Source of the DNA: Phytohabitans houttuyneae
Lineage (GTDB): Bacteria; Actinomycetota; Actinomycetes; Mycobacteriales; Micromonosporaceae
Assembly (NCBI RefSeq): GCF_011764425.1
Contig: NZ_BLPF01000001.1
Span: forward strand, 3,897,001-3,961,000
Length of the DNA: 64,000 nt
Direction of reading: 5' to 3'
The position numbers were made by a program, and so were the translations under genes. The notes beneath the pieces were generated by a model that made no database searches, had not been told where the DNA came from, and saw only the letters and a program-made list of their open reading frames with translations. This document shows, piece by piece, positions 1 to 64,000 of this stretch (position 1 is the first letter of the stretch; every line of letters starts with the position of its first letter).

Positions 1-764
1 ATGCCGGCCGGCCGGACCGGGGTCGCGGGGAGGCGCGAGAGGTCGGGGATGCGGGCGGCGAGGAACCCGGCTGCGCGCTGGACGTCGCGGCCGGGCAGGG
101 TGCGGGCTGGCGGTGGAGGGTTCGACTTGGTGGTGTGCCAGGCGCCGACGATCAGGGTGGTGCGGCGCTGCGCCCGCTGCAGGATCCGCATCTGCGTCTC
201 CCAGGTGAGCAGGACGTGCCGGATTTCGGCCTGCAGCGCTTCGGGGTTGCCCGCAAGGGGCATGGGCGGGCCGGGCCGGACGGACCGCTGGGTGTCCAGG
301 GCCTGCGACAGCATGGGGAGCTGCATCTGCTCGAGGTCGAGCCAGTCGAAGGGCAGCATGCGGACGTCGCGTTCGTAGCCGGCGGTGCACGGCGGGCAGA
401 ACAGGTCGGGGCTCCAGCGGGTGTCGTCGGAGACGATCCCTGGGTGTTTGCCGACGTAGTCGTAGCTGCGGCAGGTGGGCCGGCCGTCCTCGCGCTCGGG
501 TGAGGCGCAGAACCTGGCCACGTCGCCGAACTGGTCGACGTCGCTCGCGTTGGCCGACGCGGTTCGGGCGTGCGGGGCCGCCGCGGTGTTGCCCGTGTTG
601 GCGGTGCCGCAGCCGTGGGAGCCGCAGCCGCCGGGAACGGAGCAGGGTGTGTCGAGACCACCGGTGTGGCAGTCACAGTCCACAGGGCACAAAGGGCCAG
701 CGGCGATGAGCCGTTCGAAGGACACGGCCGGCTCGATCGGGTGACCTTGGGTGTTGCGTGGCAT
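1..764 (-). CDS. Cys-rich phage protein, C-terminus beyond the window
   Basis: The frame is open from an ATG at 764, preceded by GGAG with 6 nt spacing, to the window edge (254 codons), so the C-terminus is missing. The N-terminus is rich in Cys (residues 26, 30, 32, 41, 47, 52), with further Cys at 86 and 98 and a CPPC pair at 123-126, which suggests zinc binding. Residues 140-205 are likely helical. I do not recognise the family. It is the most distal visible member of the leftward transcription unit. Confidence 0.7.
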   Translation of the reverse strand, partial: MPRNTQGHPIEPAVSFERLIAAGPLCPVDCDCHTGGLDTPCSVPGGCGSHGCGTANTGNTAAAPHARTASANASDVDQFGDVARFCASPEREDGRPTCRSYDYVGKHPGIVSDDTRWSPDLFCPPCTAGYERDVRMLPFDWLDLEQMQLPMLSQALDTQRSVRPGPPMPLAGNPEALQAEIRHVLLTWETQMRILQRAQRRTTLIVGAWHTTKSNPPPPARTLPGRDVQRAAGFLAARIPDLSRLPATPVRPAG

Positions 765-885
765 GGCGATCTCCATTTGCGCAGGTGAGGAACTACGCTT
801 TCGTGATCGCCGGGGTGGGGACTCCGGTCTCATGGGGTGGTTGGCCCGGGCGCGCTGTGGGGGCGGTGTCCGGGCCGCCGTTTGC

Positions 886-1161
886 TCAGAGCCGGAACGG
901 TCTTCGCAGGTCCTCCTGGAACTCGGCCTCGATCGCCTGCTGGTCGACCACGAGCAGCGTTCCGGCAGGGACCCATTGCGACTCGACGACAGTGAGGATG
1001 TCGGCGATTCCAGCCTGGTCGATGAGCCAGCGGACGCGGGTCGCCTGGTCCGGTGGGCAGAGGATGGTGCGTTTCGCCTCCTGGCGGATGATGTCGGCGA
1101 AGGCGGCGTCGTGGGCGGCCTGCTCGAATACCGCGAACGAGTTCGTCCAGTCGACGGTCAC
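886..1161 (-). CDS. small hypothetical phage protein (91 aa)
   Basis: GTG start at 1161 behind a GAGGAGG ribosome site; the start overlaps the upstream TGA as GTGA, which fixes it. The 91-residue product is acidic and mostly helical, with one Cys and no motif I recognise. The longer open frame upstream reads antisense-like Arg/Pro-rich sequence and is not credible. About 120 bp with no gene follows before the next downstream gene. Confidence 0.7.
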   Translation of the reverse strand: MTVDWTNSFAVFEQAAHDAAFADIIRQEAKRTILCPPDQATRVRWLIDQAGIADILTVVESQWVPAGTLLVVDQQAIEAEFQEDLRRPFRL

Positions 1162-2287
1162 CGGCTCCTCCTCGGGTCGATGCGGCGCGGCGCCCGCTGC
1201 CGTACCGGCGGGCCGGTCGTCGGGGCGCGTTCGGCCGGCGGGCGGAGGACGTTCGTGCACTCGTGGCCAAGCTCGCGGACCACAGCATGTAGGCGGTGGC
1301 TGGCCTCGTCGCAGCGCCGAACGGTGGGGAGGTGGTGGGCCTCGTCGAAGATCGACCTGCCCGTGTGTTGCGGCTCGGCGATGTCCATCGCCCACACCAC
1401 GGTGTACGTCTCGCCGGCCTCCAGCAGGTAACCATCCTCGCCAGGCTCGACAGTCGTACCGTCCGCGCGGCGGACCTCCACGACCACCGGGTGTGGGCCG
1501 ACAGCGGCGCGGACGCCGCTCACCCGGCCGCCGCTCGGCACGGTGACCGTGGCGAAGACGTGCTCGTCGAACGTCGGCGGTCGCTCGGGACGAGGTGCCG
1601 GTGGTTGGTCAGCTCCCGCTCCAGCCGCTCCCACGCCTCGCCGTACGCCGCTGGCACCTCGGCGCCTGCGGGGATATCGCAGCCCACGAACCGGTGACCG
1701 TCGTCCAGGCGCAGGTGGACGGTGCCGTCGGCACGGCGGAACGCGGAGCGGAAGAGACCGTCACCAACGTTCAGGCGTTCGCCGACGCCGATCGGCGTGA
1801 GGTCCTCGTCCGGTGCATCCAACACGAGGTCTGGACGCCACCTCATCGCCGTCGCGACCCCATGCTGTCCACTGACCTGGCCAGGGCCATTGGTGTCGGT
1901 GTCACGGCTGATATGGGTGGGTTCGCAGTCGGACGAGCAGTACGCCGATCCCTCGCGCGGCTCGGCGCCGCACGGGCACAGGCCGTCGACGGCGGCGTCG
2001 ATCCGGCCGAGGAGGCTGCCGAGCCGGGCGCCGAGCCGGGACTCAAACAGCTCGGCGAGCGAGGCGGTCGACGCGTCCGACGCGACTCGCGGTGCAGGCG
2101 CGCCGGCCGGGAGGTCCGCGAGCAGGTTCCCGACCATCGCGTCGGCAGCCTCCCCGTCCAGGGCCGGTTCGAGTGGCCCGGCGAGGTAGGCGCCGAGGTC
2201 GACGGCGGCGCCGAGGTCGGCCTCCGTCGGGTTCGTTGGATCGGCGAGGTCGGGCACCCAGTAGATGCGATTCGCAGCGAAGCTCAT
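1158..2287 (-). CDS. hypothetical phage protein, frame-disrupted
   Basis: The first frame runs from ATG 2287 and includes a short Cys cluster (CPCG...YCSSDC, roughly residues 103-120). It then turns into Ser/Arg-rich noise and stops at 1520. A sensible sequence resumes in the next frame (RPPTFDEHVFATVTV onward) and ends at 1158, overlapping the next gene's GTG. Adding one base to the GGG run at 1587-1589 joins the two into one protein of about 376 aa. A separate second gene starting at GTG 1634 is possible but has a 115-bp overlap and no good ribosome site. Family unknown. Confidence 0.6.
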
Positions 2288-2598
2288 CGTTCTGCTCCCT
2301 CCTCGCTTGCTGGCCCCTTGCGGACATCGGCCATCACCGCGGTCATCAGCCTCTCGTGCTCGCGCGCACGGTCGTCTGCGGCGTCCGGGTCGGGTGAGCC
2401 GAACAGCACCATCCGGGTGACACGCTGGCGCACATCCTCGGCGACTCCCTCGGTCTCCAGCGCCAGATCGACCGTGTACAACATCCGTCGGATGAACTTC
2501 ATCTGCGCCGCGTACGTCGCATCGTGTACGTAGGCGGCGCGCGCTCCAGGCATCCGGTCGACGTAGCGCTGGAATTGTTCGGCGACCACGCGGCTCAT
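2284..2598 (-). CDS. hypothetical phage protein (104 aa)
   Basis: ATG start at 2598 overlaps the upstream stop, and its own stop overlaps the next start (ATGA at 2284-2287). The protein is helical and charged, with no Cys and no recognisable domain. Its place in an unbroken chain of overlapping frames is the main support that it is translated. Confidence 0.7.
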   Translation of the reverse strand: MSRVVAEQFQRYVDRMPGARAAYVHDATYAAQMKFIRRMLYTVDLALETEGVAEDVRQRVTRMVLFGSPDPDAADDRAREHERLMTAVMADVRKGPASEEGAER

Positions 2599-3083
2599 GG
2601 CCTCACCGTCACCGGGTAGCGCTTCGGGACCGGCGGCCAGCCGCCGCCGGCCGACGGGAGGTGGTAGGCGATCACGTAGTCGCCGTGATCCTCCGGTGGT
2701 GGGCTGTACAGCACCTCATCCGGGTTGATGCCGTTAGCGCGCAACAGTTTGATCATCGCGAAGTTCGCGGAGCAGTGCACACACTCCTTCGCGGCGGCAG
2801 CCCACGCTGCGTCGTCTGTGCCACCCATCGGTGGATGTCCGTGTGGGTGGGGCGGAAGGCCGCGCTTGGCTCCTTCCGGTAGCAGCCGGCCGGCCCGTTC
2901 CAGCCGCTGCCGCTCGTCTTGGCGGATCAGTTCGGCCACCGCGTCGTACGTGACCCGCGCTGCGGCCGCATTCGGGAGCTCGCCGAGGTACGCCATCCGG
3001 TCGACGGCGGCCTTCACGCAGCGGTCGCGAAGTTGGACGGCGGCACGTACCCGGGCCAGGTCCTCTGACGTCATATCGGGCAT
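2595..3083 (-). CDS. hypothetical phage protein (162 aa)
   Basis: ATG at 3083 (MPDMTSEDLAR) was chosen because the frame upstream of it only shadows the neighbouring zinc-ribbon gene. It starts 2 nt after that gene's stop and overlaps the next gene by ATGA. The N-terminal half is helical; a His/Pro/Gly stretch and a CVHC pair lie in the middle; the C-terminus is Pro/Gly-rich. No family recognised. Confidence 0.7.
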   Translation of the reverse strand: MPDMTSEDLARVRAAVQLRDRCVKAAVDRMAYLGELPNAAAARVTYDAVAELIRQDERQRLERAGRLLPEGAKRGLPPHPHGHPPMGGTDDAAWAAAAKECVHCSANFAMIKLLRANGINPDEVLYSPPPEDHGDYVIAYHLPSAGGGWPPVPKRYPVTVRP

Positions 3084-3085
3084 GG

Positions 3086-3355
3086 TCAGTTCGCCTCTCG
3101 CCTGATGCTTCTGGTCCGGTGGCACGGTGCGCAGTTGAAGATGTCCCGGTCGCCCACGCTGCGCTCGAACACCATCTCCTGGTCGCAGCGCGGACACAGC
3201 ACCACCAGCTCCAGCTTGAGGTTGCTCGCGTCGTGGTCCGGTTCAGTCTCGAAGTGGGCCTCGACCACGCCCATCGTCAGCTCGCCGATAGGTCGCCATC
3301 GGCAGGTCGCGCAGACGAGCGCCATGCCATCGGACACGTTCAGGCCCTCGGTCAT
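3086..3355 (-). CDS. zinc-ribbon protein (89 aa)
   Basis: ATG at 3355 overlaps the upstream stop (ATGA). Three Cys pairs are visible: CATC near residue 15, CPRC near residue 54 and CAPC-H near residue 75. These give a treble- or ribbon-type zinc site in a small protein. Function unknown; small zinc ribbons recur throughout this element. Confidence 0.75.
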   Translation of the reverse strand: MTEGLNVSDGMALVCATCRWRPIGELTMGVVEAHFETEPDHDASNLKLELVVLCPRCDQEMVFERSVGDRDIFNCAPCHRTRSIRREAN

Positions 3356-4199
3356 TCGGCGTTGCCTTTCTCGACAGATCCAAGATCAGCATTTGGTGGA
3401 CCGCCTCCGACTGCGCCTACGGCAGTGGTCGCGCTCTCGACCCGAGGTGCGCATGGTCCGGCGTGCGCGTAGTGCAGCCGGCAAGCCTCGGTGGAACACG
3501 CGCCCTTGAGCTCCAACAGCTCCCGTTCGCGTTCGGCCAGCACCGCTTGGGTGGCCGCGAGGCGGTAGGCCGGCACCACCGCGAGGGGCACATCTTCCTT
3601 GCCCCTGCGCGAAGCGCGGAGATAGCTGTTGGAGCCCCTACGACGCTCTCAGCGGGCGCGACGCCGCGGTCGTGCTCGATCGCCTGGCCGGGATCGGTGG
3701 TACGCCAGTCCGGCCAGGTACGCGCTTCGCAGCGTGCCTGCTTGGCGACAATCGCGTCGAGGATCTCCTGCGGCTCGTGGCCGGCACGCCAGGCGCCATC
3801 CAAGCCCAACATGATGACGTCCACCCACTCACCGAGATCGGTCGGATCAGCCTCGACCTCCACAAGCTCCTTGCGGATGTGGTCGATGACGCCGGCGAGG
3901 GCCTGTGGTCCGAACGTGCGCGCCGAGAACTCCCGCTTGCGGGCGACGAACGACGCATCCACGGAGGCCGGCGCGGAGGCTGCGTCAGCACGTACCCGAG
4001 CAACCTCGCGCCGCAACGTCTCGATGCGGTCGAGGCAGAACATCACCCACGACCACGAAGGCGCGTTGTCGGCGTACGGCCGGATGCCGAGCGTGTCGAG
4101 GCCGGCGACGAGCTTGCGGATCGAGACGTTCAGGTCGTCGGCGCTCTCGTTGAAGAACGGCCCGAGGTTGGATTGTTGCCCTTCGGGTAGCTCGATCAT
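3352..4199 (-). CDS. DUF550 (dATP/dGTP pyrophosphohydrolase-type) protein, frame-disrupted
   Basis: ATG at 4199 has GGAGG 7 nt upstream; an in-frame ATG at 4265 is an alternative. The central part matches the DUF550 (PF04447) pattern I know from phages: FSARTFGPQ, a conserved KELVEVEADPTDLGEWVD acidic helix that would bind Mg, and a TWPDWR end. The family removes pyrophosphate from dATP/dGTP. The frame is lost near 3602-3605: adding one base to that C run (G on the coding strand) joins it to the frame starting VPLAVVPAYRLAATQAV and ending at 3352, about 282 aa in total. The tail carries a Cys/His pattern (CSTEACRLHYAHAGPC). Confidence 0.7.
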
Positions 4200-4393
4200 C
4201 GGTGCGCCTCCGTGCACGTGCTGGTCTGTCGGGGTGTCCGGAGAGGTGCCTTCCCGGTCTTGCATCGGACCTCTTTCCACAGGGTTATCCACAGGCTGTT
4301 TGGTCAGTGGGAGGCGCGTGCCGGCGCCCACCAGCAGCGGGCCGCCACCCGACGCGCCGCCCGCCGGCGGCCACGGATCCGCGCCACCACCGT

Positions 4394-4489
4394 CTACCGG
4401 ATCAGCTCCCGGCGCGCCGCCTCCGGGACGCCGGCAGGAGGCGGGACGAAGCCCAGCGCACGCAGCTGATCGGCGGCCGCGGCGTCCAT
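4394..4489 (-). CDS. 31-residue coupled microprotein
   Basis: ATG at 4489 shares its A with the upstream TGA (TGATG), so it can be translated by reinitiation. The product starts MDAAAADQLRALGF and ends in TAG at 4394. A short helix followed by a Pro/Ala tail is all that can be said. The roughly 130 bp after it, up to the DUF550 start, has no credible gene on either strand. Confidence 0.45.
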   Translation of the reverse strand: MDAAAADQLRALGFVPPPAGVPEAARRELIR

Positions 4490-5115
4490 CACCGGGCCGC
4501 CTCCGGACGGCGGTCGTCGAGGCGGGACACGCCCACGAACCGCTGCTCGGCGTACTCGGCCGCGGCGAGGAACGCCAAGCCGATCCGGCGGGCGTCCTCG
4601 ATCCGCAGCGCCTCCCAGTTCCCTGCCCCGTCGAACCGGTAAGCGAGGCTCGGGCTGTCGCAGTCGTGGTCGACGTACACGGCGCCGGCGCTGTCCGGGG
4701 TGTCGATCGCGAAGACGCGCCAGCCTCTCGCCGGTGTCCACTCCGGGCCGGGATGCGTGTGGCGGCCGCGCACGTGGTCGGGGCGGGGCAGGGTCGCCGT
4801 GTCGATCTGCGATAGCAGCGCGGCGACCTGCCGGCGCAGCAGGTCGAGGGCGACGGGTGCGGCGTCGAGGTCCACGGCGGGCGCCTCCAGGTCGAAGAGG
4901 GTTAGGTCGTCTGCCGCCGACCGGGCGGCGGGCAGCCGCGCCGGGCTGGCCGGGCGCAGGCCGACACGCTCGGCGCACTCCGGCCCGACCTCGAGCGACA
5001 CCCACGGCTCCCGGACCAGCACCAGGCCGCAGAGGCGCCCGGATTCGCGGAGGGCGCGGCAGCGGCTCGTGCGGCGCGGCGCCGGCGCGACGGCGGGCAG
5101 CGGCAGCATGGACAT
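4489..5115 (-). CDS. hypothetical phage protein (208 aa)
   Basis: ATG at 5115, 3 nt after the HD gene's stop. The N-terminus has several Cys (CRALRESGRLCG, then a CAER motif), an Ala/Pro-rich linker follows, and the C-terminal half is a compact alpha/beta-like domain (WRVFAIDTPDSAGAVYVDHD, then YRFDGAGNWEALR). A zinc-ribbon plus a small sensor-like domain is a guess only; no family recognised. Confidence 0.65.
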   Translation of the reverse strand: MSMLPLPAVAPAPRRTSRCRALRESGRLCGLVLVREPWVSLEVGPECAERVGLRPASPARLPAARSAADDLTLFDLEAPAVDLDAAPVALDLLRRQVAALLSQIDTATLPRPDHVRGRHTHPGPEWTPARGWRVFAIDTPDSAGAVYVDHDCDSPSLAYRFDGAGNWEALRIEDARRIGLAFLAAAEYAEQRFVGVSRLDDRRPEAAR

Positions 5116-5118
5116 CGG

Positions 5119-5670
5119 TCAGGTCACCGCCGGCGCAAGAACCGCCGCTGGGAGCAGTTCGTGGAGCCGGTCGAGGTAGCGATTCTCCGCCTCGTCCGGC
5201 GTCCAGCAGCGGATCTCCACGCCCAGCGGTTGCAGGTGCTCGACGGCCCACGGCTGCGGAGGTGGCGCCATCAGGGCGGCACGCTCGTCGAGGAGAATCC
5301 GCGTATCGGCGAGTTTCACCTCGTCCGGGCAGACACGGAAAAGGCCGAACCGGTCGACTATTACCGCTGCAAGCCTGTCCTCCACCTGCCGGTACTCAGG
5401 CATCGCGGACTTCAGCGGCCGGATCATGTCACCCAAGTACGCCTCTGTGGCGTCGTGTAGGAGCGCCCACAGCGCGTTCCCCGGCGCCACTGCGTGGCTC
5501 AACAGCACGCAGTGCTCGGCCACCGAGTAGGCCAGCTTGACGTGGCCGCCATACCGGCACAGCAGCGACAGCGCATGCGCGATGTCCACCGGGTCGATGT
5601 CCTCAACATGCGGGTCGAGCGGGTAGAACGCCCGACCTGTGTAGGTTTGCATCCAGTCACCGTGGCTCAC
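5119..5670 (-). CDS. HD-domain phosphohydrolase, YfbR-like
   Basis: The metal-binding HD pattern is clear: H53 in YSVAEHC, H72-D73 in LLHDATEAYLGD, and a later Asp at 122 in LADTRIL. Length (183 aa) and the AYLGD-PLK stretch match phage YfbR-type 5'-deoxynucleotidases, which remove phosphate from dNMPs with a divalent metal. ATG 5670 overlaps the upstream stop. Together with the DUF550 protein two genes downstream it could degrade deoxypurine triphosphates stepwise. Exact substrate cannot be told from sequence. Confidence 0.85.
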   Translation of the reverse strand: MSHGDWMQTYTGRAFYPLDPHVEDIDPVDIAHALSLLCRYGGHVKLAYSVAEHCVLLSHAVAPGNALWALLHDATEAYLGDMIRPLKSAMPEYRQVEDRLAAVIVDRFGLFRVCPDEVKLADTRILLDERAALMAPPPQPWAVEHLQPLGVEIRCWTPDEAENRYLDRLHELLPAAVLAPAVT

Positions 5671-6104
5671 GAGGCCACCTCACCCTTCGCGGCGTTCTCC
5701 AGCTGTTCAAGCCGGTAGGTCGCGCGCCACCTCGCGTTCGAGTCGGCCGTGGCGAGCACGTAGCCGGTGAGGTCGTCGAGCTGGCCGCGGACGTGCCGCA
5801 GCGACATGCACGGGTCATGCCACACCGCACGCTCGGACGACTGGTAGCTGTGCCGTGCCTCCTTCCAGCGGAACCGCTGGCCGCAGCCTTCGCAGCGGTC
5901 CACGATCCACCGCTTGACGTTGAGGTACCGCCACCACCGGAAGTGCAGGTGCCGGACGTGGCGCAGCGCCCAGGCCAGACGGCGAAGGATGCGCTGCGGC
6001 GGGTGGCCGCACACCACGGTGGCGTCGTGGCCGCCCGGCTCGTCGTGCCAGATGTCCAGCTTGAGCACGGGCACGGCAAACAGCAGGACGGACGGATCAT
6101 GCAT
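5667..6104 (-). CDS. zinc-binding hypothetical protein (145 aa)
   Basis: ATG 6104 lies inside the end of the FtsK-gamma-like gene (8-nt overlap), and its stop overlaps the HD gene. Features are a CGHPPQR segment, a central basic Trp/Arg/His-rich stretch (residues 47-63) and a CEGCGQRF zinc-ribbon motif followed by WHDPC. Basic plus zinc-binding suggests nucleic-acid contact, but no family is recognised. Confidence 0.65.
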   Translation of the reverse strand: MHDPSVLLFAVPVLKLDIWHDEPGGHDATVVCGHPPQRILRRLAWALRHVRHLHFRWWRYLNVKRWIVDRCEGCGQRFRWKEARHSYQSSERAVWHDPCMSLRHVRGQLDDLTGYVLATADSNARWRATYRLEQLENAAKGEVAS

Positions 6105-6405
6105 GGCTGCCCCCGAGCGCGGCGTTCCGGCCTTCGTGTTGGTCGACGGTCAGCACGATGCGGCCGTCGGCGATGGCCCGGTCGATGTCGGCCGCCACCA
6201 GTTCTCGGTGACAGGTCAGTCGCAGCGCCGGCCGCTTGCCCTTTGCGCCGACCGGCCCGAGGACACCGACGTCCTCCAGGGCGAGCAGGAGTTGGCTAGC
6301 AGTAACGAATCCGACCCGGACCCGGCGCTGGATCAGCGTCGTGGAACCGAACTGTGCCCGGATGCTCACCATGGCCGCGTCGAGAAGAAGATCCCTAGTG
6401 ATCAC
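6097..6405 (-). CDS. FtsK-gamma-like winged-helix DNA-binding protein
   Basis: GTG at 6405 overlaps the upstream TGA (GTGA); the frame upstream of it is shadow. The 102-residue product has a winged-helix core (QFGSTTLIQRRVRVGFVTAS, then LLLALEDVGVLGP) resembling the FtsK gamma domain, whose helix pair reads LLQRRLRIGY. FtsK gamma binds KOPS DNA; here there is no motor domain, so the protein would act as a free DNA-binding factor. Its Gly-Pro-Val-Gly turn and the following basic stretch fit a wing. Confidence 0.65.
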   Translation of the reverse strand: MITRDLLLDAAMVSIRAQFGSTTLIQRRVRVGFVTASQLLLALEDVGVLGPVGAKGKRPALRLTCHRELVAADIDRAIADGRIVLTVDQHEGRNAALGGSHA

Positions 6406-6677
6406 GGGCGACGCTCCCGGATCACGTCGCTGACCGTCTTCGTCCCCGCGTCCAGGGCGGCCTTGTCGTCGTCGGTAAGCAGGTGCACGCCCCGCTCGGC
6501 GAACAGCCGGACGATCGCCGGCTCGTCCCTGTACTCCTGCGCCAGCATCGCCGGGACGCCGTGGCGGTCCATGAACGCGGCGAGGGTGTCGTAGATGGTC
6601 TGGTCGTCGGCGGCCCCCGCCTTGAGTTTGGCGACTTCGGCACGGAACAGGCGGTGGGTCTGTGTCGGCATGATCAC
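6402..6677 (-). CDS. hypothetical phage protein (91 aa)
   Basis: ATG at 6677 overlaps the stop of the large gene upstream (ATGA); a second ATG two codons later is possible. The product is helical, with a Lys/Ala-rich first helix and an acidic end, and has no recognisable motif. Confidence 0.65.
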   Translation of the reverse strand: MIMPTQTHRLFRAEVAKLKAGAADDQTIYDTLAAFMDRHGVPAMLAQEYRDEPAIVRLFAERGVHLLTDDDKAALDAGTKTVSDVIRERRP

Positions 6678-8389
6678 TTCTCCTCGTCGTTGGCGTGCTG
6701 GGGCGGTGTCCAGGTGCAGCCGCAGCCCTGGATGTCGCAGCCGCGCGCGGTGTGCGGGTGCTCTCCGGGCCCGGCTGGGCAGGTGCAGCGCGGCGAGCGG
6801 CTCGCGAGCGCGTCGGCGAACGGATCACCCGGACCGGGCGCCGTGGCCTCCAGGTAGTCGGCGAGGCCGATCGTGACCGCGGGAGAGAAGATCTCCCGCT
6901 GTGGCACGCCCTGCGGGTACTGGTGCTGCACCCACCAGGTTTCGTACTGGTCGCGGTCGCGGAGCCGGCGCACGGCCTCGGCGTAGCCCTCGCTGAAGCC
7001 GCGCTGCCCGACGCTGGGCTGCTCCGCGGGCTGGGCGCCGTCGCGGATGTACGGCTCGAACCCGCGGGCAATCGCCAGCACCGCGGCGATGACCTTCGCT
7101 GGCGTGTCGAGTCGCGCGGCAGGGTCCTTGATCAGGACCTTGCCGATCGCTGTGGTGGCGTGGCCGAGGGCCCGGTCGTGGATCTCTTGTTCGGTGCTCA
7201 GCCCGCCGTCGTACACCGCCTCCGGCTCGACGGCCTCGTGGGCGTCGCGGGCGGCTTCGTCCAGGGCGTTCTGGAGCTCGTCAGCATGGATGCGGAGCTT
7301 GTCCACGATGGTGAGCGCATTGGCTACGACGTCGCCGCCGAGGCCCGGGGCGACGTAGCCGCGCTCGCTGAGGGCGCGGGCGAGGCGGCCCTCGGCGGGC
7401 TCCCAGGGTTGTCCGGCGCGATAGGCGTCGATGGCGGCCTTGGCGAGGGCGTAAGCGAGCTTCCGCTCGTCGGGCATGTCCCACATCGCAGTCGCGCTGA
7501 GTCCGCACCGCTCGGCGTGGATGACGCGGGCGACGCGTTCGTGGGCGGCTTCGTCGGCGAGGTCGGCGACCAGGGTGGTGGGCGGGGCGGCCTCGCGCGC
7601 GCCGAGCTGGTCGCCCAGCCAGGCGAGCATCAGCGCACAGGTCTGCTCAAGCAGCTTCCGGGGCCTCGACGACTCGTCGTCCCAGTCGGCAGTACCCGTC
7701 GGCTCATAGCCGTACCGCGGTGCCAGTTCCCGGTACGTGGTCAGGAAACGGCGAGTCGTCTCCTCGACGGACGGCCAGGCGGCGGCCTCTCGCAGGCGGG
7801 CATCGAGGTCGTCGGCCGGCTCGTCGCGGAGGTTGTGGCGGGCGTCGAGCATGGCGTCGACGGCCTTGATCAGCTTGAGTTCCTGGTCGCTGAAGTCGTC
7901 TTTCTGGCCGTCGATGAACTCGGCCGGGCCGAACCCGTCCTGCCGCCACAAGATCGCGGCGTCGAGGACGGCGACCACGAGCGGGTCAGGCCGCTCACGG
8001 CGGGCCAGTTCGCGGACCGCGTCGACGACGTTGCCGAGCGCCTCCGGTGGCGATTCGCCGGTCGGTGACATGGCCTCGCCGACGTCGAGCAGGGCCTGCG
8101 CGCGGCCGTCTGCGAACCGGTCAATGGGCTCGGCGTACCGGCCGCCGTTGGCGTGTATGAGCACCTCCAGCGCGTGGTCGTACTCGGCGAGGCGCTCGGC
8201 ATCCAGCTCGGGCGAGTGACCGGCGTCGGCCATCGAGTACCTGACCCACGCCGTCGCTTGGTCGATCTCGCGGTCGGTGGCGCGGCGGGGTTGGCCTTCG
8301 CAGTCCGGGATGTTGGGGTCGCCGCCGACGTCGCGGTGCGGCGGGTGGACGGCAGAACTGCCGCAGCGGGCGCGTGCCACGTCGGTCAT
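6674..8389 (-). CDS. large helical phage protein with Cys-rich tail (571 aa)
   Basis: ATG 8389 overlaps the exonuclease stop (ATGA); the open frame continues upstream but only as a shadow of the exonuclease. The body (roughly residues 35-520) is almost wholly alpha-helical and acidic with repeated short helices, as in a scaffold or regulator. The tail has a zinc-like Cys cluster (CTCPAGPG...CDIQGCGC). I recognise no catalytic motif and no family; it may be built from several unannotated domains. Confidence 0.7.
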   Translation of the reverse strand: MTDVARARCGSSAVHPPHRDVGGDPNIPDCEGQPRRATDREIDQATAWVRYSMADAGHSPELDAERLAEYDHALEVLIHANGGRYAEPIDRFADGRAQALLDVGEAMSPTGESPPEALGNVVDAVRELARRERPDPLVVAVLDAAILWRQDGFGPAEFIDGQKDDFSDQELKLIKAVDAMLDARHNLRDEPADDLDARLREAAAWPSVEETTRRFLTTYRELAPRYGYEPTGTADWDDESSRPRKLLEQTCALMLAWLGDQLGAREAAPPTTLVADLADEAAHERVARVIHAERCGLSATAMWDMPDERKLAYALAKAAIDAYRAGQPWEPAEGRLARALSERGYVAPGLGGDVVANALTIVDKLRIHADELQNALDEAARDAHEAVEPEAVYDGGLSTEQEIHDRALGHATTAIGKVLIKDPAARLDTPAKVIAAVLAIARGFEPYIRDGAQPAEQPSVGQRGFSEGYAEAVRRLRDRDQYETWWVQHQYPQGVPQREIFSPAVTIGLADYLEATAPGPGDPFADALASRSPRCTCPAGPGEHPHTARGCDIQGCGCTWTPPQHANDEEK

Positions 8390-9546
8390 GACGGCGACCC
8401 CGCAGCCGCACGCTCGGCGCGCATCGCGTCCACAATCTCCGTGGCGACCGGTGTGCCCTCGAACCCGAGGACCTCCCGCAGCGCTGACGTCACCGTGAGC
8501 AGGTCCTTCAAGGTGACGAACTGGACGTTCGGGGTTGCCGCGCCGGTGAACAGCGCCTCGTTCTCCCGCCGGAACGAACCGGCCGCCTTGTCCGCGTACT
8601 CGGCCAGGGCGCCGTCGAGGACCGCGTCGAGCTCCTCCACCGTGTCGCCGCCGAAGTACTCGTTGCTGCGCTCGAACACGGCCCGCACGGCGGCGCGCGC
8701 CGCGGTGAACGACTCGGCGGGTGCCTGCCCGTCCAACCAGGCCCGGACCCGCCGCCGAGCCGCGCACTCCACGCACACGGTGTTCGCCTTGCCGGGCCGG
8801 TTGTCCGGGTCCCAGATTCCCGGCCGGGTGTGAGCGTGCCCCGTCCTCTGGTTCAGCATGATCTCGATGTCGGCGACCAGCGCCGCCAACGCGTCCGCAT
8901 CGGGTCGCGCCGGCGGCTCCTGGATGACGTCCCACAGGTCGCGGAACAACCGGCAATCGCCGAGTGCGGTGTGACGCTCGTACGCCTGCAGGGCGAGGCC
9001 GCACGCCGCGGCGATCAGGTCCGACTTCTCGTCGCCCTGCTCGTTCGTCGGCACCGGGCGCCCCGCCCCTGCCAGCCAGCCGGCGGCCCGGTCCGCGACA
9101 TCCAAGCCGCGGTAGTACCACTCGGGGACGATCCCGTGCACGGCCATTCGCGGTGCCAGCGTGTGCATGTCGAACGCCGGGTTCGACCCGTGGATGATCG
9201 CCTTCCCCTTCGTCCACGACGCGGCCACCGACATCACCGTCCGCTCCGACCAGACCGCCCCTTCCGGCGCAGTCGCGGGCAGGTCAGGGACCACGCCGGC
9301 GAGCCGGCCGATGAGCGGCACCTCGGCGGCCTGCGGGTGGCGGCGCCAGAACCCGCCGATCTCCAACGCCTCCGGGTCCGCAGTGCTGGGCAGGTCGAGG
9401 TCGTCGATGTTGACGAACCACGACCACTCCGTGTCCGTCGAGGGATCATTGGCGCCGCGGTGGATCAGCGCCACCTCCCAGGCACGGCGATCGGGGTCGA
9501 GGCTGACGGTCTCGCAGTCCAGCCAGACGCGGGGTCGTGTGGTCAT
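8386..9546 (-). CDS. DEDDh-type 3'-5' exonuclease (DnaQ-like)
   Basis: The N-terminal domain carries the exonuclease residues: D10-x-E12 in WLDCETVSLD, D126 in GSNPAFDMHTL, and H192 with D197 in RHTALGDCRL. That is the DEDDh order of DnaQ, RNase T and ExoX-like enzymes, which remove nucleotides from DNA 3' ends with two metal ions. A C-terminal region (about 220-386) of unknown fold with a CVECAARR pair follows. ATG 9546 was preferred over 16 codons upstream because it gives the ATGA overlap. No polymerase accompanies it in the window, so proofreading of host polymerase or DNA processing are both possible. Confidence 0.8.
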   Translation of the reverse strand: MTTRPRVWLDCETVSLDPDRRAWEVALIHRGANDPSTDTEWSWFVNIDDLDLPSTADPEALEIGGFWRRHPQAAEVPLIGRLAGVVPDLPATAPEGAVWSERTVMSVAASWTKGKAIIHGSNPAFDMHTLAPRMAVHGIVPEWYYRGLDVADRAAGWLAGAGRPVPTNEQGDEKSDLIAAACGLALQAYERHTALGDCRLFRDLWDVIQEPPARPDADALAALVADIEIMLNQRTGHAHTRPGIWDPDNRPGKANTVCVECAARRRVRAWLDGQAPAESFTAARAAVRAVFERSNEYFGGDTVEELDAVLDGALAEYADKAAGSFRRENEALFTGAATPNVQFVTLKDLLTVTSALREVLGFEGTPVATEIVDAMRAERAAAGSPS

Positions 9547-10040
9547 GCGGTCACCGCCGCGCTCGGGCTGTTGAAGTCGGCGGCGTCGAACCACCGGTAC
9601 AGGTCCGCCGGGTTCACACCCAACCCATCAAGGTTGTCGGCGAGCCAGTCGACGTCCTCGCCGTTCAGGTTTCCGGCCTCCGGAGTCAGCTCCCACAGCA
9701 GCTTGGATATCTCGGCCGGGTCGCCAAGAAGTGCGGCAGCGGCAGCCGTGGATGACACGGCAAGGGCTGTCAGGTAGCCAAGGTCCGGACGCGACCCCTT
9801 GCCCGGGTTCGGTGGCAGGCCAGCAACTGCCTCCCGGGCCACACCGTGCGCGGCCAGAGCCAGAGCGGCGTGGTGACGAGCCCAGTCGGACGCCGGGACG
9901 TCACGCGAATCGGGGCGCGGGGCCACACGCTCGGCAAGCGCGAACGCGTCACGGGCGAGGACAGCGGTCACGTGGATTGCCGCTCCCCGTTGAAGTTGCT
10001 CCTGGATCGCGGGGGACGCGGGGACGAATTCGTCGGTCAT
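9543..10040 (-). CDS. hypothetical phage protein (165 aa)
   Basis: ATG 10040 has a strong AAGGAG site. The product is an Ala-rich helical protein without Cys. It is the first gene after the 53-nt gap behind the frame-disrupted gene upstream and is one of the few here with its own strong ribosome site rather than a coupled start. No family recognised. Confidence 0.65.
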   Translation of the reverse strand: MTDEFVPASPAIQEQLQRGAAIHVTAVLARDAFALAERVAPRPDSRDVPASDWARHHAALALAAHGVAREAVAGLPPNPGKGSRPDLGYLTALAVSSTAAAAALLGDPAEISKLLWELTPEAGNLNGEDVDWLADNLDGLGVNPADLYRWFDAADFNSPSAAVTA

Positions 10041-10093
10041 GTTGTTCTCCTTCAGGTTGGGTTGCCGTACACAGGACGGCAGAACTCAAGCGG

Positions 10094-11070
10094 TCATCGC
10101 GCGAGGTGGTAGACCCTTTCGCCGCCGAGCAGGGGCTTGTCCTCGGGTCCCTTGACATGCGGAGCAATCCAGAGCGGGCGGTGGACTTGGCGGGCCGGAT
10201 ACCACTGCTGGCGCCAGTGGCCGCGCACGATCCACTGGTGGTTGTACTCGCGGTCTGAGTGACCCGATGCCGTCGAGGCTGGACGCCGCAGGGAGATGAC
10301 GCGAACCCGCGGTGACGGCTGGCCTTGACGCTCCGCGCGGCGGCGGGCTGCCCGGTCGAACTCGGCCTCCTGCACCGACGCGACCGGCTGCGACATGAGC
10401 AGCCACGTCGCGCGGAGCGTGGCCAGCCAGCGCACTACACCGGTTGCCTCTGCGAACGTGGTCTCCTGCCCATCCTGGTCAGCGACACCAACCGGGGTTG
10501 TGGTGAAAGGGCTCTGGGACTCGTTGTCCACGAGGAGGCGCCCACTGACCCGGCGGGCGGCCTCGATCCTCCTCGGGTTCCCGCGCCGCGCTCCAGCGCG
10601 CTGTCGAAGTTCGCGTCCCGGTCGGCGTACCACGTGACCCAAACGCCGCCGTTGACCCAGGCGGGATTGTTGCCGGTCCAGTGCCCCCACGACGCGGCGA
10701 CAATCGGGGACTCGGCCTCGTTCTCGTACCACTGGCTGTAGTCGACGGCTGCGATCGGCTTGGCGAAGTAGACCAGACCCGACGGGCTCGGCAGATCTTC
10801 TGGCATCAGCGTGAACTCGGGCAGCGACCGGCCCGCCGCGACGGCGAGGGTGGTCATCTGTTCCGAGACGTAGAACAGGTCCGCCTTCCGAAGCCGGCCA
10901 ACCTCCTGCGCGGTAAGGATGGCGGCACCCCGAGCAGATGAGGCCACCATCGGCTTCACAAGCTGGCGGCCGTCAAGAATGGCCCGCTCGTACAACTCGG
11001 GTCCCGAGGCGGAAACCCAGTCCACGGTCTCGTCGCGGAGGGACGGAAGGTCCACCGGGCGGATCAACAT
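10094..11070 (-). CDS. hypothetical element protein, frame-disrupted
   Basis: ATG 11070 overlaps the upstream TGA (TGATG). The first frame gives MLIRPVDLPSLRDETV onward to DSALERGAGTR, then becomes low-quality. The next frame gives a sensible continuation (RRIEAARRVSGRLLVDNES) and ends KGPEDKPLLGGERVYHLAR at 10094. One added base in the GGG run at 10575-10577 restores a protein of about 325 aa. The HWRQQWYP...HRPLWIAPHVKGPEDKPL ending recalls a conserved but uncharacterised actinobacterial mobile-element protein; that match is from memory. Confidence 0.65.
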
Positions 11071-11279
11071 CAGGCGGCCTCGCTGTCGGTGGAGTGGGGC
11101 GCACCGGTCCACCAAGCCCAGTTGGTGTACCACGTATGCCCGCGAGGGCAGGCGTAGTCGGCAGTCACCCCCGTGCCGCGTTGGTTCCGCCGGACGAGCA
11201 GAGGGGGCACGACAGTGCGGATTCGACACTTCGGGCAGCGATCCGCGTATGGAGGCAACTCGTCATCGACGTCGTTCAC
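11070..11279 (-). CDS. zinc-ribbon protein (69 aa)
   Basis: The frame opens at 11279, 12 nt downstream of the DnaB stop (11292). The product has a CPKC pair at residues 15-18 and a CPRGH motif about 27 residues later, consistent with a single zinc ribbon. It is translationally coupled to the next gene. Function unknown. Confidence 0.65.
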   Translation of the reverse strand: MNDVDDELPPYADRCPKCRIRTVVPPLLVRRNQRGTGVTADYACPRGHTWYTNWAWWTGAPHSTDSEAA

Positions 11280-11291
11280 CGTTAGTGCCTT

Positions 11292-12626
11292 TCAGGGGAG
11301 GATGGCCATGCTGGAGAAGCGGGACAGGTGGAGCTGCGACGCGACGGTGATCGTGTCGGTGGGTCCGGCGCGGTTCTTGTCGACGATGAAGTCGGCCTCG
11401 CCCGCCCGCGGGGACTCCTTGTCGTAGTAGTCGTCGCGGTGAATGAGGATGATCACGTCGGCGTCGTTCTCGATCGCCCCGGACTCCCGCAGGTCAGCCT
11501 TGGTGGGCCGCTTGTCGGTGCGCATCTCCGGCCCGCGGTTCAACTGGCTGACCGCGATCACAGGTACTTGGAGCTCCATCGCCAGCAGCTTCAAGCCGCG
11601 CGAAAGAGCAGCCACGGCGGTCTGCCGGTTCTCGCCGCGCTCCACCGCGATCAGCTGGAGGTAGTCGACGACGATCAGCTTCAGCCCGTGCTGGCGATGC
11701 AGTTTGCGAGCCCGGGCGCGGATCTCGGCGAGGCCGATACTCGCCGTACCGTCGAGGATGAGAGGCGCCTCCGACGACTCTCCGGCAGTCCGGGCGACCT
11801 TCGCCCAGTCCTCATCGGAGAGGGCGCCGGAGGTGATGACGTTCAGCGGCACACGGGATGCCGAGGACAGCAGCCGCTTGCCCATTTCGACGTCGGTCAT
11901 TTCCAACGAGAAGACGGCGGCGGGCAGCTTGTGGACCCAGGCGGCGTGCTGGGCGAAGCCGAGCGTGGCGACCGACTTCCCCACTGATGTGCGGGCGGCG
12001 ACGACAATCAGCTGCCCCGGGTGGAAGCCGTTCAGCAGCCGGTCGAGGTCGTGGAGGCCTGTCGGGACGCCAGGAACCTGGTCGAGGTTGGAACCTGCCT
12101 GCTCGATCGAGTCGAGGACGTCGGGGACGACCTCGCTCCACATTCGAGGGCCGGCCGTGTCGGCAGTGGACGCGTCGAGCTCGGCTAGCGCCTCGCGGAT
12201 CATGTCGGCGATGTCGGTGGCTTTGCGGGTGCCTTCGCCCCCGAAGATGCCGTGCTCGACCTTTTCGGCGAGGGCCGCGAGTCGGCGGAGCCTGGCTTTC
12301 TCGGCCACAATGCCCGCGTAGTAGCCGACGGTGGCGACCGTGGGCGGCGCGTTGTAGCACTCGTGGAGGTAGGCGACGCCGCCTACGCGGCTGAGCCGGC
12401 CAGTTTCGACGAGTCGGTCGGCAACCGCTACAGGGTCGGTCGGTTCCTTGCGGGCGGCCATCTCCACGAGCGTGGCGAAGATCAGTTCGTGGGCCGAGCG
12501 GTAGAAGTCGCCCGGCTTGACCGCTGCCTCAGCCTCGGTCAGCGCCTCCGGGGATAGCATCGCGCATCCGAGCACGATCTTCTCCGCGCCCGCGTCGTGG
12601 GGTGGGATGCGGGGTTCGGTGCTCAC
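11292..12626 (-). CDS. dnaB: replicative DNA helicase, DnaB family
   Basis: GTG 12626 overlaps the loader stop (GTGA). The N-terminal primase-interaction domain (EKIVLGCAMLSPEAL, residues 15-100) is joined by a linker to a RecA-like motor. Walker A ARTSVGKS is at 211-218, SLEM (H1a) at 240-243, Walker B KLIVVDYLQL near 316-325, then SQLNRGPEMR and a late arginine region. At 444 aa it matches bacterial DnaB length. It forms the hexameric 5'-3' helicase at the element's replication fork, loaded by the DnaC-like ATPase encoded just upstream. Confidence 0.95.
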   Translation of the reverse strand: MSTEPRIPPHDAGAEKIVLGCAMLSPEALTEAEAAVKPGDFYRSAHELIFATLVEMAARKEPTDPVAVADRLVETGRLSRVGGVAYLHECYNAPPTVATVGYYAGIVAEKARLRRLAALAEKVEHGIFGGEGTRKATDIADMIREALAELDASTADTAGPRMWSEVVPDVLDSIEQAGSNLDQVPGVPTGLHDLDRLLNGFHPGQLIVVAARTSVGKSVATLGFAQHAAWVHKLPAAVFSLEMTDVEMGKRLLSSASRVPLNVITSGALSDEDWAKVARTAGESSEAPLILDGTASIGLAEIRARARKLHRQHGLKLIVVDYLQLIAVERGENRQTAVAALSRGLKLLAMELQVPVIAVSQLNRGPEMRTDKRPTKADLRESGAIENDADVIILIHRDDYYDKESPRAGEADFIVDKNRAGPTDTITVASQLHLSRFSSMAILP

Positions 12627-13279
12627 GCGGCCCACCGCCGGTCTGTGCCCTTGATCGTCACGTGGACGGCGTCCGCGAGGCGCGAGACGACGCGGTCGCC
12701 GACGGCGTCGGTGAGCGCCTTCGCGGTCAGGTTGGTCGAGTAGATGGTGGTCTTGCGATTCGACCAGCGGTGATCGACTAGCCGGTACAGGGAGTCACCC
12801 GTCCAGTCCGACTGCTTGCCCGCGCCAACGTCGTCAAGCAGGAGCAGTTCGGCTTCGAGGTACGGCTCCAGGGCCCACGAGTGTGACTGGTCCGGCTTCG
12901 GCCGTAGGGCTGCGTTCAGATCCGGGTGGGTGGTCGCGCGCCAGATGAGCCCGCGGCCGGTCGCGGCGAGCCCTTCGACGATCGCGCGGGCGGCACCCCA
13001 GCACTGCCACGTCTTCCCGGTGCCGGTCGGCCCGACGAGCACCAGCGACGGCGCCTCGTTGGGAGCCTTGAGGTAGCGGCGCACCCAGTCTGCGACCTCC
13101 GGGTGGTCCGCCTTCGCTTCCGCGAACCGAGTCGGAATTACGCGGGACAGCACCTCGCGTGCCTGCTCGGTGCGGAACGTCACCGGGTCGTACTCGGCCG
13201 GCACCCAGGCGTCCGCGGCGGCCGGGTCGATGCCACGGCGGGCGAGGATCTCGGCCGTCAGCGGGGGGATGTCGGTCAT
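12623..13279 (-). CDS. DnaC/IstB-like helicase-loader ATPase
   Basis: AAA+ protein of 218 aa: Walker A GPTGTGKT at 83-90, Walker B ELLLLDDVG at about 144-152, and sensor-1-like TTIYSTNL. It is the usual partner of a phage DnaB and lies directly upstream of it with a 4-nt overlap. ATG 13279 gives an ATGA overlap with the replisome-organizer gene; the frame upstream of it is shadow. It would open the DnaB ring and place it at the origin melted by the organizer. Confidence 0.88.
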   Translation of the reverse strand: MTDIPPLTAEILARRGIDPAAADAWVPAEYDPVTFRTEQAREVLSRVIPTRFAEAKADHPEVADWVRRYLKAPNEAPSLVLVGPTGTGKTWQCWGAARAIVEGLAATGRGLIWRATTHPDLNAALRPKPDQSHSWALEPYLEAELLLLDDVGAGKQSDWTGDSLYRLVDHRWSNRKTTIYSTNLTAKALTDAVGDRVVSRLADAVHVTIKGTDRRWAA

Positions 13280-14142
13280 GCCGGCGCCTTCTTCCAGTCG
13301 TTGTAGTCGTCCTGGTTCTCGGGGTTGCGGTAGGGCTGGTTGCCGCCGGACCTTTGCCGGTCCTGCTCGTTCTGGCCTTCCATCTGCAACCTGATCGCGT
13401 CGAACTCGCTCCGCAGCCTCGGCACCGAGAGGACCCTTGATCGCCAGAAGTGATGCCGTTGGGACCAGGCAATTACGGCTCGAATTTGTTCGAGCGAACG
13501 CTTGTCCGCGTCGATCATGAGTCGGGCGTCCGTTCGCCACTTGTCGGTGATCGTGGGGCGCTTGGAGCCGTTGCGGACGACCCATTCGGCGAGATAGCGG
13601 CAGATGCGGTCGGCGTCCTCGCGGAATTCCCCGTCCTTTTTTTCTTTTCGAGGCTTCGCCGAGGAAGAAGGGGGTTTGGTTTCTTCGGTCGTAGGGTCGT
13701 GTACTTCGTGTCCAGCCCCTGGACTAGCCCCGTCCGGCTCCTGGACTAGTCCATCTCCTGGACTAGCGCCGGTGTCCACTTTGGGTGGTTCTGGTTGGTC
13801 CACGTCCTGGACTAGTCCACCCTGTGCACTAGCAGGGACGAGGAGGGCGTACTGCGTCTTGGCCTTGTTCATGCGCGCGTCCTTCATGGACGGCTGGACG
13901 CGCTTAACCCAGCCCTCGCCATTCTCTGAATTCTCGACGTCGACCGCCTTGAGCGATTCGGCCACAGTGGAACGACCGAGGCTTGTCATCCGAGAAAGGT
14001 CAGTGAGGCTCGGTGTGAACCGCTCCGGGATTACGCCCGTCGCTGGGTCTGCAAGTGAGGCCAGCGTCAGCAGGACATGCTTGACCGGATGCGAGAGGTC
14101 CGAGTTGCGCACCGCTCGCATGAAGGCCCAGATGTCTGGCAC
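13276..14142 (-). CDS. replisome organizer / replication initiator (HTH plus DnaD-like)
   Basis: ATG 14142. The N-terminus is a winged-helix domain (VKHVLLTLASLADPATG, then TDLSRMTSLGRSTVAESL), the arrangement of phage replication initiators that bind origin DNA. A linker of about 70 residues rich in Gly, Pro, Asp and Val (GLVQ and GASPG repeated) follows. After a basic Lys-rich patch comes a C-terminal helical domain (RICRYLAEWVVRNG...WSQRHHFWRS) like those that contact the loader or helicase. The linker DNA consists of iteron-like repeats, so the gene probably contains the origin. Order initiator-loader-helicase is typical of temperate phages. Confidence 0.8.
   Translation of the reverse strand: MPDIWAFMRAVRNSDLSHPVKHVLLTLASLADPATGVIPERFTPSLTDLSRMTSLGRSTVAESLKAVDVENSENGEGWVKRVQPSMKDARMNKAKTQYALLVPASAQGGLVQDVDQPEPPKVDTGASPGDGLVQEPDGASPGAGHEVHDPTTEETKPPSSSAKPRKEKKDGEFREDADRICRYLAEWVVRNGSKRPTITDKWRTDARLMIDADKRSLEQIRAVIAWSQRHHFWRSRVLSVPRLRSEFDAIRLQMEGQNEQDRQRSGGNQPYRNPENQDDYNDWKKAPA
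13718..13833. other. candidate replication origin: iteron-like repeats inside the initiator gene
   Basis: The core CCTGGACTAG occurs at 13718, 13740, 13757 and 13806; the copies at 13740-13753 and 13806-13819 extend to CCTGGACTAGTCCA, containing the 12-bp palindrome TGGACTAGTCCA. A degenerate copy (CCTGTGCACTAG) is at 13821. Spacing is 22, 17, 49 and 15 bp. They encode the low-complexity linker of the initiator, as lambda ori lies within gene O. Origin function is inferred. Confidence 0.6.
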
Positions 14143-14185
14143 TGACGTCGTCTCCCGTGGGTTGAGAGTGCGGATAGGTGTCGGC

Positions 14186-14380
14186 CTAGGCCGCAGGTGT
14201 GCGCGGCGCGATCTGCGCCCACTGGTCCTGCGGCGTGGGCTCCTCGGCCATGCCGGGCAGATGCCTCTCCAGGAGGTCGGTCAGGAGTTGCGTCAGCGGG
14301 ATCTCGCGTCGGTCGGCCTCGCGCTGCGCGGCCTGCCAGATCGGCTGGGCCCGGCGTCCGATCCAGAGCGTCTTGTTCAT
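14186..14380 (-). CDS. small RHH/CopG-like DNA-binding protein (64 aa)
   Basis: ATG 14380 with GAGGTG upstream; the frame further upstream is the promoter region and gives no plausible protein. A short strand (NKTLWIGRR) followed by two helices (QPIWQAAQREADRREI, LTQLLTDLLERHL) fits a ribbon-helix-helix fold, although the match is weak. It is first in the transcription unit that includes the replication genes, so control of that unit is a reasonable inference. Confidence 0.6.
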   Translation of the reverse strand: MNKTLWIGRRAQPIWQAAQREADRREIPLTQLLTDLLERHLPGMAEEPTPQDQWAQIAPRTPAA

Positions 14381-14403
14381 TGATGGCACCTCACCTCTCG
14401 CAA

Positions 14404-14494
14404 GTGGGCCCCCATGTGGACCCCCACACTCTATCGCACGGTCGATCTCCGACGCGCCAGCGGCGCAAACATTGATTGCCGTGTGGGGGTCCAC
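14404..14494. promoter_or_regulatory. paired inverted operator repeats between divergent genes
   Basis: GTGGACCCCCACAC at 14416-14429 recurs in inverted orientation as GTGTGGGGGTCCAC at 14481-14494, an exact 14-bp match 65 bp apart. A third, degenerate copy (GTGGGCCCCCA) is at 14404-14414, one turn from the first. The right copy fills the spacer of the rightward promoter, and the left copies precede the leftward gene. This is what a repressor bound at both promoters would need. Confidence 0.65.
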
Positions 14495-14513
14495 GCCTTA
14501 CGGTGGCGACGTG
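14476..14513 (+). promoter_or_regulatory. promoter of the rightward RHH gene, probably leaderless
   Basis: TTGCCG at 14476-14481, a 17-bp spacer, then TACGGT at 14499-14504; the GTG start is at 14511, 6 nt further, which is where transcription should begin. There is no ribosome site. The spacer contains the GTGTGGGGGTCCAC operator. Confidence 0.6.
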
Positions 14514-14723
14514 GGCACCGACAGGCACCGGACTCCGCGCTTCAACGTGAGCGTCGATCAGGAGCTGTGGGACGCCTACGGGGACGTGGTCGGCGACGGC
14601 GGCCGGTCCGACGACCTGCGCGAATACATGACCTGGCGCGTCGAACACCCTGACGAGCCGCTGCCCGGCCGGTTCCGAGGGCCGGTCAAGAAGGTCCGCG
14701 CACGACGCACCGGTGACGAATAG
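14511..14723 (+). CDS. ribbon-helix-helix DNA-binding protein (70 aa)
   Basis: One of only three rightward genes in the element. After a short basic leader, PRFNVSVDQELWDAY followed by a helix (GRSDDLREYMTWRVEH) gives the strand-helix-helix layout of CopG/Arc repressors, and the tail is basic. GTG 14511 was chosen from the leaderless promoter. It ends 8 nt before the convergent PD-(D/E)XK gene. An autorepressor that also controls the leftward replication unit is the natural reading of the operator layout. Confidence 0.7.
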   Translation: MGTDRHRTPRFNVSVDQELWDAYGDVVGDGGRSDDLREYMTWRVEHPDEPLPGRFRGPVKKVRARRTGDE

Positions 14724-14731
14724 GGACCCGC

Positions 14732-15730
14732 TCACGCCGCCGCCCTCCCGTCGCCGGGATCGGCGGGCTGCGGCCCGGGCACGGCGTCGTACCGCGCCCA
14801 CCGGCGGTCCTCACCCGACAGGGTGTCCAGGTGCTCTTCCCACGCGAGCTTCCGCATGCCTTCGCACAGGGCGGCGTGGATTTCGTCGCGGTGCTCCCAG
14901 TCCTCGTTCCGCCGGCGGGCCTGCCGACTGCGGGCCGGGTGCAGCGGCTGCTGGCACGTCGAGCACGGCGGCGGCTTGACCGCGGCCAGCTTCCGTGCGC
15001 TCTCGCGGGCGCGTTCGAGTGCCTGCTCCGCCTTGTTGTGCGCCAGGTCGAGGTCGTGGCGCAGCCGCTTCAGCTCGGCACGGAGCCGGCCCGGGTCGTC
15101 GCCGTCACGCTCGACCCCGAACCCGTAGCCCTTCAGTTCGGCCTCCGCACGCGAGGCCCGGTAGAACGCGTCCATAATGTTGGCCAGCGGCAGCGGGCCC
15201 GGGATGTGGCCGGTCTTCGGCGCGGTCCGAGCGAAGCGAACCGATGCCGCACGGTTGTCGGGGTTGACCACGATCAACCCCGAGCCGGCTGGCACCTCCA
15301 GCACGCCGACAAGCCCTTCGGGGACCGCGTACGCGTGCCGGTGCGCGAGTTCCCGCCACGGCGCCTGTTTCGACGGGTCCCGAACGTCCTGGAGGAAGTC
15401 GCCGCGAGACACCTTGATTTCGATGGCGAGGCGTTCGATCCCGCCGTCGTCGCGAACAGGCACGTCGGGCGGCTGCCCAGCCTCGGGCAGGGCGAGCGGA
15501 AGCTGTGGTCCCGTGTGTGCGGGCGCCCGGTGCGGCGACGGACGGATAGCCACACGCATGCCGCCACGGACAAGCAGCATGTCGATCCGCCGGTCGCGGG
15601 CGCCGGCGGGGATGCGGCCGCCCACTGCGGCCGGTCGTGCGGTGACTTCGGTGAGGATCGCCCACCGCCCGGCGAAATGCCGGTACAGGGCGGTGACCAT
15701 GTCCCGCGACGTCAGCTTGGGCGCCGTCAC
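14732..15730 (-). CDS. PD-(D/E)XK nuclease-like protein (MmcB-like) with coiled coil and zinc knuckle
   Basis: ATG 15730 overlaps the upstream stop. The first half has the nuclease core: RRIDMLLVRGG supplies the Asp and LAIEIKVSRGDFLQD the E-x-K, as in MmcB-type PD-(D/E)XK repair proteins. A predicted coiled coil (about 205-255: RAELKRLRHDLDLAHNKAEQALERA) and a CSTCQQPLH zinc knuckle follow. The family is linked to DNA repair in other bacteria; a role in processing element DNA is inferred. Confidence 0.65.
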   Translation of the reverse strand: MTAPKLTSRDMVTALYRHFAGRWAILTEVTARPAAVGGRIPAGARDRRIDMLLVRGGMRVAIRPSPHRAPAHTGPQLPLALPEAGQPPDVPVRDDGGIERLAIEIKVSRGDFLQDVRDPSKQAPWRELAHRHAYAVPEGLVGVLEVPAGSGLIVVNPDNRAASVRFARTAPKTGHIPGPLPLANIMDAFYRASRAEAELKGYGFGVERDGDDPGRLRAELKRLRHDLDLAHNKAEQALERARESARKLAAVKPPPCSTCQQPLHPARSRQARRRNEDWEHRDEIHAALCEGMRKLAWEEHLDTLSGEDRRWARYDAVPGPQPADPGDGRAAA

Positions 15731-16095
15731 CCGGCGGCCCTCCGCGGCTCGGCGAGAGTGATCGCCCGCGCATGGCGCGCGCCTGACGGTGTCGACCGGG
15801 CCAGAATCCCCTGGCCGATCAGCGCTGCGATGTGCCGGAACACCGAACTCACGTTGTTCGGTGATAGGCCGACCGCCCGAGACACTTCACGCAAGCTCGG
15901 CGGATAGCCGTGCCGGCCGGTGTATTCGGCGACGAACCCGACGATCTGCACCTGCCGACGGGTCAGCCGCGCCGGGTGTGCCATGCCGGCCGGGCCGTCG
16001 ACCGCGTCCGCCCGTTGCCAGTCCGCGCCGGCGGGGCCGACCGGGGCGAGCGCGTACGCCCCGGCCGGCTCGACGTTGGTGATGTGGCTGGCCAA
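15727..16095 (-). CDS. LexA-type winged-helix DNA-binding protein (122 aa)
   Basis: A TTG start at 16095 is chosen because a strong GGAGGGAGG site precedes it and the frame upstream is Arg-rich shadow. The C-terminal 75 residues form a LexA-like N-domain: LTRRQVQIVGFVAEYTGRHGY, then PPSLREVSRAVGLSPNNVSSV. No autocleavage domain is present, so it would be a DNA-binding regulator without SOS self-cleavage. Confidence 0.7.
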   Translation of the reverse strand: MASHITNVEPAGAYALAPVGPAGADWQRADAVDGPAGMAHPARLTRRQVQIVGFVAEYTGRHGYPPSLREVSRAVGLSPNNVSSVFRHIAALIGQGILARSTPSGARHARAITLAEPRRAAG

Positions 16096-16120
16096 CGCTG
16101 GCCTCCCTCCGAGGTGAAGG

Positions 16121-16777
16121 TCAGGCGGCGGCCAGCGTCGCCTGGAGCGGCTTCTCACCGGACCGGTCGGGGGCGATCGACGCCAGGAAGCGGTCGCCGA
16201 TCGTCACCTGGGTGCGCTGGCCCCCGAACCGCATCCGCATCAGCCCCCGTGGCCGGACTGCGCCCAGCCGGGCGAGCGCGGCCGGCGAGTAGGCGACCTG
16301 GTCGACGGCGGCCACGCCGGCGAGCTCGTCGAGGATGGCGCCGACCCGCGGGAAGTCGACGGCCCGGCCTTCCAGGACGATGCGTTTCGCGGCGTAGCGG
16401 GTGTCCCGCGAGCGGCGGATGGTGAGCGCACCGTCGTGGTAGTCGAGGGTGAGCGGCACGCCGGCCTCTTTGCCGGACAGCTTGTAGTCCTTGACGACCT
16501 CCTTCACGTCGGCGAACGAGGCGAGCAGCGCCCACGGGTCGTCGGCGCCGCCGAACACGGACGTCAGCGTGGACTGGTCGCTGCGGCCGTCAACGTCGTC
16601 GGGCCCCCAGCTGGAGCGGGCGGCGTGGAGGGTGTCGGTCGCTTCGGCGTGGAGCATCGTGCCGTCCCACTCGATGCGGACCACGTTGATGTGCGGCAGG
16701 TCCGTGTCCGTGCACGCGAAAGGCAGCACGTCGGCGAGGACGCCGACGAGCTCCCCTGTCGGGATCGTGATGGTCAT
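16121..16777 (-). CDS. DNA polymerase sliding-clamp-like protein (218 aa)
   Basis: ATG 16777 overlaps the XRE gene. Beta-strand-rich with clamp-like segments: LPHINVVRIEWDGTMLHAEATD near the start and GQRTQVTIGDRFLASIAP near the end, echoing DnaN-domain repeats. At 218 aa it is shorter than a three-domain beta clamp (about 370 aa), so it would hold two domains at most. It may replace or compete with the host clamp. The assignment rests on pattern only. Confidence 0.5.
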   Translation of the reverse strand: MTITIPTGELVGVLADVLPFACTDTDLPHINVVRIEWDGTMLHAEATDTLHAARSSWGPDDVDGRSDQSTLTSVFGGADDPWALLASFADVKEVVKDYKLSGKEAGVPLTLDYHDGALTIRRSRDTRYAAKRIVLEGRAVDFPRVGAILDELAGVAAVDQVAYSPAALARLGAVRPRGLMRMRFGGQRTQVTIGDRFLASIAPDRSGEKPLQATLAAA

Positions 16778-17064
16778 GCTGTAGGTGCTCCGTTCTGCAA
16801 TGGGGTGGCCGGCTCGACGTCGGCCGTGAGGATTGGTTTCGGGGTCGCGCTCCTGCGGCCGCCGTCGACCGGCAGAAGTTCCATGCGCAGGTCGAGGAAC
16901 CGCAGGACGTTCAGGAGGATGTCGAGCCGGGGCGATGAGGTGCCACGGAACCAGGCGTAGACGGTGTTCTCGTGCACGCCGACGGCGGCGGCGAGGGCCG
17001 TGCCGGTGCAGCCGCGGGCGTGCATCACGCGGCGGATCGTCTCGATCAGCAGGTGCTGGTTCAC
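16774..17064 (-). CDS. XRE-family HTH regulator (96 aa)
   Basis: GTG 17064 overlaps the upstream TGA (GTGA) and has GGGAGG upstream. Residues 6-62 form a Cro/C1-type HTH: IRRVMHARGCTGTALAAAVG, then VHENTVYAWFRGTSSPRLD. The C-terminal tail is disordered. It is followed immediately by the clamp-like gene. Confidence 0.8.
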   Translation of the reverse strand: MNQHLLIETIRRVMHARGCTGTALAAAVGVHENTVYAWFRGTSSPRLDILLNVLRFLDLRMELLPVDGGRRSATPKPILTADVEPATPLQNGAPTA

Positions 17065-17672
17065 GCCGCCTCCCGTCCAGCCGGCGTTCCGTCGACGGCG
17101 TCGCGGGCTTGCTCGATCAGCTCCGGGGTGAGGACGTCTTGGCGGGCGAGCGCGTCGAACGCCTCCTCGAAGCGGCGGATCCGGGCGCGAAGCTCCCGCA
17201 ACTCGACGCGCATCGCTGGCGCCTCCCGCCGCCGCAGCCCGGCGACCTCCTCGGCCAGCGCAGCATTGCGGGCCTCGAGTTCGACGACGCGCGCTTCGGC
17301 GTCCGCCCGGCCCTCGACGGCGGCATCTACCTGCTGCCGCAGGTCGCGGAGGCCCTGCCACGTCATCACGGTCCGCAGCTCCGCGACCTGTTCCGCCAGC
17401 TCGGCGAGGCGGACGGCGACTCCGTCGGCGGGACCTGCGTCGACGATCAGGAGCTGCAGGCCCAGCCGGTCGAGGATCGGGATCAGGGTTGGAATCCGCG
17501 GAGACGCGGCGCCGCGCTCGATCCGGCCGAGGTGCGTGTCCTGCAATCCGGCGCCCGCGCCTGCGTCCTCCAGGCGTAGGCCGAGTTCGGTGCGGCGGCG
17601 GCGAAGCAGCGGACCCAACTGCGCCGGATCGGTGATCGCGGCCGCCGGCCAGACCCCGTCACGCACCGGCAT
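17061..17672 (-). CDS. XRE-family HTH protein with long coiled coil
   Basis: ATG 17672 (a GTG directly before it is an alternative). The N-terminal HTH reads LGPLLRRRRTELGLRLEDAG, then LQDTHLGRIERGAASPRI; residues about 85-185 are a continuous coiled coil (RLAELAEQVAELR, VVELEARNAALAEEV). Adjacent XRE genes of this type may act as a pair. Overlaps the ASCH gene by 14 nt. Confidence 0.7.
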   Translation of the reverse strand: MPVRDGVWPAAAITDPAQLGPLLRRRRTELGLRLEDAGAGAGLQDTHLGRIERGAASPRIPTLIPILDRLGLQLLIVDAGPADGVAVRLAELAEQVAELRTVMTWQGLRDLRQQVDAAVEGRADAEARVVELEARNAALAEEVAGLRRREAPAMRVELRELRARIRRFEEAFDALARQDVLTPELIEQARDAVDGTPAGREAA

Positions 17673-18255
17673 CACCGCCTACCACAAGTCGGCGGCTGCG
17701 TTCGACAAGCTCACCCGGAGCCGGGTCGACTTCCTCGAATGCGGCGCGCACCTTGCTCAGCAGTCCGCCCTGGCCGAGGCTCGCGACCGCTGTCGCAAGC
17801 CCGTAGTTGGCGGTGACGGCCGCGGCCGCTTCGACGGGCAGCCGCCACGGCACGGCGAGCTGGCCGCGCAGCGGCCCGACCGGGTCGATCCGCACCGTGT
17901 CGGCGAGCTCCAAATGCCAGACGATCGGTACCGCGGCGGTGGGCTGGTCCGCCCACGGCGTGGTGCAGCAGCCCGGCTCGGCCTGGTGGCAGCCGTTCAG
18001 GTTGGTGACGGCGATGACCCGCCGGAAGGCGTAGGCGAAGTCGCCGGACTCCAGCGACGGCCGGTGCCGCCACGCCGGGTCGCCCCACCACCAGGCGCGG
18101 ACGCGCGGGTCGTCGCCGCCCTGGATCGCCCACGAGGCGGCGGCGTGGATCGCGACCGGGCCGCGGTACGACGTTGGTCGGGTGCGGTTCTCGACCGGCT
18201 TCGCCCCAGCGGCTATCGCGATGCACCAGGGAGCGCGGACAGTGATGGCCTTCAT
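17659..18255 (-). CDS. ASCH-domain protein
   Basis: ATG 18255 overlaps the endonuclease stop. The opening MKAITVRAPWCIAIAAGAKP followed by VENRTRP and YRGPVAIHA is the ASCH signature (PUA-like beta-barrel, predicted RNA or nucleotide binding). Length is 198 aa; the second half has a CHQAEPGCC motif and a long helix. Such proteins are common in phage and element genomes; the ligand is unknown. Confidence 0.85.
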   Translation of the reverse strand: MKAITVRAPWCIAIAAGAKPVENRTRPTSYRGPVAIHAAASWAIQGGDDPRVRAWWWGDPAWRHRPSLESGDFAYAFRRVIAVTNLNGCHQAEPGCCTTPWADQPTAAVPIVWHLELADTVRIDPVGPLRGQLAVPWRLPVEAAAAVTANYGLATAVASLGQGGLLSKVRAAFEEVDPAPGELVERSRRLVVGGDAGA

Positions 18256-18887
18256 GCCGCCTCCCGGTGGCGTAGGAGATAGGCGATTGCGCTGCGGAGG
18301 ATCTCTGGGTCGTCTCGTAGCCCGCCGAGACCTTGGTTGCACAAGTTGCAGAGAATGCCGCGCACACGCCCGGTCTTGTGACAGTGGTCAATGTGGGGTC
18401 GGAACCCGCGGGAATCACCAGGCGGACCTCCGCAGATGGCGCACAGGCCGCCCTGCGCTTCCAGTAGCGCGTCGTAGTCCGCCTCGGTCATGCCGTACTT
18501 ACGCCGAAGGTAAGACCGCCGCTGGTTCCGCTCCCACTGGCTCGGATTTGCTTCCGCCCAAGCTCGTGTCGCCGCGTTCCGGCATGGCTTGCAGAGGTGC
18601 GGTGATCCCTTGGACATGTCGGCGCGGGGCTTCTGCTGCTGGCAATGAGCGCAGATCGGCAGTTCCTGGCTCCGCGCCTCGGCGACGTGCTGGCTGTAAA
18701 GCGCTTCACTCCTCGCGCGGGTGGGTGTCGGAGCCAAGGCCTGCCAGCCACATCTGCAGGCGACCTTCCATCCTCCCGGCGGAGCCTGGCGTGGCTTCGG
18801 TTGGCCGATCGGGAGGAGACGGCGCTCGTGCCCCCTGATCCTGGGGCTGCGCCGCGCGGGACGGTCTGCGATGACGCGGTCGATCAC
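18252..18887 (-). CDS. recombination endonuclease VII family protein
   Basis: GTG 18887 (GTGA overlap, GGGGAG site). The last 80 residues are the Endo VII core (PF02945): YGMTEADYDALLEAQGG, zinc Cys at 149/152 (CAIC) and 180/183 (CNLC), and active-site HIDHCH at 165-170. The N-terminal half carries two further Cys pairs (CAHC, CKPC), a usual extension. The family cleaves branched DNA such as Holliday junctions and heteroduplex loops; phages use it to debranch DNA before packaging. Confidence 0.9.
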   Translation of the reverse strand: MIDRVIADRPARRSPRIRGHERRLLPIGQPKPRQAPPGGWKVACRCGWQALAPTPTRARSEALYSQHVAEARSQELPICAHCQQQKPRADMSKGSPHLCKPCRNAATRAWAEANPSQWERNQRRSYLRRKYGMTEADYDALLEAQGGLCAICGGPPGDSRGFRPHIDHCHKTGRVRGILCNLCNQGLGGLRDDPEILRSAIAYLLRHREAA

Positions 18888-19336
18888 GGATTCTCCCCGC
18901 GCGCCACGGCCAGGAGAACATCGCCATGGCACGGCTGATCGCTGCGGCACCAGCAGAGGAGGTCCTTGCCGGCCAACTCCCGGCGCACGTCCTCGACGGA
19001 CAGCGGCCGCCGCTCGACGCGGTGCCACAGCCGCAGCTGCGGGGTCGGCTCGCACAGGGCCCGCCGGTACGTCTCGACGATCTCCTCGCGGGTCATGTAC
19101 CGGACGCGGTGGAGGGTGACGGTGCCGTCGGCGTGGTGCATGTTGTGCTGCATGCCGTCGGCGGAGAGCCGGCCCTCGTACTCCCACGCCGACCCGTCGA
19201 GGGCGGGCACCCGGGCCAGGCCGGTGTACGTCCGGTAGCCGAACGGGCTCCCCCAGACGGTCGGCCGGGCGACGACGACCGCGCCGGTCGGCATGCGCCA
19301 CCCCTTCTGACGGCTGAGTTGGAGACGCTGAGCCAT
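18884..19336 (-). CDS. DUF4326 protein
   Basis: Start at 19336 shares bases with the upstream stop (TGATG). Begins QRLQLSRQKGWRMPTGAVVV with ARPTVWGSPF and ends LAGKDLLCWCRSDQPCHGDV, both hallmarks of DUF4326. The CWC-xx-D-x-PCH end looks like a metal or catalytic site. Frequent in actinobacterial phages; function unknown. Confidence 0.85.
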   Translation of the reverse strand: MAQRLQLSRQKGWRMPTGAVVVARPTVWGSPFGYRTYTGLARVPALDGSAWEYEGRLSADGMQHNMHHADGTVTLHRVRYMTREEIVETYRRALCEPTPQLRLWHRVERRPLSVEDVRRELAGKDLLCWCRSDQPCHGDVLLAVARGENP

Positions 19337-20376
19337 CAGGCGTTCACCGCCTCGGGGTACTGGTCCCAGGTGCGGCCGTCGAGCTCGCGGAGCGACTTGG
19401 AGCGCGGCGCGTACATGAACGCCTCATTGCCGCCCGTGCCGTCATCGACCCAGTGCGATCGCGAGTACCAGCCGTTGCGGTCGCCGGGAGCCCAGGCGCC
19501 CCACTGCTTGAAGAAGAACGCCACCTCGGCGCGCACGCACTGGTCGCGAAGCGAGCGCGCCCAGTCCGGGTGCATGGGCCGTGCGCTGTGTCCGGACTCG
19601 CCGCCGACCACGACCCAGTGCAGGTCGCGCGCCGGAACGCTGGTGAACGCCTGACCGCCGATGCCCCCAGCACCGCCGCGGCGACGGCCGGCGAAGTCGT
19701 AGAACGGTCCGGCGGTCGACGCCCCCGTGAGCCACAGGTAGCGGGAGATGTCGACCGGGCCGAGCAGCGGCTCGCAGGACAGCCAGCGGACGGCGGCCGG
19801 AGTGTCGAGCAGCGCCGGGATGCGGATGTCCGCCCACTTCTGATCTTCGACGGACACACCGAGCCAGAGATTCGGCAGCGGCCAACGCATCAGCGGTCCA
19901 CCGGGGCGGAGCTTGCGGGCCTCCTCGTACACGGCCTGGACAAAGGGCGACGTGTGACGCGGCACGATCCACGCGTACTCCGGACCGCCCGAGAGTAGCG
20001 ACCGCATCCGCCCGTGCCGCTTCGTGAGGAGCTGGAAGGTGTGCTGCGGCGACAGCGCCATCACCGCGAACACGCGGGCGATGAAGTCGTCGGGTACCGC
20101 TTCGTGGAACAGGTCCGACATGGAGTTGACGAAGATGCGGCGCGGCGTTCCCCAGCCGAGCGGGTCGACAAGCGTGTCTTCGTGGGTAGCGACCCCGAAC
20201 CCAGGACCGCTGGTTCGGGGGTCGCCGTCGGTCTGGTACTTCGGCGAGCCCATCGCCTTGAGCCGCTTGGCGAGCGTGAGGGCGTAGCAGTTGTCGCAGC
20301 CGCCTGAGACGCGATCGCAGCCCGTGGTCGGGTTCCACGTGGCCTGGGTCCACTCGATCGTGGTGTTGTCAGCCAC
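19336..20376 (-). CDS. phage Gp37/Gp68 family protein (DUF5131)
   Basis: GTG 20376 (VADNTTIEWTQATWNPTTGC) is chosen over longer starts because the family begins at this IEWT motif. Cys at 20, 27 and 30 (C-x6-C-x2-C) give an iron-sulfur-like triplet; further motifs are IFVNSMSDLFH, LTKRHGRM and WLSCEPLLGPVD, and VVGGESGHSARPMH. This is PF07505, common in phages and thought by some to be radical-SAM-like. The substrate is unknown. 346 aa, full length. Confidence 0.9.
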   Translation of the reverse strand: MADNTTIEWTQATWNPTTGCDRVSGGCDNCYALTLAKRLKAMGSPKYQTDGDPRTSGPGFGVATHEDTLVDPLGWGTPRRIFVNSMSDLFHEAVPDDFIARVFAVMALSPQHTFQLLTKRHGRMRSLLSGGPEYAWIVPRHTSPFVQAVYEEARKLRPGGPLMRWPLPNLWLGVSVEDQKWADIRIPALLDTPAAVRWLSCEPLLGPVDISRYLWLTGASTAGPFYDFAGRRRGGAGGIGGQAFTSVPARDLHWVVVGGESGHSARPMHPDWARSLRDQCVRAEVAFFFKQWGAWAPGDRNGWYSRSHWVDDGTGGNEAFMYAPRSKSLRELDGRTWDQYPEAVNA

Positions 20377-21124
20377 GACGCTGCTCCACGCCCACGCCGA
20401 GGACGACGAGCACCGCGCGGGCACTCCACGCCGGCACCGTCTCCGGCTCCTCGGCGTACGCCGGGTGGTTCTTTCTCCACGACGGGCCGCGGCGGCACCC
20501 GACCACCGAACCGGGCTCGGCGATCGCCTGCCGCAGCTGCTTGACGAGCGGCCGGTCGTCGGCGGGGCAGCCGGCCTTGTGCGCGTTGATCGACTTGTAG
20601 TCGGCGGTGCAGCGGCACGTCCGGTCGGGAGATAGGACGTCGCGGAGCCGTTCGACCGTGTACGCGAGCGCCTGCTGATACGCGGTTTCGCCGTCGGCGG
20701 TGAAGGTTGCCGCCGGGGTGGGCTGCTGGTCGAGGTCAGCGAGAACGGCCACGACGCGCGCCAAGCGTGCTTCGGCCACGTCGAGTCTCGCCTTCCGCGC
20801 TTCCAGCGCTGTGCACACCGCGCGGTAGGCGTCGGCGGTCGGGTACGGCTGCCGATCGTGGGCGACCGCCAGCCGCGCCTGGTGCGCCAGTCCTGCGATC
20901 GCCTCGCGGGCGGCGGTGAGGTTCAGCCCGTGGGCGCTCTCGTCCGCGGATACCGCCTGCATCGCCGCGGCCGCCAGGGCCGTGATGGATGCCTCGGTGA
21001 CGTCCATCTGCGCGGTGCCGTCCCCGGCCGGCGGCTTGACCCGTTCGGTGAGGCCGGCCAGCCAGCCCTCGGGGTGGGCGATGAGGTCGCCGCCACGGTC
21101 GGGCTGCACGTCCAGTTCGGTCAT
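20369..21124 (-). CDS. hypothetical helical protein with C-terminal Cys motif (251 aa)
   Basis: ATG 21124 gives the ATGA overlap. Mostly Ala-rich helices with one long helix at about 110-150 (CTALEARKARLDVAEARLARVV), then CRCTADY...AGCPADDRP, a probable zinc knuckle, and a Trp/Arg tail. No family recognised. Confidence 0.6.
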   Translation of the reverse strand: MTELDVQPDRGGDLIAHPEGWLAGLTERVKPPAGDGTAQMDVTEASITALAAAAMQAVSADESAHGLNLTAAREAIAGLAHQARLAVAHDRQPYPTADAYRAVCTALEARKARLDVAEARLARVVAVLADLDQQPTPAATFTADGETAYQQALAYTVERLRDVLSPDRTCRCTADYKSINAHKAGCPADDRPLVKQLRQAIAEPGSVVGCRRGPSWRKNHPAYAEEPETVPAWSARAVLVVLGVGVEQRRG

Positions 21125-21357
21125 GATGCGGTCGCCTCCTTGCAGGTGGGGCACTCGCTGCGCACGTCGATCAGAGCGATCGGCCGGCCCGCGATTGCGG
21201 CCTCGATCTCGGCTTCGGTAACGTCGCCGATCAGCCGGGAGCAGCCGTTGCAGGCCCGCTTGGTGGAGATCCGCTGGCTCGTCGTCGTGAGCCGCAGCGT
21301 CGGCGTCCACGTGCGGCCGGCCGGCACGTCGGTGAGGTCGGTGACGTACATGTCCAC
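21121..21357 (-). CDS. zinc-ribbon protein, possibly the tail of the RusA gene
   Basis: As an independent gene it starts at GTG 21357 without a ribosome site; two Cys pairs (CNGC, CPTC) make a ribbon. The same frame is open upstream and reads GYGLISNDNRKHLDGPHLHI, which looks like the missing end of RusA. If one base is added at 21448-21450 the two form a single 215-aa protein, so this may be a C-terminal domain and not a gene. Confidence 0.5.
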   Translation of the reverse strand: MDMYVTDLTDVPAGRTWTPTLRLTTTSQRISTKRACNGCSRLIGDVTEAEIEAAIAGRPIALIDVRSECPTCKEATAS

Positions 21358-21434
21358 CCAGCCGATCGGCGCGATTGGCTCGCGGGCGATGTGCAGGTGC
21401 GGGCCGTCGAGGTGCTTACGGTTGTCGTTGGAGA

Positions 21435-21767
21435 TCAGCCCGTAGCCGGGAGCCGCAGCCCCTTGAAGTTCTTCGCCGGGTTCGGCTTTTGGATGTGGGG
21501 TCGCCCCAGCCCATCGACGAGCGCCTTGGTGGTGGCGCGCAGGTTCTCCTCATCCGGGTCACTGTTCGGCGGTAGCCACACCACGACGTCGATCCGCACC
21601 CGGGCCAGCCCCGTGGGAAGCTTCGCCTGCTTCGCGGCCGCCCATCCGGCGGCACGCCACGGTCGGGGCGCGTTCGACCGGCGTTCCCGGCGGTCGTTGA
21701 GGTTGAGAAACGGTGCCGGCGGCCGGATCTCCAGTGTCCAGGTGCGCGGTTCGGATGTTGCGGTCAC
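21435..21767 (-). CDS. RusA-like Holliday-junction resolvase, probably frame-disrupted at its end
   Basis: GTG 21767 overlaps the upstream TGA. LEIRPPAPFLNLNDRRER near the start and PDEENLRATTKALVDGLG around residues 75-95 are RusA signatures; the latter carries the catalytic acidic residues. The listed stop (21435) falls directly after a GGG run at 21448-21450; one extra base there continues as GYGLISNDNRKHLDGPHL, the expected family ending, in frame with the zinc-ribbon ORF. RusA resolves Holliday junctions formed during element recombination. Confidence 0.8.
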   Translation of the reverse strand: MTATSEPRTWTLEIRPPAPFLNLNDRRERRSNAPRPWRAAGWAAAKQAKLPTGLARVRIDVVVWLPPNSDPDEENLRATTKALVDGLGRPHIQKPNPAKNFKGLRLPATG

Positions 21768-22243
21768 CGACCCACCTCCGCGGCGAGGCGCTGCACGTGC
21801 AGGGTGGCCGCCCGCAGGCCGGCGCGCACCGAGTCCAGGAGCTGGTCGGCGCGCCCCTCCGGCAGCGGCTGCTGGCCGCGTCGGTCGTACATCAGCTCCA
21901 TGAACGTGCGGGCCAGGGAGTGGGCGTCCCACACTGGCAGGGCCTCGACGGCGAGGACGTAGGTGTGTGGCCAGGCGTCACGTACCGCTTCCCGCCACGT
22001 GCACTCGATCAGCGGCCAGCCGGGCACGTATGCGTCGGGTTTGCCGGTGTCGGCGTCGGTGAGTCCGAAGTAGGCGATGCCGCCCCACGTGGAGGGGTGG
22101 TTGAGCCGGCCGTGTGTTTCGCCGCCGTACGTCCACAGTGGTGTGTTGGCGGTGTCGCCGAGCAGGTCGTCGAAGTCGGGCAGGAGCTTCGGCAGGTCCA
22201 TGTCGAACCTGTCGGCCCAGAACGGCAGCGGCATGGTCGTCAC
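21764..22243 (-). CDS. hypothetical phage protein (159 aa)
   Basis: ATG 22243 overlaps the preceding stop. Begins MTTMPLPFWADRFDMDLPKL, aromatic-rich middle (WTYGGETHGRLNHPSTWGG), no Cys pairs, helical end. No family recognised. Confidence 0.65.
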   Translation of the reverse strand: MTTMPLPFWADRFDMDLPKLLPDFDDLLGDTANTPLWTYGGETHGRLNHPSTWGGIAYFGLTDADTGKPDAYVPGWPLIECTWREAVRDAWPHTYVLAVEALPVWDAHSLARTFMELMYDRRGQQPLPEGRADQLLDSVRAGLRAATLHVQRLAAEVGR

Positions 22244-22767
22244 CGGGGCTCACCTGCCACTGCGAAGACCTCAGGGTGCGCGGCCTTCCAGTCGGTCCAC
22301 CGCTGCATCGGTTTGTCGTCACAGACCGTGTGGATTCGATCCATCAGCACGTGTAGCGCGAGAGGCCCCCGCCATTCGTGGCCGGCGTAGCGGTCGTCGT
22401 TCCGCATGACGGGCCAGACGACGGTGAACAGGAACCCCCGCTCGAACGACTGCCGCCGGAAGCCCCAGTCGTCGTCGCCCCACTTGTGGAAGACGAGCCC
22501 GTTGGCGCCGTTGTCCACGTCCAAGGTGCGCTGTTCCATCCGCCGGCGGTAGCCGCTGTCGCCGTAGTGGCGGTCCTTGTACTCGCTGAGGAACGACGCC
22601 AGCATTGCTGCCTCGGCGTCAGTTGGCTGGGCTTCGGACTCGCGGTCGAAAGCGACCAGGAACCGCCAGCCTGGATGCGACGACGTGACGGCGATGCGGT
22701 GCGCGGTCAGCGGGTGGTCCCGGTCGGCGTCGCGCCCGAACGGCCAGACTTCGATCTGCTCAGCCAC
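22240..22767 (-). CDS. hypothetical phage protein (175 aa)
   Basis: ATG 22767 lies within the end of the preceding gene (8-nt overlap). Mixed alpha/beta, many Trp and charged residues (FHKWGDDDWGFRRQSFERG), no metal motif. No family recognised. It lies in an unbroken run of coupled genes. Confidence 0.65.
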   Translation of the reverse strand: MAEQIEVWPFGRDADRDHPLTAHRIAVTSSHPGWRFLVAFDRESEAQPTDAEAAMLASFLSEYKDRHYGDSGYRRRMEQRTLDVDNGANGLVFHKWGDDDWGFRRQSFERGFLFTVVWPVMRNDDRYAGHEWRGPLALHVLMDRIHTVCDDKPMQRWTDWKAAHPEVFAVAGEPR

Positions 22768-23029
22768 TGCTGGTCACCGCCTCGGGTTCGGGCTGGCCGA
22801 CCTCGAACAGCAGGTCCGGTCCGCCGTGCGCGGCGAGGAGTTGGAGCGCGGCCCGGCCGCCGTTGTGCCGGCGCACCTGCTGCAGCACCTGGTCCCCCAG
22901 GTCGACCTGCTCGCAGTTCCCGCTCGTGAGGAGCTGGACCAGGCGCGATACGTCGTGGGTGCCGGACGCCACGAGCACCACGACCGGGTCGCCGTGCTCG
23001 TTGTCGTAGGCGCGGGTTTCGTAGGCCAC
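22760..23029 (-). CDS. hypothetical phage protein (89 aa)
   Basis: GTG 23029, one base after the preceding stop. Starts with a beta-hairpin-like stretch (YETRAYDNEHGDPVVVLVAS) followed by two helices. No recognised motif. Confidence 0.6.
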   Translation of the reverse strand: MAYETRAYDNEHGDPVVVLVASGTHDVSRLVQLLTSGNCEQVDLGDQVLQQVRRHNGGRAALQLLAAHGGPDLLFEVGQPEPEAVTSSG

Positions 23030-23030
23030 G

Positions 23031-23597
23031 TCAGGCCCCCGCCTGCTCGATCAGCTCGGCAATCCGGTCCGGCGCCTCGTGGGCTTCCTTGGCGGCGTAG
23101 AACTCCGACAGCTTCCTCGGCGTCCACGTGCACTCGCCTTCCACGCCGCCGAGGTGACCCGTGTACTTCGCCCACAGCACCCCGCCGTGCTCGAAGACAA
23201 TCGGCACGCTGAGCCGGTAGCGGCCGGACAGCTCGGCCTCCGACCGCGAGTTGCGAGGCAGGCCGTGCTGGCGCAGCACCGCGCGCACGTCGACCGGCTG
23301 GTGCGTCGCCAACCAGTCGCGGGCGGCCTGCCCGGCGGCGCCGCGGGCGGGCTCCAGCCGGTCGCGGGTCTTCACGTACCGCCAGCCCTCCGGCGGGTCG
23401 GTGGGGTCGTCGGCGGCCAGGCCGACCACCCGGTTGGGCAGGTCCCAGATGCCGTAGACGATGAGGGCTCCCTTGTTCTTGCCGAGCTGTACCGCGGCGT
23501 CTACTGCCTTGCGCGCCGCAGCACGCTCAGCGTCGACCGCTTCCCGGTAAGCGGCGACGGCCGCAGCGTCGTCGGTGGAGAAGGCGTACTCGCTCAT
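23031..23597 (-). CDS. hypothetical phage protein (188 aa)
   Basis: ATG 23597 gives the ATGA overlap; upstream sequence is shadow. Features are a helical start rich in Ala (AVAAYREAVDAERAAARKAV), a central segment GIWDLPNRVVGLAADDP and a C-terminal half with WTPRKLSEFYAAKEAH. Family not recognised. Confidence 0.65.
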   Translation of the reverse strand: MSEYAFSTDDAAAVAAYREAVDAERAAARKAVDAAVQLGKNKGALIVYGIWDLPNRVVGLAADDPTDPPEGWRYVKTRDRLEPARGAAGQAARDWLATHQPVDVRAVLRQHGLPRNSRSEAELSGRYRLSVPIVFEHGGVLWAKYTGHLGGVEGECTWTPRKLSEFYAAKEAHEAPDRIAELIEQAGA

Positions 23598-24076
23598 CGG
23601 GCCGACACCGTCCCGGCGCCGTGGTTCTCCTGCTGGGCCTCGAACCGCATAAGCCGTCCGTCGGCCAGCGTCACGCGCAGGTCGTGGCGCATCAGGTCCC
23701 GCACCCAGAGGATCTGCTTCGCCGTCCGGACCGCCTCCTCGGCGTCGGCGAGCTCCCAGTCCGCGCCGAACATGCGCCCGATGCTGTGGATCATCCGAAC
23801 GGGGGCGGGTGTCGCGTCCACGAACAGCTGCCGCCACTCCGTCGGCTGCGGGCCGGCCAGACAGGCGTCGCAGCCCAGCATTCCCTCGGTTGCCGCCGTC
23901 CGCTGCTCGTCGGACAGGGCTTCGACCCGGCCGCAGCGATGCTGGTAGATCGGCTTCTTCCCGCAGGTCATCGCGGGCTCGAACACCGAATTGTGGTTAC
24001 GCGTCCAGGAGGCGGCGCGGAGCGCGGCGATGGCCTCGTCGACGCCGACCTCGATGGCGGTGGTGCTACTGGTCAT
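23594..24076 (-). CDS. hypothetical phage protein with Cys motifs (160 aa)
   Basis: ATG 24076 has a strong AAGGAG site, unlike most coupled neighbours, because a 35-nt gap precedes it. Contains TCGKKPIYQHRC and a later GCDACLAG pair (possible zinc) and an acidic helix ELADAEEAVRTAKQI. No family recognised. Confidence 0.65.
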   Translation of the reverse strand: MTSSTTAIEVGVDEAIAALRAASWTRNHNSVFEPAMTCGKKPIYQHRCGRVEALSDEQRTAATEGMLGCDACLAGPQPTEWRQLFVDATPAPVRMIHSIGRMFGADWELADAEEAVRTAKQILWVRDLMRHDLRVTLADGRLMRFEAQQENHGAGTVSAR

Positions 24077-24111
24077 CGTGTTGATCTCCTTGCAGTTCCG
24101 GGGAGGTGAGT

Positions 24112-24448
24112 TCAGAAGTCGTGGGCGCAGAGCGGGCAGAACGCGATCGACCGGGCCGCGGGCGAACCACGACCGCAGCCACCGCCGGATCAGCGCCGGA
24201 CGCGAGTCGACGAACGCCGGCTGGCTGCCGCGCCACGGCGCACGCGGCCAGTCCGCGCGCAGCAGGTAGGCGAACTCGCGGCGGCACGCCCGTCGCAGCT
24301 CCCGCGCCGTCCGGTAGACGTGCCCGCACTCGCCGCACACCACATACGCGCGGACCGCCGGTTCGTCGCGCTGGCAGGAGAAGCAGTGGTTTGCCGGCTC
24401 GCAGGCTGGGATGCCGGGCTCGTGCACGGCGGCGAGCAGGACCGTCAT
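24112..24448 (-). CDS. zinc-ribbon protein, frame-disrupted near its end
   Basis: ATG 24448 overlaps the HNH stop. The first frame supplies FSCQRDE and VVCGECGHVYRTARELRRAC, half of a ribbon. The matching second half, IAFCPLCAHDF followed by TGA at 24112, is in another frame. The switch falls in the G runs at 24153-24155 and 24160-24162; one base removed or two added restores a protein of about 111-112 aa. The complete Cys set only exists if the frames are joined. Confidence 0.55.
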
Positions 24449-24966
24449 GCCGCACCTGCCGCAGACGGGCGCCGCGACGACCAGTTGCCGTCCTCGGTCA
24501 GCCACACCAGGCCGTGAAGGAAGTGGTCGACGGGCTTCAGCAGCGGGTCGCCGGCCTGCCACACCACCCAGCCGTGCCGTTCCGCCTCCGCCTTGTGCGA
24601 CTCGACCCAGCCGTGGCATCCGGTCGTCGCCGACCCGCAGAGAAGGATCAGGTTCTGAAGCCGGTTGGTGTCCGGCCGGCTGCTGCCGCCGCTCCCCCGG
24701 GCCCGCCGATGCTGCGCGGACCAGTCGCGGCCCCGTTCGCCGTGGCAGGCGCCGCCGCACCGGACGCACTGGAAGCCGTCCCGCTGCCGCATCGCCTCGA
24801 CGGTCGCCGCATCCGGTCCGGTGAACCGCGGCCGCCGCACCACGAGCGACGCAACCGCCAGCGCGGGCCGCGCAACCCGCGCCAGGGTGGAGGTCGGGAA
24901 GACGCCGGCCGCCTCCAGAGCGGCGCGGCGCTTCGCCGACATCGGATTCAGCGGCGACCGCTTCAT
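24445..24966 (-). CDS. HNH endonuclease
   Basis: ATG 24966. The HNH/treble-clef pattern is readable: C67-x2-C70 (FQCVRCGG), the AQHRRARG motif with H86, N105 in LQNLILLCG, C110, C117-H118 and the final H124. A basic N-terminus (MKRSPLNPMSAKRRA) precedes it. Phages use HNH enzymes for DNA nicking, packaging or homing; with no terminase nearby the role here is open. Confidence 0.88.
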   Translation of the reverse strand: MKRSPLNPMSAKRRAALEAAGVFPTSTLARVARPALAVASLVVRRPRFTGPDAATVEAMRQRDGFQCVRCGGACHGERGRDWSAQHRRARGSGGSSRPDTNRLQNLILLCGSATTGCHGWVESHKAEAERHGWVVWQAGDPLLKPVDHFLHGLVWLTEDGNWSSRRPSAAGAA

Positions 24967-26801
24967 GCGTCGATCCCCACCAGCGCGCGGGCGAGGGACT
25001 CGACCACGTCCCTTCCCTCAGCGAGGTTCCGGAGGAACGCCTCCCGCTGGGCTGCTGGGCCGGCGGGCTTCCCGGTCCGCTGGGTGAACTCGGCGGCCTT
25101 CTGCGGGTCGCATGCGCAGTTGTCGCCGCTGCCGCAGCGGTGGCAGTGCGGCGCCGGCAGTTCGACCGCCCGAGCCGCGCCGTCAACGCCGGTGGCGTCC
25201 CAGTCCGCCTGTTCCTCCAGCATCCCAGTCAGGTCCGCGGACAGTGCCTGCCGGCCTGCCTCACGGTGCGCCGTCGCCTCCGGCGTGCCGAGAGACGATG
25301 CATCGATCAGCTCGCCGATCGTCGACTTCGACGCATCGAAGGCCGGCCGCACGCCGCTGCGGACCCAGCGGTCCACCCACGCTAGGCCGCCGCGGTCGAG
25401 GTACTCCTGGCCCCGTGTGACCGTGACGTAAGCGAGCATCGCGTCTTCGCGGACGATCTCCGGCTCGGGATCGTCCTCGGTGGCCTTCGGCTCGCGGAAG
25501 TCGTCGGCGACGCGGACAGTCGGCCACTCGCGGCCTTTGGCCTTGTGCGCTGTGGACACCACGACATCAGCCCGGCTCTCGTCGACCAGCCGGTCAACGG
25601 TGTCGATGACGACATCGGCGCCGTGGGAATCGATGAGCCGGACGAACACCCTCAGGTCTGAGCCTGATGTGTCGTGCTCGGCGTAGTCCTGCACCTCCAG
25701 CCAGCTGGAGAACATGAACAGCTCGGGGTGGTCGGTGCCGCGGCCGTTCTTCAGGTCGATCGCGGCCTCGGCGAGCCGGCGGATATCAGCACCGCCGCCG
25801 ACCAGCGCGGCGCGGCGGCCGGCCTTCGCGGCGGCCATCACCTGGCTCACCGTTTCGGCGTTGGTGCGGCACAGGATCGCGGCCGGAGCCGCCAGAGGGC
25901 CGATCGTGGAGCCGATCTGCTCGAAGCCGCGGAGCCGCAGCGGCGCGTCGAGGATCTCCAGCCACTTGTTGGCTTCGTCGGCGATCGCCGGCCCGAACCG
26001 GAACGATTGCGACAACGTGAGCCGCGCGTCCGCCGCGAACTTCGACATCGCGTCCACGGCGCCGTTCCAGCCGTTGATTGCCTGTGACGCGTCGCCGACC
26101 ATCACCCGCTGGACATCGGTCTGCTGCTCGAAAATGCTGGCCATCACGGGGTTGGCGTCCTGAGCCTCATCCAGCAGCAGGTAGTCGCAGCGCAGCTGCG
26201 GGTCGGAAAGCTGGTAAAGCTTGAGGTAGCAGTTGTGCGTATAGGGCAGTTCGCCGGTGGTGCTGCACAGGTCCGCCCACGCCTCGCGGGCCAGCGGCAC
26301 CACGACGTCGCGGATCACGCGCATCTCGGAGTCCTGGACGCCGTTGATCCGGGCCACGTGCCAGCGGTCGGGTTCCGGGTCCGCAGACTTGCAGAACCGG
26401 TCCACGGCAGCGGTCACGAGTCGGGCGAGCTGCTGTGGTGCGACGAGGGGCATCGTGTCCGACACCTTCACCGGCTCGGTGATCTTTAGGATGCGGGCGA
26501 CCTCCCGAGCCGGCTTCCGCGGGCCGCTCAGCCTGTGCGCGAACCTCTTGCCGACCGGCCCGAACGCGAGCCCGTGCGCGGTCTTGCACCAGGTGGACGA
26601 CGGGAACGACCGCTTCGCCTCGTCGACGAGCGCCCGGTTGTAGGCGACGTAGATGCCCTTCGCCGACGGGCGCGTGCGGGCCGCCATCTTCAACGTGGTC
26701 GACTTCCCGCACCCGGCGCCGGCCTCCACGACGAGTGTGGACCCGACGCGGAAGGCGGCGATGACTGCCTCCTGCTCGCTGGTGGGCCGGTGGCTGTTCA
26801 C
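24963..26801 (-). CDS. SF1A (UvrD/Rep-type) DNA helicase
   Basis: GTG 26801 (GTGA overlap); 162 nt of open frame upstream are shadow. Motif I EAGAGCGKSTT at 26-36, motif Ia VAYNRAL, motif II LLDEAQDANP at 210-218, motif III VGDASQAINGW, motif IV-like SFRFGPAI and motif VI-like VAYVTVTRGQEYLDRG, with STAHKAKGREWPTV. 612 aa, compact for the family and without obvious 1B/2B expansions. A C-terminal Cys cluster (HCHRCGSGDNCAC) could bind zinc. Expected 3'-5' translocase in replication or recombination. Confidence 0.9.
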   Translation of the reverse strand: MNSHRPTSEQEAVIAAFRVGSTLVVEAGAGCGKSTTLKMAARTRPSAKGIYVAYNRALVDEAKRSFPSSTWCKTAHGLAFGPVGKRFAHRLSGPRKPAREVARILKITEPVKVSDTMPLVAPQQLARLVTAAVDRFCKSADPEPDRWHVARINGVQDSEMRVIRDVVVPLAREAWADLCSTTGELPYTHNCYLKLYQLSDPQLRCDYLLLDEAQDANPVMASIFEQQTDVQRVMVGDASQAINGWNGAVDAMSKFAADARLTLSQSFRFGPAIADEANKWLEILDAPLRLRGFEQIGSTIGPLAAPAAILCRTNAETVSQVMAAAKAGRRAALVGGGADIRRLAEAAIDLKNGRGTDHPELFMFSSWLEVQDYAEHDTSGSDLRVFVRLIDSHGADVVIDTVDRLVDESRADVVVSTAHKAKGREWPTVRVADDFREPKATEDDPEPEIVREDAMLAYVTVTRGQEYLDRGGLAWVDRWVRSGVRPAFDASKSTIGELIDASSLGTPEATAHREAGRQALSADLTGMLEEQADWDATGVDGAARAVELPAPHCHRCGSGDNCACDPQKAAEFTQRTGKPAGPAAQREAFLRNLAEGRDVVESLARALVGIDA

Positions 26802-27298
26802 GCTGCGACCTCGCTTTCCGCCTGGGCTGCCTGGGCCAGGAACCGTTCGGCGGCGCGCGCGGCGGCTGCCCTCGCGTCGGTCGAGGGGCGGATCGACACG
26901 CCGCGCGGGGCGCCCCCGGACCGGTATGTCAGCCCGGGGATCACCTCGCCCTGCTCGTCGCACGGGGCACCGCGCTTCGCGGCTGCCTCGCGGACCGCCT
27001 TGTCGAACGCGGGCCGCACGTGGACGGTGGTCTCCACCTCCGTGGGGTGGCGCTTGGCGACCCAGGCGAGGTACGCGTCGGGGTCGGTGACGTCCACGCT
27101 GTCCGAGGTGAGGGACAGCGGCACGGTGCCGACGCCGGGGATCCGCCAGGTCGGGGCCACGCCGTCACGCTCCAGCTCGGCACGGGCCTGCGAGTCCAGC
27201 GCCGCGCGGGCACGCTGCGCCTTCTCCTTCGCGGCGTCGGCGACGGCGGACCAGAACAGTGCGTCCTGCGCCAGCTCGGCGCGGTTCGGGGCGGTCAT
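26798..27298 (-). CDS. hypothetical phage protein (166 aa), recombination-operon member
   Basis: ATG 27298 overlaps the ATPase stop. Central piece PTWRIPGVGTVPLSLTSDSV, followed by DPDAYLAWVAKRHPTEVETT, with helical ends. It sits between the AAA_24 ATPase and the helicase, a position often used for an annealing or exonuclease accessory factor, but I see no such motif. Confidence 0.6.
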   Translation of the reverse strand: MTAPNRAELAQDALFWSAVADAAKEKAQRARAALDSQARAELERDGVAPTWRIPGVGTVPLSLTSDSVDVTDPDAYLAWVAKRHPTEVETTVHVRPAFDKAVREAAAKRGAPCDEQGEVIPGLTYRSGGAPRGVSIRPSTDARAAAARAAERFLAQAAQAESEVAA

Positions 27299-28185
27299 GA
27301 CGCCACCGCGACGGGACGCCGCTCGTGTCCGAGCCGGACGATCATGGCGCCGAGGGTGGTGTCGTCGCCGTGCTCGTCGATGATGGCGGCGCCCAGCATG
27401 CGCCGCTCCTTGACTTCCTGGTGCAACGCGCGCAGGTCGTTGTACGTCATCTCCTGCCTCAGCGCTTGGTCCCGGTACTCCAAGGCATCCGGTGACGGGG
27501 TTCCGTCCGAGCACCACTCAGCGATCACTGCGGCGGTCTCCACGCCTGGCTTGGTGATCTGCGCGTCCTGCAGGTCCTCGCACGTCGACTTGGTGACCGT
27601 CATAACGTGGTCGCGATCCAGCTCACCCACGATGGAGAACTCGTACTCAACGCCCTCGCGCTGCTCAGGCTTGAGCCCGACCTTGGTGGGCTTCGCCTTG
27701 CCGTTGACGGTCTCCACGACGTAGGCCGTCTTAACGCGCATGGTGACGATGACGTGGCCCGGGTAGGAGAGAACGGCGTCGAGCATCGCGTTCTCGATCG
27801 GCCTGTACTCCTTCCAGCCGGCGGAAAACTTGCCTCCCTTGGCCGTGTCGTGTGCGTCGACGAACTCCAGCGCGCCGCCGGTGCCCATCCAGTAGTGGGA
27901 GAACGAGTCGATGACGATGGCGCCGTAGCCGGCCGCACCGGCCTGGGCGAGGAGCTTGGTGAGGTCGCGCGGGTCGAACCGCTCGGGAGCGAAGTGGTCG
28001 AACTTGAAGCGCCGCTGGTGCTCCTTCATCCGCCCGCGCTCGGTGTCGATCGCAGCAACCTTGTCGGCAAGGTTGGTGGCGAGCGTGAGGGCGGTGAAGG
28101 TTTTGCCGCTGCCTGCCGGGCCGTGCAGTGCGATCCGGGCCTTCACGGCTTCCTTGGCGGCTGGCTTGAAAGGGTTCTCAGTCAC
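27295..28185 (-). CDS. AAA_24 / Sak4-like RecA-fold ATPase
   Basis: GTG 28185 starts TENPFKPAAKEAVKARIALHG. Walker A GPAGSGKT at 22-29, then AAIDTERGRMKEHQ and Walker B YGAIVIDSFSHYW; a C-terminal helical domain extends to 296 aa. This is the phage AAA_24 (PF13479) group related to Sak4 single-strand annealing ATPases. It is the first gene of the long leftward unit that starts at the control region on its right. Confidence 0.85.
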   Translation of the reverse strand: MTENPFKPAAKEAVKARIALHGPAGSGKTFTALTLATNLADKVAAIDTERGRMKEHQRRFKFDHFAPERFDPRDLTKLLAQAGAAGYGAIVIDSFSHYWMGTGGALEFVDAHDTAKGGKFSAGWKEYRPIENAMLDAVLSYPGHVIVTMRVKTAYVVETVNGKAKPTKVGLKPEQREGVEYEFSIVGELDRDHVMTVTKSTCEDLQDAQITKPGVETAAVIAEWCSDGTPSPDALEYRDQALRQEMTYNDLRALHQEVKERRMLGAAIIDEHGDDTTLGAMIVRLGHERRPVAVAS

Positions 28186-28285
28186 GAGGTTCTCGCTTCC
28201 TGTCGTGGCGGCGGTTTCATCTGCGGAGGCCCGTTGTTTGGGGAGTCGCAGGTGTGGCGCCGGCAGGTGAGGATCCAAATGCCCC

Positions 28286-28367
28286 CTAGTCACATGACTA
28301 GTTAGGCATGTGACTAGAGTGGCACCCCTTGTCCGCTAGTCAAGTGACAAGTAGCGTGTTGACTATG
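28286..28367. promoter_or_regulatory. operator cluster between divergent genes (TGACTAG half-sites)
   Basis: CTAGTCACATGACTAG at 28286-28301 is two inverted TGACTAG half-sites with a 2-bp centre. CTAGTCAAGTGACAAG at 28336-28351 has the same geometry with mismatches. Further half-sites are TGACTAG at 28311-28317 and TTGACTA at 28359-28365. A dimeric repressor binding both promoters is the obvious interpretation. The remaining 28186-28285 holds no gene. Confidence 0.7.
28329..28367 (+). promoter_or_regulatory. leaderless promoter of the rightward HTH gene
   Basis: TTGTCC at 28329-28334, 17-bp spacer, TAGCGT at 28352-28357, ATG at 28365, which is 7 nt downstream of the -10. No ribosome site is present. 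The operator CTAGTCAAGTGACAAG fills the spacer exactly, so binding would block the promoter. Confidence 0.6.
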
Positions 28368-28673
28368 TTGCTGAGCGTGGAAGAGGTGATGGGCGCCGCA
28401 GAGATCGCCGACCTGCTCGGCGTCAGCCGCCAGCGCGTCCAGCAACTCGTCTCGCGCCCGGACTTCCCACCGCCGGCGACAACGCTGGCGATGGGAAAGA
28501 TCTGGCTGGCCAGCGACGTTCGCGCATGGGTACGCGAGCATCGCCCCGAACTCGCCGACCAGGAGACGCCCAGCGCCGCCCCGCCGCTCGGCAGACGACA
28601 CGGATCGCGCACCAGCCGGATGCCGAAGGGGAAGGACTCTCGGCCCCCCAGGCGAAGACCGAAGGACGACTGA
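28365..28673 (+). CDS. MerR/AlpA-like HTH DNA-binding protein (102 aa)
   Basis: ATG 28365 follows the leaderless promoter; an internal ATG at 28389 has a weak ribosome site. The HTH reads GAAEIADLLGVSRQRVQQLV, then SRPDFPPPATTLAMGKIWLASD, the layout of AlpA/excisionase-like winged helices, followed by a disordered, very basic tail. It is convergent with the next gene. Regulator of its own divergent region or a recombination directionality factor are both possible. Confidence 0.75.
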   Translation: MLLSVEEVMGAAEIADLLGVSRQRVQQLVSRPDFPPPATTLAMGKIWLASDVRAWVREHRPELADQETPSAAPPLGRRHGSRTSRMPKGKDSRPPRRRPKDD

Positions 28674-28678
28674 CGCGT

Positions 28679-29047
28679 TCACGGTTGCCTCCGCTCAACC
28701 GCGACCACGCACATCGGGCACAGCGGACCAGCCGCCTCCCCGGAAAGCCGGAACAACACCGTCGACGAACCGCACCACCAACGCACCATCTGCCCGACCA
28801 GGCGGCCGTCGCGCCAAGCCGTGTACACGCCGTCGGCGATGTGGGTCAGGTAGCCGCGCGCGTGAGTGGACTCGCCGTAGGGCAGGCAGCGAGCCGACCG
28901 GTACACGGTGACGCCATACTTCGACAGGACACGGCCGGGCTCGCGCCAGCCGGCAGGTTTGCGGTTACGGCCCCAGAAGAAGCGGCCAGTGGCGGCGGAG
29001 AACGCCCAGCGGACGTCACGGTCGGCGATCTCAGGCACAGCCGTCAC
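28679..29047 (-). CDS. hypothetical phage protein (122 aa)
   Basis: Start taken as GTG 29047, overlapping the upstream membrane gene by 17 nt; the start is uncertain. Aromatic- and Arg-rich: VRWAFSAATGRFFWGRNRK, later WWCGSSTVLFRLSG, and a CPMC pair near the end. No family recognised. It ends 5 nt from the convergent HTH gene. Confidence 0.55.
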   Translation of the reverse strand: MTAVPEIADRDVRWAFSAATGRFFWGRNRKPAGWREPGRVLSKYGVTVYRSARCLPYGESTHARGYLTHIADGVYTAWRDGRLVGQMVRWWCGSSTVLFRLSGEAAGPLCPMCVVAVERRQP

Positions 29048-29297
29048 CACCCGCCGACTTCTCGGCCTCAGCCCGCTCCCGGCGAACCGCCGCCATCGCC
29101 GCCACGAACTTGGGGAACAGCCAGCCCGTCGCGGCCACACCGAACACGGCAATGGGCAGCGTGGCCAAGCCGACGATCCCAGCGAGGGTGTGCCACCCGG
29201 CCACCCGTAGTGCGGTGGCACAGCCGGCCAGGATCCAGCAGGCGATCATAGAAGCGCCGATCGCGGCGGCGTAGCGGTCGCTGTACGGGCGCCTCAT
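29031..29297 (-). CDS. small membrane protein, two predicted TM helices (88 aa)
   Basis: ATG 29297 overlaps the repressor stop. Two hydrophobic segments (AAAIGASMIACWILAGCATAL and the stretch starting AGIVGLATLPIAVFGVAATG) are followed by a charged helix. No homology recognised. Confidence 0.65.
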   Translation of the reverse strand: MRRPYSDRYAAAIGASMIACWILAGCATALRVAGWHTLAGIVGLATLPIAVFGVAATGWLFPKFVAAMAAVRRERAEAEKSAGGDGCA

Positions 29298-29719
29298 CCC
29301 GCGCCACCACCCGACTTCTGCTCGGCGACCACGTCGGCGTGGTGATTGCGGGCCATCTCTAGCCCTTCCGCACGGCCCCGGTAGCGAACAGCGGTCGTGA
29401 CGTCGAACGCCGCCCACGCCTCGTCGGCCAGGTGCCGATAGACGCGCTCCGACTCGGTGACCCGGCGAGCCAACTCCAGCCACGGCGACGCCTCGACGGC
29501 GAGCGGCGCGGTACCAGTCAGGTCGGCGATCGTCGTGCCCAACGCGTCGGCCAGCGCGACGAGGTTGACAACGCCGATGTCGCCCTGGCGTCCGCCCTCC
29601 ACGTTGGTGATCGAGGCGCGGGACAGGCCCACCCTGTCGGCGAGTTGCTGCTGGGTCATGCCGTGGGCGATCCGCAGAGCCCGGACTCGCTGGCCAAGGG
29701 TTGCGAGCAGGTCAGCCAT
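29294..29719 (-). CDS. XRE-family transcriptional regulator (141 aa)
   Basis: ATG 29719. A textbook Cro/C1 HTH occupies residues 9-65: RVRALRIAHGMTQQQLADRV, then GLSRASITNVEGGRQ. The C-terminal helical half has no peptidase signature, so it is not a LexA/CI-type self-cleaving repressor. Overlaps the upstream gene by 8 nt. Confidence 0.88.
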   Translation of the reverse strand: MADLLATLGQRVRALRIAHGMTQQQLADRVGLSRASITNVEGGRQGDIGVVNLVALADALGTTIADLTGTAPLAVEASPWLELARRVTESERVYRHLADEAWAAFDVTTAVRYRGRAEGLEMARNHHADVVAEQKSGGGAG

Positions 29720-30284
29720 GCGAACCACCCCGCGGCGCGCGGCCCGATCCGACACAGCGGTCGAAGCCCACACTGTGCAGCCGCACCAGACCGTCCACGG
29801 TGAGCGCGTAGGACCGCTGGCAGCCCACACACTTCCCGCGACCCGGCGACGGACGTCGAGGCTTGATCCCGGTGTGCTTACGGCACACCTGCAGCCACCG
29901 GCCCGACTCGGGGTCACGCCGCTCTGCGACCGCCTCGACGTCGCAGCCGCCCCAGTCACACGTGCCGGTCGGCCAGCCAGCCACCCGCAGATCGGCGCGC
30001 TTCGGCACCCACAGCGCCCAGCGGCCGCATCCATCGCACTGCCTCTGGACGGCGACGATCATCGCGTTGTCGGCCCAGCCCGACGCCGCGACATAGCCGG
30101 CCGGCTGCGGGACATGGTTCGCGACGTTCGGGCACGTGGTGTCGCTGTCGAACTCCAGCACCGGCCGGCCAGCAGGCACGGTGGTCGGGGTGTGGAAGCC
30201 GTTGACCTTCGCGACACCGCCGAGGTCCGGGTCGACGGTCGCCGGGGCCGCTGCGCCGGCGGCCTTGCCGCGCCCGCGCCTCAC
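29712..30284 (-). CDS. multi-zinc hypothetical protein (190 aa)
   Basis: GTG 30284 overlaps the phosphatase stop (GTGA). At least four Cys pairs are visible: CDGCGRWALWVP, CDWGGC, VCRKH and GKCVGCQRSYAL; this indicates two zinc sites. A basic N-terminus (RRGRGKAAG) suggests nucleic-acid binding. Family unknown. Confidence 0.6.
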   Translation of the reverse strand: MRRGRGKAAGAAAPATVDPDLGGVAKVNGFHTPTTVPAGRPVLEFDSDTTCPNVANHVPQPAGYVAASGWADNAMIVAVQRQCDGCGRWALWVPKRADLRVAGWPTGTCDWGGCDVEAVAERRDPESGRWLQVCRKHTGIKPRRPSPGRGKCVGCQRSYALTVDGLVRLHSVGFDRCVGSGRAPRGGSHG

Positions 30285-30736
30285 CGCGCACCCCGCAGGT
30301 AGGCGAGAAAGTGCTCGTTGAACAACGCCCACCGCGACCGCCGCGCACGCACCAAGTCGATGGCCGCCTCGACGTCATGACCCAGGCGCACGAGCGTGAG
30401 GGCGGTGACCGGCCCTGACCGGTTGTAGCCAGCCTGGCAGCGGACGAGGACACGGGCGCCGGTCATCACGGTGGCGGCGGCGAGATCGGCAAGCTGCCCG
30501 GCGGCGACGGCGTCCGAATCCAGCAGGACACCGTCGGGGATGCGCAGGTGCCGGTGTTCGACGCTGTCGGCGGGCCCGCATCCGTCGCGGTGGTAGAGGG
30601 AGATGACGAGGTCGAACTCGTCGGCGACGACCGCGGTCCGAACGCGGCCGTCGGCGTCACGCCAGTCATGGCCGCCCTGCCACAGGCCCGGGACGATTTC
30701 GTTCCATGGCGCGTCGGCGTACGGAGGCCCGATCAC
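30281..30736 (-). CDS. dual-specificity/tyrosine-phosphatase-like protein
   Basis: 151 aa with the PTP loop VRCQAGYNRSG: nucleophile C100 and R106 in the C-x5-R arrangement. IPDGVLLD at about 66-73 can supply the general-acid Asp, and WNEIVPGLWQGG opens the fold as in dual-specificity phosphatases. ATG 30736 overlaps the upstream membrane gene. The substrate could be phosphoprotein, a nucleotide or a lipid; it lies between regulators and the membrane/GT2 block. Confidence 0.85.
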   Translation of the reverse strand: MIGPPYADAPWNEIVPGLWQGGHDWRDADGRVRTAVVADEFDLVISLYHRDGCGPADSVEHRHLRIPDGVLLDSDAVAAGQLADLAAATVMTGARVLVRCQAGYNRSGPVTALTLVRLGHDVEAAIDLVRARRSRWALFNEHFLAYLRGAR

Positions 30737-31071
30737 TTCGCACCCCGTGTGGTGATTGGGAGGAACGCGGTGGCGTCGGGTTCGTCGGAGGCGCGCGGCA
30801 GCAGCATCGTCGACGCCTCAGTCGCGGCGGGCTGCCTGCGGGTGCAGGCGACCGACGTGGCGCGGCGAGGACCGCGGTGACGGGCAGCCTGCCGCCGCGG
30901 CGCGACCGCCGCCCGGCGCGCCAGCGCGCGTCGGAAGACCGTCCACAGCGGACTGACGCGGACCAGGACTGCCAGGCCGCCGGCCAGCAGCACCGCGCCG
31001 ACGACGACGGGAATCCGGTTCGCGCCGGGGAAGACCGCGATGACCAGCCAGTCCCAAAGGTTCAGGTTCAC
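30733..31071 (-). CDS. membrane protein with basic cytoplasmic tail (112 aa)
   Basis: GTG 31071 (GTGA). Two hydrophobic stretches (LWDWLVIAVFPG and IPVVVGAVLLAGGLAVLV) precede a long Arg/Ala-rich tail. No known family. First of six small membrane-protein genes grouped around the glycosyltransferase. Confidence 0.6.
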   Translation of the reverse strand: MNLNLWDWLVIAVFPGANRIPVVVGAVLLAGGLAVLVRVSPLWTVFRRALARRAAVAPRRQAARHRGPRRATSVACTRRQPAATEASTMLLPRASDEPDATAFLPITTRGAK

Positions 31072-31724
31072 GCCCGCACCTGCCTCGCCGCGTGCCGCGC
31101 GCTGTACTGCTGGGCGCCGCCGAGGCGTAGCAGCCTGCGGGCAAACGAGGCCGCCGCATCTGCGGCGAGCACTGCCGCCTGGCTGGCCGGCCACACCGCC
31201 AGCTGCTGGTCGCCGCGCACGACCGCTGAGCTCACGCGGTCGACGGCGGCCGGACCGTCGCCGGCCGGGCCCGGATCCACGTCGGCGAGGGACTCCGGTC
31301 TGCCTCTCGGCGCGAGGACGACGGTGGCGCCAGTCCGCTGCAGGCCGTCGACGAGGTTGGCGGCGTGGCCGAGCCGGTCAACAGCCCCGTCCAGCACCAT
31401 CGTCCGCTGGCCGGCCAGCCGGCCCTCCGCGGCGGCGCCCGGCGACTCGGCGCCGTAGGCCGGCATCCGCGCGAGCTCGACCCGGCCGACCGGGACCGGT
31501 GTCACCGGCACACCCACCGGCCCCGAACCGGGACGCGTGGCTGCCGCAAAAGCGGCCCGCACCGTCCGGGCGAGGATCCGCCAGGCGCCCGGCCCGGTGT
31601 ATCCGTCGGCGCGGTCCTTCAGCCGCCAGATGTACGGCAGGACGAGCGTCACCGTCAGGCCGACACCGGACACGAATCCCCAGCCGGCGAGAACCCACCC
31701 AGCAGAGGTCATGGATTCGGGCAT
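31068..31724 (-). CDS. membrane-anchored protein (218 aa)
   Basis: ATG 31724. One N-terminal TM segment (WVLAGWGFVSGVGLTVTLVL) followed by YIWRLKDRADGYTGPGAWR and an Ala/Val/Pro-rich region with no catalytic motif. The distal half (GRPESLADVDPGPAGDG onward) looks mixed and helical. Family unknown. Confidence 0.6.
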   Translation of the reverse strand: MPESMTSAGWVLAGWGFVSGVGLTVTLVLPYIWRLKDRADGYTGPGAWRILARTVRAAFAAATRPGSGPVGVPVTPVPVGRVELARMPAYGAESPGAAAEGRLAGQRTMVLDGAVDRLGHAANLVDGLQRTGATVVLAPRGRPESLADVDPGPAGDGPAAVDRVSSAVVRGDQQLAVWPASQAAVLAADAAASFARRLLRLGGAQQYSARHAARQVRA

Positions 31725-31726
31725 GA

Positions 31727-32005
31727 TCAGTCCTCCCGTGCAAGCTCAGGGCTCGGGTAGAAGTCGGTGAGGCGGCGGTCGACGTCGGCGAGGTCGGCCA
31801 GCGAGCCGGCGGCGATCCCCGTGAACGCCGCACGGACCCGGACCGACCGGCGGTACGCGGCCAGCCGGGGCGCCATGTAGATGCGCCACACGCCGACGGC
31901 CAGCGCCGCGACGCCGGCGAGAAGCGCCGCCGCGGCCAGGAGCGGAAGAAGCAGCAGCAGGACCACCGCACCAGCGGCCGCGGCGAAGTCCCTTGCGCCG
32001 TTCAT
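31727..32005 (-). CDS. small membrane protein (92 aa)
   Basis: ATG 32005 overlaps the next gene's stop. A single long, Leu/Ala-only TM stretch (GAVVLLLLLPLLAAAALLAG), then WRIYMAPRLAAYRRSVRVR and an acidic C-terminus. No family recognised. Confidence 0.6.
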   Translation of the reverse strand: MNGARDFAAAAGAVVLLLLLPLLAAAALLAGVAALAVGVWRIYMAPRLAAYRRSVRVRAAFTGIAAGSLADLADVDRRLTDFYPSPELARED

Positions 32006-32151
32006 CGCGCACCCCGCACCCGGCCGGCTGCCCAGCGCGCGCCGCGGTACACACCCACCGCCGCCGCGACAGGCGGCGCCATCAGGGCCACGACGACGGC
32101 GATGCCGATGCCCGCCAGGACAGTGCCTGCGCCGCGCGGATCCCGCCTCAC
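32002..32151 (-). CDS. 49-residue membrane microprotein
   Basis: GTG 32151 shares GTGA with the glycosyltransferase stop and its own stop overlaps the following ATG, so it is sandwiched with no free base. One TM helix (VLAGIGIAVVVALMAPPVAA) with basic ends (RRDPRG, RVRGAR). Its conserved coupling to the GT2 gene argues for a partner role. Confidence 0.55.
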   Translation of the reverse strand: MRRDPRGAGTVLAGIGIAVVVALMAPPVAAAVGVYRGARWAAGRVRGAR

Positions 32152-33497
32152 CGTGCACCCGCCATGGCAACCTCGACGGTCTGGCGGGTGCCCCACCCGG
32201 TGCGCCAGCAAGTGGCCACCCCGTACCAGCGGATCGCCCGCAGCACCACCAAGGCCCAGACGACCGCGACCGGCGTCAACGCCCAAGTCGCCCACTGGTA
32301 GGCCAGCGACTGGTCGGAGCGGCGAACGGTCATGTACCGCAGGGTTTGTGCGTAGCCGATGATCAGGGGGACCGCGACCAGCCACGGCACCACCGACACA
32401 TCCGGGTCGGTGATCGGGGCGAACACGGCGACGGCGAAGAACACGACCGCGGCGACCACGGTTTGCGCCCAGCGCAGCAGGTGGGCCCAGTACGCGAACG
32501 ACGTCAGCGGCAGGTACCGCAGCCGCCACCACGAGCGGATGAAGCTGCCGCGCATCCACCGCAGGAACATGCGCGCGAAGTGCCCGGTCGTCTCCGGCAT
32601 GAGCGAGAACGCGTAGGCGGTCGGCTGCTGCACTGTGCGCCCGCGGAGCATCGCGAACAGGGTCAGCATCGAGTCGTCGGAGAACGGCACCCGCCGGCCG
32701 AAGAACGTCTCCGACAGGTACGCCTCCAGGCTGTCCCGCACCACGGCGGCCCGGTAGACGGCGATCGGCCCCGAGTTGACCCACACCGACCCGAACACCG
32801 ACAGGCTCGACCGGTCGGTGAGTTGCCCGGCGACGAACCACAGGTCCGTGAACCGGGTGAGGAAGCTTCGGCGGACGTTGGCGGCCATGACGATCCCGGC
32901 CACCGACTGCACCCGCTCATCGGCGAGCGGCTTCAGCAGCTCCTCGAGCGCGTGCGGGTCGGAGACGGTGTCGGAGTCGACCGTCCAGTACACGTCCGCG
33001 CCGGGCGTCGAATCGACGACCGCTCCTTGTGCGTGTCGCTTGCCGGCGTTGTCCTGCCGGAACCACGCCGCTGTGATCCCGGCCAGCGGCGCAGCCTGCA
33101 GAAACCACGCCTTGACGGGCGTGTAGTCGACCGCGGTGGAGCCGTCGTCGACGACGTAGATGATGTTGGGTTTCCGGGTCTGCCCGACCATGGACACCAG
33201 GCAGGCCTTCAGCGCGGCCGGGTCCTCGTGGAAGGCGGGCACGATCGCAACCACGTTCAGCTGGTCGAGCTTCAGCCGGTCGTGGACACCGACCTTCGCC
33301 GGCCGTTCGAGGTAGGCGACGCCGAGCTGCCACACCAGCAGCCCGAACATGGCCGCGTACACGTAGGTGAACCGGTGCCCAGCACCGTTGACCGCGCCGA
33401 TGAGGGCGACGACGTGGTGGGCGGCCCACACCGCCGCAGCCGCCAGGACGACAGCTGCAGCGGCCAGGAGCCGCGTCGGGACGAGCCGGGCGGTCAC
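32148..33497 (-). CDS. processive family-2 glycosyltransferase, hyaluronan-synthase-like
   Basis: GTG 33497 overlaps the upstream stop. 449 aa: two N-terminal TM helices (about 10-35, 44-62), then a GT-A domain with VVDDGS at 115-120, DSD at 174-176, SGPIAVYR at 242-249, SDDSMLT at 273-279 and RWMRGSF at 313-319, and three to four C-terminal TM helices (from about 343). This order matches HasA/NodC-type synthases that make and export a polysaccharide; the QxxRW motif is reduced to FLRW. The donor sugar cannot be told. It is unusual inside a phage-type early region. Confidence 0.85.
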   Translation of the reverse strand: MTARLVPTRLLAAAAVVLAAAAVWAAHHVVALIGAVNGAGHRFTYVYAAMFGLLVWQLGVAYLERPAKVGVHDRLKLDQLNVVAIVPAFHEDPAALKACLVSMVGQTRKPNIIYVVDDGSTAVDYTPVKAWFLQAAPLAGITAAWFRQDNAGKRHAQGAVVDSTPGADVYWTVDSDTVSDPHALEELLKPLADERVQSVAGIVMAANVRRSFLTRFTDLWFVAGQLTDRSSLSVFGSVWVNSGPIAVYRAAVVRDSLEAYLSETFFGRRVPFSDDSMLTLFAMLRGRTVQQPTAYAFSLMPETTGHFARMFLRWMRGSFIRSWWRLRYLPLTSFAYWAHLLRWAQTVVAAVVFFAVAVFAPITDPDVSVVPWLVAVPLIIGYAQTLRYMTVRRSDQSLAYQWATWALTPVAVVWALVVLRAIRWYGVATCWRTGWGTRQTVEVAMAGAR

Positions 33498-33685
33498 GAC
33501 ACACCCGCGGGACGGCGGCGGCGGAACCCGAGCCGGATCAGCAATGCGCCGGCGAGGACCAGCGCTACACCGACCGCGGCGACTGCGAGCGGCATCGGGA
33601 TGGACGCTTCGAGGCTGACACCGGCGACGGTGCCGCCGACAGCGAAAGCGCCGGAACCAGTGCGGGGCAGAGAGCCACCGGACAT
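33494..33685 (-). CDS. 63-residue TM protein with LPRTG motif
   Basis: ATG 33685 is coupled by TAATG to the gene upstream. The whole product resembles a cell-wall sorting signal: MSGGSLPRTGSGAF, a TM helix (PLAVAAVGVALVLAGALLIRL) and RRRR tail. The LPRTG lies at residue 6 with no export signal before it, so it is either a bare sorting-signal-like microprotein or a coincidence. Confidence 0.55.
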   Translation of the reverse strand: MSGGSLPRTGSGAFAVGGTVAGVSLEASIPMPLAVAAVGVALVLAGALLIRLGFRRRRPAGVS

Positions 33686-34044
33686 TAATTGATCTCCTGG
33701 GGATTGTTGGTGAGGGGCCCGACACCCGGGTGGGCGCGGGCGTTCATCACCGACCCGAATCCGCGGCGGGGCTTCAGATCGGCGATGCGGAACTTGTCGG
33801 GGTATGCGAGTCGCACCAGCTGCGTCCACACCGACGACGATGGGAAACACGACGTGCACAGCGATCCGGCCAGCAACGCCACGTGGCCAACTGCCGGGAA
33901 AGGGTGCACCAGCAGCCCTTCCGCCAGGCCGCACTCGGTGTGCACGGTGTCATCGCGGACCATGCGGTGGAGCTCGCAGCCCTCCTGCATGCACGTCACC
34001 GCGGCGTCGTCAGCGCCTGTCAGACCGTCAGGGATTCGGATCAT
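33685..34044 (-). CDS. Cys-containing hypothetical protein (119 aa)
   Basis: ATG 34044 coupled by TGATG. CMQEGCELHRM near residue 20, ECGLAEG and SLCTSCFPS make a plausible zinc site. Ends in a TAA stop, rare in this GC-rich window. No family recognised. Confidence 0.55.
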   Translation of the reverse strand: MIRIPDGLTGADDAAVTCMQEGCELHRMVRDDTVHTECGLAEGLLVHPFPAVGHVALLAGSLCTSCFPSSSVWTQLVRLAYPDKFRIADLKPRRGFGSVMNARAHPGVGPLTNNPQEIN

Positions 34045-34232
34045 CACGCACCGCCCAGCCAGATCCAGGCCACGACCCCCGCCACCGCGACCGCGAGCGG
34101 CGCAACCACAAGCAGCGCTACGACACGGCGCCGAACGGTGTCGCGCTGCTCCGCGTCGACCGTCCACGTCTCGGCGTGGGAGACCTGCTCGTCCCAGCAG
34201 GGCGCACGATCAGGGTCGAACCGGCGCGTCAC
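34044..34232 (-). CDS. single-TM protein (62 aa)
   Basis: GTG 34232, overlapping the DpdA-like gene by 23 nt. Charged N-terminal half, then TM VVALLVVAPLAVAVAGVVAW near the end: C-terminally anchored. Function unknown. Confidence 0.5.
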   Translation of the reverse strand: MTRRFDPDRAPCWDEQVSHAETWTVDAEQRDTVRRRVVALLVVAPLAVAVAGVVAWIWLGGA

Positions 34233-35118
34233 GCTGCCGCCCCCGTCCGTCGAAGAGCGACAGTTGCTCGTGGTGGCGCTGCCGGTCTGCGTCCAGCAGC
34301 TGGACGACCGTCTGACGCCACCGCAGCGCGTACCGGATGCAGTTGGCGCAGTTCCGGTGGTTCGCGCGGGGGTCGGCCTGGCATTCCGGCAGCGGATTCG
34401 CGCGCCGGGCTTCGTAACTCCATGCCATCGAGTCGGCGGTGTTCAGAAGGTGGCCGTACTTGTCGAGGCCGCGCAGCTTCACCCCGAAGCCGTGCACCGG
34501 CAGCTCGTCGTCAAGGGCGAGCAGCGCCCGCACGATTTCGCCGATCTCGTCCGCGGCCTGGCGGCGACACACCGATCCGAGACCGACCACGGCGAAGTTC
34601 CGCAGGTCGACGCCTGCAGCGGCGTACAGGTCCCAGCAGCGCAGGTAGTCGTCACGGTGGTAGCCCTGCAGGACGGGCATGAACGGGCTGTCCCAGTCGC
34701 AGCCCCACAGCTCGGTCAGCTCGATGAAGTTCGCGACGGTGCGCCGCTGGTGCTCCTCCACGGACAGGCCCGTGCCGGCGAAGCGGACGCCGTTGGCCAC
34801 GCCGCCGCTGATGATGATCGGTTCGCACATCCAGTCCTGCGGTGCGGCCCAGCCGAGGTTGCCGATCTCCTCGTCGTAGCGGCGGACCGCGGCGACGTAG
34901 TCCTTCGCGGTGGTGCGCCACTCGCCGTAGAGCTGGAGTTCAGAGAAGCCGCCGGAGTCGAGGGCCCAGTGCATCCGCGCCCGTGGGAGCCGGCCGCGTT
35001 CGGCGAGTCGCCGATGCGACACGAACAGGCAAGCGTCGCCCGGCACCTCTTCGCGGCCCAGCCAGCTTGGCTCGTGCGTCCCGAGATAGAACGTCGGGGG
35101 AGTACCGAGGGCGATCAT
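34210..35118 (-). CDS. DpdA/TGT-like deazapurine DNA transglycosylase
   Basis: ATG 35118 overlaps the methyltransferase stop. 302 aa with the sequence hallmarks of tRNA-guanine-transglycosylase relatives of the DpdA type: HWALDSGGFSEL (catalytic-barrel Asp, residue 54), AAPQDWMCEP at 92-100, MPVLQGY at 147-153, FAVVGLGSVCRR at 175-186 and HGFGVKLRGL at 209-218, then CANC near 257. DpdA proteins exchange guanine for a 7-deazapurine in DNA. No queuosine-precursor genes are present, so the base would have to come from the host. The pairing with a C5-methyltransferase suggests DNA protection. Confidence 0.75.
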   Translation of the reverse strand: MIALGTPPTFYLGTHEPSWLGREEVPGDACLFVSHRRLAERGRLPRARMHWALDSGGFSELQLYGEWRTTAKDYVAAVRRYDEEIGNLGWAAPQDWMCEPIIISGGVANGVRFAGTGLSVEEHQRRTVANFIELTELWGCDWDSPFMPVLQGYHRDDYLRCWDLYAAAGVDLRNFAVVGLGSVCRRQAADEIGEIVRALLALDDELPVHGFGVKLRGLDKYGHLLNTADSMAWSYEARRANPLPECQADPRANHRNCANCIRYALRWRQTVVQLLDADRQRHHEQLSLFDGRGRQRDAPVRP

Positions 35119-37148
35119 CGTGGCTTGCTCCCGTCGAGCACGGGGCGCAGTCGCGATGCGATCCACGCTCCGACCGCAGGCGATACCGCGTTGCCGTACC
35201 CGTCCACCTGATCGCGGGCGGAGCCCCACACGATGAAGCTGCCCTGGTAGCCGGGGAAGTCCACGTCGAAGCCGCACCCGCGGCCGACCTCGTGGGGCCC
35301 GAGCATGCGGAAATAGCAGTCCTCAAGGGCGAGGTCGGCGAGCGCGGCGCGCCATTCGGCGGTCAGCAGTGCGGTGGTGTCGCGGGCGGTGAGTGTGCCG
35401 AGCGGGTCGGACAGTGGATGAGCAGCGGTCTCGTCTGCGCCGCTGCCGTTCTGCTTGTACCAGCCGGAGAACAGCAATCCCTGGCTGGCGGCCGACGCAA
35501 CGATCGTGCCGAGCGGGTTGCTGACCGGGTGGGCGCGATAGCCCGCCTCGTCGATCGAGCCGTTGTTCTTGATGACTCCGGCAGCGGTGAGCAGGCCAGG
35601 GATCTGGTCGGAGGTCACCGTTGGCATTGGCTCCGCATGCACGGTCGGCACGGTGTTCTGGCGGAACGGGAGGACACCGGCAGACAGGAGGCTGAGGGTC
35701 TCCGAGCCGCCCTGGGTCGGCAGCGGCTCGCCAACACCGCGTGGCGCGCCCTGGAAGTTGTTGACCGCGAGCAGCACCGCCTTTTCGTGAGTGGACGTGA
35801 CTGTGTCCATCGGGCGAGTGATGTGCTGGCCGTCGCCGTTGTGCCGGTGGGCGGCGAGCACCTGACCGGTGAGTGCGACCGGTGGCGTGAGTAGCCCTGT
35901 CGTATTGGTCGCGGGCTGTGCCCACAGCGGCCGGCTCAGGTCGCGGCTCCGGCACTCGGATCCGGGGTGCTCGAAGGTGTTGCCGGCGGCGACCATGACC
36001 GCGCCGGTCGAGAGCAGCGCGGTCTCCTGCTGGCTGGTCTGGGTGGGACCCGGCTGCCACGGGTGCCGCTCCGTGCCGCGCACAGCCTTGGCAGGCATCA
36101 GCACCGCAGGGAACTCTGGGAACCGCCGCCGACAGCGGTCGGCCCGCGCCATCGTGGCCGCCGCCATCGGCCCGGTTGAGCCGTCCCTGTGTTTCTTGAT
36201 CGGCTTATCGCCGATCCGGGTACCGAGATTGGTCAGGTCCAGCGCGTTGATCGACGGCGCCATCGGCGGGATGACCTCGGCACGGCAGCGCGGGCAGCGG
36301 TAGTTGTACTGCTCGCCGTACCGCACCCGGCCCGTCGGAGGGATGCCGGTCTTCCAGGTCCACACGGCGGGCACGACTTCGTGGCAGGGGTCGCACCACG
36401 CCGGCGGCCGGTGTTCCAGATCCGGCTCGGGCAGGCTTTCGTCCCAGAAGACGATGTAGATCCGGTCGCGGGACTGGGAGACGCCGAAGAACTGGCTGTT
36501 GAGATAGAGCACTCGAGCCCGGTACTTCATGTTGCGCAGCTTCGTGCGCCACCACTTGTAGGTGCTGCCGTCGCCGACCTTCCTCTTCCCAGGGACGGCC
36601 GGTCCCCACGACGTGAACTCGGTCGTGCACTCGATGAGGATCATGCGCGGGTGGTGCTTCTCGGCGTATTGCAGGATGCAGATCGCGGTGGCCCGGTCCC
36701 GCTCCGAGCGGGTTACGCGCTCCTCGTATTCCTCATCGCCGGCGATGTCGAACAGCGTCAGGCCCTGTTCGTATGCCTTCTGGGTGTTGGCCTGGCTGTG
36801 GTTCGTGCAGCTGATTCCGGCGACAAGGATGTCCGCGGACGGTAGGTCAGCGGCCGAGTGGTAGTCCGACGATTCTGGGTCGACGAGGTCGGCGATCCAG
36901 TGTTCGGCGTAGGGGTGGTTGGCCTCGTGGACCCGGGTTTTGTAGTCGTTGTGGTTGGCGGCCATGATCGTGGTGAATCCGGCCTGTCGGATGGCGTCGG
37001 TGAGGCCACCGAAGCCGGAGAACAGGTCGACCGCGATGAGGTCGTCGTGGCGGAACCGACGCTGCCGGGTAGCCGGCCGGTGCGTGGCTACGCGGGTTGC
37101 GGCTCGCTTCGGCGCGCTTCGGCGGCCGGCCGTGCTGGCGCGGCTCAT
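35115..37148 (-). CDS. DNA cytosine-5 methyltransferase with repeat-bearing recognition region
   Basis: ATG 37148 overlaps the upstream stop. Motif I IAVDLFSGFGGL near 38-49; catalytic loop AGISCTNHSQA with Cys114 (PCQ replaced by SCT); motif VI ECTTEF near 173; GNAVSPAVG at the end (IX/X). 677 aa is long: the extra lies between catalytic and closing motifs and carries five loosely repeated segments centred on RPMDTVTS, EPLPTQGG, EPMPTVTS, NPLGTIVA and DPLGTLTA, each about 30-60 residues apart, plus two CPRC/CDPC pairs. The closing helices contact AdoMet. It methylates C5 of cytosine in an unknown target. Confidence 0.88.
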   Translation of the reverse strand: MSRASTAGRRSAPKRAATRVATHRPATRQRRFRHDDLIAVDLFSGFGGLTDAIRQAGFTTIMAANHNDYKTRVHEANHPYAEHWIADLVDPESSDYHSAADLPSADILVAGISCTNHSQANTQKAYEQGLTLFDIAGDEEYEERVTRSERDRATAICILQYAEKHHPRMILIECTTEFTSWGPAVPGKRKVGDGSTYKWWRTKLRNMKYRARVLYLNSQFFGVSQSRDRIYIVFWDESLPEPDLEHRPPAWCDPCHEVVPAVWTWKTGIPPTGRVRYGEQYNYRCPRCRAEVIPPMAPSINALDLTNLGTRIGDKPIKKHRDGSTGPMAAATMARADRCRRRFPEFPAVLMPAKAVRGTERHPWQPGPTQTSQQETALLSTGAVMVAAGNTFEHPGSECRSRDLSRPLWAQPATNTTGLLTPPVALTGQVLAAHRHNGDGQHITRPMDTVTSTHEKAVLLAVNNFQGAPRGVGEPLPTQGGSETLSLLSAGVLPFRQNTVPTVHAEPMPTVTSDQIPGLLTAAGVIKNNGSIDEAGYRAHPVSNPLGTIVASAASQGLLFSGWYKQNGSGADETAAHPLSDPLGTLTARDTTALLTAEWRAALADLALEDCYFRMLGPHEVGRGCGFDVDFPGYQGSFIVWGSARDQVDGYGNAVSPAVGAWIASRLRPVLDGSKPR

Positions 37149-37591
37149 TGGGACCCCACCGGACCCCACGCCGAGACGGGCTCGGCGGGCTCGAACACCT
37201 CGACCAGCACGCCGTCGACCTCGGCCCACATCGAGGCCCTCGGCACCACCGCCACGTGCGGGGCCGCGCAGGCGGCGTCGCAGTAACGCAGCCCGTCCTT
37301 CTGCACCCCGCCCGGACCGACCTGCGTACCGCACTTCCCGCAGCGGGACAGGTCGTAGCGGGTACCGTTCCGCTTCGCATACGCCCGCCGGCGAGCGATG
37401 GCGTGCGGCTCCCACAGGCTGTCCTCAGCCCGAGTCAGCAGGCAGATCGAGCACCGCTCCTGCCACCAGCACGACCCGTCGGGCGGCACCAGCACGGTCA
37501 CCGGGTCGGCCAGGTCGAGGCCGGCAGCGAGGCTTGCCACGGTGGCCGGATCGGTCCACTGTGGCGACGTCATGGTCGGCAGGTCGGTCAC
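37145..37591 (-). CDS. zinc-binding hypothetical protein (148 aa)
   Basis: GTG 37591 (GTGA). Cys set: WWQERCSICLLT, CGKCGTQVG, then YCDAACAAPH, enough for two zinc sites. A WAEVDGVLVEVFEP strand pair ends the protein. It is upstream of and coupled to the methyltransferase, but no functional link can be shown. Confidence 0.6.
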   Translation of the reverse strand: MTDLPTMTSPQWTDPATVASLAAGLDLADPVTVLVPPDGSCWWQERCSICLLTRAEDSLWEPHAIARRRAYAKRNGTRYDLSRCGKCGTQVGPGGVQKDGLRYCDAACAAPHVAVVPRASMWAEVDGVLVEVFEPAEPVSAWGPVGSQ

Positions 37592-38001
37592 CGCGCACCC
37601 CCGGCCATCGCCAGCGCCGCCACCCGCGCCACGGCCGCCTGCGTTTCGGCGAGCGGCTCGACCACCGCGGCGGCCGGGCCAACAAACCGGGTGACGGTGA
37701 CGTGCATGGTCAGCAGCAGGCCGGACACGTCCTCGAACTGGCTGCCGCCGGCCTGCCATGGCCGAACCTCGACGGCCGTCATGCCGGCCAACAGCCGGTC
37801 GGAGATCGACCGCGCGGTCACCGGAGCCAGGTCGAGAGTCGAGACTTTGACCCGGTCGCAGTCGCGGCCTTGAACCACCGAGACCTGGGCGACGTCGACC
37901 GCCCGGGCGAGCGCCTTGACCGCGTGGACGACCGCGTCGGTGGTGGGCGTCACGCTGCTGGTGACCGAACAGCGGGTGTCCGTTAGGCTCTTTGGAGTCA
38001 T
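37588..38001 (-). CDS. hypothetical protein (137 aa)
   Basis: ATG 38001 (a GTG at 38004 is an alternative). Val/Ala-rich alpha/beta stretches (VVHAVKALARAVDVAQVSVV, LLLTMHVTVTRFVG), no Cys pairs. Unknown family. A hairpin lies in the 80-nt gap before it. Confidence 0.55.
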   Translation of the reverse strand: MTPKSLTDTRCSVTSSVTPTTDAVVHAVKALARAVDVAQVSVVQGRDCDRVKVSTLDLAPVTARSISDRLLAGMTAVEVRPWQAGGSQFEDVSGLLLTMHVTVTRFVGPAAAVVEPLAETQAAVARVAALAMAGGAR

Positions 38002-38043
38002 CACGCCGATGCCCTTTCGTGAGATCGGTTGTGGTGCGGTTCC

Positions 38044-38076
38044 GGAGCCCTCGCCGTGCCAGCGGCGACGGGCTCC
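38044..38076. terminator. stem-loop in the 80-nt intergenic gap
   Basis: GGAGCCCTCGCCG (38044-38056) pairs with CGGCGACGGGCTCC (38063-38076), one bulged C, loop TGCCAG. On the top strand TTTG follows; on the leftward-transcribed strand no U run follows, so it may be a processing site or attenuator and not a terminator. Confidence 0.4.
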
Positions 38077-38083
38077 TTTGTCG

Positions 38084-38332
38084 TCAGGCGGTCGGCCCGC
38101 TGGTGGGGGCGCCGGCTCCCACGGCTGCCGGCGCCCCCACCTCCTCCCGACCCCGACAGGTCTGTGGGACGCCCGGACCGGCGACCGCGGGGGGTGAGGT
38201 GTCCGGTCCGGGCGTCATCCCGGCACGCCCACGGGGGTCGGCGGCGGGAACTTCGGTGGCGGCGTCGCGGGCGTCGCACCATGCCTCGGCGAGCTGGCGC
38301 CACGCGGGCGAGTACGTGAGGACGGTGCTCAT
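38084..38332 (-). CDS. hypothetical protein with low-complexity tail (82 aa)
   Basis: ATG 38332 overlaps the excisionase-like gene (ATGA). A helical start (TYSPAWRQLAEAWCDARDAA) followed by a Pro/Gly/Ala tail. No family recognised. Confidence 0.5.
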   Translation of the reverse strand: MSTVLTYSPAWRQLAEAWCDARDAATEVPAADPRGRAGMTPGPDTSPPAVAGPGVPQTCRGREEVGAPAAVGAGAPTSGPTA

Positions 38333-38619
38333 GCCGCGCGCCTGCGGGTACGGGTGCGGGGGCGGCGCTGCGCCGCCTGGGTCGCGGCGACGACGGCTTC
38401 GATGTCGGTGAGCTGCCGCGGCTCGGGCCTGGCGGCCTCGGTGCGGTAGCGGCGAAGGGCCTCGACCTGCGCGGCGGTCATCCGCTTGTGGACCCGCTCG
38501 CGGCCGCCGCGGCGGGTGAACTCGACGCGGCCGTCTTCGCAGTCCTGCTCGATGGAGTGCCGGCTGTAGCCGGTCAGGACGGCGACCTCGGCGATCGTGT
38601 ACAGCTTCTCGCCGGTCAT
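38329..38619 (-). CDS. excisionase/MerR-type HTH protein (96 aa)
   Basis: ATG 38619 overlaps the XRE stop. TIAEVAVLTGYSRHSIEQDC followed by EDGRVEFTRRGGRERVHKRM is a winged HTH of the excisionase family, with a basic C-terminal tail. Position close to the integrase suits an element-excision or control factor. Confidence 0.8.
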   Translation of the reverse strand: MTGEKLYTIAEVAVLTGYSRHSIEQDCEDGRVEFTRRGGRERVHKRMTAAQVEALRRYRTEAARPEPRQLTDIEAVVAATQAAQRRPRTRTRRRAA

Positions 38620-38864
38620 GCCGCTGCCCGCTTCCGTTCCAGCAGGGTCACCGGGCAGTTGAGTGCGTCGGCGAGGCGCTTGAGCAGGTGTGGCGGGGCG
38701 TTGCGGGTACCGCCGACGATCTCGGACATGTGGCTGGGTGAGATGCCGACGGCCTCGGCGAGTGCCTTCTGGGTCCAGCCCTTGGCGTCCATGGCCCAGG
38801 CGACTGCCTCGGGGTTGTGGTCGAACGGCGTCTTGCGCTCCGTCCGGCTTCGCGTCATGGCCAT
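38616..38864 (-). CDS. XRE-family repressor (82 aa)
   Basis: ATG 38864 lies 6 nt past a -10 element, so it is probably leaderless. HTH: HNPEAVAWAMDAKGWTQKAL, then AEAVGISPSHMSEIVGGTRN. Being divergent from a second HTH gene with shared repeats between them, it resembles a lysogeny switch. Confidence 0.85.
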   Translation of the reverse strand: MAMTRSRTERKTPFDHNPEAVAWAMDAKGWTQKALAEAVGISPSHMSEIVGGTRNAPPHLLKRLADALNCPVTLLERKRAAA

Positions 38865-38899
38865 GCGAAGACAGTACGCACAAACATGCGAAGTCGCAA
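38862..38899 (-). promoter_or_regulatory. leaderless promoter of the leftward XRE repressor
   Basis: Reading leftward: TTGCGA at 38899-38894, 17-bp spacer, TACTGT at 38876-38871, ATG at 38864. The -10 is 6 nt from the start and the half-site CATGCGAAG overlaps the spacer. Confidence 0.6.
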
Positions 38900-39024
38900 G
38901 AGTTCGCACGAAGCAAGCGCGAAGTGGCGCGTACGCAGGGATGAGTGAACAGATCAACACCCTTGGTTGCGACGACGCGGCCACAACCCACGCGAAGCGG
39001 CACCTTTACTTCGCGCAAGTTCGC
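38862..39024. promoter_or_regulatory. cluster of GCGAAG half-sites between divergent regulators
   Basis: CATGCGAAG occurs at 38862-38870 and 38885-38893; GCGAAGT at 38919-38925; GTTCGC at 38902 and 39019; CGCGAAG at 38991; ACTTCGC at 39008-39014. Neighbouring copies in opposite orientation form dyads (for example the GCGAAG at 38888 with GTTCGC at 38902). Probably operators of the XRE proteins. Confidence 0.6.
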
Positions 39025-39034
39025 AGGCAGGGTT

Positions 39035-39517
39035 GTGCACGTGCCGCACCCGCGAGACCCGGAAGACGCAGGCCAGCTAACGGACGTCGGGAAGATCCTC
39101 GAAGACGCCCGTGAATCGCTCCGCCTGAGCAAACGCGAAGCCGCCCGACGCGCAGGCATCAGCGAGGGTCGCTGGCGTCAAGTCGTCACCGGTGTCCAGA
39201 AAGCCGGCAACGTCACCGTGCCGGTCAACCCGCGGGCAAGCACCGTCTCTGCGATGGCCCAAGCGGTCGGCGTCGATCCCGCCCTCGCGTTACGCGCCGC
39301 CGGCTTCTCGGACGAGGACATCCACCGCTTCGGATCGCCCACCCGCGAGCCGACCGCGTGGCAGCACAAGCTGGAAGAGGTCCAGGCCATCGCCGACAAC
39401 CAGGACCGCTCGCCCGCTCTGCGCGCCTGGGCAGCCCGGCAACTCGACGACATCGAGGCCATCCTGGCCGCCGCCCGTGCAGAAGAAGACGCTCAGCGGC
39501 GCGGCCAGGCCAGCTAG
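39035..39517 (+). CDS. XRE-like HTH regulator, rightward (160 aa)
   Basis: Start assigned to GTG 39035 (weak ribosome site); the open frame extends to 38945 but that part crosses the operator region. HTH: ILEDARESLRLSKREAARRA, then GISEGRWRQVVTG, followed by SAMAQAVGVDPALALRAAGF and an Asp/Glu-rich end. The stop shares CTAG with the convergent integrase stop (39514-39517). Candidate counterpart of the divergent repressor. Confidence 0.7.
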   Translation: MHVPHPRDPEDAGQLTDVGKILEDARESLRLSKREAARRAGISEGRWRQVVTGVQKAGNVTVPVNPRASTVSAMAQAVGVDPALALRAAGFSDEDIHRFGSPTREPTAWQHKLEEVQAIADNQDRSPALRAWAARQLDDIEAILAAARAEEDAQRRGQAS

Positions 39518-40917
39518 GCCGCCTCGTCGTCGACGGCGAGCGCCCGCTGGCGCGCCACCGACAGCCGGCGGCCGCCGCGCCGCTCCATCCGATCCAGCCG
39601 GTCGCGGTCGCCCTGGTTCTGCCACAGGTGGAAGTAGATGTTCACCGTGGTGCTGTAGCTGGCATGGCCAAGCCGGTGCTGCACCTCGATCGGCTGCCAG
39701 TTCGCCCGGATGCAGTCCGACGCGTGCGTGTGCCGGCCGTCGTGCAGCCGCGGCCGCCGACGCAGCACACCGGGGCAGGCGCAGTCCGACACCTCGTCCG
39801 GCCGCAGCTTGCGCGTGCACCCGCGCCGCGGCTTCGCCGGCGTGGGCGGCGGATGGTCGGGGCAGCGCATGGCCTCCGCGACCGCGGGCAGCCACTGCTG
39901 CCTGAACAGGTTCCGCTCCTGCCACACGCCGTCCACCGGGCTGCTCGCGTACGGGGTGGGGAACAGCAGGTCCCGGGGGCGTTTGCCCGCGCAGCGGCGC
40001 TCGAGCACCTTGACGACCTCGCTGGAGATGGTGACATCACGGCGGGACTTCTCGCTCTTGGGCGGCCCGATCTGCGGCTTGCCGTCCTTGCGCATCCCGC
40101 CGGCCTTCAGCGCGCGGCGGACGCGGATGACGGGGTTGGCGCCGGTCAGCGTCACGTCCTGCGGGCGGAGCACGAGGAGCTCGCCGAGCCGCAGACCCGT
40201 GCGGACGAGCACGAACCAGATGTCTGCGATCGCGGGCGAGCAGCGGGAGTGGATGAGGTCGACCTCCCACGGCTCCAGGTACATGCCCTCGAACGGCGTC
40301 ACCTTCGGCAGGCCGACCCGGGTCTTCCGCGAGCCGGCGGGCCGGGCGGCCGGATTGCGTTCCAGCCATGCGGGGACCGCAGCGGCGAGGACCTGGTGCA
40401 GGATCGTGTGCGCGCGGCGCACAGAGTTCGGCGAGATCACCTCGCCCTGCGGGTTCTTCTTGGACCGGCGGACCCGCTGCACCTTAAGCCATTTGAGCCA
40501 GTCCTTTATGGCGGGTTCGTCGATCTCCGACAGGTACAGGTGGCCAAGCTTCGGCAGTACCCGCACCTCGAGCGTCCGCACGTACTCGGTGAGCGTGTCG
40601 GGCTGGATGTCTTCGAGCTCGGCGCGGTCCTTGGCCCACTCGGCGGCGAACTTGCGAAGGGTGGGCTCGACGCGCGGCTGCTGGTGCAGGCCGAGGACTC
40701 GGGATGTCACCTCGTCGCCGGTGATGCGGTGGCCGTGGGCTTCGGCGAGGGCCTTCGCGGCGACGGCCAGCTCGTAGGCGGCCTTCGCGGCCGGGCTTTT
40801 GGTGGTGGCGCCTTCGGGGAGGACGAACTTGGCTTGCTCGAATGGTGCGCCGGCGGCGCCGCCGAGGCGCCAGCGGACGCGGTAGGCGTCGCCGCGCAGT
40901 TCGGGCTTGGATGCCAT
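39514..40917 (-). CDS. int: tyrosine recombinase integrase
   Basis: 467 aa. Arm/core-binding regions at about 80-180, then the catalytic domain: R243 in RTGLRLGEL, H392-x-x-R395 in LHDGRHTHAS, H418 in HRLGHASYST and nucleophile Y428 in VNIYFH. A Cys-rich insert (C352, C367, C379, C381; about 35 residues) sits between the catalytic Arg region and HxxR, possibly a zinc site. Acts on the adjacent tRNA-type site. ATG 40917 opens on MASKPELRGDAYRVRW. Confidence 0.95.
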   Translation of the reverse strand: MASKPELRGDAYRVRWRLGGAAGAPFEQAKFVLPEGATTKSPAAKAAYELAVAAKALAEAHGHRITGDEVTSRVLGLHQQPRVEPTLRKFAAEWAKDRAELEDIQPDTLTEYVRTLEVRVLPKLGHLYLSEIDEPAIKDWLKWLKVQRVRRSKKNPQGEVISPNSVRRAHTILHQVLAAAVPAWLERNPAARPAGSRKTRVGLPKVTPFEGMYLEPWEVDLIHSRCSPAIADIWFVLVRTGLRLGELLVLRPQDVTLTGANPVIRVRRALKAGGMRKDGKPQIGPPKSEKSRRDVTISSEVVKVLERRCAGKRPRDLLFPTPYASSPVDGVWQERNLFRQQWLPAVAEAMRCPDHPPPTPAKPRRGCTRKLRPDEVSDCACPGVLRRRPRLHDGRHTHASDCIRANWQPIEVQHRLGHASYSTTVNIYFHLWQNQGDRDRLDRMERRGGRRLSVARQRALAVDDEAA

Positions 40918-40939
40918 GCCGGGACGGTACCTCTGGTTG

Positions 40940-40957
40940 GTGTGCCCCGGGGCACAC
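40940..40957. promoter_or_regulatory. 18-bp perfect palindrome upstream of int
   Basis: GTGTGCCCCGGGGCACAC reads identically on both strands, 23 bp upstream of the integrase ATG. A repressor or directionality-factor site is likely. Confidence 0.5.
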
Positions 40958-40965
40958 TTGTACCG

Positions 40966-41001
40966 CCTTAGTGGTCCTTAGCTTCCCTTAGCTGTCCCTA
41001 T
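40966..41001. repeat. helically phased CCTTAG repeats next to the attachment site
   Basis: CCTTAG occurs at 40966, 40976 and 40986, exactly 10 bp apart, with a degenerate CCCTAT at 40996. The same hexamer occurs in the tRNA-type core at 41073. Candidate arm-type integrase or excisionase sites. Confidence 0.5.
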
Positions 41002-41064
41002 TGGACACCGTCTGACCTGCGCAAATGCAAGATCGTGCTGGTCAGGCGTTTCTCGCGACATCCC

Positions 41065-41106
41065 CTTTTAATCCTTAGGTTCGGGGTTCGAGTCCCCGGC
41101 GGCCCA
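41065..41106 (+). other. attachment site: 3' half of tRNA-Lys(UUU)-type gene
   Basis: The segment contains the anticodon-loop sequence CTTTTAATC, a T-arm (CGGGG-TTCGAGT-CCCCG, 41082-41098) and the acceptor strand GCGGCCC plus discriminator A. No matching 5' half (D-arm, GGGCCGC) lies upstream, so this is the duplicated fragment of a tRNA target and not a working tRNA. The complete gene should be at the element's other end. Confidence 0.8.
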
Positions 41107-41232
41107 CTACCCGCACTGATGTGCGAAAAGTGGGGTCAGCCGGTGTGCCGGTGTCCGCCAGCCAAGCGGCCGCGGCGGCGATCACGATCGGTAGGGTCGC
41201 CGAGCATCTTCGCCTGTCGGCGCGAGCCGGGC

Positions 41233-41688
41233 TCAGCTCGCCGCCTTCTTCACGAGCTCGCCGATCCGCTTCTCGTCGGCGGCGGTCAGCTTCGTCAGGG
41301 CGAAGGCGGTCGGCCACATGTTGCCGTCATCGAGCTTGGCCGGGTCGTTGAAGCCGAGCGTCGCGTACCGCGCCTTGAACTTGGCCGCCGGCTGGAAGAA
41401 GCACACCAGCTGGCCATCCTTGGCGTAGGCGGGCATCCCGTACCAAAGCTTGGGCGTGAGGTCGGGCGCGGCGGCCTGGACGATGGCGTGGATCCGTTCG
41501 GCAATCGCGCGGTCTTCCGGCGTCATCTCAGCGATCTTCGCGAGCAGCTCAGCCTCCGCGTCCTCCTTGGTGGGGCGCGATCCACGGCGGGTGGCGGTCT
41601 TCATCTCCTGGGCGCGCTCCTTCATGGCGGCGCGCTCTTCGTCGGTGAATGCCCCGGACCGCTTCGCGGGCTTCGGCGTGGCGCTCAT
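41233..41688 (-). CDS. DUF1801 (YdhG-type) protein
   Basis: ATG 41688 has GGAGG upstream; a longer start at 41703 is less likely. After a low-complexity basic N-terminus (KPAKRSGAFTDEERAAMKER) comes the DUF1801 core: TPKLWYGMPAYAKDGQLVCF, then KARYATLGFNDPAKLDDGNM and AFALTKLTAADEKRIGEL. First chromosomal gene right of the element. Family role is uncertain; iron-chaperone-like has been proposed for relatives. The 125 bp between the attachment site and this gene hold no credible gene. Confidence 0.8.
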   Translation of the reverse strand: MSATPKPAKRSGAFTDEERAAMKERAQEMKTATRRGSRPTKEDAEAELLAKIAEMTPEDRAIAERIHAIVQAAAPDLTPKLWYGMPAYAKDGQLVCFFQPAAKFKARYATLGFNDPAKLDDGNMWPTAFALTKLTAADEKRIGELVKKAAS

Positions 41689-41723
41689 TCCAGGTACCTC
41701 CACAAGTCATGATCAGGATGAAC

Positions 41724-41733
41724 CTAACGTTAG
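41724..41733. promoter_or_regulatory. CTAACGTTAG palindrome (TetR-type operator candidate)
   Basis: A 10-bp perfect palindrome 35 bp upstream of the DUF1801 start, in the form often bound by TetR-family repressors. No TetR gene is adjacent. Confidence 0.45.
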
Positions 41734-41876
41734 AGTGCTGCCACCGTTCCGGCTTCTTGAAAACTGCCCGAGCCCCACGTCAGGCGGATTCGGGGTTGAT
41801 CCGGGGGCAAACCCGGATGTAGCAGCAACCCCGGCAGGACGATCCTCAGGGGACAACGCCGACTGGGGAGGCACAC

Positions 41877-43058
41877 GTGAAACGCGCAACGAAACTCGGC
41901 GAGCGACTCGTGGTGACCGCGGCGGTCCTGGCCCTCGTGGGAGCGAGCGCGGCCTGCGGCGATGACGCCGCCGAGCCGTCGCAACAGGCCGACCCGAGCA
42001 GCTCGACGCACGCCAGCCACGGCGCGTTTTCACCGCCGGCGAACGAGCCACTTCGCACCGGCGAACGCTTCGTCACCCTCACGATGCCCCAGCCCTACAC
42101 ACCGCTCGCGCCCAACGGCGGCACCGACGAATACCGCTGCTTCCTCGTGGATCCGAAGCTGTCCGCGAAGGCGTACCTGACCGGCAGCCAGTTCCTGCCG
42201 CAGAACACCGACATCGTCCACCACGCGATCTTTTTCCAGATCGCGCCGGAGGCGATCGAGAGGGCGCGCCAGACCGACGAACGCAGCCCCGGCGAGGGCT
42301 GGCAATGCTTCGGCGACGCCGGTATCGGCGACGAGACCTGGGTGGCCCACTGGGCGCCAGGCGCAAACGAGGTACTGCTGCGCGAAGGCCTGGGCTACGA
42401 GATGCCGCCCGGCAGCCAGCTCGTCATGCAGGTGCACTACAACCTGCTGGCCACCGAGGGAAAGCCGGGCAGCGCCGACCGCTCCAGCGTGCGACTGCGG
42501 GTCGCCGACGGCAGCGCGCCCATGACACCGCTGGGCACGTTTCAGGCGCCCGCGCCCATCGAGCTGCCCTGCACGGCGCAGGAGAGCGGCCCACTGTGCG
42601 ACCGCAAGGCGGCCATCAAGGACGTCACGCACCGCTTCGGCGAGGAGGTCGGCTCCAGCGCCGACCAGCTGATCCAGTGGTGCAGCAACGGAAAGCCGGC
42701 ACCCGGACCCACCCAGCACTGCGACCACAAGATCGAGGCTGACCTCACCATCCACGCGACGGCCGGACACATGCACCTGCTGGGCCGGTCCATCAAAATC
42801 GAGCTCAACCCGGGCGCGCCCGGCGCCAAGGTCCTCCTGGACGTCCCGCGCTACAACTTCGACGACCAGGCCATCCGCCCGCTGCCCGCACCGATCGAGA
42901 TCAAGAAGGACGACGTCGTGCGCGTCACCTGCACCCACGACGCCGGCCTCCGCGCCATGCTGCCGCAGCTCAAGCAGCTCCCGCCCCGCTACGTCGTGTG
43001 GGGCGACGGCACCGCCGACGAGATGTGCCTCGGCCTGCTCATCGGCACGGCTTCCTAG
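41877..43058 (+). CDS. secreted PHM-like copper type II monooxygenase, putative lipoprotein
   Basis: GTG 41877 after GGGGAGG. Signal peptide with Cys at the end (LVVTAAVLALVGASAAC) and an Asp-rich start, a loose lipobox. 393 aa with the two-copper fold of ascorbate-dependent monooxygenases: IVHHAIFF (His pair), LVMQVHYN (third His), HATAGHMHLLG (HxH) and a late DEMCLG (Met), in the order seen in PHM/DBM. Such enzymes hydroxylate substrates with Cu and O2. A copper P-type ATPase lies 1 kb downstream, suggesting a copper theme, but the substrate is unknown. Confidence 0.7.
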   Translation: MKRATKLGERLVVTAAVLALVGASAACGDDAAEPSQQADPSSSTHASHGAFSPPANEPLRTGERFVTLTMPQPYTPLAPNGGTDEYRCFLVDPKLSAKAYLTGSQFLPQNTDIVHHAIFFQIAPEAIERARQTDERSPGEGWQCFGDAGIGDETWVAHWAPGANEVLLREGLGYEMPPGSQLVMQVHYNLLATEGKPGSADRSSVRLRVADGSAPMTPLGTFQAPAPIELPCTAQESGPLCDRKAAIKDVTHRFGEEVGSSADQLIQWCSNGKPAPGPTQHCDHKIEADLTIHATAGHMHLLGRSIKIELNPGAPGAKVLLDVPRYNFDDQAIRPLPAPIEIKKDDVVRVTCTHDAGLRAMLPQLKQLPPRYVVWGDGTADEMCLGLLIGTAS

Positions 43059-43147
43059 AGCTACCGCGACGTCCGCCGTGGTCCGGACCGTTGCTCCCGC
43101 GGCCTCACCCTCCGCGGTGGGCCAGCTCACCCCAAACGGCCGCACGC
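43058..43147. repeat. dispersed repeat, copy 1 (degenerate)
   Basis: GAGCTACCGCGACGTCCGCC onward matches the copy at 46199-46294 over its first 50-odd bases with few mismatches, including GGTCCGGACCGTTGCTCC; the far arm (CCCAAACGGCCGCACGC) is decayed. It starts at the last base of the monooxygenase stop codon. Confidence 0.65.
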
Positions 43148-43159
43148 TTAGCCCCGAGC

Positions 43160-43656
43160 CGTTGCCCGGACGGTCGTCGTAGACCATGATCGACGGCTGC
43201 CACGGTGGCCGTCGGCGCCGTCCTCATCGCCGCCGGGTGCAACCCAGTCTCCGAGCCAGCCGGCTGGCCATGCCGTGGCGCCCACACAGAGTGCGGTCCG
43301 CCCGCGCGTCCCTCCTGGCTGTGACTACCGGCGCCGCCTGCTCACCTAACCCCGCCGGCCACCCCGGCCAGCACAAGGCCCACCCCAACAGCACATGACC
43401 GAGGCCGACGCCGCCGGGCGTCGCCGATGCCAAGTCAAGACAGCCCGCAGTGGCTACTGGTCTCCATGCCTCCCCACCGGTTAACCCTTTGGGAGTCGAC
43501 GCCGTAGCGCCCAGCGAGCACTCCGCCACATCATCCAGGTTTGCCGGTCATTCAAGTTCGGTGCCGGGCACGGTGGTCATGGCGTGCAGTGGCACTCACC
43601 CGATCAGCCGCACAGCCACGATCATCAACTCGGTGACGCCGGAGAGCTTCGGCTAA
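43160..43656 (+). pseudogene. lipoprotein gene remnants (low confidence)
   Basis: Two lipobox-like fragments in different frames (VAVGAVLIAAGCNPVSEPAG near 43205; ASLLAVTTGAACSPNPAG near 43305) and, after an in-frame TGA at 43396, an open stretch ending GTVVMACSGTHPISRT at 43656. No intact frame spans them, so this looks like decayed secreted-protein sequence. I see nothing convincing in 43657-44014. Confidence 0.3.
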
Positions 43657-44014
43657 GCGGAGAGTCCGTTCCACGATGCGGCGCCGTCGCTGGAGTCCGT
43701 CAGGGCACGACAACGATGGTCTTCAAGAAGGGCCAGCCAAGCCAGCTCACCTGTGACAGCGGGCGACCGGCATTGGTCGCCCTGTCGGGCAACAAGCCAC
43801 CGCGAGCGCGCTCCGCCCGTGCGGCGCGGCCACCAACCACCGAAACGCCAGGGACTGGGCGCATTCGTGCGCCCAGCTCCGTAGACCCCGAGAGCCCGCA
43901 CCCAACCGCGCAGGGTGAGGTCGCGGGAGCGGCGAGCGGAAGACGACCACAGCACGTCCCTCCGACTGATCGTATTAAAGGCGAGATCGCGGCGGACTGC
44001 GACGGCCGCCACGC

Positions 44015-44042
44015 TTGCTTGATACCCCTGGGGGTATATGTT
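44015..44042 (+). promoter_or_regulatory. CsoR-type operator and promoter of the copper ATPase
   Basis: ATACCCCTGGGGGTAT at 44022-44037 is the dyad typical of CsoR-family copper repressors. It lies between TTGCTT (44015-44020) and TATGTT (44037-44042), 16-bp spacing, so the bound repressor would cover the promoter and Cu(I) would release it. No csoR gene is adjacent. Confidence 0.75.
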
Positions 44043-44064
44043 GAAGCCGCGGAGGTGATCGCTC

Positions 44065-46179
44065 ATGCGACACGAGACGGCGCCCCACGGCGCACAAGGC
44101 GCCGGGCACGGCAGCCACGCCGACCACGAGCAGCACGAAACGCACGGCACGCACGAAACGCACGGCACGCACAACACACACGGCACGCAGGAAACGCACG
44201 GCGCGCACAACAACCACGGCGGGCATGACAAGCACGCCGGCCACGACCCCGAGATGTTTCGCCGCAAATTCTGGCTCAGCCTCGCCCTCACCATCCCGGT
44301 GGTGCTGACCAGCGAGATGGTCATGGACTGGTTCGGCTACGCGCTGGACTTTCCGGGCATCGACTGGGTCGGCCCCGTCCTCGGTTCGCTGATCTTCTTC
44401 TACGGTGGCTGGCCGTTCCTCGTCGGCGGCATAAGCGAGCTGCGCGACCGCGCCCCCGGCATGATGCTCCTGATCTCGATGGCGATCACCGTGGCGTACG
44501 TGGCCTCCATCGCCACCGCCCTCGGCGCCTTCGACCTGGACTTCTGGTGGGAGCTGGCCGCGCTGGTCACGATCATGCTGCTCGGTCACTGGCAGGAGAT
44601 GAAGGCGATCGGGCAGGCGCAGGGTGCCCTCGCCGCCCTGGCGGCGCTGCTGCCCGACGAGGCCGAGCTGGTCAGCGGCGAGCGCGTCCCGATCTCCGCC
44701 CTCAAGCCCGGCGATGTCGTCCTCGTCCGGTCGGGCGGCCGCGTACCCGCCGACGGCCGTGTCGTGGAGGGTGCGGCCGAGCTGGACGAGTCGATGATCA
44801 CCGGTGAGTCCCGCCCGGTGCCACGCGGGGAGGGTGACCGCGTGGTCGCCGGCACGGTCGCCACCGACTCCGCCATCCGCGTGCGGGTGGACGCGGTCGG
44901 CGACGACACGGCCCTCGCCGGCATCCAGCGCCTTGTCGCGCAGGCTCAGGCCTCCGCCGGCCGCGCCCAGGTGCTCGCCGACAGGTTCGCCGCGATGCTC
45001 TTCTACGTCGCGACCGCCGCTGGCGTGATCACGTTCGCCGCCTGGTGGGCCTCCGGCGACCTGGACGAAGCCGTGGTTCGCACCGTGACCGTCCTTGTCA
45101 TCGCCTGCCCCCACGCCCTCGGCCTGGCCATCCCGCTGGTGATCGCGCTGTCCACCGCCGTCTCGGCCAAGGCCGGCATCCTGGTCAAGGACCGCCTGGC
45201 CCTGGAGCGCATGCGGACGGTCGACGCCGTCCTGTTCGACAAGACCGGCACGCTGACCAAGGGCGCGCACAAGGTCACCGGGGTCGCCGGGGGTACCGGC
45301 GTGCTACGCCTGGCCGCGGGTGTGGAAGCGGACAGCGAGCACCCGCTGGCCAAGGCGATCGTGCGGGCGGCGAAGGAGCAGGGCGAGCCGGCCACGGCAA
45401 CCGGGTTCAAGTCGCTGACCGGCCGTGGGGTTCAGGCCACGATCGACGGCGTCCAGTACGCGGTGGGTGGCCCGGCCCTCCTCCGCGAGCTCGGCGCGGG
45501 CGTGCCCGGCGAACTCGCCGAGACCACCGCCGAGTGGGCGAGCCGTGGCGCTGCTGTGTTGCACCTGATCCGCCTCGACGGCGACGAGCCGGCCGTCATC
45601 GGTGCGCTCGCGCTCGAAGACGAGGTACGACCCGAGGCCCGCGAGGCCATCGCACAGCTGCGGCGTGAAGGCGTCCAGAAGATCGCCATGATCACGGGTG
45701 ACGCCAAGGCGGTGGCCGATTCCGTCGGCGCGGAGCTTGGCCTGGACGAAGTGTTCGCCGAGGTGCTCCCCGCGGACAAGGACCGCGCGGTCGCCGAGCT
45801 CCAGGAGCGCGGCCACCGGGTGGCGATGGTCGGCGACGGCGTAAACGACGCGCCCGCGCTCGCCCGCGCCGACGTTGGCCTCGCGATCGGCGCCGGCACC
45901 GACGTGGCGATCGAGTCGGCCGGCGTGGTGCTCGCCTCGTCCGACCCGCGCGGCGTCACCGGCGTCATCAGGCTGTCCCGCGCCTCCTACCGCAAGATGG
46001 TCCAGAACCTGGCCTGGGCCGCCGGCTACAACATCGTCGCCATCCCGCTGGCCGCCGGCGTGCTCGCCTGGGCCGGCCTCACCCTCAGCCCGGCAATCGG
46101 CGCCGTGCTGATGAGCGGCTCCACCATCGTGGTCGCTCTCAACGCCCAGCTGCTGCGCCGCGTGCGACTGTCGCCTTAG
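44065..46179 (+). CDS. copB: copper-type P1B-ATPase (CopB group)
   Basis: ATG 44065 behind GGAGGTGATC. 704 aa. The N-terminus (2-60) is almost entirely His plus small residues with tandem THGTHET units and replaces CxxC metal-binding domains. The ion-channel motif is CPH (348-350), the P1B-3 (CopB) signature; TGES, DKTGT (D392), HP near SEHPLAK and GDGVNDAP are intact. Exports copper from the cytoplasm at the membrane. Regulated by the CsoR-type operator directly upstream. Confidence 0.9.
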   Translation: MRHETAPHGAQGAGHGSHADHEQHETHGTHETHGTHNTHGTQETHGAHNNHGGHDKHAGHDPEMFRRKFWLSLALTIPVVLTSEMVMDWFGYALDFPGIDWVGPVLGSLIFFYGGWPFLVGGISELRDRAPGMMLLISMAITVAYVASIATALGAFDLDFWWELAALVTIMLLGHWQEMKAIGQAQGALAALAALLPDEAELVSGERVPISALKPGDVVLVRSGGRVPADGRVVEGAAELDESMITGESRPVPRGEGDRVVAGTVATDSAIRVRVDAVGDDTALAGIQRLVAQAQASAGRAQVLADRFAAMLFYVATAAGVITFAAWWASGDLDEAVVRTVTVLVIACPHALGLAIPLVIALSTAVSAKAGILVKDRLALERMRTVDAVLFDKTGTLTKGAHKVTGVAGGTGVLRLAAGVEADSEHPLAKAIVRAAKEQGEPATATGFKSLTGRGVQATIDGVQYAVGGPALLRELGAGVPGELAETTAEWASRGAAVLHLIRLDGDEPAVIGALALEDEVRPEAREAIAQLRREGVQKIAMITGDAKAVADSVGAELGLDEVFAEVLPADKDRAVAELQERGHRVAMVGDGVNDAPALARADVGLAIGAGTDVAIESAGVVLASSDPRGVTGVIRLSRASYRKMVQNLAWAAGYNIVAIPLAAGVLAWAGLTLSPAIGAVLMSGSTIVVALNAQLLRRVRLSP

Positions 46180-46198
46180 GAGCGATTCCAGAAGATTT

Positions 46199-46294
46199 GA
46201 GCTACCGCGATGTCCGCCGTTGGTCCGGACCGTTGCTCCCGCGGCCTCACCGTCCGCGTCTGGGCACGGTCGGAGCCCAAACGGCGGACATCGC
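46199..46294. repeat. dispersed repeat copy 2, 88-bp inverted-repeat element
   Basis: GCGATGTCCGCCGTT at 46207-46221 is exactly inverted as AACGGCGGACATCGC at 46280-46294, with an inner GGTCCGGACC palindrome. The stem encloses about 58 bp with no coding content. Copy 1 lies 3.1 kb away on the other side of the copper ATPase, in the same orientation. It resembles a MITE or REP-like element but could also fold as a strong terminator for the genes converging on it. Confidence 0.65.
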
Positions 46295-46295
46295 C

Positions 46296-46580
46296 TCACA
46301 CACTGCCGGCGATGACGCCGATCACGTCGTCGAGCGCGACCTTGTCCAGGCCGGTGCCGGCCTTCGAGGGTGAGTGGAGTGTGTTGTTCCAGCTGCCGGC
46401 GATGCCGGTCCAAGGGTCGCGGTCCGGGGCGAAGACCCTCTCGATGATCGACGTCATGCTCGCCGTCACGTCGATGCAGAGGACCAGGTCGACCGCGTAC
46501 CCACCGTTCTGAAACTCCACCTCGACCGGCACGTCCTCGAACGGCTCATCGCGCTTTTTTCTCCGGCGGGATCCGAACAC
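46296..46580 (-). pseudogene. truncated vWA-domain protein fragment
   Basis: 94 aa from ATG 46580, overlapping the TerC stop region by 35 nt. A basic start (RRRKKRDEPFEDVPVEVEF) leads into GGYAVDLVLCIDVTASMTS, a MIDAS-like D-x-T-x-S opening of a vWA domain. The remainder is too short (whole vWA about 180 aa) and unrelated, so the gene is probably cut off by the repeat at 46199-46294. vWA proteins often accompany TerC-type genes. Confidence 0.5.
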
Positions 46581-47613
46581 GAGAGCCTCCCAGGGTCATC
46601 GGCCTCTCGACATTGTTCAACTCGCCCGCCACCGGTCCAGGTTGGACGGCTTCCTGCGCGCGCTCGCGACGGTTGGCGGCCACGCTCGTCAACGTGACCG
46701 TGGCCAGGGTGACCAGGATGACGCCGAGCGACAGCGGCGTCGGCACCTCCGGGACCCAGTCCCACACGCCGTGCGCCCAGTGCAGCACCAGCTTGACCCC
46801 GATGAACGCGAGGATCACGCCGAGGCCGTAGTTGAGGTGGCGCAGGCGGGCGAGCACGTTGCGCAGCACGAAGTACAGCGCGCGGAGACCCAGCAGCGCG
46901 AACGCGTTCGTGGCAAACACCAGGTACGGGTCTTCGGTCACCCCGTAGACGGCGGGAACGGAGTCGACCGCGAAGACCACGTCGGTCATGAACACCGCGG
47001 CGACGACCAGCGCCATCGGCGTCAGGGTGCGACGGCCGTCGATGCGGACGGTCAGCCGCGAGCCGTGGTACTCCTGGGTGACCGGCATCAGCCGGCGCAG
47101 CAGGCGCACCGACCGCATGCGGCCGATGTCGACCTGGTGGTCGGCGCCGCGCAGCGCGTCGCGGATCACCTTGACCGCGGTGACCAGCAGGACGGCGCCG
47201 AAGAGCAGGAAGGCCCACGCGCCGCTGGCGATCACCGCGGCGCCGGCGGCGATGAAGATGCCACGCAGCACCAGGGCGCCGACGATCCCGTACAGCAGGA
47301 CGCGCTGCGCCAGCGCTGTCGGCACCGCGAATGACGCGAGCAGCAGCATGAACACGAAGAGGTTGTCCACCGACAGGGACTTCTCCACCACGTACCCGGT
47401 GAAGAACTCGACCGCCGGTGTGCCGCCATACGCCCACCAGACGAAGACGCCGAAGACGGCGGGAAGCGCGAGGTAGAACACCGTCCAGCCGACGGCCTCC
47501 CGCATGGGCACGTCGTGCGGCCGCCGCGTCACCGCGAAGTCGAGCGCGAGCAACACGAGCAGGACCGCGATGGTTGCCGCCCAGAGCAGCGGCGACCCGA
47601 TGGACTCCAACAC
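46546..47613 (-). CDS. TerC/Alx-family membrane protein
   Basis: GTG 47613 is chosen for its GAGGAGGG site; the longer frame upstream lies in the leader RNA. Seven or more TM helices over 355 aa. VEKSLSVDNLFVFMLLLAS and FMTDVVFAVDSVPAVYGVTE carry the membrane-embedded Asp residues of the family. Relatives export Mn or confer tellurite resistance; the leader carries a probable Mn-sensing riboswitch, favouring metal export. Confidence 0.88.
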   Translation of the reverse strand: MLESIGSPLLWAATIAVLLVLLALDFAVTRRPHDVPMREAVGWTVFYLALPAVFGVFVWWAYGGTPAVEFFTGYVVEKSLSVDNLFVFMLLLASFAVPTALAQRVLLYGIVGALVLRGIFIAAGAAVIASGAWAFLLFGAVLLVTAVKVIRDALRGADHQVDIGRMRSVRLLRRLMPVTQEYHGSRLTVRIDGRRTLTPMALVVAAVFMTDVVFAVDSVPAVYGVTEDPYLVFATNAFALLGLRALYFVLRNVLARLRHLNYGLGVILAFIGVKLVLHWAHGVWDWVPEVPTPLSLGVILVTLATVTLTSVAANRRERAQEAVQPGPVAGELNNVERPMTLGGSRVRIPPEKKAR

Positions 47614-47639
47614 TCGCCAATCCCTCCTCGGACACACAA

Positions 47640-47755
47640 ACAAGGTCCGAGGTCTCCCTCACCCACCGTCAGCGCGATGGGTGCTCGTCCCGAGGGCGGT
47701 GTGACTGGCCCGTACTGACCGGAACGATCTTGGCGAGGTACTCCCCTCGCGGACA
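47640..47755 (-). ncRNA. yybP-ykoY (Mn2+) riboswitch upstream of terC
   Basis: Reading leftward, the leader opens GAGGGGAGTACCTCGCCA and closes GAGGGAGACCTCGGACC, with a central stem of variable sequence. GGGGAGTA and GAGACCT are the conserved ends of the yybP-ykoY aptamer, usual before terC homologues in actinomycetes. Mn2+ binding typically turns expression on. The helix model was judged by eye. Confidence 0.75.
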
Positions 47756-47823
47756 GGATATGGGCGGAACCTGAGCGTTCGCTGGGAATCAGCCAAGCTC
47801 AGGCCCGCGATCCGGTCAGAGGG

Positions 47824-48834
47824 TCAAATGATCGACATGTGCACGTGGTCCTTGTGGTCCTGTGGCCCGTTGTACGACTTCCAGCCGGTGGCGGGGAACC
47901 AGATCTGCCGGTACCAGATGACGTAGAGGATCCCGAGCCGGTCGGCGTTTCGCACCAGGAACGCGGTCAGGTTATTGCCGTACAGCCGCATGTCGTCGTT
48001 GGACGCGTTGGAGAAGCCGCTGTTCTGCAGTGACCAGTCACACGCGCGGCCCTTGGGATGCTCGAAAGGCCCGCCGGACCGGTGACACCCGACAAAGCGG
48101 CGGAAACCAGCCTTGCGTACCTCTGTGTACGCATTGAACGTCCGAGGCGTGATGCACCCCGACGTGGTCGGGTCGTTGACGCTGCACGACTCGTCCGGCC
48201 AGGAACCGTCCGACGCTCGCGGCGCCGCCTTCGCCACCGGTGACGTGGCCGAGACGAACCCGCCGGTCAGCTTGGTGCCGCCGACCAGGGCAAGCGCCTT
48301 TTCCGCCTCGGTCTTCTGCCTTGCGATGACCGCCAGCTGCCGCTGCTCCTCCGCGACCTCGGCGTCCAGCGCCTTCTTGGCGTCCTCGGCCTGCTTGCGC
48401 GCGGCGTTGAGCTCGGCGAGCTTGCGGTCGTTGACCATGTTGAGCTCGGTCAGCATCGCGGCCCGCGACACGAACTGGTCGCGCGACGCCGTCTCCAGAA
48501 GCGCGGACACCGCCGTGAGCTTGCCCGTGCGGTACGAGGTCGCGGCCATCTCACCGATCTGCGGCGCCAGCTCGTTCAGCCGGTCTTTCGCCTTGCGCAG
48601 CTCGAGGTTGAGCTGGAGCTGCTTGGCGCGCGACTTGTTGAGCGCGGCCTTGGCCTGGGCGTGCCTCTTGCCGGTCACGGTGAGCACGTCGCCGAGCAGC
48701 GCGGGGCCGCTCTCGTCCGGCACGGCCGGGTCGCCCGGCTTGGCCATCGCACCCGTCGGCGCGGCAAGGAACAGGGTCGCGGCAGCGACCGCCGCGAGGG
48801 CGAGCGTGCACCACCGTCGGACAGATGCCGTCAT
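47824..48834 (-). CDS. secreted coiled-coil protein with M15-like peptidase domain
   Basis: 336 aa with a signal peptide (RRWCTLALAAVAAATLFLAA...AMA-KPGD), a long coiled coil at about 55-175 (KQLQLNLELRKAKDRLNELA) and a C-terminal domain with FEHPKGRACDWSLQN and DHKDHVHMSI. His/Asp there match the zinc site (HxxxxxxD...HxH) of VanY/M15-type carboxypeptidases. This architecture is common in actinobacterial cell-wall hydrolases; it probably trims peptidoglycan outside the membrane. ATG 48834. Confidence 0.75.
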   Translation of the reverse strand: MTASVRRWCTLALAAVAAATLFLAAPTGAMAKPGDPAVPDESGPALLGDVLTVTGKRHAQAKAALNKSRAKQLQLNLELRKAKDRLNELAPQIGEMAATSYRTGKLTAVSALLETASRDQFVSRAAMLTELNMVNDRKLAELNAARKQAEDAKKALDAEVAEEQRQLAVIARQKTEAEKALALVGGTKLTGGFVSATSPVAKAAPRASDGSWPDESCSVNDPTTSGCITPRTFNAYTEVRKAGFRRFVGCHRSGGPFEHPKGRACDWSLQNSGFSNASNDDMRLYGNNLTAFLVRNADRLGILYVIWYRQIWFPATGWKSYNGPQDHKDHVHMSII

Positions 48835-51343
<2,509 letters not shown>

Positions 51344-51357
51344 CACCGACCTTTTGA

Positions 51358-51391
51358 AAGTGGGCACCGTGCGAGCGCACGGTGCCCACTT
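51358..51391 (+). terminator. katG terminator hairpin
   Basis: AAGTGGGCACCGTGC (51358-51372) pairs perfectly with GCACGGTGCCCACTT (51377-51391), loop GAGC, starting 15 nt after the katG stop. A 15-bp stem with no long U tail, normal for actinobacteria. Confidence 0.8.
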
Positions 51392-51398
51392 CGCGTAG

Positions 51399-51935
51399 GT
51401 GCCGGCAGCCGCCCGGCGCCGACCGACTCGGGCGGTACGACGAACACGAACGGGCGTGACGAACCGCGGCCGACGCCGACCCCGACCAGGTCGGGCGGAC
51501 CTGGCGCCGGGCAGACCCAGCAAGGAGCCGGGCCCGAGCGAGGTGGCGACCGTCGAGTGCCCGGCGAGCGACCCCACGGTGTACTCCTGCAACGGCGGGA
51601 TCTTCCTCGCCGCTGTCGACGACGGGTTCTACGCCTCCGGACTGTAAATGGAGGAGTGGCGGGTCCGGGACTCCCGCACCGACCTGAGGCGCGACGCAAG
51701 CAGCCTCTACACCGACAACGGCGAGCTCGCGGTCGTGGACGCGGGCAGCGGCCTGTCCCACCAGAAGTGCGCGGCGGCATCGGGCTGGCGCGGCCGGATC
51801 GGCTTCGCCGACCTGGCACGGGGAAGCCAGCTCTGCGTCCGCACCGGCAACGCCCGCTACGCCGGCGTGGTGGTGCGATCCCTGCCGAACCCTGAGAACC
51901 CGCACGCCGTCATCGCCGGCTACACCTGGCGGTAG
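51399..51935 (+). pseudogene. remnant of a secreted or kinase-tail domain
   Basis: A Thr/Pro-rich linker (DEPRPTPTPTRSGGPGAG) in one frame, then VECPASDPTVYSCNGGIFLA in another, an in-frame TAA at 51645, and a continuation ending GSQLCVRTGNARYAGVVV...AGYTWR. The latter pieces resemble the C-terminal domain found in actinobacterial secreted proteins and Ser/Thr kinases. No N-terminus exists because a stop precedes it, so it is a decayed fragment. Confidence 0.45.
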
Positions 51936-51981
51936 GCGGCGGGCGCGGCCCTCGCGAAGGACCGCGCCCGCGTACGCCCGG

Positions 51982-53841
51982 TCAGAAGCCGAGCGCTGCC
52001 CGGCCGCCGACGACCGGGATGTGCAGCTCGCTTCCGCTTGTCGCTACCCGCAGGCGGGTGCCGCCGAGCGGGAGCAGGGTGTACTCCTGGTCGGTGGAGA
52101 AGATCACCACGCCGATCCGGTGTCCGGCAGGGAAGACGTAGTCCTTGGGCTGCAGCGTCCAGCGGTAGTCGTACAGCTTGCCGGTGCGGACCGGCTCGGT
52201 ACGGGCGGCGGACTTGCGGTTTTGCGGGTCCATCCAGCCGCGGGTGACCACGAAGGGTGCGGTGGTGGAGCCGGCCGGGCCGTAGTCGACCAGATACACG
52301 GTGAGGTTGGCGTCCGGCTTGTTGTCGATCGCCATCCGCAGCCGCATCTCGGGGCGACCGGAGAGCCGCACGTCGCGGGTGAGCGCCGGCGACGTGTACG
52401 CGAGGCGGTTGGGGCTGGCCACCTCGGGGTTGGCGATCAGGGCGTCGGGGTGGATCGTGCGGCCCTCATCCACAAAGGACTGCTCGGTGCGGCCCCACGT
52501 CCGGCCGGTCGTCAGCGAGCTGGGCGCCGCGAGCCGCACCGCCACGTCGCGCGCGGCGGGGTCGGGCCAGTTGCGATACGTCGTGTAGGCCGCGTTTTCC
52601 CGCTGCACCACGGCGGTCGGCTCGCTCGTGACGCCGTTGCGCACACCCCAGAGCCAGTAGTCGAACCAGCGGTTTTCGGTCTGCTTGTACGTCCAGGTCT
52701 TACCGTTGGGCAGCGTGACGGGCGCGCTGCTCGGGCCGCTGTGCCCGCCCTGGTGCAGCCAGATCTTGCGGGGCACGTGCCGCTTGGCGAGCTCGTCCCA
52801 CCAGCCGGCGAAGTGCTCGGTCTTGACGTTCCAGTCGTTGAGGCCGTGGACCACGAACACGCTCGCCTTGACCCTGCGGGCGTCGAGGTAGTCACGCTCC
52901 GCCCAGTACCGCGAGTAGTCGCCGGTCACCCGGTCCTGCGCCGCGGTGATCGCGGCCATCTCGTCGGCGCAGTCGCCCTCGGAGCGCGCCTGCCCGGCCG
53001 TGAACTTGGCCAGCACGTCGAGGTCCTCACCCTGGAACGTGCCGGGCGCGACGACCAGGCCGTTGGCGCGGTAGTAGTCGTACCAGCTGCTGATCGCCGC
53101 GACCGGGATGATCGTCTTGAGACCTTCGACGCCGGTGGTGGCGACCTGGTTGGGCAGCGTGCCGTTGTACGAGCCGCCGGTCATGCCGACATCGCCGGTG
53201 GTCCAGTCGGCGGTGACCGGCGCGCCGCCGGCGTCCCAGCCCCTGGCGCGGCCGTTGAGCCAGTCGATGACCGCCTTGGTGCCGAGCGTCTCGGCCGCGT
53301 CGCCGCTGGTGGAGCATCCGTCGGAGTCGGCGGTGCCGACGCTCTGGCCGAGCACGACGGCGTAGCCGCGGGGCACGTAGTAGTCGTCCAGCGAGCCGGG
53401 CAGGTTGCCCTTGGCCTCGGCGCGCGCGATGCCGGCCGCGTCCGCGCGGGCCGCGGCGGCGCGGTCACCGAGCCCGTTCTGCGGCAGCTCGTCCACCAGC
53501 ACGCTGTGGTAGGGCACGTCGCCCCAGACGTTCTTGCGGTACGGGCTGTGCTCGAAGATCACCGGCACCTTGAACCCGGCCGTGGCGGTCTCCCGCGGCC
53601 GGGAGATGTCGATCGCGACGCGGTCACGCCGGCCGTCGTGGTTGGTGTCCAGCGGCGTCTCGACGTAGACCCGCTCCTCGATCGCGTCGGCGAAGGAGAA
53701 GACCGGCTGGGTCATGCCGTTTTCGACGACGATCGTGGGCGGCGGGTCGGCCGGTGCGGCGGCGACTGTGGCGGGTGCGGCGAGCACCAGCCCGCCGGTG
53801 ACGGCGGCGCTGGCGAGCAGCAGATGGCGAGCTTGAGGCAT
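51982..53841 (-). CDS. secreted S15 Xaa-Pro dipeptidyl-peptidase-like hydrolase
   Basis: ATG 53841 follows GGGGGA; a GTG 24 nt upstream is an alternative. 619 aa with a signal peptide (HLLLASAAVTGGLVLAAPA). Alpha/beta-hydrolase nucleophile in GMTGGSYNGT, Asp in VVHGLNDWNVK and His in LHQGGHSGPS, then a galactose-binding-like C-terminal beta domain. It matches the S15/CocE-NonD family, which cleaves Xaa-Pro dipeptides or ester bonds outside the cell. Signal plus exported substrate range suggests peptide scavenging. Confidence 0.88.
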   Translation of the reverse strand: MPQARHLLLASAAVTGGLVLAAPATVAAAPADPPPTIVVENGMTQPVFSFADAIEERVYVETPLDTNHDGRRDRVAIDISRPRETATAGFKVPVIFEHSPYRKNVWGDVPYHSVLVDELPQNGLGDRAAAARADAAGIARAEAKGNLPGSLDDYYVPRGYAVVLGQSVGTADSDGCSTSGDAAETLGTKAVIDWLNGRARGWDAGGAPVTADWTTGDVGMTGGSYNGTLPNQVATTGVEGLKTIIPVAAISSWYDYYRANGLVVAPGTFQGEDLDVLAKFTAGQARSEGDCADEMAAITAAQDRVTGDYSRYWAERDYLDARRVKASVFVVHGLNDWNVKTEHFAGWWDELAKRHVPRKIWLHQGGHSGPSSAPVTLPNGKTWTYKQTENRWFDYWLWGVRNGVTSEPTAVVQRENAAYTTYRNWPDPAARDVAVRLAAPSSLTTGRTWGRTEQSFVDEGRTIHPDALIANPEVASPNRLAYTSPALTRDVRLSGRPEMRLRMAIDNKPDANLTVYLVDYGPAGSTTAPFVVTRGWMDPQNRKSAARTEPVRTGKLYDYRWTLQPKDYVFPAGHRIGVVIFSTDQEYTLLPLGGTRLRVATSGSELHIPVVGGRAALGF

Positions 53842-53930
53842 GGCGGTCCCCCAGGAGGTGTCCACTCGTGATGGAGCCTCAAGAACATATCGACGGATGT
53901 CCCCGGTGGTCTACCTTCCGGTGACCGAGG

Positions 53931-54929
53931 CTACGCCGTGTCGCCGAAGGGAAAGCGGCGGCCGATCGCCACGTGCAGGATCACGGATACGCCGATCGCG
54001 TTGAGGGTGGCGTGCGCGACCCACGCCTCCGGTTCGGCCCTGGTCCAGGTGGCCACGCCCGCGGCGAGCGTGACCAGCGCGTAGATGGCGACCGTCACGG
54101 CGGCGGTCATGGCCAGCGCCGCCGGGTACGAGGTCAGCCAGCCCTCGAAGAGCATCGCGACCACCAGGCCGGCCGCGACGAACGAGCCGCCGACGGCACC
54201 GACGACGCCTGGCTCGACGCCGCCGACCTCGCCGACCAGCAGCCAGGTCAGCGCGGCTCCACAGAGGACGACCGCGTTGCCGGCCACGAGCCGTACCGCC
54301 TTGGCGTGGATACCGGTCAGCGGCCAGCCGCGCCACACCACAAACCACCAGACCTGCCACACGCCGACCAGGATGAGAAACGCGCCGAACCAGGGGCGGC
54401 GGTGCACGCCGGTGGCGTAGACGGCGAGTGCGACGGCCCAGGACAGGGCGAGCGCGGCGAGGCCGGCGGCGAAACGGTTGTACCGGCGCAGCGGCCAGCC
54501 CTCGGTCACGAGCGTGAGCTGCAGCATCGCCACAAACCCGGCGGCGCCCAGCGGCATCGTCTCAGGGAAGGCCCGGCCGGCGAAGACACCGCCCGGGTCC
54601 CAGCCCTCCACCACGAGCAGGCCCACGGCGGCGAGCACCACCGCGAGGGCGGCCACGAAGATCGTGTCCACCAGGCCGGACCAGCCGGGCCGCAGGCTCG
54701 ACCCCGGCCAGTCCTCCCACCAGAACGCGACCATCGCGACCGCCGGAAGCGCGAACGTGACCAGCGGCCCGAGGATCCGCAGCGAGGACTCCGGGCCGCC
54801 CGCACCGTAGGCGAGCAGGGCGGCGACCGGCACGACGAGCAGCAGGCCCTTGAGACCGACGTACGGCTGGCGTGCGGAACCCGCGGCCGGCGTGGTGACC
54901 GCGGGTCGATCCGGCAGCGACACCGCCAC
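53931..54929 (-). CDS. polytopic membrane protein, about 10 TM helices
   Basis: 332 aa, almost all hydrophobic segments (LLLVVPVAALLAYGAGGP, IFVAALAVVLAAVGLLVVEG, FLILVGVWQVWWFVVWRG). No catalytic motif or known transporter signature. Ends 1 nt from the molybdoenzyme gene upstream? No: it lies directly downstream of the large-subunit gene on the same strand, with no gap, so it may be cotranscribed with that operon. Confidence 0.65.
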   Translation of the reverse strand: MAVSLPDRPAVTTPAAGSARQPYVGLKGLLLVVPVAALLAYGAGGPESSLRILGPLVTFALPAVAMVAFWWEDWPGSSLRPGWSGLVDTIFVAALAVVLAAVGLLVVEGWDPGGVFAGRAFPETMPLGAAGFVAMLQLTLVTEGWPLRRYNRFAAGLAALALSWAVALAVYATGVHRRPWFGAFLILVGVWQVWWFVVWRGWPLTGIHAKAVRLVAGNAVVLCGAALTWLLVGEVGGVEPGVVGAVGGSFVAAGLVVAMLFEGWLTSYPAALAMTAAVTVAIYALVTLAAGVATWTRAEPEAWVAHATLNAIGVSVILHVAIGRRFPFGDTA

Positions 54930-57170
54930 CTACGGCGGGTCCATGACGAGTTCGGCGGTCATCGGCAGCTCGCGGATCCGCCGGCCGGTCGCGTGGTAGA
55001 CCGCGTTGGCGATGGCCGCGGCGACCCCCACCTGGCCGATCTCGCCGACGCCCTTGGCACCGAGCGGGCCAACCACCTCGTCGTGCACCTCGACGAGGTG
55101 GATGGTGACGTCGGGGGCGTCGGCGTTGACGGGCACCAGGTAGTCACCGAGGCTCGTGGCGCTCCACCGGCCCTGGCGGGGGTCCATCCGGTTGCCCTCC
55201 AGCAGGGCCTGCCCCATCCCCCACAGCATCCCGCCCATGAGCTGGCTGCGCGCGGTCTTGGGGTTCAGCACCCGCCCGGGTGCGAACGCGCCGCCGAGCC
55301 GCCGCACGCGTACCAGGCCGAGCTCGGGGTCGACGGCGACCTGGGCGAACTGGGCGCCGAAGGTCAGCAGGCCGTGTGGCGTGTCCGGCGGCGGCGGGGT
55401 CCAGCTGCCCAGCGCCTCCGCGTCCTCCAGGTGGTGGCGGCCCATGACGTCGCCGTAGGTCTCGCCCACCTCCGGCCGCGAGCGCAGCCGCATCCGACCT
55501 TCCTGTACCTCCACATCGGACGGATCCGCGCCGTGCAACGGCGAGTCGCTGTCCGTCACCGCCATCGCGATGAGCTGGTCGCGCAGGGCGGTGGCCGCGT
55601 TGTGCACGGCGGCGCTGACCATCATCGCGCCGGAGGAGCCGACCGCCGCCGAGGTGTTGGGCAGGTCGGTGTCGCCGGCCTCGAAGCGGACCGCGTCCAT
55701 CGGCAGGCCGAGGCCGTCCGCCGCGACCTGCGTCATCACGGTGGTGACGCCGGTGCCGAACTCCTGGGTGCCGGTCTGCACGACCGCGTCACCGCCGGCG
55801 TAGATGCGGGCGCGGGCGCGCTGGGTCGGCATGAAGAACGCGACCGGGTACGCCGCGGCCGCCATCCCGGTGCCGATCAGCCAGTCGCCGTCCCGGCGCA
55901 TCCGGGGCCTCGGGTCACGTCCCGCCCAGCCGAACGACTCCGCGCCCACCCGCAGGCACTCCGCGAGGCCGTCGCTGGACCACGGGTTGCCGCGCGGGTC
56001 GGTGTCGGCGTGGCTGCGCAGGCGCAGCTCGACCGGGTCGACGCCCAGCTCGTACGCGAGCTGGTCCATCGCGGTCTCCAGCACGAACATGCCCACGGTC
56101 TCGCCCGGCCCGCGGGTGAACGTCGGCGTCATCGTGTTGCCCTTGACCATGCGGTGCACGCCTTCCGCGTTCGGCACCGCGTACACCTGGATGGTGGTAC
56201 CGGTCGCCGGCTCGGCCCAGTCGTCGAAGGGCGAGGTGAGCGACAGCTTCTGGTGGCGCAGCGCGGTCAGCGTGCCGTCCCGCTTGGCACCCAGCGAGAT
56301 CGCCTGCTCCTGCTCCTCGCGGTGGCCCGTCGACGTGAACGCCTGCGGGCGGGTCAGCATCAGCCGCACCGGGCGCCCGACCTGCCGTGCCGCCATCGCC
56401 GCCAGCGTCACGTGCGGCCAGGTCATCGCCTTGCCCCCGAAACCGCCCCCGACGAAGTGCGTGATCACGCGGATGTCCGACACGTGCATGCCGAGCAGGT
56501 GCGCGACGGTGAGCTGGGTGGCCCGGATGCCCATCGTGGAGTCGTAGAGCGTGAGCCGGTCACCGTCCCAGGCGGCGGTGGTCGCGGAGGTCTCCATGGC
56601 GTTGTGGTGGTTGGCGGCGAAGCGGTACGAGACGTCCACGCGAATGTCGGCGTCCGCCAGCCCGGCGTCCACGTCGCCGTGCCCCATGCGGGCCGGCATG
56701 AGGCCGCCGAAGAGCGTCTGCGGCTCGTACACGGCGTCGCGACCCTCGTCGAGGGTGGTGATCGAGGGCGTGCGCTCGTACGTCACGCGGACCAGCGACG
56801 CCGCGAACTGCGCCCGCTCATGGCTGTCCGCGACGACGATCGCGACCGGCTGGCCGGCGTAGTGCACCTCGTCGTCCTGCATCGGGAAGAAGCTCTCGCC
56901 GGGCGCGGCCGCTCCGACCAGCGACGGCAGCAGGTGGGGCGGCTCGGCGATCTTCGGCAGGTTTTCGTGGGTCAGCACGGTGAGCACCCCGCCGGCCGCG
57001 AGGGCCGGGACGGCGTCGATCGCCGTGACCCGTCCACTGGGGACTGTCGCGCCGACGATGGCCGCGTACGCGAGGTCGGGCAGCACGATCTCGGCCGTGT
57101 ACCGCGCCGCGCCGGTCACCTTCGCGGGCCCGTCCACGCGGTCGACGGGCTGCCCCACCGAGGTACTCAT
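54930..57170 (-). CDS. xanthine-dehydrogenase-family molybdopterin-binding subunit (YagR/PaoC-like)
   Basis: ATG 57170 overlaps the FAD-subunit stop. 746 aa with aldehyde oxidase/xanthine dehydrogenase a/b-hammerhead and molybdopterin domains: RVDGPAKVTGAARYTAEI at the start, GGGFGGKAMTWPHV at the cofactor loop, TRGPGETVGMFVLETAMDQL and the late GAKGVGEIGQVGVAAAI containing the catalytic Glu. Forms a heterotrimer with the two genes upstream and oxidises aldehydes or N-heterocycles. Confidence 0.9.
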   Translation of the reverse strand: MSTSVGQPVDRVDGPAKVTGAARYTAEIVLPDLAYAAIVGATVPSGRVTAIDAVPALAAGGVLTVLTHENLPKIAEPPHLLPSLVGAAAPGESFFPMQDDEVHYAGQPVAIVVADSHERAQFAASLVRVTYERTPSITTLDEGRDAVYEPQTLFGGLMPARMGHGDVDAGLADADIRVDVSYRFAANHHNAMETSATTAAWDGDRLTLYDSTMGIRATQLTVAHLLGMHVSDIRVITHFVGGGFGGKAMTWPHVTLAAMAARQVGRPVRLMLTRPQAFTSTGHREEQEQAISLGAKRDGTLTALRHQKLSLTSPFDDWAEPATGTTIQVYAVPNAEGVHRMVKGNTMTPTFTRGPGETVGMFVLETAMDQLAYELGVDPVELRLRSHADTDPRGNPWSSDGLAECLRVGAESFGWAGRDPRPRMRRDGDWLIGTGMAAAAYPVAFFMPTQRARARIYAGGDAVVQTGTQEFGTGVTTVMTQVAADGLGLPMDAVRFEAGDTDLPNTSAAVGSSGAMMVSAAVHNAATALRDQLIAMAVTDSDSPLHGADPSDVEVQEGRMRLRSRPEVGETYGDVMGRHHLEDAEALGSWTPPPPDTPHGLLTFGAQFAQVAVDPELGLVRVRRLGGAFAPGRVLNPKTARSQLMGGMLWGMGQALLEGNRMDPRQGRWSATSLGDYLVPVNADAPDVTIHLVEVHDEVVGPLGAKGVGEIGQVGVAAAIANAVYHATGRRIRELPMTAELVMDPP

Positions 57171-58144
57171 GCCGCACCCGCCAGCACGCGCGCGATCGTG
57201 CGCCGGGCGAGCGGCACCTTGAACGCGTTGTACCGGCGCACCTGCGCCGCGCTCAGCTCGGCGGCGGCCGCGCGCTCGTACGACTCCGGCGTCGCGGGCG
57301 CACCCGTCAGCTCGGCCTCGGCGATCCTGGCCCGCCACGGCTTGGTGCCGACGCCACCGAGCGCCAGCCGTACCTCCCGCACGACTCCCTCCGATACCGT
57401 GAGGGCCGCCGCGACCGAGACCAGCGCAAACTCGTACGACTGGCGGTCGCGGATCTTGACGTAGGTGGATCGCGCGCCGATCACCGCCCCGGGCAGGTCG
57501 ACGGCCACGATCAGCTCGCCCTGGCGCAGCGGGTGCTCGCGCTGCGGCGTGTCATTCGGCAGCAGGTAGAAGTCGTCGACCGCGATCGCCCGCGAGCCGC
57601 CCGGCCCGATCACGTGTACGACCGCGTCGAACGCGACGAGCGCCACGGCCAGGTCGGACGGGTGCGTCGCGATGCAGTGCTCGCTGGTGCCGAGCACCGC
57701 GTGTCCCCGGTTGACGCCCTCCAGCGCGGCGCAACCGGTCCCCGGGTCCCGCTTGTTGCACGCCGAGATCCCGTCCCGGAAGTAGCCGCACCGCACCCGC
57801 TGGCACAGGTTGCCGCCGATCGACGCCATGTTCCGCAGCTGCTCCGACGCGCCGAGCAGCAGCGCCTGCGACACGGCCGGGTAGCGGGCCATCACGCGCT
57901 CGTCGCGGGCGACGTCGCTCATCCGGGACAGCGCGCCCAGCCGCAGGCCGCCGCCGGGCAGCTCCTCCACCTCGCGGTACGGCAGCTCGTTGATGTCCAC
58001 GAGCAGGTCGTGCCGGTGTACCCCGATGCGGAGGAGGTCGACCTCGGTGGTGCCGCCGGCGAGGAACGCGGCGGTCGGGTTCCGCTCGACCAGGGCGACC
58101 GCCGTCGCGGCGTCGTGGGGTCGGGCGTAGCTAAGCGGTCGCAT
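57167..58144 (-). CDS. FAD-binding subunit, xanthine-dehydrogenase family (YagS/PaoB-like)
   Basis: 325 aa. FAD motifs AFLAGGTTEVDLLRIGVHRH and ASIGGNLCQRVRCGYFRDG; the latter continues to SACNKRDPGTGC, giving four Cys that in PaoB hold an extra [4Fe-4S] cluster. Stop overlaps the large subunit; start overlaps the iron-sulfur gene by 14 nt. Transfers electrons between the iron-sulfur subunit and the molybdenum site. Confidence 0.9.
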   Translation of the reverse strand: MRPLSYARPHDAATAVALVERNPTAAFLAGGTTEVDLLRIGVHRHDLLVDINELPYREVEELPGGGLRLGALSRMSDVARDERVMARYPAVSQALLLGASEQLRNMASIGGNLCQRVRCGYFRDGISACNKRDPGTGCAALEGVNRGHAVLGTSEHCIATHPSDLAVALVAFDAVVHVIGPGGSRAIAVDDFYLLPNDTPQREHPLRQGELIVAVDLPGAVIGARSTYVKIRDRQSYEFALVSVAAALTVSEGVVREVRLALGGVGTKPWRARIAEAELTGAPATPESYERAAAAELSAAQVRRYNAFKVPLARRTIARVLAGAA

Positions 58145-58658
58145 CCCGGACCTCCCTGATCGCCGCCCGGATGTTCGGGTACGCGGCGCACCGGCAGATG
58201 TTGCCGCTCATGTACTCGGCGATGTCGGCATCGGTGCCGGCGTTCCCCTCGGCGACGAGCGCTACGGCCGACATGATCTGTCCGGGCGTGCAGTACCCGC
58301 ACTGGAAGGCGTCGTGCTTGATGAACGCCTTCTGCATCGGATGCAGCTCCTCGCCATCGGCGAGGCCCTCGATCGTGGTGACGTCGTGCCCCTCGCAGGC
58401 CAGGGCGAGGGTGAGGCAGGACAGCACCCGCCGGCCGTCCACCCACACCGTGCAGGCGCCGCAGGTGCCCTGGTCGCAGCCCTTCTTGGTACCGGTGAGG
58501 TCGAGGTGTTCGCGGAGCGTGTCCAGCAGGCTGACCCGCGGCTCGACTCCGATCAGGTAGGTCGCGCCGTTGACGGTGAGCGCGGCGGGCGCGCTCCCCG
58601 GCCCGCGGGCTTCCGCGCGGGTGTCGGCTGTGACGGCGACGGAGATCTCCAGGTCCAT
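58131..58658 (-). CDS. 2Fe-2S iron-sulfur subunit (YagT/PaoA-like)
   Basis: 175 aa. Plant-type ferredoxin Cys set in KKGCDQGTCGACTVWVDGRR with the fourth Cys in VLSCLTLA, then the second cluster in FQCGYCTPGQIM and GNICRCAAYPNI. No Tat signal is evident, unlike E. coli PaoA, so the enzyme is probably cytoplasmic. First gene of the three-subunit operon. Confidence 0.92.
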   Translation of the reverse strand: MDLEISVAVTADTRAEARGPGSAPAALTVNGATYLIGVEPRVSLLDTLREHLDLTGTKKGCDQGTCGACTVWVDGRRVLSCLTLALACEGHDVTTIEGLADGEELHPMQKAFIKHDAFQCGYCTPGQIMSAVALVAEGNAGTDADIAEYMSGNICRCAAYPNIRAAIREVRDATA

Positions 58659-58751
58659 CGCCCGAGTGTCGATCGTGAGCGCTTCTGCGGACTTCGGTCA
58701 GATGACCTCCGCCGTGACTTAAATTGGCAGTCGGTGGTACGGGGGACCCAG

Positions 58752-61430
58752 GTGGGTGCCGCATTGACGGGGCGCGATGACGAGCTCGAGGCCATCGCGA
58801 CCGTGCTGGATGGCGGCGCGCTCCTACTGACCGGCAGGGCCGGCAGCGGACGATCGGCACTGCTCGAAGCGGCGGCCGAGCGGGCGGCCGCGTCCGCGAT
58901 CCGGGTGCTCCGCGGCGCCGGCAGCACCGTCGAGGCCGACCTGGCGTACGCCGGGCTCAACCAGCTGCTGTGGCCGCTGCGCGCACACGTCGACGACCTC
59001 GGAGCGGCTCACCGCGACGCGCTGCGCTCGGCGCTGGGGCTGGACGCCGGCCCGCCCCCCGACCGGCTTGTCGTCGCCACGGCGGCGCTGACGCTGCTCA
59101 CGCGCGCGGCGCCGGTACTGCTGCTCGTCGACGACCTGCACCGCATCGATCCGGCCAGCGCCGCCGTCGTCGGCTTTCTGGCCCGCCGCCTCGACGGCAG
59201 CGGCGCGGCCCTGCTCGCCGCGACCGACGCCGGCGACGACGCGACCGGCATCGGCACGCTCGCCGTCCGGCCGCTCGGCGAGGAGGCGGCATCGGCGCTG
59301 CTCACGACGCATTTCCCGGACCTCGCGGGACGGGTGCGCAGGCGCGTGCTCGCCACCGCGCGGGGCAGCCCGCTTGCACTGCACGAGCTGCCGGCCGCGC
59401 TGACCTCGGCCCAGCGAAGCGGCACGCGCGAACTGCCCGACCCGCTGCCGCTCGGACCGCGCCTGGCCGCGCTGTACGGCGCCCGCCTCGCCGCACTGCC
59501 CGCACCGACCCGCCGGCTGCTGCTGCTCGTGGCACTCGACGGGCGCGGCGGCTCGGACGCGCTGGCCTCGGCCGGTGACCTCGCCGACCTGCTGCCGGCC
59601 GAACGCGCCGACCTCGTCACCGTCGACGCCTGCCGGATACGTTTCCACGACCCGCTCGCGCGCTGCGCGGTCGTCGCCCTCGCCCCGCCCGGGGAGCGGC
59701 GGGCCGCACACAGCCTTCTCGCCGAGGGCGCCGACCGGCCGGAACGCCGCGCCTGGCACCTGGCCCGGGCGACGCTCGGCCCGGACGAGCGGGTGGCCGG
59801 GCTGCTGATGCGGGCAGCGCACACCCATCGCCGGCGGGGCGACGCGGCCGGCGCGTACGCGGCGATGGTCCGGGCGGCCGACCTCAGCCCCCGCGGCGCC
59901 GACCGGAGCCGGCGGCTCGCCGAGGCGGCGTCGGTACGGGCGGACGTGGACCTGCGCGGCGTGTCCCGGCTGCTCGGCGACGCCCGGCACGCCGATCCCG
60001 GCCGCCGCGGCTCGGTGCCCGCGGCCGTGGCCTCCGCGCACCTCGTGCTCAACGACGACGGCGACGTCGACACCGCCCACCGCCTCCTCGTCGCCGCGCT
60101 CGACGACCGCGACCCGGCGCACGTCGACGCGCTGCAGACGCTGTTGACCGTCTGCGCGTTCGGCGGTCGGGACGAGCTGTGGGCGCCGTTTCACGCCGCG
60201 GTGGCCCGGCTGCGCCCGGGGCCGCCGACGCTGCTGGCGCTGGGCGCGTCGCTCGTCGCCGACCCAGCTCGCGCGACACCGGCCGACCTCGCCCTTCTCG
60301 ACGATCTCACCGGGCGGCTGCACGACGAGGTCGACCCGGCCCGCATCGTGGCGGTGGGCCGGGCCGCCCTCTTCGCCGACCGGATGGCCGCGTGCCGGGA
60401 GGCCCACCGCCGGGTGGTACGCGACGGGCAGCGCGGCGGTGCGGTCATCGCCGTGGTCCGCGCACTCGTCAACCTCTGCCTGGACGGCGTGCGCACGGGA
60501 CGCTGGGCGGAGGCGACCCGGCTTGCCGCCGAAGGGCAGGCGCTCTGCGCGCCGCACGGCTACCGGATGCTGCGGTGGCCGCTGCGGTTCGGTACGGCGC
60601 TTGTCGCGGCCGCGCAGGGCGACGAAACCACGGCCAACGATCTCGCCGGCCGGATGCTCGGCTGGGCCGCCACCCAGGGCGCGCGCTCCGTGACCCGAGC
60701 CGCGCACCACGTGCTGGCCGTCGCGGCGCTGAGCCGGGGCGATGCCGAGGAGGCGTACCGGCACACGATCCAGGTGAGCCCACCCGGTGTGCTGGCCGCC
60801 AACGCGCCGCTCGCGCTCTGGTCCGGCATCGACCTCGTGGAGGCCGCGGTGCGCACCGGCCGGCACGCCGAGGCAGCGGCCCACGCCACCGCGCTGGGCC
60901 GGGTCGCGCCGCTCTCCCCACGGCTCGCGGTGGTGGCCGCCGCGGCGGTGGCGACCGTCGACCCGTCGGGCGACCGCTTCGCGGCGGCGCTCGCGGTGCC
61001 GGGTGCCGAGCGGTGGCCGTTCGACCTCGCCCGGGTGCGCCTCGCGTACGGCGAGTGGCTGCGCCGCCACCACGCCACCGCCGCGGCGCGCGAGCACCTT
61101 GTCGCGGCGAAGCACGCGTTCGCGCAGTTGGGCGCCGTGCCGTGGACGGCGCGTGCCGACGCGGAGCTGCGCGCGGCCGGCGTGGCGACCGCGGCCGGTC
61201 CCGCCGTGCTGACGCCGCAGGAGCGGGAGATCGCGCTGCTCGCGGCGACCGGCCTGACGAACAAGGAGATCGGGCAGCGGCTGCACCTGTCGCACCGCAC
61301 CGTCGGCGCCCACCTCTACCGGGTCTTTCCCAAACTGGGCATCGGCTCGCGGGCCGCGCTCCGGGACGCCTTATCCCCCGAAGGAATGACAACCGGCCCA
61401 GACCGCCCGGAATCAATCGCGCATCGGTAA
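58752..61430 (+). CDS. LuxR-family (LAL-type) regulator with AAA ATPase domain
   Basis: GTG 58752 has GGGGGA 5 nt upstream; GTG 58734 is an alternative. 892 aa. N-terminal P-loop GRAGSGRSALL at about 28-38 (Lys replaced by Arg), LLLVDDLHRID as Walker B, TPR-like middle, and a LuxR HTH at the end (LTPQEREIALLAATGLTNKE, IGQRLHLSHRTVGAHLYRVF). Divergent from the molybdoenzyme operon, which it may control. Confidence 0.88.
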   Translation: MGAALTGRDDELEAIATVLDGGALLLTGRAGSGRSALLEAAAERAAASAIRVLRGAGSTVEADLAYAGLNQLLWPLRAHVDDLGAAHRDALRSALGLDAGPPPDRLVVATAALTLLTRAAPVLLLVDDLHRIDPASAAVVGFLARRLDGSGAALLAATDAGDDATGIGTLAVRPLGEEAASALLTTHFPDLAGRVRRRVLATARGSPLALHELPAALTSAQRSGTRELPDPLPLGPRLAALYGARLAALPAPTRRLLLLVALDGRGGSDALASAGDLADLLPAERADLVTVDACRIRFHDPLARCAVVALAPPGERRAAHSLLAEGADRPERRAWHLARATLGPDERVAGLLMRAAHTHRRRGDAAGAYAAMVRAADLSPRGADRSRRLAEAASVRADVDLRGVSRLLGDARHADPGRRGSVPAAVASAHLVLNDDGDVDTAHRLLVAALDDRDPAHVDALQTLLTVCAFGGRDELWAPFHAAVARLRPGPPTLLALGASLVADPARATPADLALLDDLTGRLHDEVDPARIVAVGRAALFADRMAACREAHRRVVRDGQRGGAVIAVVRALVNLCLDGVRTGRWAEATRLAAEGQALCAPHGYRMLRWPLRFGTALVAAAQGDETTANDLAGRMLGWAATQGARSVTRAAHHVLAVAALSRGDAEEAYRHTIQVSPPGVLAANAPLALWSGIDLVEAAVRTGRHAEAAAHATALGRVAPLSPRLAVVAAAAVATVDPSGDRFAAALAVPGAERWPFDLARVRLAYGEWLRRHHATAAAREHLVAAKHAFAQLGAVPWTARADAELRAAGVATAAGPAVLTPQEREIALLAATGLTNKEIGQRLHLSHRTVGAHLYRVFPKLGIGSRAALRDALSPEGMTTGPDRPESIAHR

Positions 61431-61508
61431 TTTCCGGACCGAACCGTCATTACGCCCTTCCGCCATCGGCGTTGCTGTGCCGACTCACGTCGGCGGAAGG
61501 AGGTTTCC

Positions 61509-62591
61509 ATGTACGTGTCCAAACAGGCCCTCGCCTGGCTCTTCGTGCTCGGCGCGGGCCTTGTCGGCTGGTTGCTGTGGTGGTCGTCGGACCATCGCGG
61601 CGAGCCGGTGGTGGCGGCAGCGGAGCAGCCGGCGGCGCCTCAGCCACAAACCTTGCGGCTCACGATCGTGACCCCGGACGGCGAAACCATCCGAGAAGTG
61701 CCGGTCAGGGCCGGCGCGGCGCCGGACGGCGAAACCACCCGAGAAGTGCCGGTCAAGGCCGCCCCGGCGACCGGCGCGGCGCCTGCCCGGCAGAACGTCG
61801 ACCACGACCTGACGGTGCTCGCCCACGACGGGGCCATCGTCTACGTCGGCGACGACGGCGAGCTCACCGCCAACACCGGCGACGTCCAGTCGAGCGGCGC
61901 GGTGACGATCGACTCCGAGGGCTCGACTCTCCAGACCGGACAGAGCACGGTCACCCTCGCCGCGGATCCAGACCACGCCACGGGGGCGGTCCGGGACGCG
62001 GACGGCGAGGTGGTGAACGAGTTCGCGCCGCACCTCGGCGACCGGGCGGTGGCCATCGCCGGCTACGAGAACCACTCGGTCAACGTTGCCGGCAACGACC
62101 AGATCGTCACGTACGACGACTCGAACGTCTACGTCAACCGCAACGGCGAGATCATGGGAAACACCGGCGACACCGACTCGAGCGGGCTGAACGCCCTCTT
62201 CGTGGTCCGCTCGGTCGTACGCTCCGGCGACTCGGCCGACGCCCCACCCGGGCAGGAGCCGGAGGAGCCCGAGGAGCCGGAGGAAGAGGCGGACCTCGCG
62301 GCCGGGACGCTCGCAGCGACGGGAGGCAGCCCGACCGGCTCCGGCGCGGTGACCGACGATGACGGCGGCACCACGGCCAGTGGCCGCAACCCGCTCGTCA
62401 TCGGCGGCGACGGCTACGACGACCTGGGCATCCGGTCGAGTGGCAACCGCAACGTCGTCACGTACGACGACTCCAACGTGGTCATCGGTGGCACCGGCGG
62501 CGCGATGACGCAGATCGGCGACGCGGACACCGGCGGCGCCGTGGTGATGGCCATCATCGACTCGCACGTCGAGGCCGGCGACGCGTTCTGA
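61509..62591 (+). CDS. membrane-anchored extracellular repeat protein
   Basis: ATG 61509 after GGAAGGAGG. N-terminal signal anchor (ALAWLFVLGAGLVGWLLWW), a duplicated DGETIREVPV/DGETTREVPV motif, then three related segments (HDGAIVYVGDDGELTANTGD, DDSNVYVNRNGEIMGNTGD, DDSNVVIGGTGGAMTQIGD) each followed by a Ser/Gly-rich turn, separated by an acidic EPEEPEEPEEE linker. Acidic, Asp/Gly-rich surface protein of unknown role; the units may form a beta-solenoid. Confidence 0.7.
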   Translation: MYVSKQALAWLFVLGAGLVGWLLWWSSDHRGEPVVAAAEQPAAPQPQTLRLTIVTPDGETIREVPVRAGAAPDGETTREVPVKAAPATGAAPARQNVDHDLTVLAHDGAIVYVGDDGELTANTGDVQSSGAVTIDSEGSTLQTGQSTVTLAADPDHATGAVRDADGEVVNEFAPHLGDRAVAIAGYENHSVNVAGNDQIVTYDDSNVYVNRNGEIMGNTGDTDSSGLNALFVVRSVVRSGDSADAPPGQEPEEPEEPEEEADLAAGTLAATGGSPTGSGAVTDDDGGTTASGRNPLVIGGDGYDDLGIRSSGNRNVVTYDDSNVVIGGTGGAMTQIGDADTGGAVVMAIIDSHVEAGDAF

Positions 62592-62601
62592 CGACGACCT
62601 G

Positions 62602-62635
62602 CGCCCCTGGCCGCACTTCCCATCCGGCCGGGGCG
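62602..62635. terminator. hairpin after the repeat-protein gene
   Basis: CGCCCCTGGCCG (62602-62613) pairs with CGGCCGGGGCG (62625-62635), one bulged T, 11-nt loop, 10 nt past the upstream stop. No U run. Confidence 0.55.
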
Positions 62636-62695
62636 TGTAACGCCGGCGGCACGCCGGTCGCTTCCCCCTGCGGAGGAACAGCCGGGGAGGCACAC

Positions 62696-63283
62696 GTGGC
62701 GGACGAAGGGCAGGCGGGGCGGCATCGAAGGCCGTACTCGCTGCCTGACTGGTTGCCGGACTGGCCGGGGGCACGGGCCTGGCTGCGACAGTGGTGGATC
62801 ACCGTCGTGTCCGGTGGGCTGATCCTGTTGACCGCGGCGGCGGTACTCATGGTGATCGCCGGCCGGGACGGGGGCCGGCCGGCGGATGTCGCGTTCGCCG
62901 CCGCGGCCCCTTCCGACGTGCCGGCGACGCCCACTGTCGACGAGCCCGCGCCCGTGGTCACGACGGTCGCACCGCCCACGCCCTCGGCCTCGCCGACCCC
63001 GCGCCGCAGGCCGGTCAACCCCATCGACCGGCTCGCCGCGGTCGCCGTGACGGCGCAACAGCTTGTCGAGAGCGGTGACCTGGACCGCCGCGCCGGGCGG
63101 GAGATCCTGCGCACACTCGCCACGATCAGCGTCGCCGTCCGTGACGGCCGGACCGATCGGGCCGCCGAGAGGCTGCGTGAGCTGGAGAATCGCCTCGGTG
63201 AGCTGCGCGAGGACGGCAAGCTCAGCCGGGCCGGCTTCGTGGCGCTGGACGTCCTCCAACCGATCATCAGCTCGCTGCGCTGA
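62696..63283 (+). CDS. membrane-anchored protein with helical extracellular domain
   Basis: GTG 62696 after GGGGAGG. 195 aa: cytoplasmic basic leader, TM helix (VVSGGLILLTAAAVLMVIAG), Pro/Thr-rich linker (APPTPSASPTPRRRP) and a helical domain (NPIDRLAAVAVTAQQLVESG, LRELENRLGELREDGKLSRA) similar to FIMAH/FIVAR-type helical bundles. Extracellular; ligand unknown. Confidence 0.65.
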   Translation: MADEGQAGRHRRPYSLPDWLPDWPGARAWLRQWWITVVSGGLILLTAAAVLMVIAGRDGGRPADVAFAAAAPSDVPATPTVDEPAPVVTTVAPPTPSASPTPRRRPVNPIDRLAAVAVTAQQLVESGDLDRRAGREILRTLATISVAVRDGRTDRAAERLRELENRLGELREDGKLSRAGFVALDVLQPIISSLR

Positions 63284-63354
63284 GCCACGGCGCGGGTTCA
63301 CAGTTCGGCCGGTTGGGTACTGCGAGGTTGTTCCCCCAACCAAGGAGGCCCCTC

Positions 63355-63594
63355 ATGGGTATCGGAGCCTGCGTCTTTCTCATCGCGGTCGGCGCGATTC
63401 TCACCTTCGCGGTCGACGCCACCGTCGGCGGACTCGACATCGACGTCGTCGGCTGGATCCTGATGGGCGCCGGCGTGCTCGGCCTTGTCGTGACGATGAT
63501 GATCTGGGGCAACCGCCGCCGGACCGTGGTCGCCGAGGAGCCGGTTGAGTACCGGCGGGTCGAGGAACGCCGGGACGTCGCCCCGCCGCTCTGA
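63355..63594 (+). CDS. DUF6458-like small membrane protein
   Basis: ATG 63355 after AAGGAGG. 79 aa: MGIGACVFLIAVGAILTFAV opens with the first of two TM helices; the second starts VGWILMGAGVLGLVVTMMIW; a charged tail follows. Pattern and length match a widespread actinobacterial family of unknown function. Confidence 0.75.
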   Translation: MGIGACVFLIAVGAILTFAVDATVGGLDIDVVGWILMGAGVLGLVVTMMIWGNRRRTVVAEEPVEYRRVEERRDVAPPL

Positions 63595-63722
63595 CAAAAG
63601 GTCGGCTGGGGCGAGGACCTCGGTTACCTGGGGCACCGAGTTCGATTCAGGCGATCCCACCCCAGCCGACACCTGCATCAGCGTTCCCACACCCCCTCGC
63701 GTTACTCCCCAGGAGATTTCTC

Positions 63723-64000
63723 ATGTCTGAGCCGGCACGCCGGCACGGGCGGACCGTCGGCAGGGCGGCGGTCCGCCGAACCGTGGCCCGAGCCAACCCA
63801 CAAGTGACCCGACGACCTGCGGCGCGAGGCGTCGCCGAGCCGATCGACACGTCGACCCGGCCGGTGCCTCCGCCCGATGCCACCGCCCCGATATTCGTCG
63901 ACCACTCCGGGCGGCGGGCCCGCGTGCTGCGCCGGGTCGCGTACAGCCTTGTCCTGATCGCCCTCGCCCTGCTCGCGCTGCTGTGGCTGAGCCAGGCCTC
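63723..64000 (+). CDS. N-terminus of a membrane protein, cut by the window edge
   Basis: ATG 63723 after AGGAGATT. 92 codons are visible: a long basic, Pro/Arg-rich cytoplasmic leader, then a TM helix starting VAYSLVLIALALLALLWLSQ at the very edge. Identity cannot be judged. Confidence 0.6.
   Translation, partial: MSEPARRHGRTVGRAAVRRTVARANPQVTRRPAARGVAEPIDTSTRPVPPPDATAPIFVDHSGRRARVLRRVAYSLVLIALALLALLWLSQA

Follow-up and report, generated by a model that had tools for sequence, protein, structure and literature searches.

The window (the whole 64,000-nucleotide stretch of Phytohabitans houttuyneae DNA analysed here) contains two adjacent leftwards-transcribed genes, dpdA and a relative of the C5-cytosine DNA methyltransferase genes, coding for P0001 and P0002 respectively (Table 1). 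Both reading frames are open and in frame, with an ATG start and a TGA stop, and their third-position GC contents (0.88 for dpdA, 0.87 for the methyltransferase) are of coding type. The preliminary description of this DNA had the two genes coupled by a 4-nt overlap, and this is confirmed by an ATGA at 35118-35115 that is common to the methyltransferase stop and the dpdA start; at a further ATGA (37148-37145) the methyltransferase start overlaps the end of the preceding small ORF. The pair is within a leftwards run of overlapping ORFs that begins by an HTH regulator and a tyrosine integrase. Terminase, portal, capsid/protease and tape-measure genes are situated to the left of the window in the same direction (loci L223 and L224), and the element is thus a siphophage-type prophage, resident in a host genome of 11.3 Mb. 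No repeat of at least 18 identical bases that might place its ends was found between window positions 40901-41320 and the 60 kb leftward. A tRNA array is also present, which may or may not be part of the phage.

Table 1. Genes and reading frames in and around the dpdA operon (positions within the window).
Feature	Position	Strand	Remarks
ORF 3' of dpdA, same direction	33685..34167	-	No family found
dpdA (P0001, 302 aa)	34210..35118	-	PF23859; TGT fold, candidate for transglycosylation of DNA with a 7-deazaguanine; D54 and D229 invariant
C5-cytosine DNA methyltransferase relative (P0002, 677 aa)	35115..37148	-	Variant motifs IV and VI
Small ORF	37145..37591	-	GTG start at 37591 inferred, inside a longer ORF (37145-37759); families all below cut-off
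ORF preceding the small ORF in the leftwards operon	37588..38004	-	No family found
HTH regulator beside the operon	38616..38984	-	Putative immunity/switch region
Second HTH-like ORF, divergent	38945..39517	+	Top Pfam match just under cut-off
Tyrosine integrase of the prophage	39514..40917	-	–

P0001 matches the Pfam family PF23859 'DpdA' with an E-value of 4.5e-107 (357.8 bits against a gathering score of 27) and phrog_1279 with an E-value of 2.8e-108. The earlier identification of a TGT-fold protein with DpdA-style motifs is borne out, as the predicted model has the TGT barrel fold and LDSGGFSEL, APQDWMCEP and VGLGSVCRR are all present. In a 62-row alignment the DSGGF and PQDWMCE columns are invariant or nearly so, and D54 and D229 are invariant; a profile comparison aligns both residues and their motifs with the aspartates of DpdAs from phages with preQ0 operons. 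In TGTs and DpdAs the corresponding aspartates have catalytic roles. No match to the tRNA-guanine transglycosylase family PF01702 was found at E≤1, which rules out a tRNA TGT identity at the sequence level, and none of the PADLOC DpdA models matched.

Searches of the PDB by sequence, with either P0001 or its profile, gave no real relative, and one was found by fold comparison alone. The top solved Foldseek match to the P0001 model is the DNA preQ0 insertase DpdA (7ui4), ahead of tRNA TGTs by a very narrow margin; in the VIA-align list tRNA TGTs fill the rows, and 7ui4 is not among the matches listed (best 50). On the predicted model, then, fold comparison does not separate DNA from tRNA targets. 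A TGT that modifies RNA, either host or phage tRNA, would agree with the 'queuine tRNA-ribosyltransferase' annotation used in phages, but we consider this unlikely given the missing PF01702 match, the DNA preQ0 insertase at the head of the Foldseek matches, the similarity by profile to the DpdAs that preQ0-operon phages encode, and the coupling of dpdA to a DNA methyltransferase relative.

The second gene of the pair departs from the canonical pattern of its family. P0002 matches PF00145 (E 5.2e-18) and phrog_116 (E 3.1e-45), and its closest known counterparts include M.HhaI and the phrog_116 phage methyltransferases. Its SAM-motif, motif IV cysteine, VIII and X regions align with M.HhaI, with C114 placed by the profile at the M.HhaI motif IV cysteine. 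Canonical C5-methyltransferases have PCQ-x-FS as motif IV and ENV as motif VI; P0002 has ISC-TNHS and ECTTE, and so carries SC rather than PC and ECT rather than ENV. The catalytic cysteine and glutamate (C114 and E173) are invariant over 32 rows, with serine in place of proline before the cysteine in 31 of the 32 and ECT in place of ENV also in 31, a distribution that marks the variant motifs as a family trait and not decay. The cytosine methyltransferase assignment therefore holds for the family and the catalytic residues, but not for the PCQ and ENV motifs; a literature search on motif IV variants returned nothing useful. Of the 46 relatives fetched from IMG/VR, a few of which are partial, 44 have a best segment that is 53-75% identical to P0002. 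Apart from frames overlapping the methyltransferase or its start, no neighbour family is common to more than nine of 43 methyltransferase loci plus the window, and there is no match to the VUT transporter family (see below) in the 46 loci.

The proposal that dpdA and the methyltransferase work as one conserved unit that produces both 7-deazaguanine and 5-methylcytosine derives some encouragement from the ATGA overlap and from two loci (L138 and L026) in which gaps of 140 and 338 bases separate the end of a C5-methyltransferase relative from the dpdA match that follows it. These two methyltransferases are, however, just 27-28% identical to P0002. A C5-methyltransferase was detected near dpdA in only eight of 160 loci, two of which (L039 and L170) are apparently the same sequence, and a PF23859-type DpdA match is present in six of the 41 virus records with a close methyltransferase relative that were examined from the 46, many of which may be fragments. 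A conserved methyltransferase–DpdA cassette can be rejected on these counts and on the lack of a widely common methyltransferase neighbour family, and we regard a two-modification unit as improbable. The pairing looks, from these neighbourhoods, to be local to this element, and P0002 would be the product of a separate C5-methyltransferase-family gene that probably serves in anti-restriction.

The neighbourhoods of dpdA itself are more informative. We reduced 313 fetched dpdA loci (some retrieved repeatedly) to 157 lineages at 90% identity; the scans were seeded with P0001, A1, L184 and L195, and because each contributed its best 80 loci and many of the viral loci are short, the fractions that follow are valid for that sample only. 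In 40 of the 157 lineages a gene of the VUT family (YhhQ/VUT-like queuosine-precursor transporters) lies in the same orientation as the dpdA match, with its end no more than 60 bases away, and in 46 there is a VUT gene anywhere in the locus. All five VUT proteins tested from dpdA loci match PF02592, and six of six match queuosine-precursor and preQ0/preQ1 transporter models alone in NCBIfam, below cut-off. Five lineages, two of them 81% identical to each other, have queC, queD or queE beside dpdA, in orders including queC, small ORF, queE, queD, dpdA with ends that overlap or nearly touch (L184), dpdA, queC, queE (L195) and queC, queD, dpdA (L180). There is no overlap between the 40 VUT-adjacent and the five que-adjacent lineages, nor, by inspection of the list, between the latter and the 46. 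Mapping the neighbourhoods onto a tree built from 125 non-redundant DpdAs takes 11 changes for the VUT label and three for the que label, and the association of dpdA with either was therefore gained or lost repeatedly; the rows nearest to P0001 are L136 and L135, both with VUT, and L009, in which VUT was not found. These neighbourhoods are the strongest evidence in this analysis that PF23859 proteins handle a 7-deazaguanine, and they suggest three sources of the base: uptake, own synthesis, or the host.

For P0001 the host is the candidate source. Unlike the VUT-adjacent relatives, the window contains no detectable VUT gene, nor do the adjoining 60 kb on its left, and tblastn (E≤1e-6) found no homologue of QueC, QueD, QueE, FolE or the FolE2-like protein in the window, as the preliminary description had noted, or in the 60 kb leftward (C1:3837001-3897000), where a search for them had been suggested. 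No DpdB or DpdC homologue was found in the window. Such genes are present elsewhere in the host genome. The genes folE, queC, queD and queE are in a row at C4:227758-230182, with QueC over the NCBIfam cut-off and the other three named from best-match families below it. A second set, at about C4:311597-314076, consists of queC (over cut-off), queE, queD and a folE2-like gene assigned by eye. After it come genes that PADLOC matches to DpdC, DpdB, DpdA, a second DpdB, DpdE, DpdF, DpdH and DpdD; by gene content this is a Dpd modification-restriction island. No tRNA TGT over the Pfam cut-off was found in the host genome (95% complete), the single weak match being inside the island DpdA. Because the genome has preQ0 genes in two sets, a Dpd island and no tRNA TGT over cut-off, the host probably makes preQ0, and its use is probably in DNA and not in tRNA queuosine; with both sets present the proposed dependence of the element on host preQ0 is plausible.

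Other copies of the dpdA family in this genome look broken, one being in two pieces (C1:4468855-4469663), another in two frames (C1:683271-684025) and a third interrupted (C4:1272614-1280094), and they invite the view that the window copy too is an inactive or decaying passenger, which is very improbable for a gene that is full length, keeps the invariant columns of the 62 rows and has coding-type third-position GC.

A link between the dpdA family and preQ0 is also suggested by genome surveys. A P0001 relative (E≤1e-20) is present in 21 of 397 genomes from the order. In counts read by eye from the tables, QueC (E≤1e-15) accompanies it in eight of the 21 and is present in 22 of the remaining 376 (Fisher p 4e-5; 7/20 with the own genome out), and a Dpd-type DpdA (E≤1e-50) in 4/21 and 7/376 (p 0.0015; 3/20 with the own genome out). 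Of the 49 genomes searched, reached through 50 of the 80 genome loci of the best relatives, 17 have QueC (15/394 for the class) and 12 have Dpd (11/397 for the order); this set and the 21-genome set are not independent, since at least two genomes, with the same QueC coordinates, are common to both. QueC is missing at that threshold in 32 of the 49. Within families the picture is mixed, with 3/10 against 37/260 in f31 (p 0.17, not significant), where the ten were placed by genus name, and 7/12 against 7/66 in f15 (p 0.0006), where the result rests on about 78 genomes counted by eye with misses not all shown. Genomes carrying a dpdA relative are large (most 8-12 Mb in the 49-genome set), and both genome size and phylogeny confound the QueC excess. 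With unmatched baselines as well, the co-occurrence is suggestive only.

The relatives of P0001 are in 400 phage records, 391 of them Mycobacterium, and PF23859 seems to correspond to the 'singleton' group of phage DpdAs, for which activity is so far a prediction. LeMond gp44 and Thyatira gp86, both 'singleton' DpdAs, are 59-61% identical to P0001 and of similar length. Their regions, like the window, have no que genes and no VUT gene, but unlike the P0001 locus show no methyltransferase coupling. The singleton mycobacteriophages were isolated on a host that does not synthesize preQ0, whereas the P0001 host has preQ0 genes and Dpd. The DpdAs of preQ0-operon phages (Ares, of the genus Rosebushvirus, PenguinLover67, Sonali gp87, and Seurat gp33, named by similarity to Ares gp2) have a profile match to P0001 over 147 columns but preQ0 synthesis genes close by, and by BLAST they are listed at E-values of 0.053 (PenguinLover67), 0.13 (Ares) and 1.8 (Seurat gp33), with Sonali gp87 unlisted. 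None of the four matches PF23859, and a Rosebush-type DpdA is ruled out at the sequence level. The bacterial Dpd system uses preQ0, is present in the P0001 host, and includes an enzyme (7ui4) that resembles the P0001 model; the host's own DpdA ORF differs in length (449 aa from the first start, against 302 aa), is only weakly related by profile (probability 9.6%), and belongs to a group whose PADLOC models do not recognise P0001.

We take the B1 phages to be carriers of 'singleton' DpdAs, and Orion to be a B1 phage with a member of the PF23859 family. Within the accessible portion of a 2019 survey (PMC6884629), Mycobacterium is a genus without preQ0 genes, and Orion, a 'DpdA only' phage whose host makes no preQ0, has no 7-deazaguanine; traces of dADG were detected in one of two measured 'DpdA only' phages and nothing in the other, whose host is without preQ0. 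The same portion gives singleton DpdAs no demonstrated activity and leaves a DNA-modifying role open, reports no correlation of YhhQ with a specific phage group, and already discusses phage dpdA without preQ0 genes; by the 400 records above, such genes are common in actinobacterial phages, and the remark in the preliminary description that its cassette is little described in actinobacterial elements is not supported. The DpdA label stands by profile and by the fold link to preQ0-operon DpdAs, but there is no BLAST similarity to these and, as far as that text goes, the subgroup has no demonstrated activity. The original interpretation is thus supported for the TGT fold, the DpdA family and the absence of preQ0 genes from the window and the 60 kb leftward, and not for the cassette or its novelty. 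According to the available text of PMC11888242, roughly 9% of the dpd islands of bacteria contain YhhQ. As far as we have searched, in a literature that included few subscription papers, the PF23859 dpdA-VUT and dpdA-que neighbourhoods and the coexistence of a singleton-DpdA prophage with a host Dpd island are apparently new.

The explanation that we favour, and think probable, is that this temperate siphophage encodes a TGT-fold enzyme that swaps DNA guanine for a 7-deazaguanine, most likely preQ0, obtained from the host, and so shields the phage DNA. The dpdA gene would be expressed as part of the operon that adjoins the switch region, host preQ0 would be bound by the TGT fold, and D229 would attack the sugar, with guanine leaving and preQ0 entering. 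Attack on the sugar by an aspartate with base exchange is the mechanism of TGTs. The marked DNA may then resist some restriction enzymes, as does 7-deazaguanine-modified DNA of other phages in the available text of the 2019 survey (PMC6884629), and it may pass as self to the host Dpd restriction module. The methyltransferase would add a second, independent mark, having presumably come beside dpdA through phage mosaicism. Other PF23859 members may obtain the base through their own YhhQ-type transporter or from their own que genes.

Several observations count against this explanation: Orion has no 7-deazaguanine, 391 of 400 records are from Mycobacterium, 32 of 49 genomes are without QueC, the f31 comparison is not significant (p 0.17), 152 of 157 lineages are without queC, queD or queE and 111 without VUT, the LeMond and Thyatira regions are without either, the profile probability to the host DpdA is 9.6%, and the fold fits tRNA TGTs too.

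Since the host seems to make the same base for a DNA-tagging defence, the virus may copy the host tag. A wider, more speculative and distinctly tentative extension is that singleton DpdAs of actinobacterial mobile elements act generally in anti-restriction by self-mimicry, applying a Dpd-like tag from preQ0 that is made by the host for its own Dpd system or imported by a co-encoded YhhQ-type carrier. If so, Dpd restriction complexes would read phage DNA as self, and a phage transporter together with its transglycosylase would form a minimal DNA hypermodification unit of two genes, with no need of synthesis genes. The survey left the activity of singleton DpdAs open, and the neighbourhoods described above point to likely sources of the base; the question is directly testable in this strain, because it has a prophage with a full-length singleton-type DpdA in a cell with both preQ0 genes and Dpd.

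The C5-cytosine DNA methyltransferase relative that overlaps dpdA in the prophage departs from the canonical motif IV of C5-methyltransferases, PCQ-x-FS; in this protein and its relatives SC-x-NHS/T is conserved in its place, and ECT replaces ENV. Two further prophage genes close to the dpdA-methyltransferase pair encode a glycosyltransferase of family 2 and a relative of dual-specificity phosphatases. About 53–57 kb to the left of window position 1 there is a single array of 35 tRNA genes, all on one strand, which lacks tRNAs for Asn and Tyr.

Among the phages with preQ0 synthesis genes near dpdA, Arthrobacter phage Sonali has two genes annotated as TGT/DpdA-like, the second of which is part of a ParB-dpdA-queC-queD-queE-folE run. 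In three such loci (L239, L240 and Sonali L241) dpdA is directly preceded by genes that are related to one another; they are annotated as ParB-like in two of the loci and have a homologue in locus L211. This gene is possibly the counterpart of DpdB, a subunit of the bacterial Dpd modification-restriction system. In another dpdA operon (L184) a small ORF between queC and queE gave no match in an NCBIfam search, and by eye looks like a nucleoside deoxyribosyltransferase.

Further PF23859-type dpdA copies are present in the host genome. One is split, with its first two thirds (up to residue 215 of the window dpdA product) in frame with a tyrosine recombinase in an 824-aa ORF and the remainder (residue 212 onward) 6.7 kb away, beyond more large ORFs, in what looks like a transposon insertion at the conserved HGFGVK motif. 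Two others also look broken, each being in two pieces or frames; they lie in AICE-like elements, with SSB and transfer-type genes recognised by eye.

Positions of the features discussed (G000, host genome; C1 and C4, its contigs; L, fetched loci with their own coordinates)
Feature	Sequence	Position
C5-methyltransferase relative	window	35115-37148
Family 2 glycosyltransferase	window	32148-33725
Dual-specificity phosphatase relative	window	30281-30736
tRNA array	G000:C1	3839975-3843578
Sonali TGT/DpdA-like, first	L241	2101-2718
Sonali TGT/DpdA-like, second	L241	5088-5978
Gene preceding dpdA	L239	1-792
Gene preceding dpdA	L240	1-633
Gene preceding dpdA	L241	4498-5091
Small ORF	L184	4594-4989
Split dpdA	L220 (G000:C4)	10260-17084 (1272260-1279084)
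Broken dpdA	G000:C1 (L221)	683271-684025
Broken dpdA	G000:C1 (L222)	4468855-4469663
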